Shown piece by piece: positions 1 to 59,712 of a DNA stretch of 59,712 bases. Where the stretch lies: the NCBI GenBank assembly GCA_937969505.1, contig CALBWA010000020.1:1-59712 (forward strand), given 5' to 3'. The DNA is from an uncultured Erythrobacter sp. Its GTDB lineage: Bacteria; Pseudomonadota; Alphaproteobacteria; Sphingomonadales; Sphingomonadaceae. Position 1 is the stretch's first letter. Every line of letters starts with the position of its first letter. The notes below the pieces were generated by a model, which did not search any database, had not been told where the DNA came from, and saw only the letters and a program-made list of their open reading frames with translations. The position numbers and the translations under genes were made by a program.

Positions 1-12
1 GTGGCTAAGGGG

Positions 13-669
13 TCAGTTTGTTATTGAACGGCGGAGGCTCTGGCGGGCAGCAAGCTGACGCGCCTGCAGCCAAGTTACTGCCTTGAGCGCGCAGACCAAT
101 CCGATCAAAATCCACTGCGCTATTTGCCCGCCGACCAAAAACGGCAGCGGCAATGTAACAAGGACGATTGCCACAAGCCTACGTCCGAGCATGCGATGCG
201 TTTTCGTCCAAACCGTATGGTCAGAAAGGGTAGCGGCAGTGCGAAACCCTACCTTGCTTTGGAATGGCACAGTTACAACAAAGTTGCCGATCAAACCGAT
301 TGCGAGCGCGATGAAGTAGAAGAGCGCAATTTGTGAACCGTCTGATCCGATATAATCGTACAAGTCCAACGGGATCAAAACTTGCATCAGCAGTCCAATC
401 AAAGCTGGAAATTGTACAGACATTGCCGGGATCAATGCAGATTTTCCGGAGACCTCAGCAAGACGTTCACGTTTGATCCAAATGGCGAGGCCCGTCAGCA
501 AAAGGCCGAAGCCCGCCCAAAACAGCGGGAAGGTTACAATGCTACGGATCTGTGACTTGGCTTCAGTCAAACCCACCTTCTCTGGCGGGTATCCATTGGC
601 CCAAAGGGTGATGCCGATACAGGCTGTAAGCGCCACGATGATTGCAGCGGTGAAAAGGGATTTTCTCAT
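13..669 (-). CDS. SdpI-family integral membrane protein
   Basis: This 218-residue protein is hydrophobic, with about six membrane segments and no obvious soluble domain. The stretch around residues 142-160 (VGFRTAATLSDHTVWTKTH) matches the SdpI family signature, in which a conserved Arg-Thr is followed by a Trp-x-x-x-His segment. SdpI of Bacillus gives immunity to the SdpC toxin and sequesters the repressor SdpR at the membrane. Here the start overlaps the stop of the upstream ArsR-type gene by 4 nt, so the two are translated together, as in sdpRI. No toxin gene is visible. A role in immunity or in envelope-stress signalling is inference from the family and the gene pair. Confidence 0.8.
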   Translation of the reverse strand: MRKSLFTAAIIVALTACIGITLWANGYPPEKVGLTEAKSQIRSIVTFPLFWAGFGLLLTGLAIWIKRERLAEVSGKSALIPAMSVQFPALIGLLMQVLIPLDLYDYIGSDGSQIALFYFIALAIGLIGNFVVTVPFQSKVGFRTAATLSDHTVWTKTHRMLGRRLVAIVLVTLPLPFLVGGQIAQWILIGLVCALKAVTWLQARQLAARQSLRRSITN

Positions 670-992
670 GGGCTTGGTTCCGGTTTTCTTGAATTGGATG
701 TTGCGCTGCTTTTGCTGGCGGCCGCATCATTGTGGCCAAGCAAGTCCATCAAAGCGGACATCGCTTCTTCAGCAACAGTTGCGTTCAGATGATATAGAAT
801 GGTGACCCCATCTCTCTCGCCCCGGATGAGGTCAGCTTCTTTAAGAGCAGTGAAATGGGTCGACATTGTTGGTTTCGAAACCTGATACGCCTCAGCGAGG
901 TCTCCGGCGGTGGCAGGACCATCCTTGAGCCGTGCAATAATATCGCGGCGGATCGGATGATTGAGCGCTTTCAGGACTTCGGCGAGTTTCAT
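666..992 (-). CDS. ArsR-family transcriptional repressor (SdpR-like)
   Basis: This 108-residue protein carries a compact winged helix: residues 1-80 hold the helix-turn-helix (AEAYQVSKPTMSTHFTALKEADL) and a beta wing (GERDGVTILYHL). There are no cysteines and no metal-binding motif, which fits the SdpR branch of ArsR regulators rather than the metal sensors. The tail after residue 85 is polar and probably disordered. The gene is directly upstream of an SdpI-like gene with a 4-nt overlap. Three evenly spaced AT-rich sites end 5 nt before its start codon, so it very likely represses its own operon. The start is supported by an AAGGG ribosome site just upstream, which lies inside the first operator copy. 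Confidence 0.88.
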   Translation of the reverse strand: MKLAEVLKALNHPIRRDIIARLKDGPATAGDLAEAYQVSKPTMSTHFTALKEADLIRGERDGVTILYHLNATVAEEAMSALMDLLGHNDAAASKSSATSNSRKPEPSP

Positions 993-997
993 GGCCC

Positions 998-1037
998 TTA
1001 ATTAGGGTTACGACTAATTAGAGTCAAGGCTAATTAA
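998..1037 (-). promoter_or_regulatory. Triple CTAATTAG operator of the SdpR/SdpI pair
   Basis: Three copies of the 8-bp palindrome (T/C)TAATTA(G/A) lie at 998-1005, 1014-1021 and 1030-1037, exactly 16 bp apart. The first copy touches the ribosome-binding site of the ArsR-type gene. Equal phasing of palindromes at a repressor's own start is the usual form of an autoregulatory operator. The assignment to this repressor is inference; the repeats themselves are read directly. Confidence 0.7.
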
Positions 1038-1116
1038 GAAAATCGGATCTAAAGATGAAAATTGGCGGAGCATACTGTCCGTTTCCACCCCCAGTTTCAG
1101 TCATAGAATGATGCTT

Positions 1117-1196
1117 GAAGTGGGCCGTAGGCCGAACGTCGGCTTTGCTTGAGCATTTAGCCCAAACCAGACAGTCGGCCTCCGACCCATTTGCGG
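1117..1196. repeat. Dispersed degenerate intergenic repeat, copy A
   Basis: This 80-bp block begins GAAGTGGGCCGT and ends TTGCGG. It aligns without gaps to 16720-16799, with roughly 55 of 80 bases identical and the match strongest at both ends. It lies in the convergence-free gap left of the CurA-like gene. Similar motifs of the form GTCCGC...ACCC occur at 12.9 kb and 34.5 kb. Confidence 0.55.
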
Positions 1197-1211
1197 AAGT
1201 TTGGCTTTGCA

Positions 1212-2216
1212 CTAGTGACCGGCAACCCGAACCATGCGCTTTCCGCGATTCTCGCCATTCAGCAGCCCGATGAGCGCCTTGGGAGCGTTTTCTAGTCCGT
1301 CGACGATGTCCTCAACGACCCTTAGCTTTCCTGCTTCAATCCAAGACCTTAGCTCTTTTTCGGCTGCTGCCTCCTGCTCCGGGAAATCCAAGGCAATGAA
1401 GCCTTCCATCCGCAAGCGCTTGACGACAAGCAGACCCGGCAAATTTCGAGGACCAGTTGCGCTATCGGTATCGTACTGAGAAATGGCTCCGCAGCATACA
1501 ATGCGACCGTACAGATTCATCTGAAAAAGGACCGTTTCGAGCGTCTGGCCACCGACATTATCGAAGTAAATATCGATCCCGTTTGGGCACGCGGCCTTCA
1601 AGTCCTTGAACAGATTTCCTGCTTTATAATCGATGGCGGCATCAAAGCCGAGCTCCTCGACCAGCCAGGAGCATTTCTCAGCCCCACCTGCGATTCCAAC
1701 GACCCGACATCCTTTGAGCTTGCCGATTTGACCGACGAGACTGCCGACGGACCCGGCAGCGGCGGAAATTACTAAGGTCTCATTCGCCATTGGTCTGCCG
1801 ACATTGAGCAAACCAAAATATGCTGTCTTCCCAGCTATCCCGAGAACGGAAACCCGATGACTCAAAGGCGCCACATCGGGCACGATTTTTACTTTGCCTG
1901 ACTCCGCTAAGAAGTAGTCGGACCAAAAGCCCTCAGTCTCAACCACACCTCCAACCGGCAGAGATGCATCATTTGATTCCACCACCCTCCCAAGGGCAAA
2001 GGTTGGCATTACGTCACCGCCTACAACTGCGTCTCGATAGCTGGGGCCTTGCATCCAGGCTCGGTTTGCTGCGTCGAGCGACATGTAGAGCGTCTTGACC
2101 AAAACCTCGTCTTCACCCGGTTCGGGCATTGGTGCCGACTGCATCCGAAAATCAGTCTCTTTCAAAGCTCCGCTTGGCACCCTCTCAAGTGTGATTTGAC
2201 GATTTTTCGCACCCAC
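1212..2216 (-). CDS. NADP-dependent medium-chain reductase (CurA/LTB4DH type)
   Basis: This 334-residue enzyme is a zinc-independent medium-chain dehydrogenase/reductase. The N-terminal catalytic domain (about 1-125) contains the family segment YMSLDAANRAWM. The Rossmann domain has AAAGSVGSLVG at 152-162, the nucleotide-binding loop typical of leukotriene B4 12-hydroxydehydrogenase, CurA and YncB. The family reduces the C=C bond of alpha,beta-unsaturated ketones with NADPH. It is the last gene of the long minus-strand operon, 28 bp after the Nramp-related gene. With the Rieske oxygenase and acyl-CoA synthetase upstream, it would suit reduction of an enone intermediate, but the substrate is unknown. 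Confidence 0.88.
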   Translation of the reverse strand: MGAKNRQITLERVPSGALKETDFRMQSAPMPEPGEDEVLVKTLYMSLDAANRAWMQGPSYRDAVVGGDVMPTFALGRVVESNDASLPVGGVVETEGFWSDYFLAESGKVKIVPDVAPLSHRVSVLGIAGKTAYFGLLNVGRPMANETLVISAAAGSVGSLVGQIGKLKGCRVVGIAGGAEKCSWLVEELGFDAAIDYKAGNLFKDLKAACPNGIDIYFDNVGGQTLETVLFQMNLYGRIVCCGAISQYDTDSATGPRNLPGLLVVKRLRMEGFIALDFPEQEAAAEKELRSWIEAGKLRVVEDIVDGLENAPKALIGLLNGENRGKRMVRVAGH

Positions 2217-2244
2217 GATTTTGGCCTCCTACCGAACCGAACAG

Positions 2245-3492
2245 TCAACTTGCTTTCAAAACAAAGAACATCACCGACAACGCAGTCATCACGCCAATTC
2301 CGCTCAGGCTCAGAAACCTCATGCCCGCGCTTGGCCTGTCCTCGTCGGCCATCTGGCAGCGCGTTACGACAAGGTGATTGAGCAGCGCAGTCCCGGGCGT
2401 CAACACGAAGAAAATGGACGTAACCAGATCGATGAAAGTCGTGAAGCTCTCCAACAAGAAAGCGAGCACCACAAAACTTAAAACAGCCGACAGGACCACA
2501 AAGAATACATAGTTGGTCCGGGTCGCTGTTCCGCCGATATTCCCGCGAAACTCCTGATAGAGCGCTCCATATCCCCGTGCCACCCCATCAAATGAAGCGG
2601 TCATGGTTGTCGCCATCACGCACAAAGCCGCGATGCCGGCAAAGAACGCGGGCACAGGACCCAGCGTTTCGGCATACAGGCCGATGATCTGCGATGCGAT
2701 CTCCGCTGCACCGCTTTCTGGTGTGATCTGGGCCGCATGCATGACACCTGCGCCCATGATGCAAAAGCAGACCGCGAGAAAACTTGTAAGCCCATAGGCA
2801 GCGAGAAATCCCTTACGCGTGGCGTCTATGGATAACCGTTCATCGGATGCGAGCTCTTCTTGAGATTTGAGCGTCCACAGCGACACATCGACCGACTGAC
2901 CGATAGAGGTCGGCATAAAGCCTGCCAAAGCAATTACAAACAGCAGCGCCATAGGGTCCACCGACCATTCGAAACTGGCTGCACTCGACCATTCCACTTT
3001 TGGCAGAGCGATTGCCGCAGCCGCAATGGTCGCCAGAGTCAGGAAAGCGATCAAGACCTTACTGAGGCGCTCCAGCCAGCTGTATCCGCCGATCAGCAAG
3101 AGAGCGACGGTTGCTCCAAGCACTAAGAGGACCAATGCCGCCAGAGGCAGATCAGTTCCGGTTATCGCAGCAAGGATCGCTGCAGTCGTCGCGCTGACAG
3201 CTGCCCCTCCAATCGGGGCAATTAGCAGGGCAACAACTGCATAAACCGGGATTAGCCAGGATGCGAGCTCGCGATAGCCACCGATCAGTGTCTTGCCTGT
3301 TGAATGGGCGTAATCCACACCAAATCGGAACGCAGGATATTTCAAGATATTGATCAGGATGATCACAACGACCAGCGCGAGCCCATACATCGCACCGGCA
3401 CGCGTCGATTGCACGAGGTGCGAGACACCAATGGCAGAGCCTGCAAAGATCAATCCGGGGCCAGCAGCCCGCTGCAATTCCCGAAGATTCAT
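2245..3492 (-). CDS. Nramp-related membrane transporter with altered metal site
   Basis: This protein of about 415 residues is hydrophobic with 10-11 membrane segments and the overall layout of the Nramp/SLC11 family. The start at 3492 (MNLRELQRAAGPGL) overlaps the preceding gene by 4 nt; an upstream extension reads as non-family sequence and is excluded. Canonical Nramp proteins have DPGN in segment 1 and an MPH motif in segment 6. Here the equivalents read AIGVSH and FMPTSI, so the Asp, Asn and His are missing. It probably does not carry Mn or Fe by the usual mechanism. The position inside a catabolic-looking operon suggests import of a substrate or another cation, which is inference. Confidence 0.75.
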   Translation of the reverse strand: MNLRELQRAAGPGLIFAGSAIGVSHLVQSTRAGAMYGLALVVVIILINILKYPAFRFGVDYAHSTGKTLIGGYRELASWLIPVYAVVALLIAPIGGAAVSATTAAILAAITGTDLPLAALVLLVLGATVALLLIGGYSWLERLSKVLIAFLTLATIAAAAIALPKVEWSSAASFEWSVDPMALLFVIALAGFMPTSIGQSVDVSLWTLKSQEELASDERLSIDATRKGFLAAYGLTSFLAVCFCIMGAGVMHAAQITPESGAAEIASQIIGLYAETLGPVPAFFAGIAALCVMATTMTASFDGVARGYGALYQEFRGNIGGTATRTNYVFFVVLSAVLSFVVLAFLLESFTTFIDLVTSIFFVLTPGTALLNHLVVTRCQMADEDRPSAGMRFLSLSGIGVMTALSVMFFVLKAS

Positions 3493-4040
3493 TGGCCGGT
3501 GTTCACCCCAGCGCTTTTCGTTGGCGCAAGTGAGTTGAGCGCCTCGATCCAGTCGTCCTTGGTCACCACCCGGCTGATGGGCGTAGAAGCCAAGATTGAG
3601 TCCAGATGGGCTGCATACGCAGGGTGCATAGTCTGACCGAACATCGCCCACCATGCTCGGCCACCCGGTGATCCCATCACTTGCACGTAAAGCCTATCCA
3701 AAGCCTCGAACTGCGCTTTGGCCGCAGCAGAATTGTCTTTGATCAGAAAGCTCGCTTGTCCTCCTTCAACAGCGATGAAAATCATGAGCCTGAAGCGCAC
3801 GAGTTCTGCTTCATCCAGCTGAGCAGGGTCGCGCATGCCGCGATCATAGAGGTCAACCAGTTCCTTGTCGGAAACCAGCAAGCGGCGAAATCCGTCGAAC
3901 CGCTCACCCATGGCTTGCAAAGTCGCAAGCTCACTTGCTCGGCCCGCTTGCCGTGATTGAATGCCGACGAAGACCAGCGAAGCAACAATAGCAAAGGCGG
4001 CTACGGTCTGTCCGATGAAATAGATCGCTTCGAGGGTCAT
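3489..4040 (-). CDS. MTLE-family membrane-anchored protein, paralogue A
   Basis: This 183-residue protein begins MTLEAIYFIGQTVA, followed by one hydrophobic helix (about 6-27) and a soluble helical domain of about 150 residues. A PGGRAWW motif lies near residue 125. Three more genes in the same operon share this architecture and the pattern MTLE-x-[IF]-Y-x-[IL]-[GS]-Q-x-V-A. The start has a good GGGAGAGG ribosome site. It overlaps the Nramp-related gene by 4 nt, which suggests coupled translation and perhaps contact with that transporter. I recognise the N-terminal pattern from hypothetical proteins of marine proteobacteria but know no function. Confidence 0.85.
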   Translation of the reverse strand: MTLEAIYFIGQTVAAFAIVASLVFVGIQSRQAGRASELATLQAMGERFDGFRRLLVSDKELVDLYDRGMRDPAQLDEAELVRFRLMIFIAVEGGQASFLIKDNSAAAKAQFEALDRLYVQVMGSPGGRAWWAMFGQTMHPAYAAHLDSILASTPISRVVTKDDWIEALNSLAPTKSAGVNTGQ

Positions 4041-4052
4041 TCTGCCTCTCCC

Positions 4053-4622
4053 TCAGCTCGTCGCCACAGCCAGCCAAATTGTCATAGCAATGCGGTGTAT
4101 GATCAAAAAACCCCAGCCTGCCCAATGCCATTTCAAGTCTTTCACAAGGATCAATGCGATGAGCGTCGCGGTTATTGGCAAGGTGTTGAACAGCAATATC
4201 GGCCCCGTCGCCACCAACTCTGGCGTGTAGTAGATAAGTGACAGGGCGTAAGACACCGGCGGCACCAGCATAATGCCAATAATCAGCAGGCGATTGGCCA
4301 CATAATAATCTTCGATAGAGCCCCATCGGTCCTTGTGCTCAGGATAGAGCAAGCGGCTGACCATGACATATGGCATGGCTATCAAACAAAGATTGATAAT
4401 CAGCGCCGTTCCGAAAGACGACCAGTCAAAACTCACTCCGGCTACGGAAGCGAACATGTTGATAACGGCGATAGCGATATAGAAATTGATCGCCCAAGGT
4501 ACGAACCTGATTGGCAGATCATGCCGAGAGCGCAACGCATCAGCGAGATTGTTCGCCACATTTGCCAAAATCAAACCACACAACAGCGCAACGAAACTGA
4601 CGGCGAGTTCGATATCAGTCAT
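4053..4622 (-). CDS. Polytopic membrane protein of unknown function
   Basis: This 189-residue protein has six likely membrane helices (about 3-24, 41-62, 70-90, 110-131, 140-160 and 168-187). The loops are short and there is no recognisable enzyme motif. A basic loop at 30-34 and an acidic, aromatic loop at 94-108 are the only polar stretches of note. It overlaps MTLE paralogue B by 4 nt and ends 12 bp before paralogue A, so it is embedded in the array. I do not recognise a family; a scaffold or channel for the anchored proteins is only a guess. Confidence 0.8.
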   Translation of the reverse strand: MTDIELAVSFVALLCGLILANVANNLADALRSRHDLPIRFVPWAINFYIAIAVINMFASVAGVSFDWSSFGTALIINLCLIAMPYVMVSRLLYPEHKDRWGSIEDYYVANRLLIIGIMLVPPVSYALSLIYYTPELVATGPILLFNTLPITATLIALILVKDLKWHWAGWGFLIIHRIAMTIWLAVATS

Positions 4623-5188
4623 GCGCTTTCTCCCTGCTTGGCGGCCTGCACGGCTTCATCGGCGGCAGGAAGCTCTTTGGCGTCGGGTGCCCAAAACGGA
4701 TAGATATCCCATATCTTCGGACCGTCCTCGGTTGAACTTTGCGCCTCATCAAGCACGGCGCGGATCTTGCTGTCGTAGACAAGTCGAATGGTCTGCCAAT
4801 GCTGGCGGCCTCCTGGAGTGTTGAGGTAGGCAACGGCGACCCCAAGAGCACTTTGATAGATTTCTTGATCGATCAGCTCATCTTCTCTCAGGTGGTGCGC
4901 CTGCTGGGCCAGGTTGATACTGCGATGAACCCAATAGCCGAACTTCACTTGGGCTTGATAAGGCGCGCCGTCGAAATCCAGAATGCACGCTCGAATGGCG
5001 TCGACCGCATCCGGATTGTTGGCAAGGTAATTGTAGATCGTGTTGAGGTCAGCCAACAATTCGCGCTGCGCATCGGCCCGCGCCAGAGCATGATCCTTGC
5101 GCAGCTGCACCCAAATCGCACCCAGAGAACCAAGGATCGCCACCACCGCTACCGTCTGGCCGATATAGTAGATTTCCTCCAGGGTCAT
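4619..5188 (-). CDS. MTLE-family membrane-anchored protein, paralogue B
   Basis: This 189-residue protein begins MTLEEIYYIGQTVAVVA, with one membrane helix (about 6-28) and a helical soluble domain. The motif PGGRQHWQ near residue 130 matches PGGRAWWA in paralogue A and RAAQRYWQ in C, so the paralogy extends beyond the anchor. The C-terminal 30 residues are acidic and alanine-rich, probably flexible. It overlaps paralogue C upstream and the polytopic gene downstream by 4 nt each. Function unknown. Confidence 0.85.
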   Translation of the reverse strand: MTLEEIYYIGQTVAVVAILGSLGAIWVQLRKDHALARADAQRELLADLNTIYNYLANNPDAVDAIRACILDFDGAPYQAQVKFGYWVHRSINLAQQAHHLREDELIDQEIYQSALGVAVAYLNTPGGRQHWQTIRLVYDSKIRAVLDEAQSSTEDGPKIWDIYPFWAPDAKELPAADEAVQAAKQGESA

Positions 5189-5721
5189 TTGCCGGGTGCC
5201 TCTTCGTTTTCCGCTTCGACGATGGGCTGCGCCAAAGGCCGCGCTTCGGCAAAGCGATCATCCATCATTTCGACAAAATCGGGATCGAAAAAAAATCCGC
5301 GCCTCTCCTGCCAATATCGCTGCGCGGCGCGGTTGCTCAGAAAACCGGCCAGCATGGGAATGTAGGACTGATAAGTTCGATCATCCAACAATCCGCGCTG
5401 ATGCTGGAAGAACATGTTCTGCGCCATGTGAAGCGTGGCGTAAGCAAAGGTCGCAAATTGCGCCTTCTCTTCATCGGTCATGTCTTTCGGGTCGGCATCT
5501 CCCACAAAATAGTGATAGATCTGTGGGTACGCCGCCAAGTCGACCGAGTGTTGTCGATGCTCGCTCGCAATAGCCTGAATAACTTGGCCACGGGCAACCC
5601 GTTCATCTTCTTCGGCCTGTTTGCGCCCCATCTGCAACTGCACACCAACAAAGACGAGCGAGGCCATAATGCCCAAAGCAGCCACGATCTGGCTGATGAA
5701 ATAGAAATCTTCGAGTGTCAT
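5185..5721 (-). CDS. MTLE-family membrane-anchored protein, paralogue C
   Basis: This 178-residue protein begins MTLEDFYFISQIVA, with a single N-terminal membrane helix (about 6-28) followed by a charged helical domain (AEEDERVARGQ and onward). The RAAQRYWQERR segment near residue 132 is the family's conserved C-terminal motif. Its first 33 nt match those of paralogue D at 29 positions, while the rest of the two proteins has diverged. That fits an old tandem duplication with a constrained N terminus. It overlaps its neighbours on both sides by 4 nt. Function unknown. Confidence 0.85.
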   Translation of the reverse strand: MTLEDFYFISQIVAALGIMASLVFVGVQLQMGRKQAEEDERVARGQVIQAIASEHRQHSVDLAAYPQIYHYFVGDADPKDMTDEEKAQFATFAYATLHMAQNMFFQHQRGLLDDRTYQSYIPMLAGFLSNRAAQRYWQERRGFFFDPDFVEMMDDRFAEARPLAQPIVEAENEEAPGK

Positions 5722-6272
5722 GTCCTATCCCCATCTGCGGCAGGTGCATTAGCGCGCGGGGTTGCGTGGGGGCGGTCGAAGTTAGGATCCTCCGTTTTAT
5801 TCACAGCGGACAATCTGGCGATCTCGGTCGTAAGTTCGGACGCATTACCTATAGGAACTACAGAGGTTTTAATCAGGTACTGTATCAGCGGGAGTTGCTG
5901 GAATCTGGCGGCCTGGCGGCCATGCAATTCCCAATCCTCTTTCAAGAGGCTGCCTTCTTGATAGAGGCGGAACTGCGCCAGCCATAATTGCCAATAGGCG
6001 ATATACATCAGCCCTGCTCGGTTAAGCTCGGCTTTGGTGAAATCGTCAGGCGCTTTCGACGGATCGAACATTTTCGCTAGAAACGCAGCTGCTTCTGGAT
6101 CCTGAGATGTTGTCAGGTTTCTTTCGCCCCACATACGATTAACCTCGAAAGCGGAATTCGCGCGCACCGCTTTCGTGTTTTGTCTGATCTGGACGCCGAC
6201 GAACAGCAGCGAGGCGAACAGCAAGGTTGCCGCCACAATCTGGCTAAGAAAATAGAAATCTTCGAGGGTCAT
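5718..6272 (-). CDS. MTLE-family membrane-anchored protein, paralogue D
   Basis: This 184-residue protein begins MTLEDFYFLSQIVA, with one membrane helix (about 6-27) ending GVQIRQN, then a helical domain. A longer reading from 6413 is possible, but its first 47 residues lie inside the preceding gene and lack the family pattern. The start at 6272, which makes an ATGA overlap, is therefore chosen. The C-terminal tail (DRPHATPRANAPAADGDRT) is probably disordered. It is the first of the four paralogues in transcription order. Function unknown. Confidence 0.85.
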   Translation of the reverse strand: MTLEDFYFLSQIVAATLLFASLLFVGVQIRQNTKAVRANSAFEVNRMWGERNLTTSQDPEAAAFLAKMFDPSKAPDDFTKAELNRAGLMYIAYWQLWLAQFRLYQEGSLLKEDWELHGRQAARFQQLPLIQYLIKTSVVPIGNASELTTEIARLSAVNKTEDPNFDRPHATPRANAPAADGDRT

Positions 6273-6724
6273 GCGCTTTTCTCCCGTGCACCCGGGCTTT
6301 CTGTATATGGCCGCTTGCGCATAGCGAAAAAGAAGATAAGCGAGCCGAGATAGGACACCGCATACATCACCGTGGCGAAGGCTGACGCGCGGTGATAGGC
6401 GCGTTCGGCCCATTCTTCGGTCATGGGCAGTTGAAATAGTTCGGCCGTGGCGAGCGTCTCCTGCGCAAGCGCGGCGAGCGCGGCGAGCGCGGCTAGATCG
6501 TGAAGTTTGGTGATCCCGCCAAGCGCCACCCCGTACGAAAACATCGTATAGAGTAGAACCAGGATGACCACCATAAAACGGCTCAGCTGATTGGCGATCA
6601 GGAACCCGGCAACCAAAAAGGCAAAGAGGATAGAGGCGTATCCAAGCAGGATATTTATCGTCATCATCTCAAACTCATTCATTAGATAAATGACTTCATA
6701 AGGAGACATTAGGCTTACTTTCAC
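6269..6724 (-). CDS. Small membrane protein opening the MTLE array
   Basis: This 151-residue protein has three likely membrane helices (about 22-44, 50-71 and 113-135), with an alanine-leucine loop at 78-87 encoded by a 9-bp tandem repeat. The start is a GTG at 6724 behind a weak GAGAAAG site; an ATG at 6709 is an alternative. It lies 30 bp after the acyl-CoA synthetase gene and overlaps paralogue D by 4 nt. No family is recognised. Its position suggests that it belongs to the same membrane assembly as the four anchored proteins. Confidence 0.75.
   Translation of the reverse strand: MKVSLMSPYEVIYLMNEFEMMTINILLGYASILFAFLVAGFLIANQLSRFMVVILVLLYTMFSYGVALGGITKLHDLAALAALAALAQETLATAELFQLPMTEEWAERAYHRASAFATVMYAVSYLGSLIFFFAMRKRPYTESPGAREKSA
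6468..6494. repeat. In-frame 9-bp tandem repeat, three units
   Basis: Units AGCGCGGCG, AGCGCGGCG and AGCGCGGCT follow each other without gaps. They encode Leu-Ala-Ala repeats in the loop of the small membrane protein. Because the unit is a multiple of three, slippage would change loop length without breaking the frame. Confidence 0.8.
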
Positions 6725-6754
6725 TTGTCTTTCTCTGGTTTCCCATTGTGGAAC

Positions 6755-8314
6755 TCAGCTCACTTGCCGATCTTCACCTTCCCAGAAGGGCGCTCTCAAT
6801 TCGCGTTTCAGGACTTTGCCAGCCCCTGAAAGCGGGAATGGCTCTTGGCGCAGCGAGATGCTCCGGGGGCGTTTGTAGTTCGCAATTTGTCCATCGAGGT
6901 GGGACAGAATTCCCTCCAAAGTCGGCTCTGCGCCTTCCGCCGGAATGATGATGGCGTGAACTTCTTCGCCCCATTTTTCCGACGGGATGCCGATCACCGC
7001 GACCGCCGCCACTTCGGGATGGGTAGAGATGCAGCTTTCCACCTCAGCCGAGAAGACGTTCTCACCGCCGGTGACGATCATGTCCTTGATCCGGTCGACG
7101 ATGAAAACATAGCCTTTTTCATCGCGATAAGCGCCATCGCCGGTTTTGACCCAGCCATTAGATAGCGTTGCCTTGGTGGCGTCGGGCATGCCCCAATAGC
7201 CGGTCATTGAACCGGGGGAGCGGGCAACAATTTCACCCACCACTCCACTGGGCAGGTCATTTCCATCTTCATCGCAAATGCGCACTTCGACGCCGGGAGC
7301 AGCTCTCCCCGCAGAGGCGAGAAGGCCATCTTCCATCCCTTTCTTCGAGTGATCCCCCGCTGCTAAAACCGTTATTGTGGGAGCCATTTCGGTCTGGCCA
7401 TATCCCTGCACTAGAGCCACATTGGGGAGCTGCTCCAAGATTTGGCGCAATAGCCCCTCTGGCATTGGCGATGCGCCATAAATCGCGCTTCGAACCGTGC
7501 GAAAGCTGTCTTTGTCAAAGTCTGGGTGGTTGACAATCATATCCCACATCGTGGGGACCAGAACGGTGTGTGTGACCTGATATTCGACCAGCGCGTTCAT
7601 CACAGCCACAGGTTCAAATGCGGGAACAAACACGTGACAAAGCCCATTGGCCGTCGCAGCGCCTGACATGCCTCCATCGGCGAGATGGAACATGGGGGCT
7701 GCGTGCAAATAAGTGTCGTTGGCCCCAAGATCGAAATACCCTGAAACCGCGTTGCTATTGTACCAAATCGCCTCATGCGACAGCATCACACCCTTGGGAA
7801 AGCCGGTCGTCCCACCAGTGTAATAGAGACCAGCCAAGTCCTTGCCTGAACGCCCTGCATCGGGGCACGGTTGGTGCGAAGCGACCAGCTCTTCATATTG
7901 GAGCACGCCATCGGGTGCGTCGTCGTCCAAGTAAATGATGGTCTCAAGGCCTTCGATGTCTCTTTGCAGAGGATCAATCATCGAGGCGAAGGCCTTGTCA
8001 ATGAACAACACCTTCGCTCCTGAATCGTTGAGGGAATAGGCGTGCTCTGCGACCGACCAACGCACGTTCAAAGGAACGACCGCACCGCCTGCCCACCAGA
8101 CAGCCGAGTAATATTCCAGATAGCGATCAGAATTGAGAGCCAGAATGGCAGCTCGCTCTCCGTCTTGAATGCCTAAGTCTTTGAGCGCTGATGCCAGTTT
8201 CGAAACCCGGTCCTCAAACTGTGACCAACTGTGCTCGCGTCCCTCACACTTTGTAGCAATCTGCTTGGGAATGGATCGGGAATTGGATTTCAAAAACTCG
8301 GTCAGACCATACAT
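6755..8314 (-). CDS. Acyl-CoA synthetase (AMP-forming)
   Basis: This 519-residue enzyme belongs to the class I adenylate-forming family. The phosphate loop YYTGGTTGFPKGVMLSH lies at about 164-180. GYGQTEMAPT (A5 motif), the KTGDGAYRDEKGY segment and the hinge region DRIKDMIVTGGENV follow in the usual order, and a C-terminal lysine lies in GKVLKRE. Such enzymes activate a carboxylic acid with ATP and CoA. The length fits the medium/long-chain fatty-acyl or aryl/alkanoate branch; the exact acid cannot be read. It is the third gene of the operon, so the pathway probably makes or imports a carboxylate. Confidence 0.93.
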   Translation of the reverse strand: MYGLTEFLKSNSRSIPKQIATKCEGREHSWSQFEDRVSKLASALKDLGIQDGERAAILALNSDRYLEYYSAVWWAGGAVVPLNVRWSVAEHAYSLNDSGAKVLFIDKAFASMIDPLQRDIEGLETIIYLDDDAPDGVLQYEELVASHQPCPDAGRSGKDLAGLYYTGGTTGFPKGVMLSHEAIWYNSNAVSGYFDLGANDTYLHAAPMFHLADGGMSGAATANGLCHVFVPAFEPVAVMNALVEYQVTHTVLVPTMWDMIVNHPDFDKDSFRTVRSAIYGASPMPEGLLRQILEQLPNVALVQGYGQTEMAPTITVLAAGDHSKKGMEDGLLASAGRAAPGVEVRICDEDGNDLPSGVVGEIVARSPGSMTGYWGMPDATKATLSNGWVKTGDGAYRDEKGYVFIVDRIKDMIVTGGENVFSAEVESCISTHPEVAAVAVIGIPSEKWGEEVHAIIIPAEGAEPTLEGILSHLDGQIANYKRPRSISLRQEPFPLSGAGKVLKRELRAPFWEGEDRQVS

Positions 8315-8379
8315 GGAGCGGTCTCCTTAATCGGAAATGGGTTCGGTTCTCGGGCGGTTCACCGGGCCCTTGCTTCGTT

Positions 8380-9630
8380 CTAATTGAGCTTTTCAAGAGC
8401 GAGGCGACCTAGCGCTTCCCGGTAGCTCGTATGGAAGTGGTGCAAAGGCGCCTCGTTGCGCCCAAAAATCGAGTACTCAAGCAAGCCGGATGCCGCCGCG
8501 CGTTGCTGCTGCTCGCCCATCACGTAGTCTTCGGCTGAAACGGTGCTTGAGAAAGCTTCGACGGTCGTCGCTGGCGCTCGCACGATACCTTGATCGTATC
8601 CTCGGGCGTACAGATCCTCAGCTTCGACGAGCTTGTCACTGCCAGACGCCTTCGCCTTTTCCGTCTCATATTGTTCCAGCGCATGGGGCGAAAAGTATCC
8701 GGTCACCCGTGTGATGGAGCGACTGGGATTATCGGGGTCAGGGTAAATCCGCACGATATTCGCGCCGGTCGACGTGGTGACCAACTGGATATTCGGGAAC
8801 AGGTAATAGAGGACAAAAGCGACCTGCGTGATCGACCATTGATCTTCGGGAAGGTCCCGCAGGTCATCGATCCGGCGATTGGCCGTCACAAACCGGTGGT
8901 GCCGTCCAAATTCCTCGAATGAAAGGTTGTTGCCGTGATAGAGCTGGCCGAGCGTGTCTTTGTGCAGTTTGGGGAAATGATAGGTCTCCCCAAAGGTGTC
9001 ATTGGCGAGCTTCCAGTTGAGCTTCATGTCAATGTCCAGGTCGGCCACCGGAGTGAGTTCGCCATAGTTCCAGCCCGCCATTTCGCTGAGCAATTCGTCG
9101 CCGAGAAGGGAGGCAACATTCAACCCAGCGCCCGGTTGGGGGTGGACGAACAGCATGCCCGCGATTTCTTGAGCTGGCAGTTCGATCAATCCCATGCAGG
9201 GTTTGTCGATTGGGCCGAAATGGTCCTGATCCGGAACGGCCAACAATTCGCCCGAGCTCGCATAGGTCCAACTGTGAAAGGGGCAGGTGAAACGGGCGGA
9301 TTTGCCTTTGGTTTCCTGCGCCACTTTCGCGCCGCGATGACGACACGCGTTCACAAAGGCACGAAACTGGCCATCCTTTGCTCTGGTGGCCAGGACCGGG
9401 GTGCCAAAGTCTTCGGTCGTGAAAAAGCTTCCCTCTTCCGGCAGATCACCGCTTAGCCCGACAAATTGAGGATGCTCACGGAAGAACGTCTGCCATTCGC
9501 GCGCGGCGAGTTCGGAGCAGACATAATCCGATGTCGGCAACCGAAATTGTGCGCCCGCATCCACATTGCGGTTTTCATCTAGCTGCCTCATCAATTCCTT
9601 GATGATTGCAACCTGAGTTTCGTGTTTCAT
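8380..9630 (-). CDS. Rieske non-heme iron oxygenase, alpha subunit
   Basis: This protein of about 416 residues starts at MKHETQ (9630); a 5-residue longer reading is possible. The Rieske [2Fe-2S] ligands are C96 and H98 (CRHRGAK) and C116 and H119 (CPFHSW). The mononuclear iron site shows the motif E-x2-H-x4-H at GETYHFPKLH (H218, H223). The family hydroxylates or demethylates aromatic, terpenoid or quaternary-amine substrates, using electrons from a reductase and ferredoxin. No beta subunit, ferredoxin or reductase gene lies in this window, so electrons must come from elsewhere. It is the second gene of the operon. Confidence 0.92.
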   Translation of the reverse strand: MKHETQVAIIKELMRQLDENRNVDAGAQFRLPTSDYVCSELAAREWQTFFREHPQFVGLSGDLPEEGSFFTTEDFGTPVLATRAKDGQFRAFVNACRHRGAKVAQETKGKSARFTCPFHSWTYASSGELLAVPDQDHFGPIDKPCMGLIELPAQEIAGMLFVHPQPGAGLNVASLLGDELLSEMAGWNYGELTPVADLDIDMKLNWKLANDTFGETYHFPKLHKDTLGQLYHGNNLSFEEFGRHHRFVTANRRIDDLRDLPEDQWSITQVAFVLYYLFPNIQLVTTSTGANIVRIYPDPDNPSRSITRVTGYFSPHALEQYETEKAKASGSDKLVEAEDLYARGYDQGIVRAPATTVEAFSSTVSAEDYVMGEQQQRAAASGLLEYSIFGRNEAPLHHFHTSYREALGRLALEKLN

Positions 9631-9721
9631 GCAGTGTACCCCCAATAATCAATAAGGTGGCGCCCTGGCCTGAATGCGCGCCTCAAGCCGAAACGGAAAT
9701 CCCGTCGGCCTGAAGGCGTCT

Positions 9722-10849
9722 TCAGATGGCGCGTAGGAAATCTGCGACGTTCAACTCACGCAGCATGGCCTCGCCGCGCAGCAACCACACATCTTTCCAA
9801 TCCAATCCAAACCCCGCGCATTCACTCGCCAACAATTCGGTGTCGGTTTGGAACAGCGCCGCTGCATTGATGAGCTGTGACATCATTGTGCCAAGTCGGT
9901 GATCGATCATAAAATCATCATAGCTGTACGTGGCAACGCCATTGGCGGCCAAGGCGGCGAAATAATCCTCAATCAGCCCAGCCTGCGACGCATTGCGATC
10001 TTCCGTTGAAATCCCGAGGTTAAGCAGCCTTGAGACATCGAAGACCCCCGGTCCGGCTATGGGATATTGAAAGTCTATTAGTGCAAATTTTCCCTCTCCC
10101 TGTGTGTTGGGAAAGAACATTTGCTTGCCGTGGAAATCGGCGTGGGAGAGCGTGAAGGGGCGCGTTTGCCAATAGCGGACAACGTCTTCGAGGCGATCTT
10201 GATAGACACTTATGACCTCGACAGTGACTTCGGCTTGAGAGCCGACCGCGCTTTTGATCGCTTCCGTGGCCGCAACACCCGCTGCCGCGAGATTGCGCCA
10301 GCGCTCCCGATCATCAAGCTGTACAACGGCGCTTTCGCGCTTGATCGCATCATCATTCCACCAGCGCGCGTGGATCTTGGTGACTTCGCGCAAGGCCATG
10401 CGCACCTGCTCAAGGGAGATGCCATAGGCTGGCGAGTAGGACGGCGCGAGATGCTCCATCAGGATAACCATATCCTGCGTATGCGGATCGAACTTTGCGT
10501 GGAAGCACCGCGGCATAGGCAGCGTGTCGTCAGCGAACTTTTGGTAGAAGCTCACCTCTTTTTCATAGAGCGCGAAGGTCTGGCACATTTCACGGGTCTG
10601 TGGATCGCGGGCGGCCAATTTCGCGATCATCCGATCAGGCAAGGCGCAGGATGCGCTGTCATAGTCGAGCCAGATTTCGACTACGTCAGCGGTTTGCCCT
10701 GGCTCGCCGAAAGGCTTGGCTTGGGCGCAAAACACCCTATGTCCGCCTAGATGGGGCGCTAGCACCTGATTGAGCCATTGGGCTGTGATGTCGTTCGCCG
10801 TTCGTGGAATCGACGTTTTTTCGCACCTGTCTACGCAGTCGATGTCCAT
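9722..10849 (-). CDS. Phosphotransferase-fold protein (EcKinase/APH-like)
   Basis: This protein of about 375 residues starts at MDIDCVDRC (10849), behind a strong GGAAGGAAG ribosome site; an upstream in-frame ATG at 10963 lacks one. The fold is that of aminoglycoside phosphotransferase and ecdysteroid kinase-like proteins. The catalytic loop reads SHADFHGKQ and the metal loop IDFQYP. In the family the loop is usually HxDxxxxN; here the Asn position is Gln. Relatives phosphorylate steroid or small hydroxylated substrates. It is the first gene of the operon, divergent from the regulator. Whether it is active is not clear from the sequence. Confidence 0.78.
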   Translation of the reverse strand: MDIDCVDRCEKTSIPRTANDITAQWLNQVLAPHLGGHRVFCAQAKPFGEPGQTADVVEIWLDYDSASCALPDRMIAKLAARDPQTREMCQTFALYEKEVSFYQKFADDTLPMPRCFHAKFDPHTQDMVILMEHLAPSYSPAYGISLEQVRMALREVTKIHARWWNDDAIKRESAVVQLDDRERWRNLAAAGVAATEAIKSAVGSQAEVTVEVISVYQDRLEDVVRYWQTRPFTLSHADFHGKQMFFPNTQGEGKFALIDFQYPIAGPGVFDVSRLLNLGISTEDRNASQAGLIEDYFAALAANGVATYSYDDFMIDHRLGTMMSQLINAAALFQTDTELLASECAGFGLDWKDVWLLRGEAMLRELNVADFLRAI

Positions 10850-11022
10850 GTTTTCTTCCTTCCCAAAAAGCAAAACGCCCGACGTTTCTCCGCGAAGTTG
10901 GGTTCGAAGTCCTGTGGACGTTCTTAGGTTTTTCTGAGGGCGGTTTTCCGTAAGGGAAATCAATGTATAAGGGGCACAGACAGCCGGTTCGCACCCGTTT
11001 CTTTTGGTTAGTTTTGAGGTCC
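10850..11022. promoter_or_regulatory. Divergent control region between operon and regulator
   Basis: This 173-bp gap separates the first operon gene (minus) from the TPR regulator (plus). It contains an inverted repeat TTTCC-N5-GGAAA at 10945-10959 and should hold both promoters. No clear -35/-10 pair stands out by eye. Confidence 0.45.
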
Positions 11023-12852
11023 ATGACTCAACTTCGCATCGGCACTTCCCGCGTGAATTTCGCCAGCCTTGTTATTGAAGGCGAAAGCGGTCGCATTTCG
11101 GTTGAGCCCAAAGTACTCGAAGTTCTGAAAGCGCTGATCGATGCGAATGGCGATGTCGTCACCCGCGAAGACCTGATCGACCAAGTGTGGGGCGTGGGCT
11201 TCGGCGGGGATGAACGCTTGTCGCGCGCGATTTCACTCTTGCGCAAAGCCCTGGGCGATACACGCGGCAACCACCAGCATATCGAGACGATTTCGAAACG
11301 CGGCTATCGTTTGATCGCCTCGCTTCACGCTTTGGAAGACAGTTCCGCGTCCGAGCCAGCCTCGCCGCTCTCGATCGCTGTGCTCCCTTTTGTCAATTTG
11401 AGCTCTAACCCGGATCAGGAAGTGCTCGCCGATGGCATGACCGAAGAGCTGCTGAACGCGCTTAACCAAACGGGCAGTCTGGAAGTGACCGGACGGACAT
11501 CCTCATTTGCTTTAAAGGGCCAAAACAAAGACAGCCGCGAGATCGGTCGAAGTCTCAATGTCGCGCATCTTATCGAAGGGTCTTTGCGCTGCGATCAGGG
11601 GAGGCTTCGGGTTACCGCTCAACTGGTTAAGGCCAAGGACGGCTTCCAGCTCTGGTCGGGCGCATTTGATGAAAGTCTGGCCGATATTTTCGAAGTGCAG
11701 GAACGCATTGCGCGTTGTATCCTGACCGAATTGTCATGCTTAATCGATATCGACGTGTCGAAGTCCGTCACTCCTAAATTGACGCGCGATCCGCAAGCCT
11801 ACGCGGCCTTTGTTCAAGGGCGCGAATTGTACCACAAACGTATTGGCCAGCTGACTTTGCCGACAGCGATCAGCCATCTCGAAAAGGCTGTGGAACTTGA
11901 ACCAGAATTCGCCGATGCTTGGGCTGCGCTCGCCATGGCGCATTTTGTTCTTCCCGAATATTCAAAAACGTCGCAATGGCAGGACCATATGGAGGCTAGT
12001 CGAGAAGCCCTTGATAAAGTGGAGCAACTCGACCCCTCAAATTCTCTCGCGAAACTGACAAAAGCCTACATCTTGGAGCATGATCTGCGGTTTGATGAGG
12101 CGGCGTTGACCAGCGAAAAAGCGCTTGAAGAGCATCCCGGCGACTCTGAGACCGAAGTGCACTTTGCCTTCACTCTAATGGCCATGGGACTGCACGAACA
12201 AGCCGAACCGTTGATCCGCAACACGATGCCCCAGAACCCCCTATCACCGATATATCCGGTGCTTTTGTGCGGTGTCAGGCGCGCCTTGGGCGATGTCGAA
12301 GGGGCCCTCGGTCATTACCAGAAAGCATTCAACCTTGGCCACGGACCCTCAGGCATAGCCATCGCTACGTTGAAGATGCAGTCGGAAAAATCCGAGCAAA
12401 GTGTAGCGTTCATAAAGAAGCACTTTGGTGGGCTTGACGCGATGGATCAGTCGACCTTGGGATCGCCGATTACGCGCCATCTGGTGTTTGGTGCCTATTT
12501 CAGAAAGAAGCGCGGCTATCGTTGGATCGTGAAGCAAATGCTGGAAAGCCGGTTGAACAATCCGGCGCGGCAGGCGACGGCGACATCGGTTGCGGGGTTT
12601 CTGCTGGTTGACGAACCCAAGCTATGGATGAAAAATGTTCTTGAAAAGCCGAACCCTTACGTGGCCTATACATTGTCACGGATTTGGGATCCGATAAACG
12701 AATGCGCTCATGTCCGATTGCATGAAGACTTTCCCGCGTTCGCAGCGCGCCTTGGCCTGGTAAGGGCCTGGCAAAGGTATGGCTGGCCCCCTCAGATACA
12801 ACCAAATCCGGGAACCGATGGTTCCGATTTGCAATTCACCGTGATTGGATGA
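11023..12852 (+). CDS. Winged-helix regulator with TolB-like and TPR domains
   Basis: This protein of about 609 residues starts at MTQLRIG (11023), 4 nt after GAGGT. An N-terminal OmpR/CadC-type winged helix (about 10-95) includes LSRAISLLRKALGD and the wing ETISKRGYRL. It is followed by a TolB-like/FlgO domain (about 105-215; SIAVLPFVNLSS...LADGMTEELLNAL) and tetratricopeptide repeats (about 245-470). Such proteins are common in sphingomonads and are thought to sense small ligands or proteins through the repeats. No membrane helix is visible, unlike CadC. It is divergent from the Rieske/MTLE operon and is the obvious candidate regulator. Confidence 0.85.
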   Translation: MTQLRIGTSRVNFASLVIEGESGRISVEPKVLEVLKALIDANGDVVTREDLIDQVWGVGFGGDERLSRAISLLRKALGDTRGNHQHIETISKRGYRLIASLHALEDSSASEPASPLSIAVLPFVNLSSNPDQEVLADGMTEELLNALNQTGSLEVTGRTSSFALKGQNKDSREIGRSLNVAHLIEGSLRCDQGRLRVTAQLVKAKDGFQLWSGAFDESLADIFEVQERIARCILTELSCLIDIDVSKSVTPKLTRDPQAYAAFVQGRELYHKRIGQLTLPTAISHLEKAVELEPEFADAWAALAMAHFVLPEYSKTSQWQDHMEASREALDKVEQLDPSNSLAKLTKAYILEHDLRFDEAALTSEKALEEHPGDSETEVHFAFTLMAMGLHEQAEPLIRNTMPQNPLSPIYPVLLCGVRRALGDVEGALGHYQKAFNLGHGPSGIAIATLKMQSEKSEQSVAFIKKHFGGLDAMDQSTLGSPITRHLVFGAYFRKKRGYRWIVKQMLESRLNNPARQATATSVAGFLLVDEPKLWMKNVLEKPNPYVAYTLSRIWDPINECAHVRLHEDFPAFAARLGLVRAWQRYGWPPQIQPNPGTDGSDLQFTVIG

Positions 12853-13459
12853 TTTCACGTCTTCGGGCGGGCTAAGGTCAACGTCCGCACTCACCCCCAA
12901 GGTCGGTCATAGCTTCAAGGTATTTGAACTGCCAAAAGCGGACGAAGCAAGCATATCGACCGCATGTAAACTGCAGTACATTGAGGCCTTTGCTGATAGC
13001 AAATTGCGGGTTTTAGTTCGCCCTGTTGAAGTGGCTATCTGTTACCAAAACGGGCAGCAATGAGAGCAAGCTTTCGTCCTTACGACTTCCCCTCAAGCCC
13101 GGTTTGGGCTAGGAAATCCACGTGAAACCAGTGCCTTTTCTGTCATTGAACGGTCGGGGTGGTGGTTGATCAGACCATGCACATATGGGGAACAACTTCG
13201 GGCACACCGTACCCGGAGATCCGGTGTTTGGGAGGCGAGGATTTCTGCGGGTTTCGCTGACATTTCGGTATCGGTCGCCAAGTAATGTCATCTGATGTCA
13301 CTCCACGATCCGTAACTCGCATACGAGTTGCTCGCAGCTAAGCCGTTAATTTGAAGTCGAAAATTAACGTTTTCCTACAGGGTGGTCGCCGCCGTAGACT
13401 GATGTCAGTCCAGAGGGGGCATTGGGCCGAGGAGAGACGGCCAAACGTCAGGTGACGCC
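12853..13459. other. 607-bp gap with degraded repeats before the MOB module
   Basis: No convincing gene is seen. The left part (about 12865-12960) holds degenerate motifs like those of the dispersed repeat (GTCCGC..TCACCCC and AAAAGCGGAC). The segment 13257-13300 has TGACAT followed by two ATGTCA copies 10 bp apart. The right part carries the inverted repeats listed separately. A short minus-strand reading at 13093-13281 looks non-coding. Confidence 0.5.
13314..13410 (+). promoter_or_regulatory. Cluster of three inverted repeats, possible oriT or operator
   Basis: AACTCG-CATA-CGAGTT lies at 13314-13329. CGTTAATTT-N8-AAATTAACG, with perfect 9-bp arms, lies at 13344-13369. GACTGA-TG-TCAGTC lies at 13397-13410. 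The cluster ends 49 bp before a relaxosome-type accessory gene. Origins of transfer of MOBF relaxases sit next to the relaxase operon and carry hairpins near the nick, so an oriT is plausible. An autoregulatory operator is the alternative. Confidence 0.5.
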
Positions 13460-13765
13460 GTGCGGTTTGCCCTTCAATGCTATGTCGACGAAGACCTTCA
13501 TGCCCTTGTTAAAGCCGCTGCTGATGCAGCGCATATGAGCGTCAGCCAGTGGCTAAAGCTCACCGTCATCGAGGCGCTTGAGCAGCCACAGGACGAGGCG
13601 TTCCGCGATCAGGTTCTGGCCGATTTGCTCTTCACCAAGATCGCGCTCGACGGCTGGCTCCGCACACACAAGGACAAGGAGCTGCGGGACCGCGTGGTGG
13701 TCGCCTACCAACGACGCATTCGTGAATATCGCGAGCGTAAAGCCGCGAAGCGAGAGGGGCGCTGA
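13460..13765 (+). CDS. Probable relaxosome accessory protein
   Basis: This 101-residue protein starts with GTG at 13460. The N terminus (MRFALQCYVDEDLHALVK...MSVSQWLKLTVIEAL) has the strand-helix-helix look of a ribbon-helix-helix DNA-binding domain. The C-terminal half is helical, ending in a strongly basic tail (RRIREYRERKAAKREGR). It is 3 bp upstream of the TrwC-type relaxase and clearly in one operon with it. TrwA/TraY-like proteins bind oriT and assist nicking, which is the likely role here. The exact family is not certain. Confidence 0.65.
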   Translation: MRFALQCYVDEDLHALVKAAADAAHMSVSQWLKLTVIEALEQPQDEAFRDQVLADLLFTKIALDGWLRTHKDKELRDRVVVAYQRRIREYRERKAAKREGR

Positions 13766-13768
13766 GCG

Positions 13769-16708
13769 ATGCTTTCGGTTGCCAATGTGCGCTCGGCTGG
13801 CGGTGCCGCGAACTACTTCGCCAACGACAATTACTACACCAAGGCGGACGCTGATCGGTCCGGCATCTGGGTCGGCAAAGGTGCCGAACGGCTGGGTTTT
13901 TCGGGCACGGTCGACGCCAAGGCGTTCGAGGCAATCCTGCGCGGCGAACTGCCCAATGGCGAACGGATCGGGCGCCAGGGTCAGTATCACCGCGCCGGGA
14001 CCGATCTGACCTTTTCGCTGCCCAAAAGCTGGTCACTGTTGGCGCTCGTCGGCAAGGATCAGCGGATCATTGACGCGTACCGTTCAGCGGTCGTCGAAAC
14101 GCTCCAATGGGCAGAGAAGAACGCCGCGCAATATCGCATCGAGAAGAGCGGCAAAGAACGGCTGCATGCCAGCGACAACCTGACCGTTGCCCTGTTCCAG
14201 CACGATACCAACCGCAACCAGGAGCCGAACCTCCACTTCCACGCGGTCGTCGCCAACATGACGCAGGACAAGGACGATAAGTGGAGGGCGCTGCGCAACG
14301 ACAAGCTGTGGCAGCACAACACGCTGCTCAATGCCATGACAATGGCGCGCTTCCGGATCGAGGTAGAGAAGCTTGGCTACCGGATCGGTGCATTTGGAAA
14401 GCACGGCAATTTCGAGGCCAAGGGCATTGATCGTGACGCAGTGATGGCCTTCTCGACGCGGCGGCAGGAGGTGCTCGAAGCGCGGCGTGGCGGCGGGCTT
14501 GAGGCGGGTGTGGTGGCGACGCTGGCGACCCGGCAGGCCAAGCAAAGCGATGTCGATCGCGGTGCTCTGATGGCCCAATGGGAAGGACAGGCATGGAAGC
14601 ACGGGCTCGACCTTGAAGGGATTGTGCGCGACGCGAAGCTGCGTTCGCATGAGTTAACTGTAGCGGCTGCCAAGCGAGCGAACGATCGCCCCTCGCTGCT
14701 CGAACGGGGCAAGGCGATGATCGCCAGCCTCGCCGAAAGAATGGGCATCAAGGAGGGCGATCCGCTCATCCCCAAGCGGCTCCATATGAAGGGTAGGGAA
14801 GAGATTGCGACGGCCCATGCGGTCGCATCGGCGGTGCGGCATCTATCAGAGCGAGAGGCGGCGTTCACGGCCACGGATCTCGCCAAGGCGTCGCTCGACT
14901 TCGGACTGCCGACAACGATGAGATCGGTCGAAAAGCGCATTGGGCAACTTGCGCAGCAGGGCGCTCTGTTGCGCGGGCGAGGCGCACAGAAAGGGTGGCT
15001 GACCACGTCCGATGCATTGGCACTGGAGACCCGCATGTTGGCCGAGATCGGGAAGGGAAACGGCGCAGTTCGCCCCATCCTCGATGCTGAAACCGCGGGT
15101 CCGTATCTGCAAGCGTCGACGGCTCTCAATTACGGGATGGAACTCAACGCCGGCCAGGAAGCTGCTGGTCGATTGATCCTGTCTTCGAGCAATCGCGTGG
15201 TAGCCGTGCAGGGGGTGGCAGGAGCGGGCAAATCGAGCGTGTTGCGTCCGCTTAATCAACTGTTGGAAGAACATGGCAAGAAGGTCATCGGCCTCGGGGT
15301 TCAGAACACACTGGTGCGCATGTTGGAGAAGGATACAGGCATCCCGTCGATGACGCTGCATCGCTTTCTCGGGCAGAATCGTATGCTGCTGGATGGCTCC
15401 GCTGGCAAAGCCGAGATCGCCGCTGCGTGCGAAGCGTATCGCGACACTGTTCTAGTTCTCGATGAAGCCTCGATGGTCTCCACGCGTGACCAGGATCGGC
15501 TGATCCGCGTCGCCAATCTACTCAAGGTCGATCGCCTCGTGCTGATGGGTGACGAAAAGCAGCTGGGAGCTGTCGAAGCGGGGAAGCCATTTGCTCTGGC
15601 GCAGCGCGCCGGGACCGAAACGGCGCGCATGGATCACAATCTTCGCGCCCGCTCCGATACCCTGAAGAGGGCACAGCAGGCGGCCCAGTCGGGCAAGACC
15701 AGTGATGCGCTCGACCATCTCCAGGATCACATCGTCGAGGTCCAGGAGGACAGCGCAATCGTTGCGGCGGAACGCTGGCTGTCCCTTCCGCCTGCCGAGC
15801 GCGAGCGCACATCGATCTTCGCCGCAGGTCGACGGTTGCGCGCCGAGATAAATGCCGCAATCCAAACCGGGCTCGTCGCCAATGGCGAAGTCGGACCAGC
15901 GAGCGCAAGGCTTACGGTTCTATCCCGTGTGAACGCGACGCGTGAGGAATTGCGCTACGCGCGCAATTACAGGCCGGGCATGGTTCTCGATGTGGCAAGC
16001 CGACAAACGCGGCACGGGCTCGGGCGCGGAAGCCACCAGATCTCCGCCGTCGATACCGAAAAGGGCGTTGTCACATTGCGCGATGAGCGAGGCAGTTTGC
16101 GCCGCCTTGTTCCGTCCAGATTGACTGCGAAAGGCAGCGACCAAACATTGCAGCTGTTCGAGAAGAAGGATCTCGATCTCTATACCGGGGACGCCATCCG
16201 TTGGACGGCCAGCGACCACACACGCGGAATGATCAATGCAGACCAGGCAACCGTGACTGCGATCGACAAGGACGGCGTTTCGGTCAAGAGCTCCAGCGGC
16301 ATGGAGCATAGACTGAAGCCGAACGATCCGATGCTGAAGCGGATCGACCTCGCCTACGCGCTCAACGCCCACATGGCGCAGGGCCTCACAGCAGATAAGG
16401 GCATTGCCGTGCTCGACAGTCGCGAGCGGCGACTGCTCTCGCAGCGCAACTTCCTTGTCACGATCACGCGCCTGCGGGATGAGCTTACGCTGATTGTCGA
16501 CAACCGAGACAAGGTTGGAAGAGGTATCTCGACCAATCTAGGCGAGAAGACTTCGGCAGCAGAAACCACCGAACGGCTTGGGATGGCGGCAGCCAAGGGA
16601 CGGAGCGCGGGCCAGATCCAAGCGGCTAACAAAGAGCAGCTGGTCGAGCGAGAGAAGGCACCAGAGCTCACTAAGGAGCGGATCAAGCCGTTCGAGATTG
16701 GCTTGTAG
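13769..16708 (+). CDS. MOBF-family conjugative relaxase/helicase (TrwC/TraI type)
   Basis: This 979-residue protein has an N-terminal relaxase domain with the catalytic tyrosine pair Y22/Y23 (DNYYTK). The DLTFSLPKSWS segment lies at 79-89, and the metal-binding histidines at H145, H156 and H158 (QHD...LHFHAV). A helicase domain follows, with Walker A GVAGAGKSS near 482-490 and Walker B VLDEASM near 560; later RecD-like motifs end near residue 900. It nicks oriT and unwinds the transferred strand. The length is normal and no break is seen. There are no type IV secretion or coupling-protein genes in the window, so it is an orphan mobilisation gene, possibly part of an integrated mobilisable element. 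Confidence 0.93.
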   Translation: MLSVANVRSAGGAANYFANDNYYTKADADRSGIWVGKGAERLGFSGTVDAKAFEAILRGELPNGERIGRQGQYHRAGTDLTFSLPKSWSLLALVGKDQRIIDAYRSAVVETLQWAEKNAAQYRIEKSGKERLHASDNLTVALFQHDTNRNQEPNLHFHAVVANMTQDKDDKWRALRNDKLWQHNTLLNAMTMARFRIEVEKLGYRIGAFGKHGNFEAKGIDRDAVMAFSTRRQEVLEARRGGGLEAGVVATLATRQAKQSDVDRGALMAQWEGQAWKHGLDLEGIVRDAKLRSHELTVAAAKRANDRPSLLERGKAMIASLAERMGIKEGDPLIPKRLHMKGREEIATAHAVASAVRHLSEREAAFTATDLAKASLDFGLPTTMRSVEKRIGQLAQQGALLRGRGAQKGWLTTSDALALETRMLAEIGKGNGAVRPILDAETAGPYLQASTALNYGMELNAGQEAAGRLILSSSNRVVAVQGVAGAGKSSVLRPLNQLLEEHGKKVIGLGVQNTLVRMLEKDTGIPSMTLHRFLGQNRMLLDGSAGKAEIAAACEAYRDTVLVLDEASMVSTRDQDRLIRVANLLKVDRLVLMGDEKQLGAVEAGKPFALAQRAGTETARMDHNLRARSDTLKRAQQAAQSGKTSDALDHLQDHIVEVQEDSAIVAAERWLSLPPAERERTSIFAAGRRLRAEINAAIQTGLVANGEVGPASARLTVLSRVNATREELRYARNYRPGMVLDVASRQTRHGLGRGSHQISAVDTEKGVVTLRDERGSLRRLVPSRLTAKGSDQTLQLFEKKDLDLYTGDAIRWTASDHTRGMINADQATVTAIDKDGVSVKSSSGMEHRLKPNDPMLKRIDLAYALNAHMAQGLTADKGIAVLDSRERRLLSQRNFLVTITRLRDELTLIVDNRDKVGRGISTNLGEKTSAAETTERLGMAAAKGRSAGQIQAANKEQLVEREKAPELTKERIKPFEIGL

Positions 16709-16719
16709 CTAATTGGCGT

Positions 16720-16799
16720 GAAGTGGGCCGTTTGCAGAATGTCGGCTTTTCGCTCACGATTGAACGACAACAGACTGACCGCTCACGACCCAATTGCGG
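16720..16799. repeat. Dispersed degenerate intergenic repeat, copy B
   Basis: This is the ungapped partner of the block at 1117-1196 in the same orientation. The first 12 bases (GAAGTGGGCCGT) are identical and the last 10 differ at one base. It begins 11 bp after the relaxase stop codon. The rest of the gap up to 16931 shows nothing recognisable. Confidence 0.55.
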
Positions 16800-16931
16800 G
16801 CGTTCGAAACAAGCTCCGCATGCCGGGCCCATAGTTCGATAGAAGCGCTGTAAGAAGCGATTCTGGTTAAGACCCACCTGCACACGATAGACAACGCACT
16901 TAGTAACCAAGATTCCATCGAATGCGGCTAT

Positions 16932-17093
16932 TCACACCTTCAGCCAAGAGCGGATGACCCAAGCGATCACACCTAAAAATGTGACGCTCGCAAGCCATAT
17001 CCCTGCCATCCAAACGAGGCGCTTCCATAATGGAGCCTTAGTCTCAGTATGCGTAGCTTGCTGCGTTATATCTTTGCCGGTCGACCGCGCCAT
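16932..17093 (-). CDS. DUF2474 small subunit of cytochrome bd oxidase
   Basis: This 53-residue protein follows cydB, with its ATG overlapping the cydB stop in TGATG. A polar N terminus (about 20 residues) precedes PLWKRLVWMAGIWLASV and one membrane helix (about 28-48), ending IRSWLKV. DUF2474 proteins are short single-helix proteins found next to cydAB in proteobacteria. They probably play the stabilising part that CydX plays in Escherichia coli. It is easy to miss because of its length; position, start overlap and helix pattern all support a real gene. Confidence 0.85.
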   Translation of the reverse strand: MARSTGKDITQQATHTETKAPLWKRLVWMAGIWLASVTFLGVIAWVIRSWLKV

Positions 17094-18088
17094 CAGTGAT
17101 ACCCCTCATCGTCGACCTTGCCGCGAAACACCCAATAGGCCCAAGCGGTATAGCCGATGATCAGCGGCATAGTGATCGCCACGCCAATCAGCATGAATAT
17201 CTGGCTGCGTTCAGGAGCGGCGGCATCCCATATGGTAATACCTGGCGGCACGACATAGGGCCACATTGTGAAGCCCAGCCCGGCCATGCCAAAGAAGAAT
17301 AGCGCGATCGCAAGCCAGAATGGCTTGCTGTTGCGGTCTTTGCGAATGGCTTGAATCATCGAAAACGCGATCAATCCGGTCAGGATGGGCACTGGGGCAG
17401 CGAAGTAGATTTCTGGCGCGGTAAGCCAACGATCAGCATATTCAGCGTTGAGGAATATGTTGTAGAGACTGACTGCGCCCATCAGCAGGATCGTTGCAAC
17501 GGCCGCCCTCAGCGCAAGTTGGCGTGCATGAACCTGCCCCTCGCCATCAAGTTTCCAGATCAGCCATGTTGCACCCAGTAAGGCGTAGCCAGCCACAGTG
17601 CCCAGACCGCACAAGAGGGTGTAAGGGGTAAACCAGTCAAACCAGCTGCCTGCATAGGAGCGATCGGCGACCTCAATTCCCTGAAGCAGTGCTCCCAATG
17701 TCATCCCTTGCGCCATTGCAGCAACGAATGACCCGCCGGTGAATGCGGCATCCCAAAACGCTCGGTGGTTTGGGTCTCGCCAGCGATATTCAAAAGCAAC
17801 GCCGCGAAAGACGAGGCCAAGCAACATGGCGATAATCAATGGATAGGTTGCAGGCAGAATGACGGCATATGCCAGAGGGAAAGCTGCCATAAGACCTCCG
17901 CCGCCCAGCACCAACCAAGTCTCATTCCCATCCCATACAGGCGCAATCGAGTTCATCGCGCGGTCACGCCCACGTCCTACCCCAAAGGTCGGGAACAGAA
18001 TGCCGATGCCAAGGTCAAAACCGTCCATCACAACGTAAGCGAATACGGCGAAGGCAATAATGAAAGCCCAGATGACGGTTAGGTCCAT
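17093..18088 (-). CDS. cydB: Cytochrome bd oxidase subunit II
   Basis: This 331-residue integral membrane protein has about eight to nine helices. The N-terminal signature YVVMDGFDLGIGILFP and the segment NSIAPVWDGNETWLV are diagnostic for CydB/CioB. It pairs with CydA to form the quinol:oxygen oxidoreductase, which does not pump protons. Its ATG overlaps the cydA stop by one base. The subunit is of the shorter, CioB-like type. No cydDC genes for assembly are in the window. Confidence 0.95.
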   Translation of the reverse strand: MDLTVIWAFIIAFAVFAYVVMDGFDLGIGILFPTFGVGRGRDRAMNSIAPVWDGNETWLVLGGGGLMAAFPLAYAVILPATYPLIIAMLLGLVFRGVAFEYRWRDPNHRAFWDAAFTGGSFVAAMAQGMTLGALLQGIEVADRSYAGSWFDWFTPYTLLCGLGTVAGYALLGATWLIWKLDGEGQVHARQLALRAAVATILLMGAVSLYNIFLNAEYADRWLTAPEIYFAAPVPILTGLIAFSMIQAIRKDRNSKPFWLAIALFFFGMAGLGFTMWPYVVPPGITIWDAAAPERSQIFMLIGVAITMPLIIGYTAWAYWVFRGKVDDEGYH

Positions 18089-19503
18089 CAGATTTCTTCC
18101 CTATTTTGGGCGGGGCCAGGCGTAATCCCGGCTGTACGGATCGGTCCGACATCTCCACGCATTGCACCAACTTCGCCGGTCTCGGGCGTTTTCGACATAA
18201 GGCGTAAAATGTACCATACACCTGCACCAAAAACGGCGAAGTAGATTAGTACGAATGCAAGCAAGGATGCTGCTACTGCGGGTGCGTCCAAGGGAGATGC
18301 GGCCTCTGATGTCCGCATCAATCCGTAAATAACATAGGGCTGGCGGCCAACTTCCGTTGTGATCCAGCCGGCAATAACTGCGACAAAACCACTCGGACCC
18401 ATGACGATGGCGGCGCGGTGTAGCCACGTCCATTCGTAGAGCCCCTTACGCCAGCGCGCGAACAAGCCCCAGATGCCGAGCCCAAGCATCGCAAATCCGA
18501 TACCTACCATGATACGGAACGACCAGAATACGATGCCAACGGGAGGTTCTTCATCATCGGGAATAGTATCCAAACCATCCATCGGCGCATTTAAGTCATG
18601 CTTGAGGATTAGAGACGATGCCTTGGGGATCTCGATAGCATAGTCGACCCTCTTCTCTTCGCTGTTTGGGATACCGAACAGGATAAGCGGTGCACCATTA
18701 GGATGGCTGTCGTAGTGACCTTCCATCGCCATGACCTTCTGAGGCTGATGTTCCAGCGTGTTCAGGCCATGCAGATCTCCAAGGAATATCTGCAAAGGCG
18801 CAACCAGTGCCGCCATCCACATCGCCATCGAAAACATTTTGCGCGCATGGATATTGGCGCGGTCTTTCAACAGATGCCACGCGGCAACAGCGCCAACCAC
18901 GAATGCAACCACCAGATATGAAGCCGTGACCGTATGCGCGAGACGGATCGGGAAGCTGGGATTGAACACGATGTCCCACCAGCTTGGGCCGGGCAGGAAC
19001 TGCCCATTTGCGCCCATTTCAAAACCAACTGGGGTCTGCATCCAGCTGTTGACTGACAGAATCCATGTCGCGGAGACGAGTGTTCCGATAGCCACCATCA
19101 GGGTTGCGAAGAAGTGCAGCTTCTTGCCGACCTTGTTCATCCCGAACAGCATGACGCCAAGAAAGCCCGCTTCAAGGAAGAAAGCGGTAAGAACCTCATA
19201 GGCCATGAGCGGTCCGATGACAGGGCCAGCTCTGTCGGAGAACACCGACCAGTTGGTGCCGAACTGATAGCTCATCACAATGCCGGAAACGACGCCCATC
19301 GCGAAGGCAATGGCGAAAATTTTGATCCAGTATTTGAACAGGTCCAGATACACCTGCTTCCCGGTTTTCAGCCACAAACCCTCGAGCACCGCGAGGTAGC
19401 TCGCCAGCCCGATCGAAAACGAGGGAAATACGAAGTGGAAGCTTACCGTGAAGGCAAACTGGATCCGGGCCAGTAGCAGGGCATCAAATTGTTCGAACAT
19501 CAC
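18088..19503 (-). CDS. cydA: Cytochrome bd oxidase subunit I (CIO-like, short Q-loop)
   Basis: This 471-residue protein carries the haem b595/d ligand His near residue 23 (TVSFHFVFPSFSIG), a conserved FGTNW segment, and RLAHT with the second haem ligand. The C-terminal signature GWITTEVGRQPYVIYG lies in the periplasmic-side region. The loop between helices 6 and 7 is short, as in cyanide-insensitive oxidases (CioA) rather than the long-loop E. coli CydA. Bd oxidases resist sulfide, cyanide and nitric oxide. That fits the sulfide-oxidation operon 4 kb away. The start MMFEQ has only a weak ribosome site. Confidence 0.95.
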   Translation of the reverse strand: MMFEQFDALLLARIQFAFTVSFHFVFPSFSIGLASYLAVLEGLWLKTGKQVYLDLFKYWIKIFAIAFAMGVVSGIVMSYQFGTNWSVFSDRAGPVIGPLMAYEVLTAFFLEAGFLGVMLFGMNKVGKKLHFFATLMVAIGTLVSATWILSVNSWMQTPVGFEMGANGQFLPGPSWWDIVFNPSFPIRLAHTVTASYLVVAFVVGAVAAWHLLKDRANIHARKMFSMAMWMAALVAPLQIFLGDLHGLNTLEHQPQKVMAMEGHYDSHPNGAPLILFGIPNSEEKRVDYAIEIPKASSLILKHDLNAPMDGLDTIPDDEEPPVGIVFWSFRIMVGIGFAMLGLGIWGLFARWRKGLYEWTWLHRAAIVMGPSGFVAVIAGWITTEVGRQPYVIYGLMRTSEAASPLDAPAVAASLLAFVLIYFAVFGAGVWYILRLMSKTPETGEVGAMRGDVGPIRTAGITPGPAQNREEI

Positions 19504-19537
19504 GGCACTCTATTTTCTAAACAAACCTCGGTATTTA

Positions 19538-19580
19538 GGTGCGCCCGCCTGGGGTGGAGGGGGGAGGAAGCGGGCGCACC
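19538..19580 (-). terminator. GC-rich hairpin after the first peroxiredoxin gene
   Basis: Perfect 11-bp arms, GGTGCGCCCGC at 19538-19548 and GCGGGCGCACC at 19570-19580, flank a 21-nt loop. The hairpin lies between the peroxiredoxin stop and the cydA start. There is no clear T-run after it, so it may also act as a transcript-stabilising or attenuating hairpin ahead of cydA. Confidence 0.55.
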
Positions 19581-19590
19581 CTTGCGACCA

Positions 19591-20220
19591 TCAACTCAGC
19601 GTCGTGGTGCGCAAATACGGCTTGATTGTCTTGAAACCCTGCGGAAAACGCTTTTGGGCTTCTTCGTCAGTCACCGAAGGCGGGATGATAACATCATCGC
19701 CCGGCTCCCAGTTTGCAGGCGTTGCAATTTGCGCCCGATCAGCAAGCTGCAAACTGTCGATGACTCGCAGGATTTCGGCGAAATTCCGGCCCACACTCAT
19801 CGGATACGTCATGATCAAGCGAATCTTTTTTGCAGGATCGATGATAAAGACCGACCGTACTGCCGCAGTTTCGCTCTGATCCGGATGGATCATGTCATAA
19901 AGCTTCGCGATTTCGAGGTCAGGGTCCGCGACGATGGGGAACTTCAAAGTCACGCCCTGAGTTTCGTCGACATCCTTTACCCACTCGAGGTGCTCATCCA
20001 CGCTGTCGGTCGACAGGCCGAGAGGAAGAGTATTGCGCTTGTCAAAGTCCGTCGCCAGCTTGGCTGTCATACCCATTTCTGTCGTGCAGACAGGTGTGAA
20101 ATCGGCGGGATGGCTGAAGAAGAAGACCCACTTGTCACCTGCCCATTCGTGCAGATCAATGGGGCCGGTCGTTGTATCGACCTGAAAGTTCGGGGCAGTA
20201 TCGCCGATGTGAAGGGACAT
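19591..20220 (-). CDS. 1-Cys peroxiredoxin (Prx6 type)
   Basis: This 209-residue thioredoxin-fold peroxidase has the peroxidatic cysteine at C45 in SHPADFTPVCTTE. There is no other cysteine in a resolving position, and the C-terminal extension is that of the Prx6 class. It reduces hydrogen peroxide and organic peroxides in the cytoplasm. The gene stands alone between the hairpin at 19538 and the DUF2202 gene. A second Prx6-type gene lies at 27151-27801, in the same block but on the opposite strand. Confidence 0.93.
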   Translation of the reverse strand: MSLHIGDTAPNFQVDTTTGPIDLHEWAGDKWVFFFSHPADFTPVCTTEMGMTAKLATDFDKRNTLPLGLSTDSVDEHLEWVKDVDETQGVTLKFPIVADPDLEIAKLYDMIHPDQSETAAVRSVFIIDPAKKIRLIMTYPMSVGRNFAEILRVIDSLQLADRAQIATPANWEPGDDVIIPPSVTDEEAQKRFPQGFKTIKPYLRTTTLS

Positions 20221-20254
20221 GATCGTTTCCTTTATTTAGTTGTGAATCGGGGGT

Positions 20255-20788
20255 TTATTGAGGTCTACGGCCTTGACCACGACCGCGCCCGGGGCCCTGC
20301 TCTCCGCCCCGTGCGACGCAGCGCTCGAAGGCAGGGAGGTGGCGCTCGCGAGAAGCCCACTGAAGATCGCTAAGGGCTGCGAGCACACTCTCATCTTCAA
20401 CCGTCGGCAAGATCCGGTCGTAGAGTGCGATGTTTTCGATCTCGGCAGCGACACCCTGCTCGCATGCAGCGAGGACTGATTCTGGCGCGCTAAGTTTGCC
20501 CAGATAGGGATTTTCTGCGTCGTAACTGACGCCCAAGCGATCCATTTCCGCTTTCGCACGCTGCGCATGGCGCCGCTCCGCTTCGATGATATTTACGAAT
20601 GGACGGATTTCACCGAACCTTTCGATCACCGCAACGTATGTCGCTTCCGCCTTATACTCATCATCAAGTGCCATCAGAAGCGCATCTGCATCGCCCGTGC
20701 GGTCGGACGCTACTGACGTTCCGGCACAGCCTGCGAGCAACGCAAGCGCTACAGCGCCGCCGGGTAAGTCTCTGGTCAACCGATCCAT
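20255..20788 (-). CDS. DUF2202 ferritin-like lipoprotein
   Basis: This protein of about 177 residues starts at MDRLTRD (20788), which leaves proper spacing to an AGGAG site; the ATG six bases earlier would abut it. The lipobox LLAGC gives a likely lipid-anchored N terminus. The four-helix domain carries paired Glu/His residues of ferritin-like diiron proteins: DDEYKAEATY, IIEAERRHAQ, AAEIENIALYD and ASRERHLPAF. The C terminus is Gly/Arg-rich. DUF2202 proteins are thought to bind iron or have oxidase activity outside the cytoplasm. The location near dps and a peroxiredoxin suggests iron or peroxide handling. Confidence 0.8.
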   Translation of the reverse strand: MDRLTRDLPGGAVALALLAGCAGTSVASDRTGDADALLMALDDEYKAEATYVAVIERFGEIRPFVNIIEAERRHAQRAKAEMDRLGVSYDAENPYLGKLSAPESVLAACEQGVAAEIENIALYDRILPTVEDESVLAALSDLQWASRERHLPAFERCVARGGEQGPGRGRGQGRRPQ

Positions 20789-20883
20789 AGTCATCTCCTG
20801 TGCTGAAAACGACTTAGGCGGAACCGCGATGATATGCAATTACATTTATTCAGTTACTGCAATCGAGTAATCTGATGTCTAGT

Positions 20884-20898
20884 ATATTCGGCGAATAT
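20884..20898. promoter_or_regulatory. Perfect palindrome upstream of the DUF2202 gene
   Basis: ATATTCG-G-CGAATAT is a perfect 7-bp inverted repeat about 95 bp before the DUF2202 start, in an AT-rich promoter-like stretch. It is a plausible repressor site; the protein is unknown. Confidence 0.45.
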
Positions 20899-20964
20899 CG
20901 CCGTACATTGCCAAAATATGCAGCATAATAATGCTCGGTTAATTGTTTTGTGTAATTGAAGTGC

Positions 20965-20997
20965 GGGCGCGATGCGTGATGCAACAGGCTCGCGCCC
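20965..20997 (-). terminator. Hairpin downstream of dps
   Basis: GGGCGCGA at 20965-20972 pairs with TCGCGCCC at 20990-20997 across a 17-nt loop. It lies 130 bp beyond the dps stop. There is no strong T-run, so termination is tentative. Confidence 0.35.
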
Positions 20998-21127
20998 CGC
21001 CTTCCCCGATGGCTTATGAAGCTGCGTGGAATGCGCGGCACCCGCGCACTGAAGCACGGCATTGGTTCCGCGTGAGAGGTCTATGCGGGCCCGCCCCATC
21101 ACAGCCCTCGATGCTGGCGCGTTTGGA

Positions 21128-21595
21128 TCAGTTGGCAGTGGCGCGGAGCATCCAGGCGGTCTTCTCGTGAAGAGTCAGCCGCGGCGTCACAACATCTGCA
21201 GTGGCTTCATCGCCAACTTGCTCAGCGATGCGCAGAACTTCTCGCGCGGTCGTTGCGACCTGCTCGTGCCCCTTTGCAAGGTTTATCACCATTGCGTGCC
21301 AATCGGGCTTCCCATCCTCTTCCTCGATAGTCGAAAGTGCACTCATTTCAGAATAGGAGGACGGAGCATAGTGTCCCAGAGCCCGGATACGCTCTGCAAG
21401 TTCGTCGACGGCGGTCCACATCTCGGTATATTGCTCCATGAATTGGAGATGGAGCTGCTGGAAATGCGGCCCTTCGACGTTCCAATGGTAGCCGTGGGTT
21501 TTCAAATACAGCGTGTAGGTATCGGCCAGCAGTTTTTTTAGCGCATCAGATGCTTTTGCCCGTCCCTGATCGTCAATGCCGATATTAATTTCCAT
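21128..21595 (-). CDS. dps: Dps-family DNA-binding ferritin
   Basis: This protein of about 155 residues starts at MEINIGI (21595), with AAAGG about 9 nt upstream; a TTG six codons earlier is less likely. The Dps ferroxidase motif spans THGYHWNVEGPHF, with the downstream VDELAERIRALG and acidic ligands in the four-helix bundle. Dps forms 12-mers that oxidise and store iron with peroxide and protect DNA. The N terminus has no long basic tail, so DNA binding may be weak. It stands between the DUF2202 ferritin-like gene and the sulfide operon. Confidence 0.92.
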   Translation of the reverse strand: MEINIGIDDQGRAKASDALKKLLADTYTLYLKTHGYHWNVEGPHFQQLHLQFMEQYTEMWTAVDELAERIRALGHYAPSSYSEMSALSTIEEEDGKPDWHAMVINLAKGHEQVATTAREVLRIAEQVGDEATADVVTPRLTLHEKTAWMLRATAN

Positions 21596-21677
21596 TGTAC
21601 CACTGCCTTTCAAAACTGGTCGCTAATTTGACCGGATCCTTGAATTATCGAGCGCCGCTGACGGCGTCGCCAGCCTG

Positions 21678-21848
21678 TTAGTCGAGTGGATCAGCTCGCG
21701 TGTCCTGCTTCGCCCGGGCGTTTCTCCATCTGTAAAAAGTTTTTTCCGAGATGCCAATTTCCCGGCAACTCTCACAGACTCCCATGCCGCTTTCAATCAA
21801 TGCTTCAATCTTACCGCATTTCTGGTCTTTGTCAGGGATCGCAATCAC
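21678..21848 (-). pseudogene. Transposase OrfA-like HTH remnant overlapping the SulP stop
   Basis: This 56-codon frame starts with GTG at 21848, which overlaps the TAG stop of the SulP gene. The core (ALIESGMGVCESCREIGIS, then EKTFYRWR) is the helix-turn-helix of IS3-type OrfA proteins (ACREIGISEQTFYRWR-like). Normal OrfA continues for 30-40 more residues after YRWR, but here the frame ends soon after in a short unrelated tail. No OrfB or terminal inverted repeats are seen nearby. It is either a decayed insertion sequence or a captured small DNA-binding protein. Confidence 0.6.
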
Positions 21849-23611
21849 TAGATCATTCCTCTGGCCAGAAGAGGATCGTCTGACACTTCGTCCTGGCCGT
21901 CATCTTTGAGAGCTTCGCTGAACGCCCGGTCCTGGGACAAAAAGACATTGCCGCTCAGATCCTCCAGAAAATGCGTGCGCTTCAGGCGGTCCATCACCGG
22001 CCCCTTGACCTCGGATAGATGCAGCACAACACCTCCGTCGCCCAACCGGTGATTGATCGCCTCTAGGCTCTCAAGCCCCGATGCGTCGATCTCGTTTACT
22101 GCGCTACACATCAATATTACGCTGCGCACTGCCGGGTGATCGGCGACCTGCTCGAGCACATATTCCTCGAGCCAGCGGGCATTAAGATATGTCAGCGCCT
22201 CATCGATGCGGATCGAGAGAACGTGCGGCACAGTAAAGACCTTGTGCCGCTCGATATTGCGGAAATGTTCGGTCTCCGGAACCCGGCCGACAATTGCAGC
22301 ATGGGGACGGCTGGCCCGCCACAGATAGAGCATGAGGCCGACACCGACACCGGATATCACCCCAAGTTCGACCCCGGCGAGGAGCGTGACGCCTATGGTC
22401 GCCATATGCGCGGCAAAATCTGCCTTGGAGTAACGCCACAGAAGTTTCGGGGTCTTGAGATCCACCAGGCTGAGCACCGCGACGATAATCGTCGCAGCAA
22501 GCGTTGCGATCGGAAGACTGAACAACAAAGGTGTCAGAAACAATGTGGCAAGCGCGATACCGATGGCCGTGAAGGCACCTGCAGCAGGCGTTTCTGCCCC
22601 GGCGTCAAAATTGACAGCGGACCGGGCAAATCCGCCTGTCACCGGATATCCGCCCGAAAATGCGCTGGCGATATTGGCAGCTCCGAGACCGATCAGCTCC
22701 TGATCCGGCGCAATGCGCTGGCGCCGCTTCGCTGCCAGTGTTTGCGCCACCGAGACGCTTTCGACAAAACCGATGATCGATATGAGCAGGGCTGGCACCC
22801 AGAGCTGCTGGATCAGCGACAGGTCTGTGGAAGGCACTGCGAAAGGCGGCAACCCTTGCGGTATGGCACCCACGAGATTCACGCCCTTAGCCTGCAGGTC
22901 GAAAGCAAGGACAGCCAAAATCGTCAGAGCGACAGCAACCACGGGCCCAGCCTTGGCTGTCATATCAGCCGCGCGCGGTGGCATTCCCATTCTTTGCAAA
23001 GCCGGTTTCGCACCCTTGCGAACCCAGAACAGAAACAGTGTCACAGGCACGCCGACCGCCAGCGTCCAGTAATTGGTCGTCCCCAGCGACGCCGCGAGCG
23101 ACCCGAGCATGTCAGGCCAGTTGTCGCCGCCCGCAGATATCCCGAGAATATGCTTGAGCTGGCTGGTAGCGATCAGAATTCCCGAAGCCGTGATGAAGCC
23201 ACTAATCACAGGATGCGACAACAGATTGGCGAGAAAGCCAGCTCTTAATAGCCCTAAAATCGCGAGCATAATCCCCGATAGGAACGCCAGCGTAATGGCG
23301 GCCTCCAAATAGGCTGCCGTTCCCTGATCGGCGACAGCACCTGCGGCAGATGCGGTCATCAAGGATACAACTGCAACCGGGCCGACCGCCAGCGTCCGGC
23401 TCGTCCCAAATATCGCATAAAGCACCAGCGGGAGGATCGATGCATATAGGCCCACGACGGGCGGAAGTCCGGCGAGCAATGCATAGGCAAGGCTTTGCGG
23501 GATCAGCATGATCGTAACAATCACTGCCGCCATCAGATCATTCGATAGAACAGTCCGGTCATAGGTCCGGCCCCAGTCGAGGATCGGGAGATAGCGCGAA
23601 AGCATATGCAT
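21848..23611 (-). CDS. SulP-family anion transporter with STAS domain
   Basis: This 587-residue protein has a membrane domain of about 430 residues with the SulP entry signature (AAVIVTIMLIPQSLAYALLAGLP). The inner repeats include GFVESVSVAQTLAAKRRQ and GLGAANIASAFSGGYPVTGGFARSAVN. A C-terminal STAS domain (about 450-560) has the loop VNEIDASGLESLE. SulP proteins move sulfate and other anions. As the last gene of the sulfide operon (18 bp after sqr), it probably exports or imports the sulfate or sulfite end product. Direction is inference. Confidence 0.9.
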   Translation of the reverse strand: MHMLSRYLPILDWGRTYDRTVLSNDLMAAVIVTIMLIPQSLAYALLAGLPPVVGLYASILPLVLYAIFGTSRTLAVGPVAVVSLMTASAAGAVADQGTAAYLEAAITLAFLSGIMLAILGLLRAGFLANLLSHPVISGFITASGILIATSQLKHILGISAGGDNWPDMLGSLAASLGTTNYWTLAVGVPVTLFLFWVRKGAKPALQRMGMPPRAADMTAKAGPVVAVALTILAVLAFDLQAKGVNLVGAIPQGLPPFAVPSTDLSLIQQLWVPALLISIIGFVESVSVAQTLAAKRRQRIAPDQELIGLGAANIASAFSGGYPVTGGFARSAVNFDAGAETPAAGAFTAIGIALATLFLTPLLFSLPIATLAATIIVAVLSLVDLKTPKLLWRYSKADFAAHMATIGVTLLAGVELGVISGVGVGLMLYLWRASRPHAAIVGRVPETEHFRNIERHKVFTVPHVLSIRIDEALTYLNARWLEEYVLEQVADHPAVRSVILMCSAVNEIDASGLESLEAINHRLGDGGVVLHLSEVKGPVMDRLKRTHFLEDLSGNVFLSQDRAFSEALKDDGQDEVSDDPLLARGMI

Positions 23612-23629
23612 TTGCCCCTAGATTTGCGC

Positions 23630-24853
23630 CTATTGCGCGATCAAACCACCAGGGCCAGCGAGCCACTCGCGACCCTTGAGCATGCCGTTCCAATAAATCC
23701 ACGGCAGTGCATCGGCTTTGAGCATCCACGACAGCCGCGCTGGTTTTGTCCCGTCCACAAGCCAGTCGGGGAAGCTTGGCATCAGCTTGCCACCATAACC
23801 AAACTCAGCCAGCACGATCTTGCCGCGTTCAACGGTCAACGGGCATGATCCATATCCATCATAACCGGCCTTTGGCCCTTTGCCTGCAAGTTGCTGAAGC
23901 ACATTTACTGCCACAACAGGGGCTTGCTTACGCGCCGCCGCCATTGTTTTGGCATTAGGCATTGAACCTGCATCGCCCAGCCCAAAGACATTGGGGTAAC
24001 GCACATGTTGCAATGTGTGCTGGTCTACATCGGTGAATCCGCTTGCTGCAGCAAGAGGGCTGTCAGCTAGAAACTGCGGGGCGACTTGCGGGGGCACAAC
24101 ATGCAGCATGTCGAAATCGCGCGTCACTTCGCCTTCTTCGGTTGCAAATACTGCCTTTTGAGCTGGTCCATCGACAGAGATTAAATTGCTACCGAATTTC
24201 GTATTTACGTCATATTTTTCAATATATTCCATCAGGGCAGGGACATAGTCAGCCACCCCAAAGAGCACGCCGCCAGCGTTACGGAACTCGACATCTATAT
24301 TGCTGAGAACACCGCTGCGCATCCAGTGATCGCAGGACAAGTACATGGCTTTCTGAGGCGCGCCTGCGCATTTGATCGGCATAGGTGGCTGGCTGAAAAT
24401 GGCGCGGCCGCTCTTTAGCTTTTGGACCAATTCCCAGGTGTATGGCGCGAGATCATACCGATAGTTCGATGTGACACCGTTGTTGCCGAGGGTCTCCTCC
24501 AGACCGTCAATCTTCTCCCAAGCAAGCCGAATTCCTGGTGCGACAACGAGCGCTTCGTAGCCGATGGCCGTTCCATCTGCGAGGGTCACTTGGTTGTCTT
24601 CAGGCTGGAAGCTAGCAGCAGCTTGTTTGAGCCAAGTTACCCCTTTGGGCATGACGCTGGCTTCGGCCCGAACCGTGGTCTTCGCATCGAAAACGCCGCC
24701 TCCAACCATAGTCCAACCGGGTTGGTATGCATGGGTTTCGGCGGGCTCAATGATCGCAATATCGAGACCGGCTTGGCGCTTGAGCATAGATGCAGCTGCT
24801 GCGATCCCAGCAGCGCCGCCGCCGACGACGACAACCTTGTGTGAGGTAGACAT
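23630..24853 (-). CDS. sqr: Sulfide:quinone oxidoreductase (type II)
   Basis: This 407-residue flavoprotein has the FAD-binding VVVGGGAAGIAAA at 8-20. The redox cysteines are C162 (PIKCAGAPQ), with C174 close by, and C337 (YGSCPLT). The spacing matches mitochondrial-type SQR. It oxidises sulfide and passes electrons to quinone, giving a persulfide on a thiol acceptor. Electrons would enter the quinone pool used by the cytochrome bd oxidase encoded nearby. It lies between the DUF442 and SulP genes, with 18-bp gaps on both sides. Confidence 0.93.
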   Translation of the reverse strand: MSTSHKVVVVGGGAAGIAAAASMLKRQAGLDIAIIEPAETHAYQPGWTMVGGGVFDAKTTVRAEASVMPKGVTWLKQAAASFQPEDNQVTLADGTAIGYEALVVAPGIRLAWEKIDGLEETLGNNGVTSNYRYDLAPYTWELVQKLKSGRAIFSQPPMPIKCAGAPQKAMYLSCDHWMRSGVLSNIDVEFRNAGGVLFGVADYVPALMEYIEKYDVNTKFGSNLISVDGPAQKAVFATEEGEVTRDFDMLHVVPPQVAPQFLADSPLAAASGFTDVDQHTLQHVRYPNVFGLGDAGSMPNAKTMAAARKQAPVVAVNVLQQLAGKGPKAGYDGYGSCPLTVERGKIVLAEFGYGGKLMPSFPDWLVDGTKPARLSWMLKADALPWIYWNGMLKGREWLAGPGGLIAQ

Positions 24854-24871
24854 TTTACTCTCCCAAAATTC

Positions 24872-25282
24872 TTAAGTGAGCTTTTGGCTCATCGCAGTCA
24901 GATCATATCCAGCAGCAGCAGCCTGCATCAGCCGCTCTGACGGTTCCAAGCCCTCTGGATTGGCAAGCGCTTCAAGTGTGATGGACCGGGTGCCAGTGCG
25001 GCAATACGCTAGGACTGGTCCCACAGTGCCGCGCCGAACAGACCGAAAAGCTTCCGCTGCCGCGTCTGGAAAAGCTCCGCCAGCAACGGGGAGGTGATGG
25101 AATGCCATGCCTGCGGCTTGCGCTGCTTCGCGCATTTCAGCGACACTTGGCTGTCCTTCTTCTTCACCATCCGGGCGATTGCAGATGACCGCAGCGAACC
25201 CTTGGCTTGCTACGTCAGCCATATCTTCAGGGTTTAATTGAGGGGCAACTGCAAACTCTGCACCGACTCTACGGATCTCCAT
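24872..25282 (-). CDS. DUF442 (TIGR01244) sulfur transferase / phosphatase-fold protein
   Basis: This 136-residue protein has the protein-tyrosine-phosphatase loop CRTGTRS at C94-R99, in a dual-specificity phosphatase fold. DUF442 domains occur alone or fused to persulfide dioxygenases (Blh) in sulfide-oxidation operons and are taken as sulfur transferases or persulfide-handling enzymes. The gene starts in a TGATG overlap with the preceding YeeE-type gene. Position between the transporters and SQR supports a role in moving persulfide sulfur. Confidence 0.88.
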   Translation of the reverse strand: MEIRRVGAEFAVAPQLNPEDMADVASQGFAAVICNRPDGEEEGQPSVAEMREAAQAAGMAFHHLPVAGGAFPDAAAEAFRSVRRGTVGPVLAYCRTGTRSITLEALANPEGLEPSERLMQAAAAGYDLTAMSQKLT

Positions 25283-25701
25283 CAGCTCGCGCCTTCTGTG
25301 AGGCGCACAAGGAACATGCCCGCCAGCATTGCCGCAACAAAGATTGCAGCAGACAAAGGTTCAATAACCAGCGCTGCGATGCCGGGGCCAGGACACAGAC
25401 CTGCGACACCCCAGCCTATGCCGAACAGGGCAGAGCCGCCTATTAAACGCGGGGTGAGATCCGTCCGGGATGGAAGCGAAAAGGCATCTGCAAAGATTGG
25501 GCGCGTCAACTTGGGCTGGAATCGCCAAGCGATTGCCATGACGATCACCGCACCTCCCATGACAAATGCCAAGGTCGGGTCCCAATCTCCAAACAAATCG
25601 AGAAACCCGCGCACTCGTGCTGGGTCTGTCATTCCGCCCAAGGTGAGCCCGGCCCCAAACAACACGCCGGAAGCTAGAATAGGAAGGTTACGCTGGATCA
25701 T
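25282..25701 (-). CDS. YeeE/YedE-type sulfur transporter half (DUF6691)
   Basis: This 139-residue protein has four likely membrane helices. The GLCPGPGI motif carries the conserved Cys (C103), and the first helix pair shows FGAGLTLGGMTDPARV. Such half-size YeeE/YedE proteins come in pairs (PmpAB type) next to sulfide-oxidation genes and carry thiosulfate-like or sulfane-sulfur compounds through conserved cysteines. It overlaps the partner gene upstream by 4 nt. Confidence 0.88.
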   Translation of the reverse strand: MIQRNLPILASGVLFGAGLTLGGMTDPARVRGFLDLFGDWDPTLAFVMGGAVIVMAIAWRFQPKLTRPIFADAFSLPSRTDLTPRLIGGSALFGIGWGVAGLCPGPGIAALVIEPLSAAIFVAAMLAGMFLVRLTEGAS

Positions 25702-26147
25702 GGAAGCACCTCAAAACCGAAAGCGTTCATTGCAGCGACTGTCCCTATACCTGTCAGCATAAAGGTCGCAGTCGCTATCAGTGAGCGAGGCGAGAGGCGG
25801 CTCATGCCGCACACACCATGTCCGCTTGTGCAGCCACTACCGATGCGAGTGCCTGCACCGACCAACACGCCAGCGATCGCCAAAATGACGGGGCTTGCAA
25901 AACTTGGTTCTGAACGCCCGAGCAGCAGCATCACCAGAACCGCTCCAATCGGAAGGCCGACTAGAAACATCCAGGCGGAAGATTTGGGAAGACTGCTGTC
26001 GCTGATGCCCGCCGCTTGCGCCGCAATTCCAGACACGCCAGCAATGCGGCCCACGCCAAGCAGCATAAGAGCAGCAGCTAAGCCGATCAAAACCCCGCCG
26101 CCCAGTCCGGCTAAGGGGGCAGCATCAGGAAAGCCCGGTAAGGTCAT
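25698..26147 (-). CDS. YeeE/YedE family sulfur transporter half
   Basis: This 149-residue protein has four to five membrane helices and the signature GSGCTSGHGVCGMSRLSPRS, with cysteines C106 and C113. These Cys residues relay sulfur in YeeE. It is the first of two half-transporters and overlaps both the persulfide dioxygenase upstream and the DUF6691 gene downstream by 4 nt. No TusA-like carrier is present in this operon, so the DUF442 protein may take that part; this is inference. Confidence 0.88.
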   Translation of the reverse strand: MTLPGFPDAAPLAGLGGGVLIGLAAALMLLGVGRIAGVSGIAAQAAGISDSSLPKSSAWMFLVGLPIGAVLVMLLLGRSEPSFASPVILAIAGVLVGAGTRIGSGCTSGHGVCGMSRLSPRSLIATATFMLTGIGTVAAMNAFGFEVLP

Positions 26148-27076
26148 ACCGCATTCACCGGTATCTTAATGTAACTTACCCCGTTGTCTTCCGGCTCGGG
26201 TAAGCGGCCGCCGCGAATGTTCACTTGGACCGAAGGCATGATTAGGCTGGGCATTGCTAAGGTAGCATCACGTGCAGTTCTCATCGCGACGAAGTCGTCT
26301 TCAGAAGTTCCGTCTTTCACGTGGACGTTGCCTTCACGTTGCTGTTTGACGTTGCTTTCCCAAGCATATTCATCGCGCCCGGGTGCTTTGTAGTCGTGGC
26401 AAAGGAAAAGTCGCGTATCATCAGGTAGCTTCAAGAGGCGGCGGATTGATTGGAAAAGTTGCCTCGCATCGCCGCCTGGGAAGTCTGCCCTTGCGGTGCC
26501 AAAATCAGGCATGAACAGCGTATCACCCACGAACGCGGCATCACCGATTATGAAGGCCATATCGGCAGGAGTGTGACCGGGCACGTGGAGGGAAATGCAT
26601 TCAAGCTCACCAAGTTCAAACACTTCGCCATCGACGAACAGATGATCAAACTGCGACCCATCTCGTTCAAAATCAGTCCCTGCGTTGAACAGTTTGCCGA
26701 AGACATCCTGAACTCGAACGATCTCGCACCCAATCGCGAGCTTACCGCCAAGTCTTTCTTGAAGATAGGGCGCTGCCGAAATGTGATCAGCATGCGCATG
26801 GGTCTCAATGAGCCATATCACTTTCAAATTATGTGAATTTACATATTCAATGATAAGATCAGCGGATCCGTTTGAAGTTCGACCCGAAGCCGCCTCATAG
26901 TCCAGCACCGAGTCGATGATCGCGGCTTCTTTGGTAGCAGGGTCGTGTACGACATAGCTGACAGTGTTCGTTGCCTCGTCAAAGAAGCCCGCAATTGACG
27001 GGCGAAGAGCCTTGCCTTGCTGAGCTCGAGCGACCTGCTCTGAAGCAAGCTGCAAGGCGCCATCTACGCGACTCAT
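26144..27076 (-). CDS. blh: Persulfide dioxygenase (ETHE1/Blh-type metallo-hydrolase fold)
   Basis: This 310-residue protein has the metallo-beta-lactamase fold with THAHADH at 92-98, HVPGHTPAD and GDTLFMPD. The spacing and the FDEATNTVSYVV start match ETHE1/Blh persulfide dioxygenases, which use one iron to oxidise glutathione persulfide to sulfite. It is the first gene of the sulfide operon, with a good GGAG site, and is divergent from the peroxiredoxin-arsR pair. It would remove the persulfide made by SQR. Confidence 0.9.
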   Translation of the reverse strand: MSRVDGALQLASEQVARAQQGKALRPSIAGFFDEATNTVSYVVHDPATKEAAIIDSVLDYEAASGRTSNGSADLIIEYVNSHNLKVIWLIETHAHADHISAAPYLQERLGGKLAIGCEIVRVQDVFGKLFNAGTDFERDGSQFDHLFVDGEVFELGELECISLHVPGHTPADMAFIIGDAAFVGDTLFMPDFGTARADFPGGDARQLFQSIRRLLKLPDDTRLFLCHDYKAPGRDEYAWESNVKQQREGNVHVKDGTSEDDFVAMRTARDATLAMPSLIMPSVQVNIRGGRLPEPEDNGVSYIKIPVNAV

Positions 27077-27095
27077 GTCAATTCTCCAATTTAGT

Positions 27096-27110
27096 TACAT
27101 TAATTATGTA
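27096..27110. promoter_or_regulatory. Inverted repeat in the divergent sulfide-operon promoter
   Basis: TACAT-TAATT-ATGTA lies in a 74-bp AT-rich gap shared by the persulfide dioxygenase operon (minus) and the peroxiredoxin-arsR operon (plus). It is followed by a further ATATGTAT. It is a likely operator for the ArsR-type regulator, which would then control both operons and itself. Confidence 0.5.
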
Positions 27111-27150
27111 TATGTATTGCTTTTGAATTGTCAAGCGCTATAAGCCAAGT

Positions 27151-27801
27151 ATGGATACTAACTCGACCGGGCCCTGCACTGGCCTTCGCATTGGCGATAC
27201 GCCGCCTGACTTTGAAGCGAGAAGCACAATTGGGCCGGTTAAGCTCTCTTCTTACAGGGGAAGGTGGCTCGTCCTTTTTTCGCACCCTGCTGACTTTACG
27301 CCCGTTTGCACAACGGAGTTCGTTGAACTGGCTAAAGAGGCGAAGAAATTTGAAAAGCGCGATTGCGCGCTGATGGCGTTGTCGGTCGACAGTCTATTCT
27401 CACACTTCGCGTGGCTCCGCCTTATAAAGGAGCGCTTCGATATTGAGGTCCGCTTTCCAATCGTCGAAGATCCCACACTGGTAATCGGCAGGGCGTTCGG
27501 AATGGTTGCCCCAAATGACAATGATAGCGCGACAGTGCGCACCACGTTCTTCATCGACCCAGAAGGTATTATCCGCGCGATGACCTGCTATCCCGCCAAT
27601 GTCGGTCGCTCGATCCCCGAGATGTTACGGACACTTGATGCGTTGCAAGCCATCGATGCAAAAGGCGGGTTAGCGCCCGCCAATTGGCACTCAGGCGACC
27701 CTATGCTCAAAGCTCCCGCGCAAGATTTGGACGCAGTCTACAACTCGACTGACGATACCTCATGGTTCCTAAGCGATATGGCAAAAGAGGGTAGCAAATG
27801 A
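27151..27801 (+). CDS. 1-Cys peroxiredoxin (Prx6 type), co-transcribed with arsR
   Basis: This 216-residue protein has the peroxidatic cysteine C53 in SHPADFTPVCTTEF and the Prx6-type C-terminal domain. Three more cysteines (near residues 9, 71 and 150) are not in the usual resolving positions. It overlaps the arsR gene by 4 nt and is divergent from the sulfide operon. A role in reducing persulfides or peroxides made during sulfide oxidation, or in passing a redox signal to the regulator, is inference. The ribosome site is weak. Confidence 0.92.
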   Translation: MDTNSTGPCTGLRIGDTPPDFEARSTIGPVKLSSYRGRWLVLFSHPADFTPVCTTEFVELAKEAKKFEKRDCALMALSVDSLFSHFAWLRLIKERFDIEVRFPIVEDPTLVIGRAFGMVAPNDNDSATVRTTFFIDPEGIIRAMTCYPANVGRSIPEMLRTLDALQAIDAKGGLAPANWHSGDPMLKAPAQDLDAVYNSTDDTSWFLSDMAKEGSK

Positions 27802-28136
27802 GCGATAGCTTGATCGAAGAACTAAAAGCCCTTGCCCATCCGCTGCGTTTTCGCATTCTGGAAGTTCTAAAGGATGGCGAGCGCAATGTCGGCGAGATCG
27901 AAGATGCGGCGAGCATCGGGCAGCCAGCTCTTTCTCAGCAGCTTGGTGTTTTGAGGAAGGCGGGCCTTGTGAAAACCCGGAAAGACGCAAAGATGGTGTA
28001 CTACCGCCTTGGCGAAGAGCAGTTAGGGAAGCTTGCCAGTCTAGTCGTCGATCTCGTTCCGTCAGCAGACGAAGTAACCTCAAGTGCCAAGAGCTCGCCA
28101 TCCCCCGGTGTCGCCAATTTTGCACGGATGTCTTAG
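27798..28136 (+). CDS. ArsR-family regulator, cysteine-free, of the sulfide operon
   Basis: This 112-residue winged-helix protein has ALAHPLRFRILEVL in the first helices, GQPALSQQLGVLRKAGL as helix-turn-helix, and the wing RKDAKMVYYRL. Sequence and context match the BigR/SqrR/YgaV group that represses sulfide-oxidation genes. Those proteins sense persulfides with two cysteines, the first just after the R..IL segment. Here that position is Glu (RILEVL), and the whole protein has no cysteine, so the usual sensing chemistry is impossible. The last 25 residues are Ser/Pro-rich. Confidence 0.88.
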   Translation: MSDSLIEELKALAHPLRFRILEVLKDGERNVGEIEDAASIGQPALSQQLGVLRKAGLVKTRKDAKMVYYRLGEEQLGKLASLVVDLVPSADEVTSSAKSSPSPGVANFARMS

Positions 28137-28159
28137 CTTCGCCCTTACGCTATAGCTTT

Positions 28160-29446
28160 TCAGCCCACTAACTGGTGATCCTCCACCCAATCGCGCCGCA
28201 AGAAGGGTCCTGCTAGCATCATCAACAGCGCAGCAACCCCATATAACGACAGTGAATATAGCATTGAGTAACGCAGTGCTTCATCTTGATAGATCGGCAT
28301 TAGCGCATCTGACAGCGCGCCAAGCGCATATATGCCCCCGCCAAGGCCGATGAGATTGTTGATGAGCAGGAAGAGCGCAGACGCAGTCGCCCGCTCTGCT
28401 GGCTGCACCAAATGCTGAATGGCCGAAAGAACGGGCCCCAGCCAAACATATGCGAGTGCTTGCGGGATAAGAAACAGGAAAAACGCTGGCAGCGCATTGG
28501 AGCTTAGGATGCCTGCTGCAAAGAGCGGGATTCCCGCCACAAACGCAGCGCTCGGCAGAAACGCGTAATACGCTTTGTCGCGGCTCCCCAATCTGTCTCC
28601 CAGCCAGCCTCCGCCCAGAACGCCTGCCACCCCGCCCAGCAACAATAGGGCGCCAAAGAATTGCGACGTTTCAATCAGGTCTAACTTGAATGTGCGCTGC
28701 AATAAGCTGGGTAGCCAAAATGCGATCCCATAGCCCAGCATCGATGAGGATGCTGCGCCGAAAGACAGAAGGCAGAAGGACGGTTTGCGGGCCAGCAAAC
28801 GCGCCGTGTCCTTAAGTGATGAGCTTGGCGTTGCATTCGGCGTACCTTTGCTCACCTTGCGCGGTTTGTCGCGGACCAAGAGCTTAAATAGCGGGGCAAG
28901 AGCAACACCGGCCAAACCAACAACGAAGAAGGCGATGCGCCAATCGACGGTGGCCGCGATATAGCCGCCTGCCATCACACCAACGGCTGATCCTATGGGA
29001 ATACCCAGAGAGTAAATCGACAAAGCCCAAGCACGGCGTTCGGTCGGGAAATAATCGCCGATCAGTGCATATGATGGGGCAACACCTCCAGCCTCTCCAA
29101 CACCCACTCCGACCCTCGCCAAGAATATATGCCAGAACCCTTGGGCCAATCCGCATAATGCAGTGAAGGCGCTCCATACCACCAGCGAACCGGCAATTAC
29201 CCAGCTACGGCTTGTGCGGTCCGCCAAGGCCGCCAATGGAACCGCCAAGGTTGAGTAGAGCAAGGCAAAGGCAAGACCGCCGAGCAACCCCATTTCACCA
29301 TCACTAAGGTTGAGGTCGGCTTGAATTTGCGCAGCCAAAATTGCGAGTATCTGGCGATCAACGAAATTAAAAATATAGACGAGCAGCAGCATCACCAATA
29401 CAGTTCTTGGCTGCGGTGAGGCTCGCTGAATCTTCGTGTTTGTCAT
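28160..29446 (-). CDS. MFS transporter (spinster-like)
   Basis: This protein of about 428 residues has twelve membrane helices. The start at MTNTKIQR (29446) is preceded by GAGGA at good spacing; a TTG four codons upstream is rejected. The segment YIFNFVDRQILAIL opens helix 1, and LADRTSRSWVI is the loop 2-3 motif of the major facilitator superfamily, in the spinster-type branch frequent in sphingomonads. The substrate cannot be read. It is third in an operon with the TetR regulator and methyltransferase. Confidence 0.88.
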   Translation of the reverse strand: MTNTKIQRASPQPRTVLVMLLLVYIFNFVDRQILAILAAQIQADLNLSDGEMGLLGGLAFALLYSTLAVPLAALADRTSRSWVIAGSLVVWSAFTALCGLAQGFWHIFLARVGVGVGEAGGVAPSYALIGDYFPTERRAWALSIYSLGIPIGSAVGVMAGGYIAATVDWRIAFFVVGLAGVALAPLFKLLVRDKPRKVSKGTPNATPSSSLKDTARLLARKPSFCLLSFGAASSSMLGYGIAFWLPSLLQRTFKLDLIETSQFFGALLLLGGVAGVLGGGWLGDRLGSRDKAYYAFLPSAAFVAGIPLFAAGILSSNALPAFFLFLIPQALAYVWLGPVLSAIQHLVQPAERATASALFLLINNLIGLGGGIYALGALSDALMPIYQDEALRYSMLYSLSLYGVAALLMMLAGPFLRRDWVEDHQLVG

Positions 29447-29483
29447 TGAATTCCTCAATTGGCCGAATTGTCCGCGAGTGATG

Positions 29484-30350
29484 TCATGCGCTGGCCGATA
29501 TCAGCCATGCCTTGGCCTTCATCATGACACCCGCGCCATCCACATGATGCTTTTCATACAGAGAAAGCAGATCATTGCTGGCTTGGCGCAGTACGTCCTC
29601 TCCCGCTTCTTTGAGAAGCCGGCCAGCGGCCATTGATCCTAGCGCGAAGTTCAGGGCGTCTTGCGGCGTAGCGCCGGGGCCGCCCACGGCTTGCAACCCT
29701 TCGTAAGTTTCGGCCTCAAAATTCGCAAAGCCCGCATCGGTCAAAACTTCGCTTAAATACTCCAAGTCTTCAAATGCGAAGGGGCCGGGCGTACGCGGGA
29801 TAGCAGGCGGAACGTCTATGTGTGCTTTCACGATGCCCATCATCTCCACCATCCACAAATTGTCGCGCGGCGGGCCCCAAACAGCCAGATCAATGCGGCC
29901 GTCTTGGCGCAACAGGCTATGTAGGTTTGAAAAGGCTGCAATTGGCTCATCAAAGAACATACTGCCAAAGCGGGAATGCAGGCGGTCATAAGGCGCATCT
30001 TTCAACTGAACACTTGCCGCATCGGCGCAGACAAATTCTAGGTTTTTCATCCCGGCCATTTTCGCTCGCATTTTGGCCGCTTCTGTTAGATCGGGTGAAA
30101 TATCGACCCCTATGACTTTGCCAGAAGGGGCCACTGCCGCCGCTATCGCCAGACTTGTTGCGCCTCCGCCAAAGCCAATATCCAACACTGTCTGGTCAGG
30201 CTGATATTGCGCGCGGGCCAGCAACGCAACGCCGATCGGCTGGATCATATCTTCAAAGCATGTGAGGTTTTTGAGCCATTTTCTGCCCATCTCGCCTGCC
30301 CAATCTTCTGTCGCGGGGCTGGGTGAGGAAGTATGAATTTCATCCGTCAT
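29484..30350 (-). CDS. SAM-dependent methyltransferase, class I
   Basis: This protein of about 288 residues starts at MTDEIHTS (30350). Motif I is VLDIGFGGGATSLAIA, followed by the acidic VIGVDISPDL and an FVCADAASVQL segment. The C-terminal part (about 180-288) is helical, as in small-molecule methyltransferases of the Methyltransf_25/11 group. It is located between a TetR regulator and an MFS transporter on the same strand. A product that is methylated and then exported, or degraded, is possible; the substrate is unknown. Confidence 0.85.
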   Translation of the reverse strand: MTDEIHTSSPSPATEDWAGEMGRKWLKNLTCFEDMIQPIGVALLARAQYQPDQTVLDIGFGGGATSLAIAAAVAPSGKVIGVDISPDLTEAAKMRAKMAGMKNLEFVCADAASVQLKDAPYDRLHSRFGSMFFDEPIAAFSNLHSLLRQDGRIDLAVWGPPRDNLWMVEMMGIVKAHIDVPPAIPRTPGPFAFEDLEYLSEVLTDAGFANFEAETYEGLQAVGGPGATPQDALNFALGSMAAGRLLKEAGEDVLRQASNDLLSLYEKHHVDGAGVMMKAKAWLISASA

Positions 30351-30404
30351 GAGAGTGTCTTTCTCTGTAGCAATTTCAGGAAAGTCTTCCGTAGCCCTTG
30401 CCAA

Positions 30405-31064
30405 TCAGCGCACTTTGCCAATGCCGTTCTCTAGGATTGTGCGCGCGACTTTGGCGGCGTCGGTAGTGTCGCCTTCGTTTTTCCAAATCGCATATCGAAG
30501 GCCCAGGAACACATTCATTCCCATAATCGCCCAAGCGTGAGCCTCTTGGAGGTCGCCGCGCATTTCGCCTTTGCTTCCGCCATCTTGCAGTCGTGAGTAA
30601 ATGCGTTCGGCGGTCGCTTCGTAGTGGGCGCGATAAGCTGCCGGATCGACGAACTCAGACTCGTCAATAATTCGGTAGATTTCCTTATGCTCATGCGCGA
30701 AGGCGAGAAAGCTAGATAAGGCCGTCTCTTCAATATCAAAAGCGGTTGGCGAGCCTTCGCTCATCAGCTCCCCAACAGCTGCACCAGCCGCGCTTTTGAC
30801 TTGAGCGCTCATGTCAACGACGAGCGCTTGGAACAGCGCGTCCTTGCTGTCGAAGTAAGTGTAGAAGCTGCCCAAAGCGACACCGGCACGTCGTGTGATT
30901 GAGCTCACCGAGGCTTCATGAAACCCTTTTTCGCCAAACTCGATGGCCGAGGCATCCAGCAATTTACGCAAGGTTTTGCGTCCGCGCTCTGTTCGCGGAA
31001 CCTTATGAGTTGTTTGGTTGTCCGCTTCAGCATCGTCGCTGTCAACGCTCTTCGGCATATCCAT
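30405..31064 (-). CDS. TetR-family transcriptional regulator
   Basis: This protein of about 219 residues starts at MDMPKSVD (31064), with GGAAGGGG 8 nt upstream. The N-terminal TetR helix-turn-helix is at about 25-75 (RKLLDASAIEFGEKGFHEASVSSI...VALGSFYTYFDSKDALF). The C-terminal ligand domain is helical. It heads an operon with the methyltransferase and MFS genes and is divergent from the TonB-dependent receptor. Nested palindromes in the shared gap are its probable operators. Confidence 0.9.
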   Translation of the reverse strand: MDMPKSVDSDDAEADNQTTHKVPRTERGRKTLRKLLDASAIEFGEKGFHEASVSSITRRAGVALGSFYTYFDSKDALFQALVVDMSAQVKSAAGAAVGELMSEGSPTAFDIEETALSSFLAFAHEHKEIYRIIDESEFVDPAAYRAHYEATAERIYSRLQDGGSKGEMRGDLQEAHAWAIMGMNVFLGLRYAIWKNEGDTTDAAKVARTILENGIGKVR

Positions 31065-31115
31065 AGTCGCAGCCCCTTCCCAAGCAGAGCGCCTAAGCGT
31101 GAAAACGCCCTCTTG

Positions 31116-31149
31116 CAAGTCTAGACTTGAAAGGTGGTTCAACTTTCAA
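31116..31149. promoter_or_regulatory. Nested palindromic operator between tetR and TonB receptor
   Basis: CAAGTCTAGACTTG at 31116-31129 is a perfect 14-bp palindrome. Overlapping it, TTGAAAG (31127-31133) pairs with CTTTCAA (31143-31149) across 9 nt. TetR proteins bind such sites as dimers; two overlapping sites could control both divergent transcripts. Confidence 0.65.
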
Positions 31150-31186
31150 TAGAGCCTAAGAAAATAGTTTTTCGGGAGAGAACATC

Positions 31187-33541
31187 ATGACCAAACACGC
31201 AACCTATGCTCGTGCCCTTATGCTTACTGGCTGTGCCGGTATTGCCTTGCTCGCCAATCCAGCTGCTGCACAAAATCAAACCCAGCCCCAACAAGATGGT
31301 CGAGCAGCGCAAGACGACGCCGATGAGAATGTGATTGTGGTCACGGCGCGGCGCAGAGAAGAGCGGCTGATTGATGTACCAGTTTCTGTAACCGCTCTAA
31401 CCGGAGAGCAACTTTCCCGCAGCGGAACGCAAGAAATCACTCAGATTGCGCAGACTGTTCCCAACATCACACTCGAGGTGAGTCGCGGCACGAACACCAC
31501 TCTGACCGCTTTCGTACGCGGTGTTGGCCAGCAAGACCCTGTGGCAGGGTTTGAAGCCGGCGTCGGTCTCTATGTCGATGATGTTTATCTAAACCGTCCG
31601 CAAGCAGCGGTGCTTGATGTCTATGACGTGGAGCGCATCGAAGTTCTTCGGGGCCCACAAGGCACCTTGTATGGCCGCAACACAATTGGCGGCGCGATCA
31701 AATATGTGACTGCCAAATTGCCAGACGATCCAAGCCTGAAGGTTCGCGGGACCTATGGTTCATACAATCAGGCCGATTTGATTGTGACCGCGTCGACACC
31801 CATCACCGAAAGCTTCAAAATTGGCGCCAGTGGTGCACGGCTCTCTCGCGGCGGATTTGGCGACAACCTCAACCTTGGTACGGAAAACTACAATAAGGAT
31901 GTTTGGGCTGCGCGCGGAACTTTGGAATTTGACAATGGACCGGTGTTTGTCCGGCTCTCTGGCGATTATGTAAAAGACGATAGCGAGGCCCGCCAAGGCA
32001 CGCGCTTGATCCCAGGCCTTTTCACAGGCGCGCCGGTTCTGGACGATGTATTTGACACACGCGCTGGCCTTAATGTGGTGGATCAAGAAGTCGAAGCTTA
32101 TGGCGGCGCACTCAACATTGCGATTGAGCTTTCCGATACGCTGACTCTCAAATCCATCACTGGCTACCGCGAAGACAAATCGACTTCGCCCATCGATTTC
32201 GACAGCCTTCCTGCCGCCGATCTAGACGTGCCAGCAATATATGAAAATGATCAGTTCAGCCAAGAATTGCAGCTGGTCTACGAGGGCGACCGTCTCTCTG
32301 GTGTCTTGGGCGCTTACTACCTTGATGCCAATGCATTCACCGCCTTCGATGTTGCATTGTTCAATACTGGTGACCTCATTGGACTGCCCGGTCTAAACGC
32401 GCAGACCCTTGGCGATGTTGAAACCAAAACTTGGTCGATCTTCGGCGATTTCACTTATGATTTGACGGACCGGCTCAGCCTTTCAGTCGGAGGGCGTTAC
32501 ACCAATGACAAGCGCACGAGCCAAGTCTTGCGCACCACATTCATCGGCGGTTTTTCTGACCTGTTTGGGCCGTCGGCTGCTATTCCTATAGCGGTGACAT
32601 CTGACTTTAATGGAAGTGAAACCTTCAAGGAATTCACACCGCGGGCTTCGATCAGTTTCAAGCCGACACCGGATCACAATATCTATTTCTCCTATTCACG
32701 CGGCTTCAAAGGCGGCGGCTTTGACCCGCGTGGTCAGACCAGCGCGACCCCAGATTTGGACGGTGATGGCGACATTGATTTTGACGATCAGTTTGAATTC
32801 CTAAGCTTCGATCCAGAAACGGTCGACAGCTTTGAATTGGGCTGGAAAGCCTCGCTCCTCGACAACCGTGTTAACATCGCAATTGCGGCCTTTTTGGGCA
32901 GCTATAAGGATGTGCAAATTCCAGGTTCTGTTGGTGTGGACACAACCGGCGACGGCACCAATGATAGCTTTATCGGCATCACCTCCAATGCGGCCAGCGC
33001 GGATGTAAACGGTATCGAATTTGAAGGCAGCGCGCTGGTGGGCAAAGACTTTGCCGGAGATGGTAGCCGTTTCTCGATCAATTGGTCGCTGGGCGTGCTC
33101 GATGCTTCATACAATACGTTCATTGATGCATTTGGCGTTGATGTCGCGGACCAGCGGGTGTTTCAGAATACACCCGACATTACGGGGCATATGGGTTTTG
33201 GCTTGGGTCTGCCGGTTGCCAGCGGGATGGTGGATATTCTTGGATCAGTATCGCTGCGCAGTGATGCCAGCCAATTTGAGACGCCCAATCCTTTCCTCGA
33301 TCAAGACGGCTTTTCCTTGGTTGACGCGAGCATTGTCTACACCGATGACAGCGACCTCTTCTCCATTGGAATTCACGGCAAGAACCTGTTCAACAAGGAA
33401 TATATCGTTGCGGGATATAATTTTGTAAGCGGCGGAACAGGCGGCGTGCCCTTTGCCTCAACTCTTGGGCTCGAAGGCACGCTGACAGGGTTCTATGGAG
33501 ACCCGCGCCGGTTCTACATCACGGGCGAAGTGCGCTTCTAA
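31187..33541 (+). CDS. TonB-dependent outer-membrane receptor
   Basis: This 784-residue protein has a signal peptide ending near residue 28 (LANPAAAQ) and a TonB-box-like segment ENVIVVTARRREE. The plug domain (about 55-170) includes GVGLYVDDVYLNRPQAAV and EVLRGPQGTLYGRNTIGG. A 22-strand barrel follows and ends in aromatic GEVRF. The plug type is typical of sphingomonads, where such receptors take up plant compounds, sterols or siderophores. It lies divergent from tetR and 12 bp before a hydrolase gene. The ligand is unknown. Confidence 0.93.
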   Translation: MTKHATYARALMLTGCAGIALLANPAAAQNQTQPQQDGRAAQDDADENVIVVTARRREERLIDVPVSVTALTGEQLSRSGTQEITQIAQTVPNITLEVSRGTNTTLTAFVRGVGQQDPVAGFEAGVGLYVDDVYLNRPQAAVLDVYDVERIEVLRGPQGTLYGRNTIGGAIKYVTAKLPDDPSLKVRGTYGSYNQADLIVTASTPITESFKIGASGARLSRGGFGDNLNLGTENYNKDVWAARGTLEFDNGPVFVRLSGDYVKDDSEARQGTRLIPGLFTGAPVLDDVFDTRAGLNVVDQEVEAYGGALNIAIELSDTLTLKSITGYREDKSTSPIDFDSLPAADLDVPAIYENDQFSQELQLVYEGDRLSGVLGAYYLDANAFTAFDVALFNTGDLIGLPGLNAQTLGDVETKTWSIFGDFTYDLTDRLSLSVGGRYTNDKRTSQVLRTTFIGGFSDLFGPSAAIPIAVTSDFNGSETFKEFTPRASISFKPTPDHNIYFSYSRGFKGGGFDPRGQTSATPDLDGDGDIDFDDQFEFLSFDPETVDSFELGWKASLLDNRVNIAIAAFLGSYKDVQIPGSVGVDTTGDGTNDSFIGITSNAASADVNGIEFEGSALVGKDFAGDGSRFSINWSLGVLDASYNTFIDAFGVDVADQRVFQNTPDITGHMGFGLGLPVASGMVDILGSVSLRSDASQFETPNPFLDQDGFSLVDASIVYTDDSDLFSIGIHGKNLFNKEYIVAGYNFVSGGTGGVPFASTLGLEGTLTGFYGDPRRFYITGEVRF

Positions 33542-33553
33542 GCGGAGGCTCAA

Positions 33554-34432
33554 ATGCCCGAAGGCAAAGCTTTTGATGGCTTGAAGTATCGTAGCGCCGA
33601 CGGCCGCTTGGATCTGTTTGCCCGCATCTACCCAGCGTCAGGTGCGGGCAAAACCAAGCCGCCTTTGCTGATGATGCACGGTCTCACCCGAAATAGTGCC
33701 GATTTTGAGCCCCTAATTGAAGCCCTCGGCACCGAGCGCATGGTCATCGTTCCCGACCAGCGAGGCAGGGGTCTTTCGCAATATGATCCCGATCCAGCCA
33801 ATTACCGGCCCGATGTTTATGTGGCGGATATGTGGGCGTTAATGAGCGAGCTCAAAACGGACCGCGTCATCTGCATTGGCACATCTATGGGCGGATTGAT
33901 GGCAATGCTGATGGGGTTGGAGCGCAGCGAGCGGATCGCAGCCATTGTGCTTAATGATATCGGGCCAGAAGTAAGCGCCGAGGGATTGTCGCGCATTCGC
34001 GAATATGTCGGCTCAGACAGCGTGATGGCCAATTGGGAGGCGGCGGCACGAAGATGCGCGCAGATCAACGTCAGCGCCTTTGACGGCTTTACCGAAGCCG
34101 ATTGGGAAGCCTTCGCCAAACGCACTTGTCATGAACGGGCAGATGGAAGCGTGGCCTTTGCTTATGACCCTGCGATTTCCCACCGCATGTCTGAACAAGA
34201 CCCTTCCGCCGCTCCGCCCGACTTATGGCCCATGTGGGATGGCTTAAGCGGCATTCCTTGTTTAATAATTCGCGGCGCGAAAAGCGATATTCTCACCGCG
34301 GCTACCGCTGATCAAATGGCAAAGCGTCACGGTTCGCGCTGTAACCAAATTGAGATTGATGGACGCGGCCATGCTCCTTTACTGGATGAACGAGCAGCGC
34401 TCATCGCGATCCAGCAATTCTTGGAGGGCTGA
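33554..34432 (+). CDS. Alpha/beta-fold hydrolase
   Basis: This 292-residue protein has the oxyanion segment LLMMHGLTRNSADF, the nucleophile elbow GTSMGG (Ser about residue 116), and a late catalytic His in DGRGHAPLL with an Asp upstream (AKSDIL). There is no signal peptide, so it is cytoplasmic. It follows the TonB receptor by 12 bp, which suggests that it cleaves an ester or lactone imported by that receptor. The family covers esterases, haloalkane dehalogenases and C-C hydrolases, so the reaction stays open. Confidence 0.9.
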   Translation: MPEGKAFDGLKYRSADGRLDLFARIYPASGAGKTKPPLLMMHGLTRNSADFEPLIEALGTERMVIVPDQRGRGLSQYDPDPANYRPDVYVADMWALMSELKTDRVICIGTSMGGLMAMLMGLERSERIAAIVLNDIGPEVSAEGLSRIREYVGSDSVMANWEAAARRCAQINVSAFDGFTEADWEAFAKRTCHERADGSVAFAYDPAISHRMSEQDPSAAPPDLWPMWDGLSGIPCLIIRGAKSDILTAATADQMAKRHGSRCNQIEIDGRGHAPLLDERAALIAIQQFLEG

Positions 34433-34635
34433 AAAATCACTTGGTGCCCGCGACAATTTATAGGGCCATTGGAAAATGCGCGCTTTCAAATTTGTCCGCT
34501 TTCCACCCACTTGCAGTCGATGGTGCTATTGCGAGTGCTTCCTGAAAACAGACATTCGGCTCTTGGGTTATCTGAAGCCAACTTCGAACGTCTTGGATTG
34601 GGGCGCAAAGCCGCCGTGCTCATGAGAGTTCTTCT
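34433..34635. repeat. Intergenic stretch with degenerate GTCCGCTTTC-type repeats
   Basis: This 203-bp stretch between the hydrolase and the integrase has no gene. It contains GTCCGCTTTCCACCC near 34495 and CAGACATTCGGCTCTTGGG near 34550. These resemble the dispersed repeat family seen at 1.1, 12.9 and 16.7 kb, in a more decayed form. No tRNA fragment, such as an attachment site copy, is seen. Confidence 0.4.
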
Positions 34636-35790
34636 TTACCCTCCCATGCAGAAATCTGACCACTCGCGCATCAGCTCTCGCCGCTTGTCCAGATAGTTGG
34701 TACGCCGATAGGCGGCCTCCACTTTGTTGCTGACCGTATGGGCTAGTGCCGTTTCCGCCACCTCGCCGGGATAGCTGGTCTTCTCTGCTGCCCAATCTCG
34801 GAACGCAGATCGAAAGCCGTGAACGGTGAAGGGCAACTTCGCGTAACGCAGGATTTTGAGCAGCGTCATGTCGGACATCGGACGCAAGACGTTGCGACCG
34901 GGGAAGACCAGATTGCTGCACTCAGCGTAGTAAGGTCTGGCACGTTCGAGCACGTCGATTGCCGCATCAGTCAGCGGAACAACGTGTTCCTTTCCAACCT
35001 TCATCCGCTCCGCAGGGACAGTCCAGAGTTTTGCGTCCAGATTGATCTCCGCCCATTTAGCACCCCGCACTTCCCCCGATCGAGAGGCAGTCAGGATCAG
35101 GAACTCAAGCGCGAGCCGTGCGACACTCGTTCGCTTGTGCAGATGCTTCAAGAAAGTTGGGACATCCTCGTAGGGCATCGCAGCGAAATGGCCGTCCTGC
35201 TTCGGCTGTCGTGGCAGTGCGCGGCTGAGCGAGCGCATTGGCGCTTCGGTCGCGCGCATTCCGTTTGCGTATGCCCAATCGAGCACAACGCCGATACGTT
35301 GCTTTACGCGGCGAGCTGTCTCTGGCTTTTCCAGCCAGATGTCGAGGAGCACTTCACGGATGAGCGGTCCCTCGATGTCGTTAACGAGTCTGTCGCCAAG
35401 CTTTGGGAAGGCATAGGTTTCGAGTGTATTGATCCACTGATCCTGATGCTTCCCGTTTTTCCATGTTGCCTTGTGCTCAGAGTGAACCTTCTCGGCAGCG
35501 GCCTTGAACGTGAGGATTTCGATTTTCTGGCGCTTGCGCTCTTCGATCGGATCAATGCCTCGCTGAATATCGCGGCGCATGTCGATCGCGAGTTCGCGGG
35601 CTTCAGCCAATGTAACTAAGTCTAGTGGCCCTAGGCCGATGTCCCTTCGGCGCCCGTTTATGGTCGCGCGCAGCACCCAATACCCCTTTTTTGGGGCGGT
35701 GAGCAGCAGCGACAGGCCATCGCCATCCATGTAGCGGCTCGGTTTAGTGAGAGCTCGAATCTGAGCAGCGGAAAGTTTTCCCATAGCCAT
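34636..35790 (-). CDS. P4-type tyrosine integrase
   Basis: This protein of about 384 residues starts at MAMGKLS (35790; an ATG two codons later is also possible). The N-terminal DUF4102-type domain (about 1-90) has the YMDGDGLSLLL and DIGLGPL segments typical of P4-like integrases. The catalytic domain shows Arg in SRSGEVRG, HGFRSAFRDWA (His-x-x-Arg), His in ALAHTVSNK and Tyr in EAAYRR, so the active site is complete. Such enzymes insert islands into tRNA 3' ends. The gene lies 160 bp from tRNA-Ser and reads away from it. Confidence 0.93.
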   Translation of the reverse strand: MAMGKLSAAQIRALTKPSRYMDGDGLSLLLTAPKKGYWVLRATINGRRRDIGLGPLDLVTLAEARELAIDMRRDIQRGIDPIEERKRQKIEILTFKAAAEKVHSEHKATWKNGKHQDQWINTLETYAFPKLGDRLVNDIEGPLIREVLLDIWLEKPETARRVKQRIGVVLDWAYANGMRATEAPMRSLSRALPRQPKQDGHFAAMPYEDVPTFLKHLHKRTSVARLALEFLILTASRSGEVRGAKWAEINLDAKLWTVPAERMKVGKEHVVPLTDAAIDVLERARPYYAECSNLVFPGRNVLRPMSDMTLLKILRYAKLPFTVHGFRSAFRDWAAEKTSYPGEVAETALAHTVSNKVEAAYRRTNYLDKRRELMREWSDFCMGG

Positions 35791-35890
35791 CCATCCTGGT
35801 TCTCTTCCCACATCTGCTCCCACAGTAGTGGGTAGAAAGTGTGGGAAGGGTTAGAACAAAATAAGAACTTGAGATTCCATTGCAAGTCCG

Positions 35891-35911
35891 AAAAACCGCA
35901 GAATTCTGCGG
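35891..35911 (-). terminator. Intrinsic terminator after tRNA-Ser
   Basis: The palindrome CCGCAGAATTCTGCGG (35896-35911) is followed on the minus strand by TTTTT (35891-35895). It is a short strong stem of 6 bp with an AATT loop. It ends the tRNA transcript 40 bp after the CCA and separates it from the integrase gene. Confidence 0.8.
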
Positions 35912-35950
35912 CTTTCAGGGACTTTCGGGGATCTCTTGGGATGGTTTAGG

Positions 35951-35975
35951 TGGCGGAGACGGAGGGATTCGAACC
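35951..35975. other. Putative attachment site at the tRNA-Ser 3' end
   Basis: P4-type integrases usually recombine inside the 3' end of the adjacent tRNA gene, here the acceptor and T arm. By reading through the window I found no second copy of this segment, so the other attachment site is either outside the window to the left or lost. The call is inference from gene order. Confidence 0.4.
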
Positions 35976-36041
35976 CTCGATACCCGTAGTAGGTATGGTT
36001 CCTTAGCAGGGAACTGGTTTCAGCCACTCACCCACGTCTCC
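35951..36041 (-). tRNA. tRNA-Ser (anticodon GCT)
   Basis: The 91-nt gene shows acceptor GGAGACG pairing with CGTCTCC and the T loop GGTTCGAATCC. The anticodon stem GTTCC/GGAAC surrounds the loop CTGCTAA, giving anticodon GCT for AGC/AGU codons. A long variable arm (TACCTACTACGGGTA) is typical of serine tRNAs. CCA is encoded at 35951-35953. The 3' end faces the P4-type integrase, which suggests use as an integration site. Confidence 0.96.
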
Positions 36042-36284
36042 ACATGCAGCATTCTGCTTGCGAATGGGGCGCTATAATGAGCAGCGGCTATGGCGGCAAG
36101 CCAAGTCTTTGCAAAAAATACCTGTGCGGGCGTGATCAGGCCGGTCAAGGTTGCGATGGAAGGGTCAAAAGACTCGCTTCACCGCATTTTCGATTCCGTT
36201 CACCGACAGGCAATTGCCCGCTGGTCAAGGAAGGAATCTGTTAACAGCGAAGCGGTTCGTGCCGAACCAGGAGAGGGTTAGACG

Positions 36285-37100
36285 ATGGATTTGATCGCAC
36301 GATTGAAAAGGGCCTCGATTGCTGCAACAGCATCGCTCGCGATGTTTGCCGGTGCAGTTCATGCGCAAGAGCTGGAGAGCATTGACCCGGACGGCGCATA
36401 TGCCAACGCCATTGATGGTGATCTGGCCAGCTCCAGCGAACCTCCGTCCACCAATCAGGTGCACTCAGCTGGTGCAAGCACAACCTATGTGCCGCCAGTG
36501 CAGGCGTCCGTCGATGATGCGCCGCTTGCACCGCAATGGTCCAACCCTGAAGCAGTGGACGACCCGCTGCCCGCGGATGCCTCAACAGTCGGCCAGGAAA
36601 CATATTCCGGGACCGAGACAACTTATGGCGAAGACGATTTGATCGGCGCTGCTGAAGGTGTTTTTGGCAAGGGCGCAGAGGGTTTGGCCAGTCTCATTGA
36701 AAAGGCGCTGAAGGAGCAGGGCGAACCCAACGCCTATATCGTCGGGCGCGAAGCAGGCGGCGCTTTCGTCGTTGGCGCACGCTATGGTTCTGGCACCTTG
36801 CATCACAAGATTGAAGGAAAAAGGCCGGTGTACTGGACTGGACCGTCAATCGGATTCGATGCTGGTGCGAACGCAGCAAATACATTTGTTCTGGTCTATA
36901 ATCTGTATGATAGTGAAGAATTGTATGAACGTTATCCCGCCGGCGAAGGTCAGGCCTACGTGGTTGGTGGTTTGCATGCCAGTTACTTGCGCAAGGGTGA
37001 TGTGGTCATGATCCCTATTCGTGTGGGCGCTGGTCTAAGACTTGGTGTTAACGCGGGTTATATGAAGTTTTCCAAAAAGCAGCGCTGGCTGCCATTCTGA
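36285..37100 (+). CDS. eipA: EipA/DUF1134 envelope protein
   Basis: This 271-residue exported protein has a signal peptide ending near residue 28 (MFAGAVHAQ). A low-complexity acidic/Ser-rich linker (about 30-120) leads to the DUF1134 domain (about 140-271) with NAYIVGREAGGAFVVGARYG, YWTGPSIGFDAGAN and a final KKQRWLPF. In Brucella the family member EipA supports cell-envelope integrity in the periplasm. The gene stands alone just right of tRNA-Ser. The 243-bp gap before it shows no gene. Confidence 0.88.
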   Translation: MDLIARLKRASIAATASLAMFAGAVHAQELESIDPDGAYANAIDGDLASSSEPPSTNQVHSAGASTTYVPPVQASVDDAPLAPQWSNPEAVDDPLPADASTVGQETYSGTETTYGEDDLIGAAEGVFGKGAEGLASLIEKALKEQGEPNAYIVGREAGGAFVVGARYGSGTLHHKIEGKRPVYWTGPSIGFDAGANAANTFVLVYNLYDSEELYERYPAGEGQAYVVGGLHASYLRKGDVVMIPIRVGAGLRLGVNAGYMKFSKKQRWLPF

Positions 37101-37235
37101 GCCGGTAGGGCGCTAAACGAGCGCACGCATCGCAGGACTGTGTTTAGAATTTTGGTCGCACAAAGCTGAACTTTCGTCGACAACAGACGATTGATTGTTG
37201 CGAGCAACGCGCATGCGCGGCAAAGGGGCTGCGTC

Positions 37236-38411
37236 ATGCTAGAAAATCTAAAACCCCAAGCTCCCGATGCATTACTCGCTCTGATCAAGGCCTATGCCGA
37301 TGATCCCAGCCCCGACAAGATCGACTTGGGGGTTGGTGTATATCGAACTGGGCAGGGCGATACTCCGGTATTTGAGGCCATCAAACGCGCTGAACAGAAG
37401 CTCGTCGATACCCAGGATACCAAGGCCTATCTCGGGCCAGAGGGCGACATGGGATTCGTCAATGCGCTCAAGCCATATATCTTTGGTGATAACCCGACCA
37501 TGGGCGGCCGAATTCAAGGTATGCAAACCCCCGGGGGAACTGGCGCTGTGCGTCTGGCTGTCGCACTAGCGCAGCGGGCAGGCGTCACACGATTGCTAAT
37601 GGGCACGCCGAGTTGGCCAAATCACGCTCAGATCCTGAATGATATCGACCTGGAGATGATCGGATTTGGCCATGCCGATGACGATGGTACCGCCAATGTT
37701 GATGCCGTTTTGGAAGCCATTGCCCAAGCTGGTTCAGAAGATGCTATCTTGCTGCATGGTTCTTGTCACAACCCAACGGGCATCGATTACACTCACGACC
37801 AATGGGATACAATCGCGCAGGCGATAGCTGACAAGGGTATCTTCCCGATCATCGATTGCGCCTACCAGGGGCTTGGCCAAGGCATGGATGAAGATGCGTA
37901 TGGCCTTCGTCGGATTTTGGACACAGTGCCGGAGGCCTTTGTCGCCTACAGTTGCGATAAAAACTTCGGCATGTATCGGGACCGCGTGGGTGCATTTTAC
38001 GCGCTCGCAAAGGATTCCGATGCGCTTGATGCAATCTTTTCCAACGCAAATGCTTTAGCGCGGGCCAGCTGGTCCATGCCTCCTGACCACGGCGGTTCCG
38101 CGGTTCGTGTCATCTTGCGCGATCCCGAGTTGACCAAGCTGTGGCTGGATGAGCTTTCCACCATGCGCGATCGGATGCGTCAGGTTCGCACAATGCTGGC
38201 CGACGCGGGCACGGCTGGCAGCGTCAACCTTGTGCCACTGGGATCCCAGAACGGGCTGTTTGCTGTGCTGCCTGTATCAAAGGAGCAGGTCCAGCAATTG
38301 CGCGACGATCATGCGATATACATGGCTGGATCGGGCCGGATCAATATCGCCGGCTTGCATGCAGGAAATATCGATAAGTTTGTTCAGGCTCTGGCGGACG
38401 TCACGCAATAG
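37236..38411 (+). CDS. Aromatic/aspartate aminotransferase, class I
   Basis: This protein of about 391 residues starts at MLENLKPQ (37236) after AAGGGG. It belongs to PLP-dependent fold type I aminotransferases of the AspC/TyrB group: NPTGIDYT binds the cofactor, and SCDKNFGMYRDRVG holds the Schiff-base Lys. The N-terminal DLGVGVYR segment is a substrate-binding motif. It transfers amino groups between aromatic amino acids or aspartate and 2-oxoglutarate. It stands alone; the preceding 135-bp gap should hold its promoter. Confidence 0.92.
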   Translation: MLENLKPQAPDALLALIKAYADDPSPDKIDLGVGVYRTGQGDTPVFEAIKRAEQKLVDTQDTKAYLGPEGDMGFVNALKPYIFGDNPTMGGRIQGMQTPGGTGAVRLAVALAQRAGVTRLLMGTPSWPNHAQILNDIDLEMIGFGHADDDGTANVDAVLEAIAQAGSEDAILLHGSCHNPTGIDYTHDQWDTIAQAIADKGIFPIIDCAYQGLGQGMDEDAYGLRRILDTVPEAFVAYSCDKNFGMYRDRVGAFYALAKDSDALDAIFSNANALARASWSMPPDHGGSAVRVILRDPELTKLWLDELSTMRDRMRQVRTMLADAGTAGSVNLVPLGSQNGLFAVLPVSKEQVQQLRDDHAIYMAGSGRINIAGLHAGNIDKFVQALADVTQ

Positions 38412-38451
38412 CGTCTAATCTCCGCGTTGGCTTGCTGCTCAGCTATCAATG

Positions 38452-39039
38452 CTAAGCATTGCCTGCGGCCTCGCGATCGCTTTGCGCGAGCAGAAGTTTG
38501 GCGGCTTCTGCTGTTCGGCTCATGGAGATTACATGATCAACACCGTCAATAGTGATCGATAGCTCAGCCTGTTCGGTCATGCTGATCAAGCCTTTGGATT
38601 TTAGATACCAGACGTGAAACTCAAACGTCTCGTCGGAGCAGTCTAGCATTTGCTGAACATAATATGCCACAACGCCTGGCTGGTCGGCTTGTTCACGCCG
38701 ACGCTTGTACAGGTGCATCAGGATTTTCCTGTGCGCTTCTGCATCGGCCAGTGCTGACTTTTCTTCGACGCCAGCCTCTTCAGCACCGGGGATCTGGAAC
38801 CAGCTGTCACCCCGCAGCTTGGCGTATGTCTCGTTATATGCGGCCCGCTTTTCAGGGTTTCGCAAAACGTTATAAGCCTCGGTGACTTCCTGAAACTTAC
38901 TGACGTCTGCATCACCAGTATGGTCTGGATGATACTTCAATGCGAAATGGTGATAGGCTTTTTCGAGAATTTTTGCATCGCAACCAGGATTGACCTGCAA
39001 GACTTCGTAATAATCAATGAATTCTTGTGTATCCGCCAT
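38452..39039 (-). CDS. J-domain protein
   Basis: This 195-residue protein has an N-terminal J domain (about 8-72) with the HPD motif in KYHPDHTG and the helix EVTEAYNVLRNPEKRAAY. Such a domain stimulates an Hsp70 partner. The C-terminal part (about 95-180) is helical and looks like a small winged-helix domain (LKSKGLISMTEQAELSITIDG). It has no G/F or zinc region, so it is not a full DnaJ. The partner and client are unknown. Confidence 0.88.
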   Translation of the reverse strand: MADTQEFIDYYEVLQVNPGCDAKILEKAYHHFALKYHPDHTGDADVSKFQEVTEAYNVLRNPEKRAAYNETYAKLRGDSWFQIPGAEEAGVEEKSALADAEAHRKILMHLYKRRREQADQPGVVAYYVQQMLDCSDETFEFHVWYLKSKGLISMTEQAELSITIDGVDHVISMSRTAEAAKLLLAQSDREAAGNA

Positions 39040-39278
39040 AGCCCGATATCCATCTGATGTGGTTCATCACGCCAAAGCTTCAAGTCAAACTCAGGACCGA
39101 AGGTTTGCGGATGCCCAAAAAGAGCCCCAATTCTGTCAATTGCGACCGGCTATTCTCAAGAGATATTTCATCTCTGGCGCCTTCTAACTGTCTGCGGATT
39201 TCCACAAGACTCAAGGCTTGTCAAAGGAAAGATCAGCTTGTCAACAAGTAGGCCTTCCCGCCGACGGTCAAAGTCTTC

Positions 39279-39728
39279 TTACTTTGCAATAGGTGCCGGA
39301 TCAGGATTTTCGGTCTGCGTTCGGCCGGCTTCCCGTTCAGCCTCCTCGGCCGCGCGCTCGGCGGCAATCTCTGCTTCAATTGCGTCTACATCGATGCCAG
39401 TTGCCCGTCCTAGTGAACGATAAAGCTCGCGTTTGCGTTCGGCGATCTCTTCTTGCTCTGCAGCCAGTGCGTCCTGCTCGCGCTGGTTTTCCTCGTTCGA
39501 TGCTATGATTTCGGCGTCGGTGCGGTTCGGTTCAAAGCTGGTAATGTATTCAATCGTCGGACGCTCTGGCGGATAATAGTATTTTTCTTTGGTCACCGCG
39601 TAGAGCAAGCCAAGCGACATCGTCACAGAAAATGCGAGGATCGGCCAACGATAGGGCGTAGGTTTTCTGAACTCGCTCCAAAAGTCGGCGATACCAGGAC
39701 CAGGATTGAAGCGGGATTTGCGTGGCAT
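39279..39728 (-). CDS. Single-pass membrane protein with coiled-coil tail
   Basis: This 149-residue protein has a short cytoplasmic N terminus and one membrane helix (about 29-45, PILAFSVTMSLGLLYAV). The long charged C terminus is rich in Glu/Ala/Arg and likely coiled coil (about 75-135). The YYYPPERPTIEYITSFEPNRTD segment follows the membrane. I recognise no family. The 239-bp gap upstream and the downstream DUF4402 gene do not suggest a function. Confidence 0.7.
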   Translation of the reverse strand: MPRKSRFNPGPGIADFWSEFRKPTPYRWPILAFSVTMSLGLLYAVTKEKYYYPPERPTIEYITSFEPNRTDAEIIASNEENQREQDALAAEQEEIAERKRELYRSLGRATGIDVDAIEAEIAAERAAEEAEREAGRTQTENPDPAPIAK

Positions 39729-39815
39729 TGCGATAACATAGTGACGCCGCCGCGCGGGCGCCAGTCCCGATCACAAATTCAGCTGTCGTTCTTCTGCCGC
39801 CTCGACCTGCTTGGC

Positions 39816-40385
39816 TTATTCGTAATCAACAGTGATCGGTATACGGCCTCGCAATGTGCCACCCAAAGCGGTGGCGACGTCGGTGAACAATGTGCCGGAA
39901 AACTGGAAGGTCAGCTGGCCATTGCCGTTGAGCGTGGTGAGAGCAGGCAGGTCGGTGACAATGTCGCGCATTATGGCTTCTCCGCCACCCGGGTCGGCCA
40001 TGACGATCTCTGTTGGCAGATCGACGCGTATGGGTTGGCGCGGTTCTCCGATGATGATGGCACGACCCTGCACGGGCATTCCGCCCAAATCATCAATTTC
40101 TCCGATCACTGTCTTCTGCCCGGTGTTGAGGTCGAGGATGACCCGACCGTTGCCGTCACCCAGCAACACGAGACGACCAAAGTCGACATCGCTTTCAACC
40201 GTGATGACAAGCTCGCGGCAATTCGGATTTTGTACATTGGCGTTGCCATTGGCGGTGCATCCTGGCGGTTGCGAATTGCCCCCTCCATTGCCATTGCCGT
40301 TTCCACGGCTTTGCGCCGCCACTGAAGTGTCCAGTGTCGCAAGCAAGGCACAGGTCAGTGCCAGAAGGAAAGCCAGCCGAAACAT
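39816..40385 (-). CDS. DUF4402 secreted protein
   Basis: This 189-residue protein has a signal peptide ending near residue 24 (DTSVAAQ) and a Gly/Asn-rich linker with two cysteines (PPGCTAN, NPNCREL). The beta-rich domain with DVDFGRLVLL, GQGR-like strands and the final RIPITVDYE is typical of DUF4402. The family resembles chaperone-usher pilin subunits and adhesive domains. No usher or chaperone is close by, so it is an orphan or a surface protein secreted by other means. Confidence 0.82.
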   Translation of the reverse strand: MFRLAFLLALTCALLATLDTSVAAQSRGNGNGNGGGNSQPPGCTANGNANVQNPNCRELVITVESDVDFGRLVLLGDGNGRVILDLNTGQKTVIGEIDDLGGMPVQGRAIIIGEPRQPIRVDLPTEIVMADPGGGEAIMRDIVTDLPALTTLNGNGQLTFQFSGTLFTDVATALGGTLRGRIPITVDYE

Positions 40386-40474
40386 GACCGTTTCCTAGCC
40401 AATCAAGGTAAATGAATGGTTACGAGGAGAGGCGACGACTGGCTTGCCGGTTCGCGGCGAACGACCGAGTAACT

Positions 40475-41209
40475 TCAGCCAAAATGGGTGTAGAGTTTGC
40501 GCCCATTATCCTTCAGCCAGCGATCGGCCTGAGTAACCTCACCCTCGAACAGATGATCAAGCAGCGCGTGGAAAGCCGGACTATGATCGAAGTGGATCAA
40601 ATGCGCCACTTCATGCGCGACCACCGAACGGCGCACGCAATCGGGCGCCTGCACCAACCGCCAGTTCAGCCGGATGCGCTGCCGGTCTGAACAACTGCCC
40701 CAGCGTTTCTGCGCGCGAGATAAGGCAATGGGTGGGCAATCGATCCCCGCCAAGTCGCAGTAATTGCGCGCATCGTTTTCGAATAAGGATAGCGCGCTGC
40801 GTTCAAGCCATTGCCGCAATCTTCGTTCTAGTGAGGACAGTGGTCCACCCACCTGCAATACCCCATTGGTCAAAGCCGGATTTCGCGGATGTCCGTCTTG
40901 CCACTCTACCTGCACCTGCCGCCCGCGATAAGACAAGATGCTGCCAGGGCCTGGCCTCTCGCGAGGGGGTATCTTGGCGTGCTGCGTGGCCAACCATTCT
41001 TGTCGCGACTTGGCGAAGTCGAGTGCGTCGGCAGTACGCGCCCAAGACGGCATTGTGATTCGGACCTCGCTGCCGTCAGGGGCCAGTCGCAAGGTCAGCC
41101 GACGAGCCTTGGCGTGGCGGCGCAAAACAATCGGCAGGCTGATAGTGCCAAGGGTTATTTGGGGGTCTTGGCGATCACGTTGCAGCCAGTCGATCACGGC
41201 GTATCCCAT
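40475..41209 (-). CDS. YgjP-like metal-dependent hydrolase (M48-related)
   Basis: This 244-residue protein has the zinc motif HEVAHLIHFDHS, a third ligand (Asp/His) downstream and a KRWGSCS segment that is the DUF45/YgjP signature. The family is a minimal zinc metallopeptidase fold of unclear substrate. It is the third gene of an operon with the YcgN-like and Sco genes and overlaps the former by 16 nt. Confidence 0.88.
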   Translation of the reverse strand: MGYAVIDWLQRDRQDPQITLGTISLPIVLRRHAKARRLTLRLAPDGSEVRITMPSWARTADALDFAKSRQEWLATQHAKIPPRERPGPGSILSYRGRQVQVEWQDGHPRNPALTNGVLQVGGPLSSLERRLRQWLERSALSLFENDARNYCDLAGIDCPPIALSRAQKRWGSCSDRQRIRLNWRLVQAPDCVRRSVVAHEVAHLIHFDHSPAFHALLDHLFEGEVTQADRWLKDNGRKLYTHFG

Positions 41210-41637
41210 TCGACAATGTGATGTTCAAGTGGTCCGGCCTGCTGTTCGTTTACAACCCGACCGGCAACCGAGACCCCGGCACGTTTGACAGCTTCTCGGT
41301 CACCGCTGAGCAAGTAATGCCAATCCTTGAGCGGCTTACCCTGCGCGCGCAGGCGATAGGCACAGCTTTGCGGTAACCAAGGCACATTGTGGACAATCTT
41401 CAGAGTCAGGCGCAGGCAATCCGGTACAAATGCCTTCCGATTGCGATAGTCGCTGCATTGCGCGCTGCTCGTATCTAGCAATTTGCAGGCAACATTGGTG
41501 TCTTCGATTGCGCCTGTATCGGCGTCCTCGATCTTGTGCAGACAGCATCGCCCACAGCCATCGCACAAGGCTTCCCATTCGGCTCTGGTCAATGCTTCCA
41601 GCGGCATTTCCCAGAAATGGTCTCTCAACTCACCCAT
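41194..41637 (-). CDS. YcgN/UPF0260 cysteine-cluster protein
   Basis: This 147-residue protein has the N-terminal cysteine cluster CDGCGRCC and further cysteines (ACKLL, QCSDY, DCLRL, SCAYRL). This pattern defines the YkgJ/UPF0260 families, which may bind a zinc or iron-sulfur centre. It overlaps the Sco gene by 13 nt and the YgjP gene by 16 nt. The role is unknown; the family is widespread in Gram-negatives. Confidence 0.88.
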   Translation of the reverse strand: MGELRDHFWEMPLEALTRAEWEALCDGCGRCCLHKIEDADTGAIEDTNVACKLLDTSSAQCSDYRNRKAFVPDCLRLTLKIVHNVPWLPQSCAYRLRAQGKPLKDWHYLLSGDREAVKRAGVSVAGRVVNEQQAGPLEHHIVEWDTP

Positions 41638-42260
41638 TTGGCCAGCTCTGCAGCGACGGCCTCTGGGCCTTGATCGGCGGGCAGGGTTGCCAATGGTTCG
41701 CCAGCAGGGCCGAACAGGTAAACAATGGCGGAATGATCGACCAGATAACCGCCCCCCGGAGTGTCCTGGCCACGTTCATAGTAAATGCGGAAGTTGTCAG
41801 CCGCTTGCTTCACTTGTTCGTGCGATCCAGTCAGTCCGATCAAATTATCCGAAAACGCGGCAGCAAATTCGCCGACAATGGACGGGGTATCTCGCTCCGG
41901 ATCGACCGAGATGAAGATCGGCTGGACCCTGCTGGCGCGCTCTGGCTGACGTTGTGCGAACATGTTCAGGCCCCTGATGGTGCGCTGAACATCGTTGGGA
42001 CAGATATCGGGGCAATAGGTGAAACCGAAATAGACGATCCGGTATTTCCCTTCAAAATCGTCCCAGACAACGGTTTCGCCATCCTTATTGACCAGCTCGA
42101 ACGGGCCACCAATATCTGCACCTTCAAGCGGTGCGCCCATTTGTGCCGTTTCAGAACCAGCACTGTCCTCGCTTGGCGCTGAACACGCGGTCAACGCAAT
42201 TGAAGCAACAATTGCTGCGGTGTATTTCAAATATCTGCTTGGCATGGCGTCGCGGTTCAT
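41625..42260 (-). CDS. Sco-family copper chaperone lipoprotein
   Basis: This 211-residue protein has a lipobox (IALTACSA) and a thioredoxin-like domain. The copper-binding cysteines are in FTYCPDICP (CxxxC), and the partner His is in LVDHSAIVY. Sco proteins deliver copper to, or reduce, the Cu-A site of cytochrome c oxidase in the periplasm. It is the first gene of the operon. The ribosome site is weak, and an ATG five codons later is possible. Confidence 0.92.
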   Translation of the reverse strand: MNRDAMPSRYLKYTAAIVASIALTACSAPSEDSAGSETAQMGAPLEGADIGGPFELVNKDGETVVWDDFEGKYRIVYFGFTYCPDICPNDVQRTIRGLNMFAQRQPERASRVQPIFISVDPERDTPSIVGEFAAAFSDNLIGLTGSHEQVKQAADNFRIYYERGQDTPGGGYLVDHSAIVYLFGPAGEPLATLPADQGPEAVAAELAKWVS

Positions 42261-42331
42261 CGTCTGCTAACTGATCGGGGCTCAAGGCGAGTTGATGGCC
42301 TATTTGGCAGTGTTTGTGAAAGGATAACAGC

Positions 42332-42955
42332 ATGGCTGGCGCCGTTATGCGCAGTTTGGCGGTTGGTTTGACGGTTTTGAGTGCGGCTTTTGCCGTTCCA
42401 GCAAGTGCGCAACTGTTCTCTGACGGATACGAATTTCTCGAAGCAGTCAAGGATCGCGATGGCGACGCGGTGACCCAGGCACTGAACGAGCCGGGCAATG
42501 TGCTGATTAACAGCCGCGATATAACTTCGGGCGAAACTGCACTGCATATCGTGACGGCTAGGCGGGATGCGACCTGGGTAAAATTTCTGACGCAGCGCGG
42601 TGCCAATCCGAATATCGCTGACAAAAAAGGCGTTATGCCGCTGCAGCTGGCTGTCACGCTCGGCGAAATCGATTCAGTAGAAGCGCTGTTGAAGGCCGGC
42701 GCGCGGGTTGACGTGGCCGATACATCCGGCGAAACGCCCTTGATCGCAGCTGTGCACAGGCGCGATACCTCCATCATTCGTATGCTTCTAGACAAAGGCG
42801 CCAACCCTGACCGGACCGATAATTCGGGCCGCACCGCGCGAGACTACGCGAGGCTATTAACCGCCAACAAGCGGATCTTGGACGAATTTGAGCGTGCCGA
42901 CGAGAAACGCGCTGCTGCCGGCGCGACGGGTGGCAATTACGGGCCGAGTATTTGA
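42332..42955 (+). CDS. Exported ankyrin-repeat protein
   Basis: This 207-residue protein has a signal peptide ending near residue 27 (AVPASAQ). It has four ankyrin repeats (about 65-190) with the pattern GETALHIV...GANPNIAD, GVMPLQLAV...GARVDVAD and GETPLIAAV...GANPDRTD. It is probably periplasmic and works by protein binding. Its TGA overlaps the ATG of the COQ9 gene in TGATG, so the two are coupled. Confidence 0.9.
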   Translation: MAGAVMRSLAVGLTVLSAAFAVPASAQLFSDGYEFLEAVKDRDGDAVTQALNEPGNVLINSRDITSGETALHIVTARRDATWVKFLTQRGANPNIADKKGVMPLQLAVTLGEIDSVEALLKAGARVDVADTSGETPLIAAVHRRDTSIIRMLLDKGANPDRTDNSGRTARDYARLLTANKRILDEFERADEKRAAAGATGGNYGPSI

Positions 42956-43632
42956 TGGCTAATCCGTATGCACCCGCGGATATGAATGATCTGACCCTGG
43001 ACGAACTGCGTTTGGCGATGGCAGGTGAAGTGGCTTCGGCAGCGATTTTCGACGGGTGGAGCGAAACCGCTTTGCTGCATGCAGCCGAGATGGCAGGGGT
43101 TGATCCTGATGTGGCGAAGCTGGCCTATCCCGGCGGTGCGATGGAAATGATCGGTGCGTGGATAGCGTCAATCGATCTGGCGATGGTCGATGCACTGCCG
43201 CCTGAGAAATTGGCCGAGATGAAGATTCGCGAGCGCATCCGGGCCTTGGTCACTTTCCGTCTTGAAGCGGTGACCGGTCTGGAAGAGGCACTGCGCCGGG
43301 CCATGGCGATCATGGCGATGCCGCAAAATGCGCCTAAATCCCTGCGGATGGGATGGAAAAGCGCCGACGCTATGTGGCGCCTGGCTGGTGATACGGCCAC
43401 TGATTACAACCATTACACCAAGCGGACGATTCTGGCGGGCATTTATGGTGCGACGCTCGCGGTGTTTGTTGACGATGACAGCGAGGGCAAGGCGAGCACG
43501 TATGCCTTTCTGGACCGGCGCATCGACGGAGTGATGCAGTTTGAGCAGGTGAAAGCCAAATGGCTCGGCCGCGAGCGTGAAACTTTCAGCGTCACCCGTT
43601 TTCTTGGCCGCTTGCGATATCCCGCACGCTGA
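42955..43632 (+). CDS. COQ9-family ubiquinone biosynthesis protein
   Basis: This protein of about 225 residues starts at MANPYAPAD in the TGATG overlap; a TTG one codon earlier is rejected. It is all-helical, with a TetR-like N-terminal fold (LAMAGEVASAAIFDGWSETALLHAAEMAGV) and the C-terminal COQ9 domain (SADAMWRLAGDTATDYNHYTKR). COQ9 binds lipids and presents intermediates to COQ7 in ubiquinone synthesis. It is typical of alphaproteobacteria. Confidence 0.92.
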   Translation: MANPYAPADMNDLTLDELRLAMAGEVASAAIFDGWSETALLHAAEMAGVDPDVAKLAYPGGAMEMIGAWIASIDLAMVDALPPEKLAEMKIRERIRALVTFRLEAVTGLEEALRRAMAIMAMPQNAPKSLRMGWKSADAMWRLAGDTATDYNHYTKRTILAGIYGATLAVFVDDDSEGKASTYAFLDRRIDGVMQFEQVKAKWLGRERETFSVTRFLGRLRYPAR

Positions 43633-43648
43633 AATCGTAATTTTCACT

Positions 43649-43669
43649 AATGATAATGAGTTGCAATTA
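43649..43669 (+). promoter_or_regulatory. Fur-box-like site before feoA
   Basis: AATGATAATGAGTTGCAATT lies 27 bp upstream of feoA. The left half matches the Fur consensus (GATAATGATAATCATTATC type) well; the right half is degenerate. Repression of ferrous iron uptake by Fur with iron is the likely meaning. Confidence 0.6.
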
Positions 43670-43695
43670 GCAGATGCCTCTGGCAGCGCTGGTGC

Positions 43696-43935
43696 ATGAC
43701 GCTTGACCAAATTACGCGGGGCAAGTCAGCCCGCATTTCGCATGTGGATTGGGATAAGCTCGCTGCTGCCGAGGGGCAGAGGTTGCGGGCGCTTGGTCTC
43801 GATGAAGGGGCACAGGTTTCGCTTGCGCATCGCGGCGTATTCGGCGGATCGGATCCGGTTGCGATCACAGTAGGCCGGATGACCGTAGCTGTCCGTCGCG
43901 CTCATGCTGCCGCCATGCATATTGAATTTGACTGA
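43696..43935 (+). CDS. feoA: FeoA, ferrous iron transport accessory protein
   Basis: This 79-residue protein has the SH3-like FeoA fold: residues 25-79 include EGQRLRALGLDEGAQVSLAH and DPVAITVGRMTVAVRRAHA. FeoA is a cytosolic partner of FeoB. The gene is 13 bp upstream of feoB and in one operon with it, behind a Fur-box-like site. Confidence 0.92.
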   Translation: MTLDQITRGKSARISHVDWDKLAAAEGQRLRALGLDEGAQVSLAHRGVFGGSDPVAITVGRMTVAVRRAHAAAMHIEFD

Positions 43936-43948
43936 AGGCCCTGACACG

Positions 43949-45814
43949 ATGGTCAATTCCAGCACTCCTGGTACGATTGCTCTGGTCGGCAATCCCAATG
44001 CAGGTAAGAGCGCGTTGTTCAATGCACTGACCGGTGCGCGGCAGAAAATCGCCAATTATCCCGGCGTCACGGTTGAACGAAAGGCAGGACGCATTTCTCT
44101 GCCCGATGGCGCAACTACCGAATTGCTTGATTTGCCAGGCAGTTATGGCCTGGCAGAGACCACCAGCCCAGATGAAGAAGTGACCAGCAAGGTCGTTCTA
44201 GGCGAGTTGCCGGATCAGGCGGCTCCTGATGTCATCGTGATTGTACTTGATGCTGCCAATCTGGAACAGCATCTGGTCTTCGCTCAAGAGGTCATTGCGC
44301 TTGGGCGACCCACCATCATCGCACTGAATATGGTTGACCTTGCCAAGCGTGACGGATTGGTGATCGATCCGCAGGCGCTTAGCAGTGCTTTGGGCGTTCC
44401 GGTTGTGCCAACGGTGGCAGTGCGTCGCCGTGGCCTCGACGAATTGCGCGCCGCCATTGCTGGGCTGGATACTGCGCATTCCGGCAATGAGGAGACGCGC
44501 CGCACCGGTCGGCTGACATTGCCCGAAAGGCGCCTTGCGGCACAGAACATCGCCAAGGCGGCCATTCTTTCAGAAAGCGGGACTCACAGGCTGCACGCGG
44601 GGCTCGACAAGGTGCTGCTCAATCCGTGGATCGGGCCGTTCATTCTTTTCAGCTTCCTGTTCATCATGTTTCAGGCGGTTTTTGCCTGGGCAGACCCGTT
44701 TATCGGCATCATCGAAGGCGCGACTGAGGCTGCATCCGGATTGGTCACGGCCAATCTGCCAGAGAGTTTTTTCCGCGACTTCCTGACCGAAGGACTGATC
44801 GCAGGAGTTGGCTCTGTGGTCGTGTTCTTGCCTCAAATCGTCATTCTGTTCGCCTTTATCCTAGTGATGGAGGCGAGCGGATATATGGCTCGCGCGGCGT
44901 TCCTGATGGACCGTCTGATGGCAGGCGTAGGCCTGTCCGGGCGCAGCTTTATTCCGCTGCTGTCGAGTTTCGCCTGCGCCATTCCCGGCATTATGGCGAC
45001 GCGCAGCATTGCTGATCCCAAGGACCGGCTGACGACAATTTTGATTGCGCCGCTGATGACTTGCTCTGCCCGCCTCCCGGTCTATGCCGTCATCATTGCC
45101 GCGGTCATCCCGGCCACCACCGTCGGACCCGGCATCGGGTTGCAAGGGCTGGTCCTGTTTGCCCTTTACATCGCCGGCATCGTAGGGGCGATGCTGGTTG
45201 CATTGATCCTGCGGCTGACTGTTACGCAGGGCGGGGCGAGCGGGCTGATCATGGAATTGCCGCGCTACCAATGGCCCCGCTTTAAAGACCTACTGCTCGG
45301 CCTGTGGCAGCGCGCCTGGGTCTTTCTGCGCCGGGCAGGCACGATCATCTTCGCCGCAACGGTCGTTCTGTGGCTGCTGCTGACCTTCCCCAAAGCTGAT
45401 CCGGGTGAGAGCCAGCTGGATGCCAGTTTTGCCGGACAGATCGCCACTGCGATGGAGCCTGCCTTCGAACCAATCGGTTTTAACCGCGAAATGACGCTGG
45501 CACTGGTGCCCGCAATGGCGGCGCGCGAAGTGGCCGTGGCCAGTCTGGCCACAACCTATGCGGTGGATGCCGATGATGACGAGGCAACCGAGGCAGCGTT
45601 GCGGGACCAGATCGCCGCGCGATGGAGTCTTCCCACCGCATTGGCTTTCCTTGCATGGTTTGTTTTCGCCCCGCAGTGCCTGTCTACCATCGCAGTTACG
45701 AGGCGCGAAACAAATGGGTGGAAATGGCCCATTTTCATGCTGGGGTATTTGTTCGCCTTGGCCTACATATTTGCGGGAATCACCTATTGGTCCGCGCTCG
45801 CCCTTAGGCTTTAG
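43949..45814 (+). CDS. feoB: FeoB, ferrous iron permease with GTPase domain
   Basis: This protein of about 621 residues starts at MVNSSTPG (43949). The N-terminal G domain has G1 GNPNAGKS (14-21), G3 DLPGSYGL and G4 NMVD, followed by a helical spacer. The membrane domain of about 10 helices contains two Gate motifs (SSFACAIPGIMATR and VPAMAAREV). It takes up Fe2+ through the inner membrane. Length is at the short end of the family. No feoC is seen. Confidence 0.95.
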   Translation: MVNSSTPGTIALVGNPNAGKSALFNALTGARQKIANYPGVTVERKAGRISLPDGATTELLDLPGSYGLAETTSPDEEVTSKVVLGELPDQAAPDVIVIVLDAANLEQHLVFAQEVIALGRPTIIALNMVDLAKRDGLVIDPQALSSALGVPVVPTVAVRRRGLDELRAAIAGLDTAHSGNEETRRTGRLTLPERRLAAQNIAKAAILSESGTHRLHAGLDKVLLNPWIGPFILFSFLFIMFQAVFAWADPFIGIIEGATEAASGLVTANLPESFFRDFLTEGLIAGVGSVVVFLPQIVILFAFILVMEASGYMARAAFLMDRLMAGVGLSGRSFIPLLSSFACAIPGIMATRSIADPKDRLTTILIAPLMTCSARLPVYAVIIAAVIPATTVGPGIGLQGLVLFALYIAGIVGAMLVALILRLTVTQGGASGLIMELPRYQWPRFKDLLLGLWQRAWVFLRRAGTIIFAATVVLWLLLTFPKADPGESQLDASFAGQIATAMEPAFEPIGFNREMTLALVPAMAAREVAVASLATTYAVDADDDEATEAALRDQIAARWSLPTALAFLAWFVFAPQCLSTIAVTRRETNGWKWPIFMLGYLFALAYIFAGITYWSALALRL

Positions 45815-45845
45815 CGCGGCTCGTTCGATATGAAGGAAATGCGAA

Positions 45846-46367
45846 ATGGCCGGGTCACTGAATAAAGTCATGCTTATCGGAAATCTGGGAGCTGACCCGG
45901 AAATCCGCAGCTTTCAGAACGGCGGCAAGGTTGCCAATCTGCGCATCGCCACCAGCGAATCCTGGAAAGATCGCAACACGGGCGAACGCCAGGAACGCAC
46001 CGAATGGCACACGGTCGCAATTTTCTCTGAAGGATTGGTCAATGTGGTCGAAAATTACCTGAAGAAAGGCTCCAAAGTCTTTGTCGAAGGCAAATTGCAA
46101 ACCCGTAAATGGCAGGATCAGCAGGGCAATGACCGCTACTCGACCGAAGTTGTGCTGCGCGGCTTTGATGGCACATTGACCATGCTCGACGGACGCAGCG
46201 GCGGCGGCGGCGGCCAAGGTGGCGGTTATGGTGGCGGCGGAAACGGCGGCGGATCAGGCGGCGGCTGGAATCAGGGCGGCGGCTCGGGAGGCTCCGGTGG
46301 CGGCGGCAACCAAGGTGGCAATCAGGGCGGCGGCTATGATGATTTGGACGACGATATCCCGTTTTGA
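45846..46367 (+). CDS. ssb: Single-stranded DNA-binding protein
   Basis: This 173-residue protein has the OB fold at about 1-110 ([21 protein letters not shown]), with the WHTVAIF and [11 protein letters not shown] strands. A long Gly/Gln/Asn-rich linker follows. The acidic tip DDDIPF recruits repair and replication partners. It is likely transcribed from its own promoter in the 31-bp gap after feoB or by read-through. Confidence 0.97.
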
Positions 46368-46518
46368 TAGAGCTGCAGCCGAGTAGACGTTTTGCCGCGC
46401 TGGCGCAAAGCGACTGCTAGCGGCCCGATTGCAACTGTGTTTGTATCACATACTGGCAGGAAAAAGCTGCTGCTGGTGCCCAATTGCCGGGAAGTTCGAT
46501 TGGGCTTAATGCTGGGTG

Positions 46519-47061
46519 ATGGCCGACATTTCACTGACAACCGATCGCCTCTTGCTGCGAAGGTGGCAATCTGACGATATCCAAGTCTTCGCAGCCATGT
46601 GCAGTGATCCTGCTGTGATGCGATACATAGGAGCAGGAAACACCCTCAGCCCTGAGCAAACCGAGCAATCTGTTAGGGGGTTCGAGCGCGAATGGGATGA
46701 GAAAGGCTTCGGCCTGTTTGCAGTCGAGCTGCTGGAAGACAAATCCTTCATCGGTTTTACCGGCCTATCAGAACCTGCTTTTCTTCCTGAAATCATGCCT
46801 GCAGTCGAGATCGGTTGGCGCTTGGCGCAGAAATATTGGGGGTGCGGATACGCAAGCGAGGCAGCGCGAGCGACGCTCGAGTTTGGCTTCACGGATCGGA
46901 ACATTCCATCCATTGTCAGCATCGTTCAGAGCGGGTATGAGGCATCGCGCAAAATAATCAAAAAACTCGGTATGCATTTTGATCGGCAAACCCATGACCC
47001 GACTTGCGATCGCTTGGTCGAGGTGTATCGAATACAGCACAATAGCCTGCATCGCGATTAG
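46519..47061 (+). CDS. GNAT-family acetyltransferase (RimJ-like)
   Basis: This protein of about 180 residues starts at MADISLTTDRLLLRRW; a GTG one codon earlier is possible. It has the RimJ/RimL-type GNAT layout, with TDRLLLRRWQ and an acetyl-CoA loop region QKYWGCGYASEA. The C-terminal segment SRKIIKKLGMHF is the conserved end of the fold. It acetylates an amino group of a protein or small molecule. No operon context helps. The 151-bp gap before it is empty. Confidence 0.9.
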   Translation: MADISLTTDRLLLRRWQSDDIQVFAAMCSDPAVMRYIGAGNTLSPEQTEQSVRGFEREWDEKGFGLFAVELLEDKSFIGFTGLSEPAFLPEIMPAVEIGWRLAQKYWGCGYASEAARATLEFGFTDRNIPSIVSIVQSGYEASRKIIKKLGMHFDRQTHDPTCDRLVEVYRIQHNSLHRD

Positions 47062-47159
47062 CACGCCGAACGGCAAATCAAGTAATGCGGGTGTCTTTCG
47101 CAGTCATCGTGTCCAGACGAAATGGCTAAATTCCTGGCTTAGAAACAGGAGCCCCAACC

Positions 47160-47693
47160 TTACCCTTTTTTCAGACCCTTGAGCAGGTCGGCCAGCGGGC
47201 CGTCCTGCTCCCCCTCCGCCACAATCCCTGCCTCTGCCCGAAAAGTATCGGCATCGGGCCCCTCGGCATAGGGATCAATCGCAAGTCCCAAAGTCTGGGC
47301 TATCGCTTCACCCAAGTCGAAGGTTTCGCCTGAATATTCTATTTCGTCCCGATCATCGAGAGACAGATCAACTTCGATGACCTCTTCTGGATCACCGCTG
47401 GCCAGTGCGGGGCTTTCCTCAACAAAGCGCAGGCGGACAGGTTCCAAGATGTCGGTTGCAAAGTTATCGCCGGATACCGAGCAGCTCTGGATTATCGCGG
47501 CGGTCAATTCGCCGGTCCCAAGGATCGCTTTGCCGTCAGGTTCCAGCTCAACAATTGCACGCAAATCAGTAATCTCCGTGATCCCGAAACGTTGCGCGAG
47601 CGCAGCGCGCTCCTCGGCATTGGCCGTGATCGCGACTGGATCGCTTGGCAGTTGCCGGTCCGTGATCGGGCGGGAGAATTCAGATGGGGTCAC
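47160..47693 (-). CDS. DUF177 (YceD) protein
   Basis: This 177-residue protein has the conserved segment IIQSCSVSGDNFATDI and an acidic C-terminal half. YceD proteins are linked to 23S rRNA maturation in bacteria and plastids. It overlaps the CBP3-type gene by 4 nt, the usual arrangement in alphaproteobacteria, and no rpmF gene follows. Confidence 0.88.
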   Translation of the reverse strand: MTPSEFSRPITDRQLPSDPVAITANAEERAALAQRFGITEITDLRAIVELEPDGKAILGTGELTAAIIQSCSVSGDNFATDILEPVRLRFVEESPALASGDPEEVIEVDLSLDDRDEIEYSGETFDLGEAIAQTLGLAIDPYAEGPDADTFRAEAGIVAEGEQDGPLADLLKGLKKG

Positions 47694-48211
47694 TGCAGAT
47701 TGTCCGCCGCCAAAATCGCATCGTCATCCAGCTGTGCCAGCCGGGTGGACATGGCCAGCAGTTTGCCAGCGACACATGACGCAGAACCGTCATCCAGAAA
47801 GGTAATGTTTCGATCGGCTGCGCTGGTCAGCCCGGCCAAGGGGTCATCTTGACCAATTGCGTCTCTATAGGCTCCCAATCGACCGCCCATGGCCGCCATC
47901 AATTTGCCCATGCGTTTGCCCACGACCACATCATTGGTACCCAATTCGCGCAACTGCCCGTCCATATCTTCAACAAACAATTCTGTGATCAAGGCACTGT
48001 AGGGACGCAATTCGTCGCTCGCTTCCACCCGGATCAAAACGACCGAAAGCACGGCAGTGACCATGTCGAAGCGGCCATCGACCGTGTCGGAAACCTTGCA
48101 TTCAGCGTACCAATCCGGCGTTCGGGCCAGCTCAATCACCTGATGCCACAAGGGTCGAACAGCCTCGCGTGGGTCAGGCTGGGTGGCAAAAAGTCTGGAA
48201 AGAAATGACAT
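47690..48211 (-). CDS. Ubiquinol-cytochrome c chaperone (CBP3 type)
   Basis: This protein of about 173 residues starts at MSFLSRLFA (48211); 17 codons of upstream reading are rejected. The UPF0174/CBP3 domain covers most of it (AVRPLWHQVIELARTPDWY and LFVEDMDGQLRELG). The family helps cytochrome b assembly in the bc1 complex. It is coupled to the DUF177 gene by a 4-nt overlap. Confidence 0.9.
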   Translation of the reverse strand: MSFLSRLFATQPDPREAVRPLWHQVIELARTPDWYAECKVSDTVDGRFDMVTAVLSVVLIRVEASDELRPYSALITELFVEDMDGQLRELGTNDVVVGKRMGKLMAAMGGRLGAYRDAIGQDDPLAGLTSAADRNITFLDDGSASCVAGKLLAMSTRLAQLDDDAILAADNLQ

Positions 48212-48434
48212 AAGCGAAAGTGTTTCCCGAGTAAGAAATTGCGAACAGACATGCTGCTGCACGCGCGGTGTTCATCCCGAATTCAAACGGTAATGCCCAC
48301 ACCTTCGTTCCGGCAGCGTTGCATGGTGCGAAGCATGGCATTAAGGCTTGCTGCGGAATATAGGTACTGGACTGTCCCGAGCCAATATGTCGCGGACAGT
48401 TCGGATCGAAAAGCGAGAAAAGGTTGGCGGATTG

Positions 48435-48887
48435 ATGAACATGCACAAGGCGATTGGATTTGGCCTTATTGCAACCGCGGGGCTTGCCCTGACGGGGTGC
48501 AGTTCAATCCGCGAATCGCGGGGCTATGTGGTCGATAATGTACTGGTCCAGTCGGTTCAGCCAGGCATTGATAACCAGCGCTCGGTGGAAGGTACCTTGG
48601 GGCGGCCGACCTTCACCAGCCAGTTCGGCGATCCGACTTGGTATTACGTTTCTTCCGTCACAGGCCGCAAACCCTTTGTTCGGCCGCGCATCGAATCGCA
48701 TGCAGTGATTGCGGTGAAGTTTGATGATGCAGGCAATGTCCTTTCGGCAGAACGAACTGGCATTGATCAGGTCGTGCGCTTGCGCCCTGATGGCGATGAA
48801 ACGCCAACTTTGGGCAGAGAGCGCGGCTTCCTTGAAGATCTGTTCGGCAATATTGGCCAGGTTGGCGCTGGCGGTCCTGCCGCCTGA
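48435..48887 (+). CDS. bamE: BamE outer-membrane assembly lipoprotein
   Basis: This protein of about 150 residues starts at MNMHKAIGF (48435). The lipobox LALTGCSS anchors it, followed by the SmpA/OmlA domain (about 35-125) with GTLGRPTFTSQFGDPTWYYVS. BamE is part of the complex that folds outer-membrane proteins. It ends in a perfect hairpin that covers the stop codon. It stands just upstream of hslVU but is separated by the hairpin and a promoter. Confidence 0.9.
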   Translation: MNMHKAIGFGLIATAGLALTGCSSIRESRGYVVDNVLVQSVQPGIDNQRSVEGTLGRPTFTSQFGDPTWYYVSSVTGRKPFVRPRIESHAVIAVKFDDAGNVLSAERTGIDQVVRLRPDGDETPTLGRERGFLEDLFGNIGQVGAGGPAA

Positions 48888-48898
48888 TAGGCGGCAGG
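48876..48898 (+). terminator. Hairpin terminator at the bamE stop
   Basis: CCTGCCGCC (48876-48884), loop TGATA, and GGCGGCAGG (48890-48898) form a perfect 9-bp stem. The bamE stop codon TGA lies in the loop. The following bases are only moderately T-rich. Confidence 0.65.
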
Positions 48899-48938
48899 GT
48901 TGCATCCGTTTGACAACCGAAGCGCACAATGTGCGGTT

Positions 48939-48966
48939 CTTGATCGCTTCTCCTCAGCCACCATAT
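48939..48966 (+). promoter_or_regulatory. RpoH-like promoter of hslVU
   Basis: CTTGAT (48939-48944) and CCATAT (48961-48966), 16 bp apart, resemble the alphaproteobacterial heat-shock sigma-32 consensus (CTTG with a C[CT]TAT-type -10). Transcription would start about at the ATG at 48974, so the message would be nearly leaderless. A palindrome CGCACA-A-TGTGCG lies just upstream at 48923-48935. Confidence 0.55.
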
Positions 48967-48973
48967 GGCGGGT

Positions 48974-49534
48974 ATGAACGATAAACATTCCGCTCACGGT
49001 CTCACCCAATGGCACGGCACCACGATTATCGGTGTCAAGCGCGGTGATCAGACAGTCATCGCTGGCGATGGTCAGGTTTCGATGGGCAACACCGTCATGA
49101 AACCCAATGCCCGCAAGGTTCGCCGGATCGGAGAAGGTGGCAAGGTCATTGCCGGGTTTGCGGGCGCAACCGCCGATGCTTTCACTCTGTTTGAACGGCT
49201 CGAGAAGAAGCTTGAGCAATATTCGGGCCAGCTTTTGCGCGCTGCCGTTGAACTGGCCAAGGATTGGCGCACCGACAAATATTTGCGCAATCTGGAAGCC
49301 CTGATGATTGTGGCTGATGCCGAAAGCCTGCTGGTTCTGACCGGCAATGGCGATGTGCTGGAGCCTGAAGGCGGGATTGCTGCGATTGGTTCGGGCGGCA
49401 ATTATGCTCTGGCTGCTGGACGCGCATTGTCGGAATATGAAGACGATGCGGAAACTCTTGCGCGCAAGGCGATGCAGGTGGCTGCCGACATTTGTGTCTT
49501 CACCAATGGCAATGTCACGGTCGAGACCATCTGA
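48974..49534 (+). CDS. hslV: HslV, protease subunit of HslUV
   Basis: This protein of about 186 residues starts at MNDKHSAHG (48974); the ATG at 48965 lies in the proposed -10 box. After removal of a short propeptide, the first Thr of [12 protein letters not shown] becomes the catalytic N terminus. The [19 protein letters not shown] segment is diagnostic. HslV forms a 12-mer proteolytic core with HslU. hslU follows 48 bp downstream. Confidence 0.96.
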
Positions 49535-49582
49535 TCCCCCCCGTTCCCCTTATCCGACAATCAGGCTGACCTTTCAGGACTT

Positions 49583-50884
49583 ATGACCGACACCCTTACC
49601 CCCAAGGCCATTGTGGCCGCCCTCGACGAACACATTATCGGCCAGAAAGATGCCAAGCGCGCAGTCGCTGTTGCCTTGCGCAATCGCTGGCGACGCCAAC
49701 GGCTTGGGGCCGATTTGCGCGATGAAGTGACGCCCAAGAACATTCTCATGATTGGCCCGACCGGCTGCGGCAAGACAGAGATCAGCCGCCGTCTGGCCAA
49801 ACTGGCGCAGGCACCTTTCATCAAGATCGAGGCGACCAAATTCACAGAGGTCGGTTATGTCGGCCGCGATGTGGAGCAGATCGCTCGTGATCTGGTCGAG
49901 GAAGCCATCCGCCTGGAAAAAGACCGCCGCCGCGATGCTGTTCGTGAAGCGGCCAGCGATGCAGCGATGGATCGCCTGCTCAATGCTCTGGTGGGGGACA
50001 ATGCCTCCGAGGCAACCCGGGAAAGTTTCCGGGAGCGGATTGTCCAGAACGCGATGAACGAGGTCGAGGTCGAGATCGATGTGACCGAAGCTCCCAATAT
50101 GTCGATGGATCTGCCCGGCATGGGCGGCAATATGGGCATGATCGATCTCAGCGATATGATGGGCAAGGCGTTCGGCAAGCAGCCGACCAAAAGGCGCAAG
50201 CTGCGGGTCCCCGATGCATGGGACAAGCTGGTTGAGGAAGAAGCAGAAAAGCGCATGGACCAGGATGATGTCGCCCGGGTTGCGCTTGAAAATGCCGAGA
50301 CAAACGGGATCGTTTTTCTTGACGAAATTGACAAGATTGCCGTCAGCGATGTGCGTGGTGGATCGGTCAGCAGGGAAGGTGTGCAGCGCGACCTTCTGCC
50401 GCTGATTGAAGGGACAACGGTCGCCACCAAATACGGCCCGATGAAAACTGACCATGTGTTGTTCATCGCCAGTGGTGCGTTTCACGTCGCCAAGCCTTCG
50501 GACATGCTGCCTGAATTGCAGGGCCGTCTGCCGATTAGGGTCGAGCTGCGCGCCCTGACTGAAGAAGACTTCGTACGTATTTTGGGAGAAACGCGGGCCA
50601 ATCTGGTTGAGCAGTATAAAGCTCTGATCGGGACCGAAGATGTGACGCTTGAATTTGCCGATGACGCCGTGGCGCAAGTGGCTAAGATCGCAGCGCAGGT
50701 TAACGATACGGTCGAGAATATCGGTGCTCGGCGCTTGCAGACCGTGATGGAGAAGCTGCTTGAGGAAATCAGCTTTGAAGCAGAGGAACATGCAGGCGAG
50801 ACGATCACGATTGACGCTGAATATGTACGCGGACGCTTGTCCGAGCTGGCAGGCGATACAGACCTCAGCAAATATATCCTGTAG
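49583..50884 (+). CDS. hslU: HslU, AAA+ unfoldase of HslUV
   Basis: This 433-residue protein has Walker A GPTGCGKT at 58-65, the pore loop GYVG at 91-94, an insertion domain with a Met/Gly-rich stretch ([15 protein letters not shown], about 175), Walker [12 protein letters not shown] and a C terminus ending SKYIL that docks into HslV. It unfolds proteins for HslV. It is the second gene of the heat-shock operon. Confidence 0.97.
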
Positions 50885-50899
50885 CCTCTGAAATTCGCC

Positions 50900-51301
50900 A
50901 TGCCCCTATCGGACATCTCGGAACTGATTGCATCGATGGATCCAGTGCTGGATCAACAATTGTACCGTTTCGTCCTGGTCTCTCGTGAAATTGCGCCGCC
51001 AATCTTGGGCGCGGCCATCGGCACTTTCCGCGAGGAGGAAGGCGTAACCGCTATCGTTCCCGCCGGTGTCGTTATCGAGCTAGAACAATCTGGCGCCGAT
51101 TTTGCCCGAATTACCTTGCAAGTGCATTCTGATCTGGAGGCAGTGGGTCTGACCGCTGCTGTATCAAACGTACTGGCTGCACAAAATATCGCCTGCAATG
51201 TGGTGGCCGCATTCCACCACGATCACCTGTTTGTGCCGGCAGAGCGCAAGGATGAGGCGCTTCAGGCTTTGCTTGATTTGTCCCACGCCGCACGTCGATA
51301 G
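50900..51301 (+). CDS. ACT-domain protein
   Basis: This 133-residue protein is a small ligand-binding ACT fold (about 50-130), with ARITLQVHSDLEAVGLTAAVSNVLAAQ as one beta-alpha-beta unit and FHHDHLFVP as a late strand. The N-terminal 45 residues are extra. ACT domains often bind amino acids. It is 15 bp after hslU and may be co-transcribed. Function unknown. Confidence 0.8.
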   Translation: MPLSDISELIASMDPVLDQQLYRFVLVSREIAPPILGAAIGTFREEEGVTAIVPAGVVIELEQSGADFARITLQVHSDLEAVGLTAAVSNVLAAQNIACNVVAAFHHDHLFVPAERKDEALQALLDLSHAARR

Positions 51302-51397
51302 ATATCGGTGTTTGATAGTGAACTCGGCCTCGCGTCCTTGAGCGCTACCGAGAATGTAGCTCTAACGCAGGCAGTATTTTTCTTGGGACGAGATTTG

Positions 51398-54253
51398 ATG
51401 ATCAGACACACTCTGTTTGGCAACGTTGCAGCTGGCACTCTTGCATTCACATCACCGGCGATGGCTGATGACCATAAGGATGTAGCGGGTGCTTCGGAAG
51501 CCCAATTCTCTGCACCCAAAATTGAATACACCATGTGGACTCTCGACAATGGTCTGCAGGTCATTGCCCTGCCGGACACCGCGACCAGCACTGTTACAAC
51601 GTCGATGTGGTACCCGATCGGTGCGCGGCTTGATCCCGAAGGGCGGAGCGGCTTTGCCCATCTGTTCGAGCATATTCTCAGCCGCAAAACCGTGAATATG
51701 CCCTACAATATGATTTACGGTCTGACGGCTGATATTGGTGGAACCAGAAACGCCTCAAACGGTGTCGACCGGACCAATTACTATGAACAGGTCCCTTCCG
51801 CCTATCTGGAAACCATGTTGTGGACCCACCGCGAGCGGATGGCCAATGTCGTGGTCGATACCGAAGTTTTCGAAACCGAGCGCGGCGTGGTCAAAGAAGA
51901 ATTGCGCCAGCGGGTACTTGCGCCGCCTTATGGCAGGATGTCCCGGTTCGTGCTGCCTGAAAATGCTTTTGACGTCATGCCCCATCGGCGGCCGAGTATC
52001 GGCACGATTGCCGATCTGGACAGTGCAACGCTGGACGACGCCCTGTCCTTTTACGAAGCCTATTACGGCCCCGATACCGCTGTTCTGGTTGTTGCCGGCA
52101 ATTTCGAGATGGATCGGCTGCGCAGCCTGGTGGACCAGTATTTCGCCGATATTACGCCGCGGCAGAACCCGGTCGATTTGACGGTCGACGGGCAAGAACC
52201 ACCAATGAATGGCCCGCGCAGCATTGCTGCCACTGCGCCCAATGTCCCGCTGCCTGTCGTGGGGTCGATCTGGAAGGCGCCGCCCACCACGCATGAGGAT
52301 GCAGCCGCGCTTGAAGTGCTGGAGGCCATCATGAGCCGGGGTGACAACAGCCGGCTCGACAATGCTCTAGTCCGCAGCGGCCGGGCCGTGCGGGTTACGG
52401 CCAATGCCTGGCTTTATCGCGACGCCGGCCAGTTCCACACCTATGCGACAGTTGCTGGCGAGGATGAAATTGGCGCGGCCAGAACAAGCCTTGATGCGGC
52501 CGTATCTGCGCTCCGGAATGAGCTCGTCAGCGAGGCCGAAATTGCCGAAGCCAAAAGCGAAATCATAGCAAGCGAATTGCGGGCCCGTGAAACCTCGCGT
52601 GGTCGGGCCTTTGCCTTGGCAGAAGGTCTCGTATCCTCCGGTGATCCCGATTTTGCCGACAAGCGATTGGCGCAGATCATGGCTATAACAGCAGATGATG
52701 TGCTGCGCGTTTCGCAAACCTATCTCGATCCGAAAAAGCAGGTAAGCTTTACGTATTCTTCCGGTCCCGACGATCCGGCAAGCTATGCCAATCCTGCGCC
52801 GAGGCCATCATATAGAGTGCTGCCCGCGGCAAGCGGTGCTATCCGTGAAGTCGCATCCGAAAGCGACCGTATGCCGCCACCTGGACCCGGCGAAGCACCG
52901 CTAGTAACCCGCCCTGACATAGTCGAGACAACGCTTGGCAACGGCATCAAACTCGTCACAGCCCAAACGGGCGAGGTGCCAATTGCCACCGTGACAATGC
53001 TGATGCCCGGCGGCAGCAAAACCGATCCGCGCGCCAAGGCAGGTCTCGCCAATCTGGCCGCCAGCCTTGCTGACAAGGGTGTGCCCGGTATGGATGCGGC
53101 ACAGATTGCAGCTCGGTTTGAAAGCTTGGGCGCAAGTTTTGGTGGGGGTGCTGGCAGTGATGGTACATTGTTCAGCCTGACTGCTCCGCTGGCCAATCTG
53201 TCCGAGGCGGGCAAATTAGCTGCCACCATAATTCGCGAGGCAAATTATCCGGATGCAGAATTTGAGAGGGAGCGCAGCCGCGCAATGTCCAATCTACAGA
53301 TTGCGATGAAGGAGCCGGGCAGCGTTGCGCGTTTTGTCGCGCGAACCGCCATGTATGGCGCAGCCCCCTATGGCGGCCAGGCTGGCGGTACAATCGACAG
53401 CCTTCCCGGACTGACGCGCGCAGATTTGCTGGCGCACCGAAAAGCCTACTTCCATCCCGATGCGATGCAGATTGTGGTCAGTGGTGGCATTGAGGTTGAG
53501 ATGGCGCGCGGCATTGCCGAGCACATGTTCGGTGACTGGACCGTGAAAACGCCAGCCGGTGCCGTTCCGATTGATGCAAGCGGCGAAGTTCAACCTGTTC
53601 GCACCATCGTGATCGATATGCCGGATGCCGGTCAGGCAGCGGTTCTGGCAGCAATGCGCGCTCCATCGCGAAACGATGGCGATTATTATGCCCTGCAATT
53701 GGCCAACAGTGTCCTTGGCGGTGGTTCGAGTGGCCGGTTGTTTGAAGAAATCCGGACCAAACGCTCGCTCAGCTACGGCTCGGGGTCGGGTTTTGCTGAT
53801 CGCACGGACGCCTCAATCCTGCAGGCCAGTGCTCAGACCACAAATGAAACCGCGGACGAGGTGGCTGAGGTTTTTCTGAATGAGTTTACCCGGCTTGGCG
53901 CAGAACCGTTGGCTGAAGATTTGCTCCACAAGCGCAGGCTTTATCTGACTGGTCGTCATGATCGGTCGCTTGAAACCAGCGGTGGCTTCAACTCAATTGT
54001 TGCAGGCTTGTTGCAGCAAGGGTTGAGCCCTGGTGAAGCGGCTCGCTACGCAGAGGCGCTGGCCTCCGTCGACAGCAATGCGGCCAGCGCAGCGGCGCAG
54101 AATTATGTTGATCCTGACAAAGCAACTTTGGTCATCGTCGGCGATGCTGATCAGTTTCTCGATGACCTTCGTGAAAACCGTCCCGATGTCGAGGTGATCA
54201 CAGCAGATCAGCTGGACCTGTCGTCGGCAAGCCTAGTCAAACCGGCTGGTTAA
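51398..54253 (+). CDS. M16-family zinc peptidase, two-domain
   Basis: This protein of about 951 residues starts at MIRHTLFG (51398); an upstream reading of 30 residues is rejected. A signal peptide ends near AFTSPAMAD. The N-terminal half has the inverted zinc motif HLFEH near residue 88 and the downstream Glu in ETERGVVKEE. The C-terminal half repeats the fold without that motif and ends in the substrate-binding RSLSYGSGSGF region. It is a periplasmic insulinase-type peptidase that probably degrades peptides. It stands alone. Confidence 0.92.
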   Translation: MIRHTLFGNVAAGTLAFTSPAMADDHKDVAGASEAQFSAPKIEYTMWTLDNGLQVIALPDTATSTVTTSMWYPIGARLDPEGRSGFAHLFEHILSRKTVNMPYNMIYGLTADIGGTRNASNGVDRTNYYEQVPSAYLETMLWTHRERMANVVVDTEVFETERGVVKEELRQRVLAPPYGRMSRFVLPENAFDVMPHRRPSIGTIADLDSATLDDALSFYEAYYGPDTAVLVVAGNFEMDRLRSLVDQYFADITPRQNPVDLTVDGQEPPMNGPRSIAATAPNVPLPVVGSIWKAPPTTHEDAAALEVLEAIMSRGDNSRLDNALVRSGRAVRVTANAWLYRDAGQFHTYATVAGEDEIGAARTSLDAAVSALRNELVSEAEIAEAKSEIIASELRARETSRGRAFALAEGLVSSGDPDFADKRLAQIMAITADDVLRVSQTYLDPKKQVSFTYSSGPDDPASYANPAPRPSYRVLPAASGAIREVASESDRMPPPGPGEAPLVTRPDIVETTLGNGIKLVTAQTGEVPIATVTMLMPGGSKTDPRAKAGLANLAASLADKGVPGMDAAQIAARFESLGASFGGGAGSDGTLFSLTAPLANLSEAGKLAATIIREANYPDAEFERERSRAMSNLQIAMKEPGSVARFVARTAMYGAAPYGGQAGGTIDSLPGLTRADLLAHRKAYFHPDAMQIVVSGGIEVEMARGIAEHMFGDWTVKTPAGAVPIDASGEVQPVRTIVIDMPDAGQAAVLAAMRAPSRNDGDYYALQLANSVLGGGSSGRLFEEIRTKRSLSYGSGSGFADRTDASILQASAQTTNETADEVAEVFLNEFTRLGAEPLAEDLLHKRRLYLTGRHDRSLETSGGFNSIVAGLLQQGLSPGEAARYAEALASVDSNAASAAAQNYVDPDKATLVIVGDADQFLDDLRENRPDVEVITADQLDLSSASLVKPAG

Positions 54254-54261
54254 ACGCTCAA

Positions 54262-55755
54262 TCAGGGGTGGGGAGCAAGCCCGATTTCCACCCCGGTTTT
54301 GTCGGTCAAGGCAAAGCGGTCAACCAAGTCGGCACTGGCGGTGTTGAGGCCGGTCACTTCGACACTGCGGCCATTGCGGCGCATCCGCTCGACCACCTTG
54401 TCCAATGCATCAATCGCCGAGATATCCCAGAAGTGCGCGGCCGAAACATCGATGACCACATGCGGAGCCGGGTCAGGCTGAGTGCTTTCCGGGCCGAGTG
54501 CAGCAGTGAAACGGTCGACGCTGGCAAAGAATATCTGTCCGGTGGCGGTATAGATTGCAGTTTCATTCTCTACGTGGCGGGTGACGGTAAACATGCCCAT
54601 CACCTTTTGCGTGAAGAAGATACCCGACAGCAGAACGCCCACCAGCACGCCCAGCGCCAGATTGTGCGTGGCAACCACGGTGATCACAGTTGCGACCATT
54701 ACGACCGAACTCTGCCAAGGGTGACGTTTGAGGTTGGGGATCGAGTTCCACGAGAAAGTCCCGATCGAGACCATGATCATGACTGCGACCAGCGCTGCCA
54801 TCGGGATCTGTCCGACAATCGGGCCGAGCAGCCACAACAGGATCAGCAGGGTCAGGCCGGCGGTGAAGCATGAAAGTCTCCCACGCCCGCCGCTTGTGAC
54901 GTTGATTACGGATTGACCTATCATCGCGCAGCCACCCATGCCGCCGAACATGGCCGCCGCGATATTGGCGACGCCTTGTCCGGCACTCTCGCGTCGCTTG
55001 TTTGACGTCGTGTGGGTCATGTCGTCGACAATCTGCGCCGTCAGCAAGGATTCAAGCAGGCCGACTGCGGCCATGGTGGCTGAATAAGGTGCGATGATCC
55101 GGAGGGTTTCCCAAGTCAGCGGAACATCCGGCCAGACGAAATAGGGCAGACCTTCGGGCAGCTCGCCCATATCGCTGACCGTATTGACGTTCATGTCCAG
55201 GCCAATGGTGATTGCGCCCAGCACGATGATGGCCACCAATGGTGATGGCACGGCAGTGGTCAACCGCGGCAGCAGGTAAATGATTGCCAGTGCGCCAGCG
55301 ATCAGCGGGTAGGTAACAAAGGGTACATCAATCAGCTGCGGCAATTGCGCCATGAAGATCAGGATCGCGAGCGCATTGACGAAGCCGGTGATGACCGATC
55401 GGCTGACAAATTGCATCAGAAGGTCGAGCCGCAGCAACGCTGCAATCCCTTGGAAAATGCCCATCAGGATCGTCGCGGCGAACAGATATTCCACGCCATG
55501 ATCGCGCACCAGAGGCACAACTACAACAGCCACCGCTGCAGTGGCCGCGCTGATCATGCCCGGCCGTCCGCCGGTAAACGCAATGACCATGGCAATCGTA
55601 ATCGACGCGTAAAGGCCTACTCGCGGATCAACCCCGGCAATGATTGAAAAGCCAATGGCTTCGGGAATGAGCGCCAGTGCAACCACTATCCCGGCGAGGA
55701 TTTCCGTGCGTGGATTGGTCAGCCAATCCCGGCGAAATGCAGTGGTGTCGATCAT
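54262..55755 (-). CDS. SulP-family anion transporter, second copy
   Basis: This 497-residue protein has the SulP signature [50 protein letters not shown] near residue 270 and a C-terminal STAS domain (about 410-490) with the loop [12 protein letters not shown]. The Gly-rich SxxSGGRGRxS-type segment is seen in bicarbonate-type (BicA-like) SulP members, so bicarbonate rather than sulfate is possible. It is convergent with the M16 gene and not linked to a sulfur operon. Confidence 0.88.
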
Positions 55756-55912
55756 GTACTTATGGCCTGATTGGTGCAGGCAGAATTGTGCCCGTCACAT
55801 TATTGCAAAGGGGGCACATACTTGTTGCAATGCACAATGCAAGCTGGCCGTGGCCTGAGTCCGGGACGGATAGCTCGCCAATACTGCGCAATCGACCCGT
55901 CTTGATCGCGTT

Positions 55913-57766
55913 TTATGTGGCTGACTTTGCCTCGGCTTCAGTCAGCGTTTCTGCGCCAGTATCGCTTTCATCTTCGGTCTGTTGCCGGTTCCACATTTCC
56001 GCATACAGGCCGCCCTTGGCCAGCAGCTGTGCATGACGGCCCTGTTCGGCCAGCTGGCCTTGATCCAGCACCAGAATGTTGTCCGCGTCCGCAATGGTGG
56101 ACAGGCGGTGGGCGATGGCAATTGTCGTGCGATCCTGAGCAATCCGGCGCAGCGTTGCAAGTATGTCTTGCTCTGTCCGGCTGTCGAGCGCGCTGGTCGC
56201 TTCGTCCAGCAACAGGATGGGCGGGTTTTTAACCAGCGTTCGGGCGATAGCAACGCGCTGCTTCTCGCCGCCCGACAGCTTCAATCCGCGCTCCCCGACC
56301 TCGGTTTCCAGCCCCTGAGGTTGAGCATCAATAAAAGGCATGATGGCTGCATCGCGGCTGGCGCGCAGCACATCTGCCTCGCTAGCGCCGTCGCTGCCAT
56401 AAGCTATATTGTAGCGCAGCGTGTCGTTGAACAGGACGCTGTCTTGCGGGACGATCCCGATGGCGGCGCGCACGCTGTCCTGTGTGACCATGGCAATGTC
56501 CTGTCCATCGATCAGGATGCGGCCTGATTGCGGATCGTAAAAACGGAACAGAAGCCGCGCGATAGTGCTTTTGCCCGCTCCCGATGGGCCGACAATGGCG
56601 GTTTGCGATCCAGCAGGCACATCAAAGCTCAGGCCTTTGAGGATTTCGCGGCCATCATCATAACGGAACTGGACATTATCGAACCGGATTGCCGCCCGTT
56701 GAACCAGCAGGGCCGGGGCACCCGGCTTATCCTGCACCTCAACCTCTGTGTCGATCAGCTTGAACATGGCACCCATATCGACCAGGCCCTGGCGGATGGA
56801 GCGATACACAAAGCCTAGCAGATCAAGCGGACGGAAAAGCTGCAACAGATAGGTGTTTACAAACACCAGATCGCCAACCGAAAAGCGACCTTGGCTCCAC
56901 CCCCATACGCTATAGGCCATGGCACCGCCCATCAGCAGATTGGTAATTGCTGACTGCGCGATATTAAGGAGCCCAAGCGAGTTTTCCGATTTCAGAGCAG
57001 CGCGCGCGTAGGATTGGGCAGCCTCGCCATAGCGCGCCTCTTCGCGGCTCTCGGCGTTGAAGTATTTGACCGTTTCGTAATTGAGCAGCGAATCCACTGC
57101 CCGATCAAGCGCCTTGCCATCAAGGTCATTCATCTTGCGGCGCAGCTTGGTCCGCCATTCGGTGATCCAGCGAGTGATGGCGATGTAGGCAATCACGGTG
57201 ATTGCTGTTGCGATAACCAGTTCAATCCCGAAATTGAGGTAAAAGATGACGCCGACCGCAATCAGCTCGAACGCCGTCGGCGCGATGTTGAACAAGAGGA
57301 AGTAGAGCATCGTGTCGATGCTCTTGGTCCCGCGCTCTATGATCTTGGTGACTTCGCCCGTCCGGCGCGACAGATGAAAACGCAGACTGAGGCGGTGGAG
57401 ACGATGGAACACATCCTGCGCCAGCGTCAGCGTTGCGACCTGGCCGACTCGTTCAAACACAATGTTACGGATGTTGTCGAAGGTGACGCTGGTAAAGCGG
57501 CCCAGTCCATATGCCAGGACCAGCGCCATCGCGACCGATACCGCTTCGCTCGCCGCCTCGCTGCCGGACATGGTGTCGACCGCATTGCGATAGGCGTAGG
57601 GCAGGGCGAGGGTCACACCCTTGGCAAACAGTACCAGTATAAGAGCGATGACAATGCGCGCTCTTAAGGAAGGATGATCACGCGGCCACAGATAGGGAAG
57701 AAACCGCCTGAGGGTATGCCAGCCATCAGCCTCCAGTGGGCGGTTATCTCCAGTATAGGGCGGCAT
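55913..57766 (-). CDS. Atm1-type ABC exporter (permease-ATPase)
   Basis: This 617-residue half-transporter has a six-helix membrane domain (about 45-330). The ATPase (about 355-600) carries Walker A GPSGAGKST, signature LSGGEKQR, Walker B ILLLDEATSALD and the H-loop IAHRLST. The N-terminal membrane domain contains the RTGEVTKIIERGTKSID segment of Atm1/ABCB7 proteins. These export glutathione-bound sulfur or metal-glutathione compounds. It is alone on this strand between the SulP and retropepsin genes. Confidence 0.92.
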   Translation of the reverse strand: MPPYTGDNRPLEADGWHTLRRFLPYLWPRDHPSLRARIVIALILVLFAKGVTLALPYAYRNAVDTMSGSEAASEAVSVAMALVLAYGLGRFTSVTFDNIRNIVFERVGQVATLTLAQDVFHRLHRLSLRFHLSRRTGEVTKIIERGTKSIDTMLYFLLFNIAPTAFELIAVGVIFYLNFGIELVIATAITVIAYIAITRWITEWRTKLRRKMNDLDGKALDRAVDSLLNYETVKYFNAESREEARYGEAAQSYARAALKSENSLGLLNIAQSAITNLLMGGAMAYSVWGWSQGRFSVGDLVFVNTYLLQLFRPLDLLGFVYRSIRQGLVDMGAMFKLIDTEVEVQDKPGAPALLVQRAAIRFDNVQFRYDDGREILKGLSFDVPAGSQTAIVGPSGAGKSTIARLLFRFYDPQSGRILIDGQDIAMVTQDSVRAAIGIVPQDSVLFNDTLRYNIAYGSDGASEADVLRASRDAAIMPFIDAQPQGLETEVGERGLKLSGGEKQRVAIARTLVKNPPILLLDEATSALDSRTEQDILATLRRIAQDRTTIAIAHRLSTIADADNILVLDQGQLAEQGRHAQLLAKGGLYAEMWNRQQTEDESDTGAETLTEAEAKSAT

Positions 57767-57863
57767 CAGGAAGTTGATGTGGGCGCACGCTAGGCAATTG
57801 GCAAGCGGTCGCTCTGTGAAAGCTGCTCACCGCGCGCAGCGTGGCGCAATTGGACCGATACGG

Positions 57864-58823
57864 TCAGAGGCGCGTGGCGTGCCTCTTGCGGAACTTGCGC
57901 TCAACATCGCGAGGCAGGTCAAACAAGATGCGCTGCTTGGAAAAGTCGATCGCAACCCGGTCAAACATTCGGAGATGCTGCATGCCTATGGATAGGACAG
58001 GCTTGTCTTTCAGGCCCAGCGCTTCAAATGCAGGTGCGTCAGCATAGGCAATCGGGACATCGCGCATGGTTATGTTCTGGATTGTCACGGTACGAGCATA
58101 GGATAATTGCCCGATCATCGAGACGCCGTTTACGTCAGTTGTAGTTATGTCTTGCGCACGCTTTGCCCTGATCCTGTCACGCAAGGCAAAATTGCCAAGG
58201 CTGGTCTGCGCTCCGGTGTCGATGATAACCGTGGCGCGAACACCTTCAATGACTGCGTCAGTAATCAGCAATTGGCCAAGTTTGTGCCGCGCGCGCACGA
58301 CAATCTCGAAACCCTTCCGGCTGAAGTCGCTCTCAACGTCAGCAACCGCGATCGTATCATTACGGAAATCGATCATGACCCGCAGATCCTGCAAGCTGTC
58401 GAGCCCGATGATGCCGTCCGCACCGACATGCCGGCGTTCGAGCACGGGCGCTGCGAGATTGTGGAAGGTGCGCTCGCCCACTTCCAGATTGTCGAGTTCG
58501 ACCAATTCAACCGAGCGGCGGCTGGCCATGCCGACCAAGGTGGCCATGCCAAGCGACTCAAGGCCGAGGGAATTGTTGATCTCATGCGTGACCACGGTTG
58601 CCTGTGACCCAGTGTCGATCATGAAGTTGTATGGCCCGGCGCCATCGATAGTCACCGGAATCGTCATGCGCTCGTTGCGCTCCTCTTCCAGATCTATGAC
58701 TTCAGTGCCGGCTTCGCCAATGGTCGGCGCGATGCTGGGCACGACTTTCTGATCCACCACCGGCTGCGCAACTGTGATGGCCATTGCCAAGGCGGGGGCT
58801 CCCGCGATCCAGATGTTCGACAT
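57864..58823 (-). CDS. Retropepsin-like aspartic peptidase, two DTG motifs
   Basis: This 319-residue protein has a signal peptide ending near residue 20-25 and two aspartic-peptidase half-domains. Each carries the catalytic motif: MIDTGSQAT (about residue 70) and IIDTGAQTS (about residue 203). Unlike single-domain retropepsins, both copies lie in one chain, as in pepsin-like architecture. GAG(G)AAA spacing at the start is good. It is probably periplasmic. The substrate is unknown. Confidence 0.85.
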   Translation of the reverse strand: MSNIWIAGAPALAMAITVAQPVVDQKVVPSIAPTIGEAGTEVIDLEEERNERMTIPVTIDGAGPYNFMIDTGSQATVVTHEINNSLGLESLGMATLVGMASRRSVELVELDNLEVGERTFHNLAAPVLERRHVGADGIIGLDSLQDLRVMIDFRNDTIAVADVESDFSRKGFEIVVRARHKLGQLLITDAVIEGVRATVIIDTGAQTSLGNFALRDRIRAKRAQDITTTDVNGVSMIGQLSYARTVTIQNITMRDVPIAYADAPAFEALGLKDKPVLSIGMQHLRMFDRVAIDFSKQRILFDLPRDVERKFRKRHATRL

Positions 58824-59193
58824 GTTTCCTCACCCGTTATTTGCCGCGCCCTTATTAAGGCAAGGCCGATTGGTATTGCTTTGAGCATCTTTGTGCCCCG
58901 ACACACCTATACCATCGATGCGCGCGAATCCCGAATCGTATCGCCAGGAGGCTGATTGGCTGATGTGAAACGCATTCCGGCTCTGATTCCCGATTAAGGA
59001 CGATCATCGTTCGCGCGATTCACCATGCAAGCGACGCGATTCAGGCATCTTTTTGCTGCATTGCAACCTGATTTACACCCTGAACCGCATCCAGGATGAT
59101 GTGTTCAAACGCAAACCACGTCCAATCAGCGCTCTGAAACCCGCAGAAAACCGTCATTTTCGAAACTCTTTGAAATAAAATTGCAAAAAGGCG
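58824..59193. other. Upstream region of the rRNA operon
   Basis: About 370 bp without a real gene. It holds a 14-codon frame with AGGAGG upstream at 58956-58997 (see findings) and a T-rich segment before the promoter. No other structure is clear. Confidence 0.5.
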
Positions 59194-59222
59194 TTGACCG
59201 AATCCGAGCGTCCCCATATATG
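59194..59222 (+). promoter_or_regulatory. rRNA promoter
   Basis: TTGACC (59194-59199) and TATATG (59217-59222) are separated by 17 bp, a strong sigma-70-type promoter. It lies 374 bp before the 16S start, as expected for an alphaproteobacterial rrn operon with a long leader. Confidence 0.7.
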
Positions 59223-59347
59223 CCCTCTCACCGACGCGGCGCTGACGGTTTCCACCGCCTTCGCAGCAATCGGTCGCCAACATAAACGGACAACCGGCCC
59301 CCGGTGCAAATCGGGGATCATTTGTTGTCCGCTTCTTATGTTGGATG

Positions 59348-59357
59348 GCTCTTTGAC
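59348..59357 (+). promoter_or_regulatory. boxA antitermination element in the rrn leader
   Basis: GCTCTTTGAC matches the boxA core, which recruits NusB/NusE to the rRNA transcript. It lies between the promoter and the 16S gene. Confidence 0.6.
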
Positions 59358-59595
59358 ATTGTTAGTTTTTGATGAAGGGACATGTGGGCGACGGCGCCAG
59401 GTCCGGGGGTTTTAAGGCTCCGGATACCTGTTAAATTTAAGCCGATTGCCACATCCTTATCACCTCCACAGGTGATTTGCGATGATGCATGTTCATTCGT
59501 ATCCATTACGTTTGACAGTGCAGGTATCGGCTCCTTGAAGCTCATGCTTTGCAGGTTAGCGATCTTCGGATCGTGCTTGCTTGGTATGTGACACA

Positions 59596-59712
59596 AACTT
59601 GAGAGTTTGATCCTGGCTCAGAACGAACGCTGGCGGCATGCCTAACACATGCAAGTCGAACGAACCCTTCGGGGTTAGTGGCGCACGGGTGCGTAACGCG
59701 TGGGAACCTGCC
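59596..59712 (+). rRNA. rrs: 16S rRNA, 5' part
   Basis: The sequence from about 59596 contains GAGAGTTTGATCCTGGCTCA and then the helix region with CATGCAAGTCGAACG, as in all 16S genes. The following loop with CCTTCGGGGTTAG and the GCGTAACGCGTGGGAACC segment fit Sphingomonadales. The gene runs off the right edge. Confidence 0.97.

Follow-up and report, generated by a model that had tools for sequence, protein, structure and literature searches.

A module of predicted enzymes and a module of membrane proteins, separable in other genomes, were found joined in one operon-like run of genes in the window (the whole stretch of DNA analysed, 59,712 nucleotides from an Erythrobacter-type genome). In our preferred reading, to which we give a probability of a little under 40%, the two would together import, oxidise and CoA-activate an acid of the quaternary-ammonium type (a betaine), with the small MTLE proteins serving as membrane adaptors. 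A search of the open-licence literature found no description of such a system of operon plus array.

Gene order and content of the operon

Eleven co-directional open reading frames ran from 10849 to 1212 on the minus strand (Table 1). The first-pass annotation had described a kinase fold, a Rieske oxygenase and a CoA ligase followed by six small membrane proteins, an Nramp-related transporter and a CurA-like reductase, and this was borne out by the reading frames and their domain matches; the divergent winged-helix/TPR regulator proposed upstream was likewise recovered through matches to Trans_reg_C and TPRs. Six consecutive 4-nt overlaps had been claimed, but only five such junctions were found, of which four were consecutive; a 12-nt gap before MTLE4 preceded the fifth, between MTLE4 and the Nramp-like gene. 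The remaining intergenic gaps in the run were 91, 65, 30 and 28 nt. Internal promoters (6, versus 5.1 in shuffles) and terminators (11, versus 10.9 in shuffles) were about as frequent as in shuffled sequence. A search for the ends of an island through a copy of the tRNA-Ser 3' end gave nothing beyond that gene and two further tRNA-Ser genes.

Table 1. Positions of the operon genes, the divergent regulator and the predicted operator in the window
Feature	Position	Strand	Evidence
EcKL/APH kinase-fold protein	9722..10849	-	PF02958 58.9 bits, cut-off 22; HADFHGKQ and IDFQ motifs
Rieske oxygenase alpha subunit, group V-like catalytic motif	8380..9630	-	PF00355, PF00848
Acyl-CoA synthetase / CoA ligase	6755..8314	-	PF00501 284.5 bits; NF004837 495 bits, cut-off 476
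smTM, small membrane protein, three predicted TM	6269..6724	-	Hydropathy; no Pfam family over cut-off
MTLE1, single-anchor membrane protein	5718..6272	-	Hydropathy (one TM); relative P0005 at 87%
MTLE2, single-anchor membrane protein	5185..5721	-	Hydropathy (one TM)
MTLE3, single-anchor membrane protein	4619..5188	-	Hydropathy (one TM); 90% in L135
Polytopic membrane protein, five predicted TM	4053..4622	-	Hydropathy; 94% in L135, 51% in L021
MTLE4, single-anchor membrane protein	3489..4040	-	Hydropathy (one TM); 83% in L135, 74% in L021; AlphaFold model pLDDT 91.8
Divergent Nramp-family carrier without DPGN and MPH metal motifs	2245..3492	-	PF01566 33.5 bits, cut-off 29.8
CurA/PTGR-like NADP-dependent double-bond reductase	1212..2216	-	PF16884, PF00107; PDB 4b7c 309 bits
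Divergent regulator, OmpR-type winged helix and TPRs	10963..12852	+	Trans_reg_C 54.8 bits, TPR_19 45 bits
Three-repeat motif, predicted operator	10912..10939	.	Kept in the window, L020, L021 and L033

Modularity and the membrane array

Comparison among genomes divided these genes into two modules. The first comprised the regulator, the EcKL kinase fold, the Rieske oxygenase and the CoA ligase, and the second the MTLE array, the polytopic protein, the Nramp-like carrier and the CurA-like reductase. Both modules occurred together in three genera (the window, G262 and G370), a conservation of neighbourhood that had been proposed as a check, and this recurrence of gene order is more than chance. 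The CurA-like reductase was joined in two of the three, and was not seen within the 20 kb surrounding the G262 operon. The second module occurred alone in G683, where eight MTLE genes accompanied polytopic, Nramp-like and CurA-like genes; the regulator, kinase, Rieske enzyme and ligase were unmatched within 19.9 kb around this array, and the genome had no Rieske match above 34%. G691 carried a bare array of three MTLE genes, the other operon genes being absent from 19 kb, and G524 had two MTLE genes at a contig start, where one side only was visible. Rieske relatives at 72% stood alone in G006 and G191, and L020 retained a 40-residue remnant matching smTM at 87.5%. In favour of the preferred reading, the Rieske gene (59%) of L036 shares a 4-nt overlap with an Nramp-like gene (61%) and has a regulator (31%) adjoining, with no MTLE gene. 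Genes in these loci were called by a simple ORF script favouring ORFs with matches, and small genes may therefore have been missed. The union of enzymes and membrane array thus held in three genera but was not obligatory, arrays without enzymes occurring in G683 and G691. The first-pass annotation had stated that an array found regularly without the enzymes would refute the link; since the array proved separable in G683, G691 and, as far as visible, G524, this is partly the case.

The six small membrane proteins had been called paralogous, and four of them, the MTLE proteins, were recognisably so; the two polytopic proteins were not, with 22% identity in a forced alignment. Among the window's MTLE paralogues, identity was 53% within the N-terminal anchor and 22% in the head that follows it. 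The profile searches that had been suggested found neither a Pfam family nor a known output domain for the MTLE proteins, and a fold search against the PDB gave no convincing match. None of 40 relatives of the polytopic protein had a precomputed Pfam domain; its candidacy as a TPT transporter was dropped at 19.3 bits against a cut-off of 30.

A passenger status for the MTLE array is quite conceivable, if doubtful: a tandem family would have multiplied and lodged in the operon without contributing to the pathway, perhaps as an immunity-like or stress array. The bare arrays of G691 and, as far as its contig shows, G524 favour this, as do the range of copy number (2 to 8), the contrast between divergent heads and conserved anchors, and the presence of relatives, mostly as single copies, in 18 other genomes of the 367 in the class. 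The contexts of single relatives were mostly unrelated in a sample of 20 places from the class-wide matches; a CurA-like gene adjoined in one, and further off, as weaker matches to families of the window, there were a Rieske (33%) and a CoA ligase (33%), together with regulator-like ORFs in three loci. However, MTLE genes lay upstream, in the same gene run, in the four genomes with an Nramp-like protein at 79% or more, and in none of the 16 loci examined with more distant Nramp-like proteins (17 matches, G642 being left out). MTLE3, the polytopic gene and MTLE4 were retained as orthologues in G683 with identical 12-nt spacing, and PADLOC gave zero matches for eight proteins. In a gammaproteobacterial clade apart from the window's, MTLE-like genes also adjoin paired Rieske and CurA-like genes. 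Alignment of the MTLE and MTLE-like families by hhalign gave a probability of 79% (E 1.6e-5, 136 columns), a value with no negative control beside it, and of 61% with fewer rows; helix order was similar in the models of both.

Lysine and arginine were absent before the transmembrane segment of the MTLE proteins and numbered 2–4 after it, which places the head, by prediction, in the cytosol. This topology was weakly predicted for MTLE2, because acidic residues (4) outnumber basic ones (3) after the segment. It is unlikely that the MTLE proteins act as sensors, or as small regulatory proteins for the transporter, rather than as enzyme adaptors, given the predicted cytosolic head, the lack of a known output domain and the presence of several divergent copies in each array.

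Codon identity at conserved residues was compared between anchor and head. Two within-genome pairs showed an excess in the anchor (25/34 versus 22/48; 17/27 versus 7/26), and the third gave 13/29 versus 27/64. Among five between-genome pairs there was a like-sized anchor excess in one (18/28 versus 13/31) and a head excess in one (14/31 versus 88/122). With these raw counts mixed across both kinds of pair, gene conversion of the anchor was not upheld; exchange of the anchor segment is only suggested, because the excess was inconsistent across pairs.

The Rieske oxygenase and its candidate substrate

The Rieske protein matched PF00355 (60.4 bits) and PF00848 (96.9 bits), combining the CxH...CxxH cluster and mononuclear-iron domains found in group V, and C96/H98, C116/H119 and H218/H223 were invariant in five sequences. 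Its best PDB relative was the carnitine monooxygenase CntA, narrowly first among oxygenases (73.3 versus 72.9 and 70.3 bits by phmmer), the alignment to CntA covering residues 24–224 only. CntA E205 and Y/F203 are group V signatures (PMC7948474, PMC10952381), an aromatic residue at position 203 marking clade Va (PMC7948474). The bridging glutamate aligned as E215 and the aromatic residue as F213; Glu and Phe occupied these positions in 81 of 81 sequences (the window plus the best 80 of 328 relatives). The Cys-X-X-Cys pair found next to the iron in some group V members was absent, being replaced by T/F in 79 of the 81 and V/F in 2.

In one gammaproteobacterial clade, CurA-like genes stood beside the Rieske relatives in six loci, BCCT genes in five, MTLE-like genes in five (one split) and PurU-like genes (formyl transferase plus ACT) in two. 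BCCT and MTLE-like neighbours were limited to this clade (5 of 80 loci), which was separate from the window's own clade in a tree of relatives of the window protein only. Record titles placed Rieske relatives in Gammaproteobacteria, Alphaproteobacteria, Myxococcota and others.

That an imported acid is oxidised and activated with CoA, as first proposed, is still plausible, and the catalytic-site residues and gene neighbours now lean towards a substrate of quaternary-ammonium type, perhaps betaine-like. Alternatively, the glutamate and phenylalanine may be family traits irrelevant to substrate, the pathway degrading an aromatic, terpenoid or steroid acid. This has a real, if minority, chance of being correct: the CoA ligase is of a broad fatty/aromatic acid type, naphthalene-type dioxygenases scored near CntA, benzoate and anthranilate dioxygenase models ranked after GbcA, and the missing Cys pair, the EcKL fold and the FAA-hydrolase and strictosidine-synthase-like genes of the G370 operon point the same way. 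It is opposed by the presence of both group V signatures in every one of the 81 sequences, and by the BCCT and PurU-like neighbours, though from a single clade.

The first pass had noted the lack of a ferredoxin or reductase to serve the Rieske enzyme, and none was present among the eleven operon genes. The only PF00970 match in the window's own assembly (90% complete) was one ORF, presumably PaaE-like, which counts against the preferred reading.

The probable start of the regulator is the ATG at 11023, by comparison with L020 and L021, where orthologues were 77–79% identical. It is preceded by the motif CTGTGG/CTTAGG/CTGAGG at 11-bp spacing, which each of the genomes G000, G262 and G370 had at a single place and which stood in 4/4 loci having both regulator and EcKL. 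Allowing at most one mismatch, there was a single match in 1.42 Mb of other loci, and the motif was not found at an enzyme-free array.

Proposed roles and comparison with known systems

Under the quaternary-ammonium reading, the regulator would sense the substrate in the cytosol and act at the three repeats, and the Nramp-like carrier, having no metal motifs, would move the organic substrate. Served by a reductase encoded elsewhere, the Rieske enzyme would hydroxylate or dealkylate that substrate; the EcKL protein may phosphorylate a hydroxyl, the ligase form the CoA ester, and the CurA-like enzyme reduce an enone or alkenal intermediate. The conserved anchor would fix each MTLE protein in an N-out/C-in orientation and may contact the carrier or polytopic partners, and the divergent helical heads of these proteins may bind different cytosolic enzymes or partners of another kind. 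A more general idea, which we consider improbable, is that MTLE arrays serve bacteria as a plug-in scaffold: the anchor would dock to a carrier or polytopic partner, divergent heads, partly spread by anchor exchange, would each recruit a different cytosolic enzyme, and entire catabolic routes would be built up at the membrane and altered as array members are replaced, a group V-like pathway having been captured here under a one-site regulator.

If the preferred reading is true, a small single-anchor family without a Pfam entry gains a setting in which it can be tested, with a carrier, a polytopic partner, defined enzymes and a predicted one-site operator, and the Rieske clade becomes a set of candidate quaternary-ammonium oxidisers. 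Strain EhC05, which carries one of the operons, was isolated from an Emiliania huxleyi culture (PMC4945805), and algal betaines are therefore natural candidate substrates.

The CurA-like protein resembles CurA, prostaglandin reductase 1 and alkenal double-bond reductases over its full length, with ADH_N_2 and ADH_zinc_N domains and matches to PTGR1/LTB4DH structures besides 4b7c, and differs in its operon context. The carrier shares with Nramp (SLC11) divalent-metal transporters a PF01566 domain, just above cut-off, and ten transmembrane segments predicted by hydropathy; it fell at 49 bits against a cut-off of 50 for the NCBIfam Nramp model. Metal-transporting members have DPGN in TM1 and MPH in TM6 (PMC6398981). 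In the carrier, GVSH replaced DPGN and MPT, at 193, replaced MPH; 15 relatives were inspected and likewise showed no MPH. One of 43 MTLE-family members matched DUF6082 (PF19560; E 0.0012), whereas the window proteins were below cut-off (MTLE2, 10.6 versus 26.7 bits) or without a match. CadC/OmpR-type regulators use direct-repeat operators, and the window regulator has both a Trans_reg_C winged helix and tandem repeats; unlike membrane-bound CadC, in which a winged helix is joined to a membrane-anchored sensor, it had no transmembrane segment by hydropathy and has a TPR part instead, with its motif at one place per genome. Finally, the Rieske enzyme resembles CntA/CntB and other group V systems (GbcA, Stc2, OxyBAC) in its iron centres, in the bridging glutamate and aromatic residue, and in the BCCT neighbours of its gammaproteobacterial relatives, but differs in lacking the Cys pair and a linked reductase, and its operon adds a kinase fold, a CoA ligase and a membrane array.

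Operon layout and predicted operator

The first-pass annotation had described eleven consecutive minus-strand genes, and this run was recovered at its limits (see table). Of the six 4-nt overlaps it had reported, however, five were counted, the remaining junctions being gaps of 91, 65, 30, 12 and 28 nt. Promoter and terminator scans of the operon performed no better than shuffles, and so we infer a single transcript for the eleven genes.

Features of the window and, where a locus is named, of fetched loci
Feature	Coordinates	Strand	Content
Operon, first three genes	10849 to 1212 (whole run)	-	EcKL/APH kinase-fold protein, Rieske oxygenase alpha subunit, AMP-binding CoA ligase
Operon, genes 4-8	10849 to 1212 (whole run)	-	three-TM protein, three single-anchor proteins whose sequence starts with MTLE (MTLE proteins), five-TM protein
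Operon, last three genes	10849 to 1212 (whole run)	-	fourth MTLE protein, Nramp-related carrier, CurA-like reductase
Regulator	10963-12852	divergent from operon	winged-helix/TPR, no predicted TM
TGTATAAG	10960-10975		possible -10 element
Downstream pair	13-992		just downstream of operon: ArsR-type regulator then membrane protein, SdpI-like pair (by eye)
Relaxase/helicase	13460-16708		TraA type (by eye)
Sulfur genes	17093-27801		cytochrome bd oxidase, two peroxiredoxins, SulP-type permease, sulfide:quinone-type oxidoreductase, persulfide-dioxygenase-like gene (by eye)
Possible catabolic cluster	28160-34432		MFS transporter, methyltransferase, TetR-type regulator, TonB receptor, alpha/beta hydrolase (by eye)
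Integrase	34636-36041		phage-type (by eye), adjoining tRNA-Ser(GCT)
MTLE4-overlapping gene, L021	12201-13310		strictosidine-synthase/SMP-30-like
MTLE4-overlapping gene, L135	13476-14585		strictosidine-synthase/SMP-30-like
MTLE-like gene, L045	721-1350		between CurA-like and Rieske genes, broken into two ORFs

The gap between the regulator and EcKL genes contained CTTAGGTTTTTCTTAGG-like repeats common to the window and to loci L020 and L021, from genomes G262 and G370 respectively. Three repeats at 11-bp spacing were also present in L033, whose record title names a Gammaproteobacteria MAG; there the order is regulator-EcKL-Rieske (Rieske identity 70%), and the short contig gave no ligase match. 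With at most one mismatch, the three-repeat motif was not found in L135, the array-only locus of G683, or in L036, and matched once in 1,424,610 bp of other loci. A longer pattern (at most two mismatches) was confined to this gap in the whole genomes of the window, G262 and G370; in G370 there were two overlapping matches, and a reversed control pattern also matched once. The regulator is predicted to act at one site and would bind at this predicted three-repeat operator. On its 3' side, TGTATAAG was kept in the window, L020 and L021, and may be the -10 element of the regulator gene.

Since a relaxase/helicase and an integrase next to tRNA-Ser(GCT) are present, the window suggests that the operon sits on an integrated mobile element; an att copy was looked for and none was found. 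The same stretch carries what looks like a sulfide-handling cluster, and the genes that separate it from the integrase may form a second catabolic cluster.

Joined operon, array and carrier in other genomes

Among 395 other genomes sampled from the order, Rieske orthologues at 87-91% occurred in two (G262 and G370), and a 72% orthologue in two more (G006 and G191). In both G262 and G370 the regulator, EcKL, Rieske and ligase genes were followed by MTLE genes and, further on, by the Nramp-like gene. The G262 locus had two MTLE genes and two short matches, one of 40 residues to the three-TM protein and one of 26 residues to MTLE; these matches are read as remnants, so the locus would formerly have had more of the array. 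The G370 locus had two MTLE genes and five-TM, strictosidine-synthase-like, MFS, FAA-hydrolase, Nramp-like, Atg22-like and CurA-like genes. Within the genus (114 genomes), only the window's own genome had the ligase at E up to 1e-200.

Counting that genome each time, the MTLE-family profile matched 11 of the 114 genus genomes (E up to 1e-10), and at E up to 1e-8 it reached 12 of 397 genomes in the family and 19 of 367 in the class. G683 had eight MTLE genes, including an MTLE4 orthologue (83%) with the same 12-nt gap as in the window, together with five-TM (94%), Nramp-like (81%), CurA-like (92%) and strictosidine-synthase-like genes; no match to the regulator, EcKL, Rieske or ligase was found within the 19.9 kb fetched, and across its whole genome no match to the Rieske protein exceeded 34%. 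G691 had three MTLE genes and no other operon gene in 19 kb, G524 had an MTLE pair at a contig start (15 kb visible, on one side), and the copies in G684 were broken. At 20 class-level MTLE places fetched, a CurA-like gene adjoined an MTLE gene once, and a tandem or divergent MTLE pair occurred twice. MTLE4 shares a 4-nt overlap with a strictosidine-synthase/SMP-30-like gene in L021 and L135; in the window the gene that overlaps MTLE4 is instead the Nramp-like one.

In all four genomes found to have a carrier of at least 79% identity, MTLE genes lie upstream of it within one run of genes, as against none of the 16 loci fetched in which the carrier was at 44-71%; in L036 (61% carrier, no MTLE) the carrier overlaps a Rieske gene by 4 nt. 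This linkage, and the enzyme-free arrays of G683 and G691, argue that the MTLE array moves as a unit, its closer tie being to the carrier. Both DPGN and MPH, given as Nramp metal motifs in PMC6398981, are absent from the window carrier, which makes metal transport by it unlikely.

Rieske enzyme and its neighbourhoods

The closest solved relative of the Rieske subunit was carnitine monooxygenase CntA, with other oxygenases scoring nearly as high. Two papers (PMC7948474, PMC10952381) give E205 and Y/F203 as features of group V (quaternary-ammonium) enzymes, with a Cys pair in some members. Among the window protein and the best 80 of 328 confirmed genome-scan relatives, all 81 had Glu and Phe at these CntA places and none had the Cys pair. 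A quaternary ammonium is proposed as substrate class with moderate to low confidence. The single PF00970 reductase found in the window's own assembly lies at a locus that we take to be paaDE-like.

In the Rieske tree, a clade called gammaproteobacterial from most of its record titles was separate from that of the window. Beside its Rieske genes, with Pfam assignments taken from L062, lay CurA-like genes at 6 loci, BCCT genes at 5, PurU-like genes at 2 or more and, at 5 loci, a gene for a small membrane protein, split in one of them. An uncontrolled profile comparison related this protein to MTLE at a probability of 79%, and its model (modest pLDDT of 69) had a similar helix order. No MTLE relative was found at many loci between the two clades, some with short flanks. 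Since the clades lie apart and no MTLE relative was found between them, the Rieske-MTLE association may have arisen twice, although one origin followed by many losses may also account for it.

MTLE proteins and known systems

Only 6 of 43 MTLE-family members matched Pfam (E up to 0.1), each a different family, the best being DUF6082 (E 0.0012), and a PDB fold search produced no convincing match. In the AlphaFold model of MTLE4 (pLDDT 91.8, pTM 0.72) the anchor continues as a long helix into a helical head. K/R are absent from the N side of the TM, which has one or two acidic residues, while the 15 residues after it have two to four K/R (and four acidic in MTLE2); by the positive-inside rule, this pattern suggests an N-out/C-in topology. 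Within arrays, the first 36 residues (anchor) were compared with residues 37-165 (head): identities were 53% v 22% in the window (6 pairs), 85% v 23% in L020 (1 pair), 44% v 18% in L128 (1 pair), and 48% v 24% in L135 (28 pairs) and 40% v 28% in L136 (3 pairs), the last two lowered by two ORFs untrimmed to the MTLE start. Comparing codons gives a hint, in two of three within-genome pairs, that anchors have been exchanged. An adaptor role for MTLE is likewise proposed with moderate to low confidence.

Literature searches over open-licence papers found no description of this operon. Its enzyme families are ordinary and it recurs in three genera; the array joined to it is separable, and comes from a membrane-protein family without a name.
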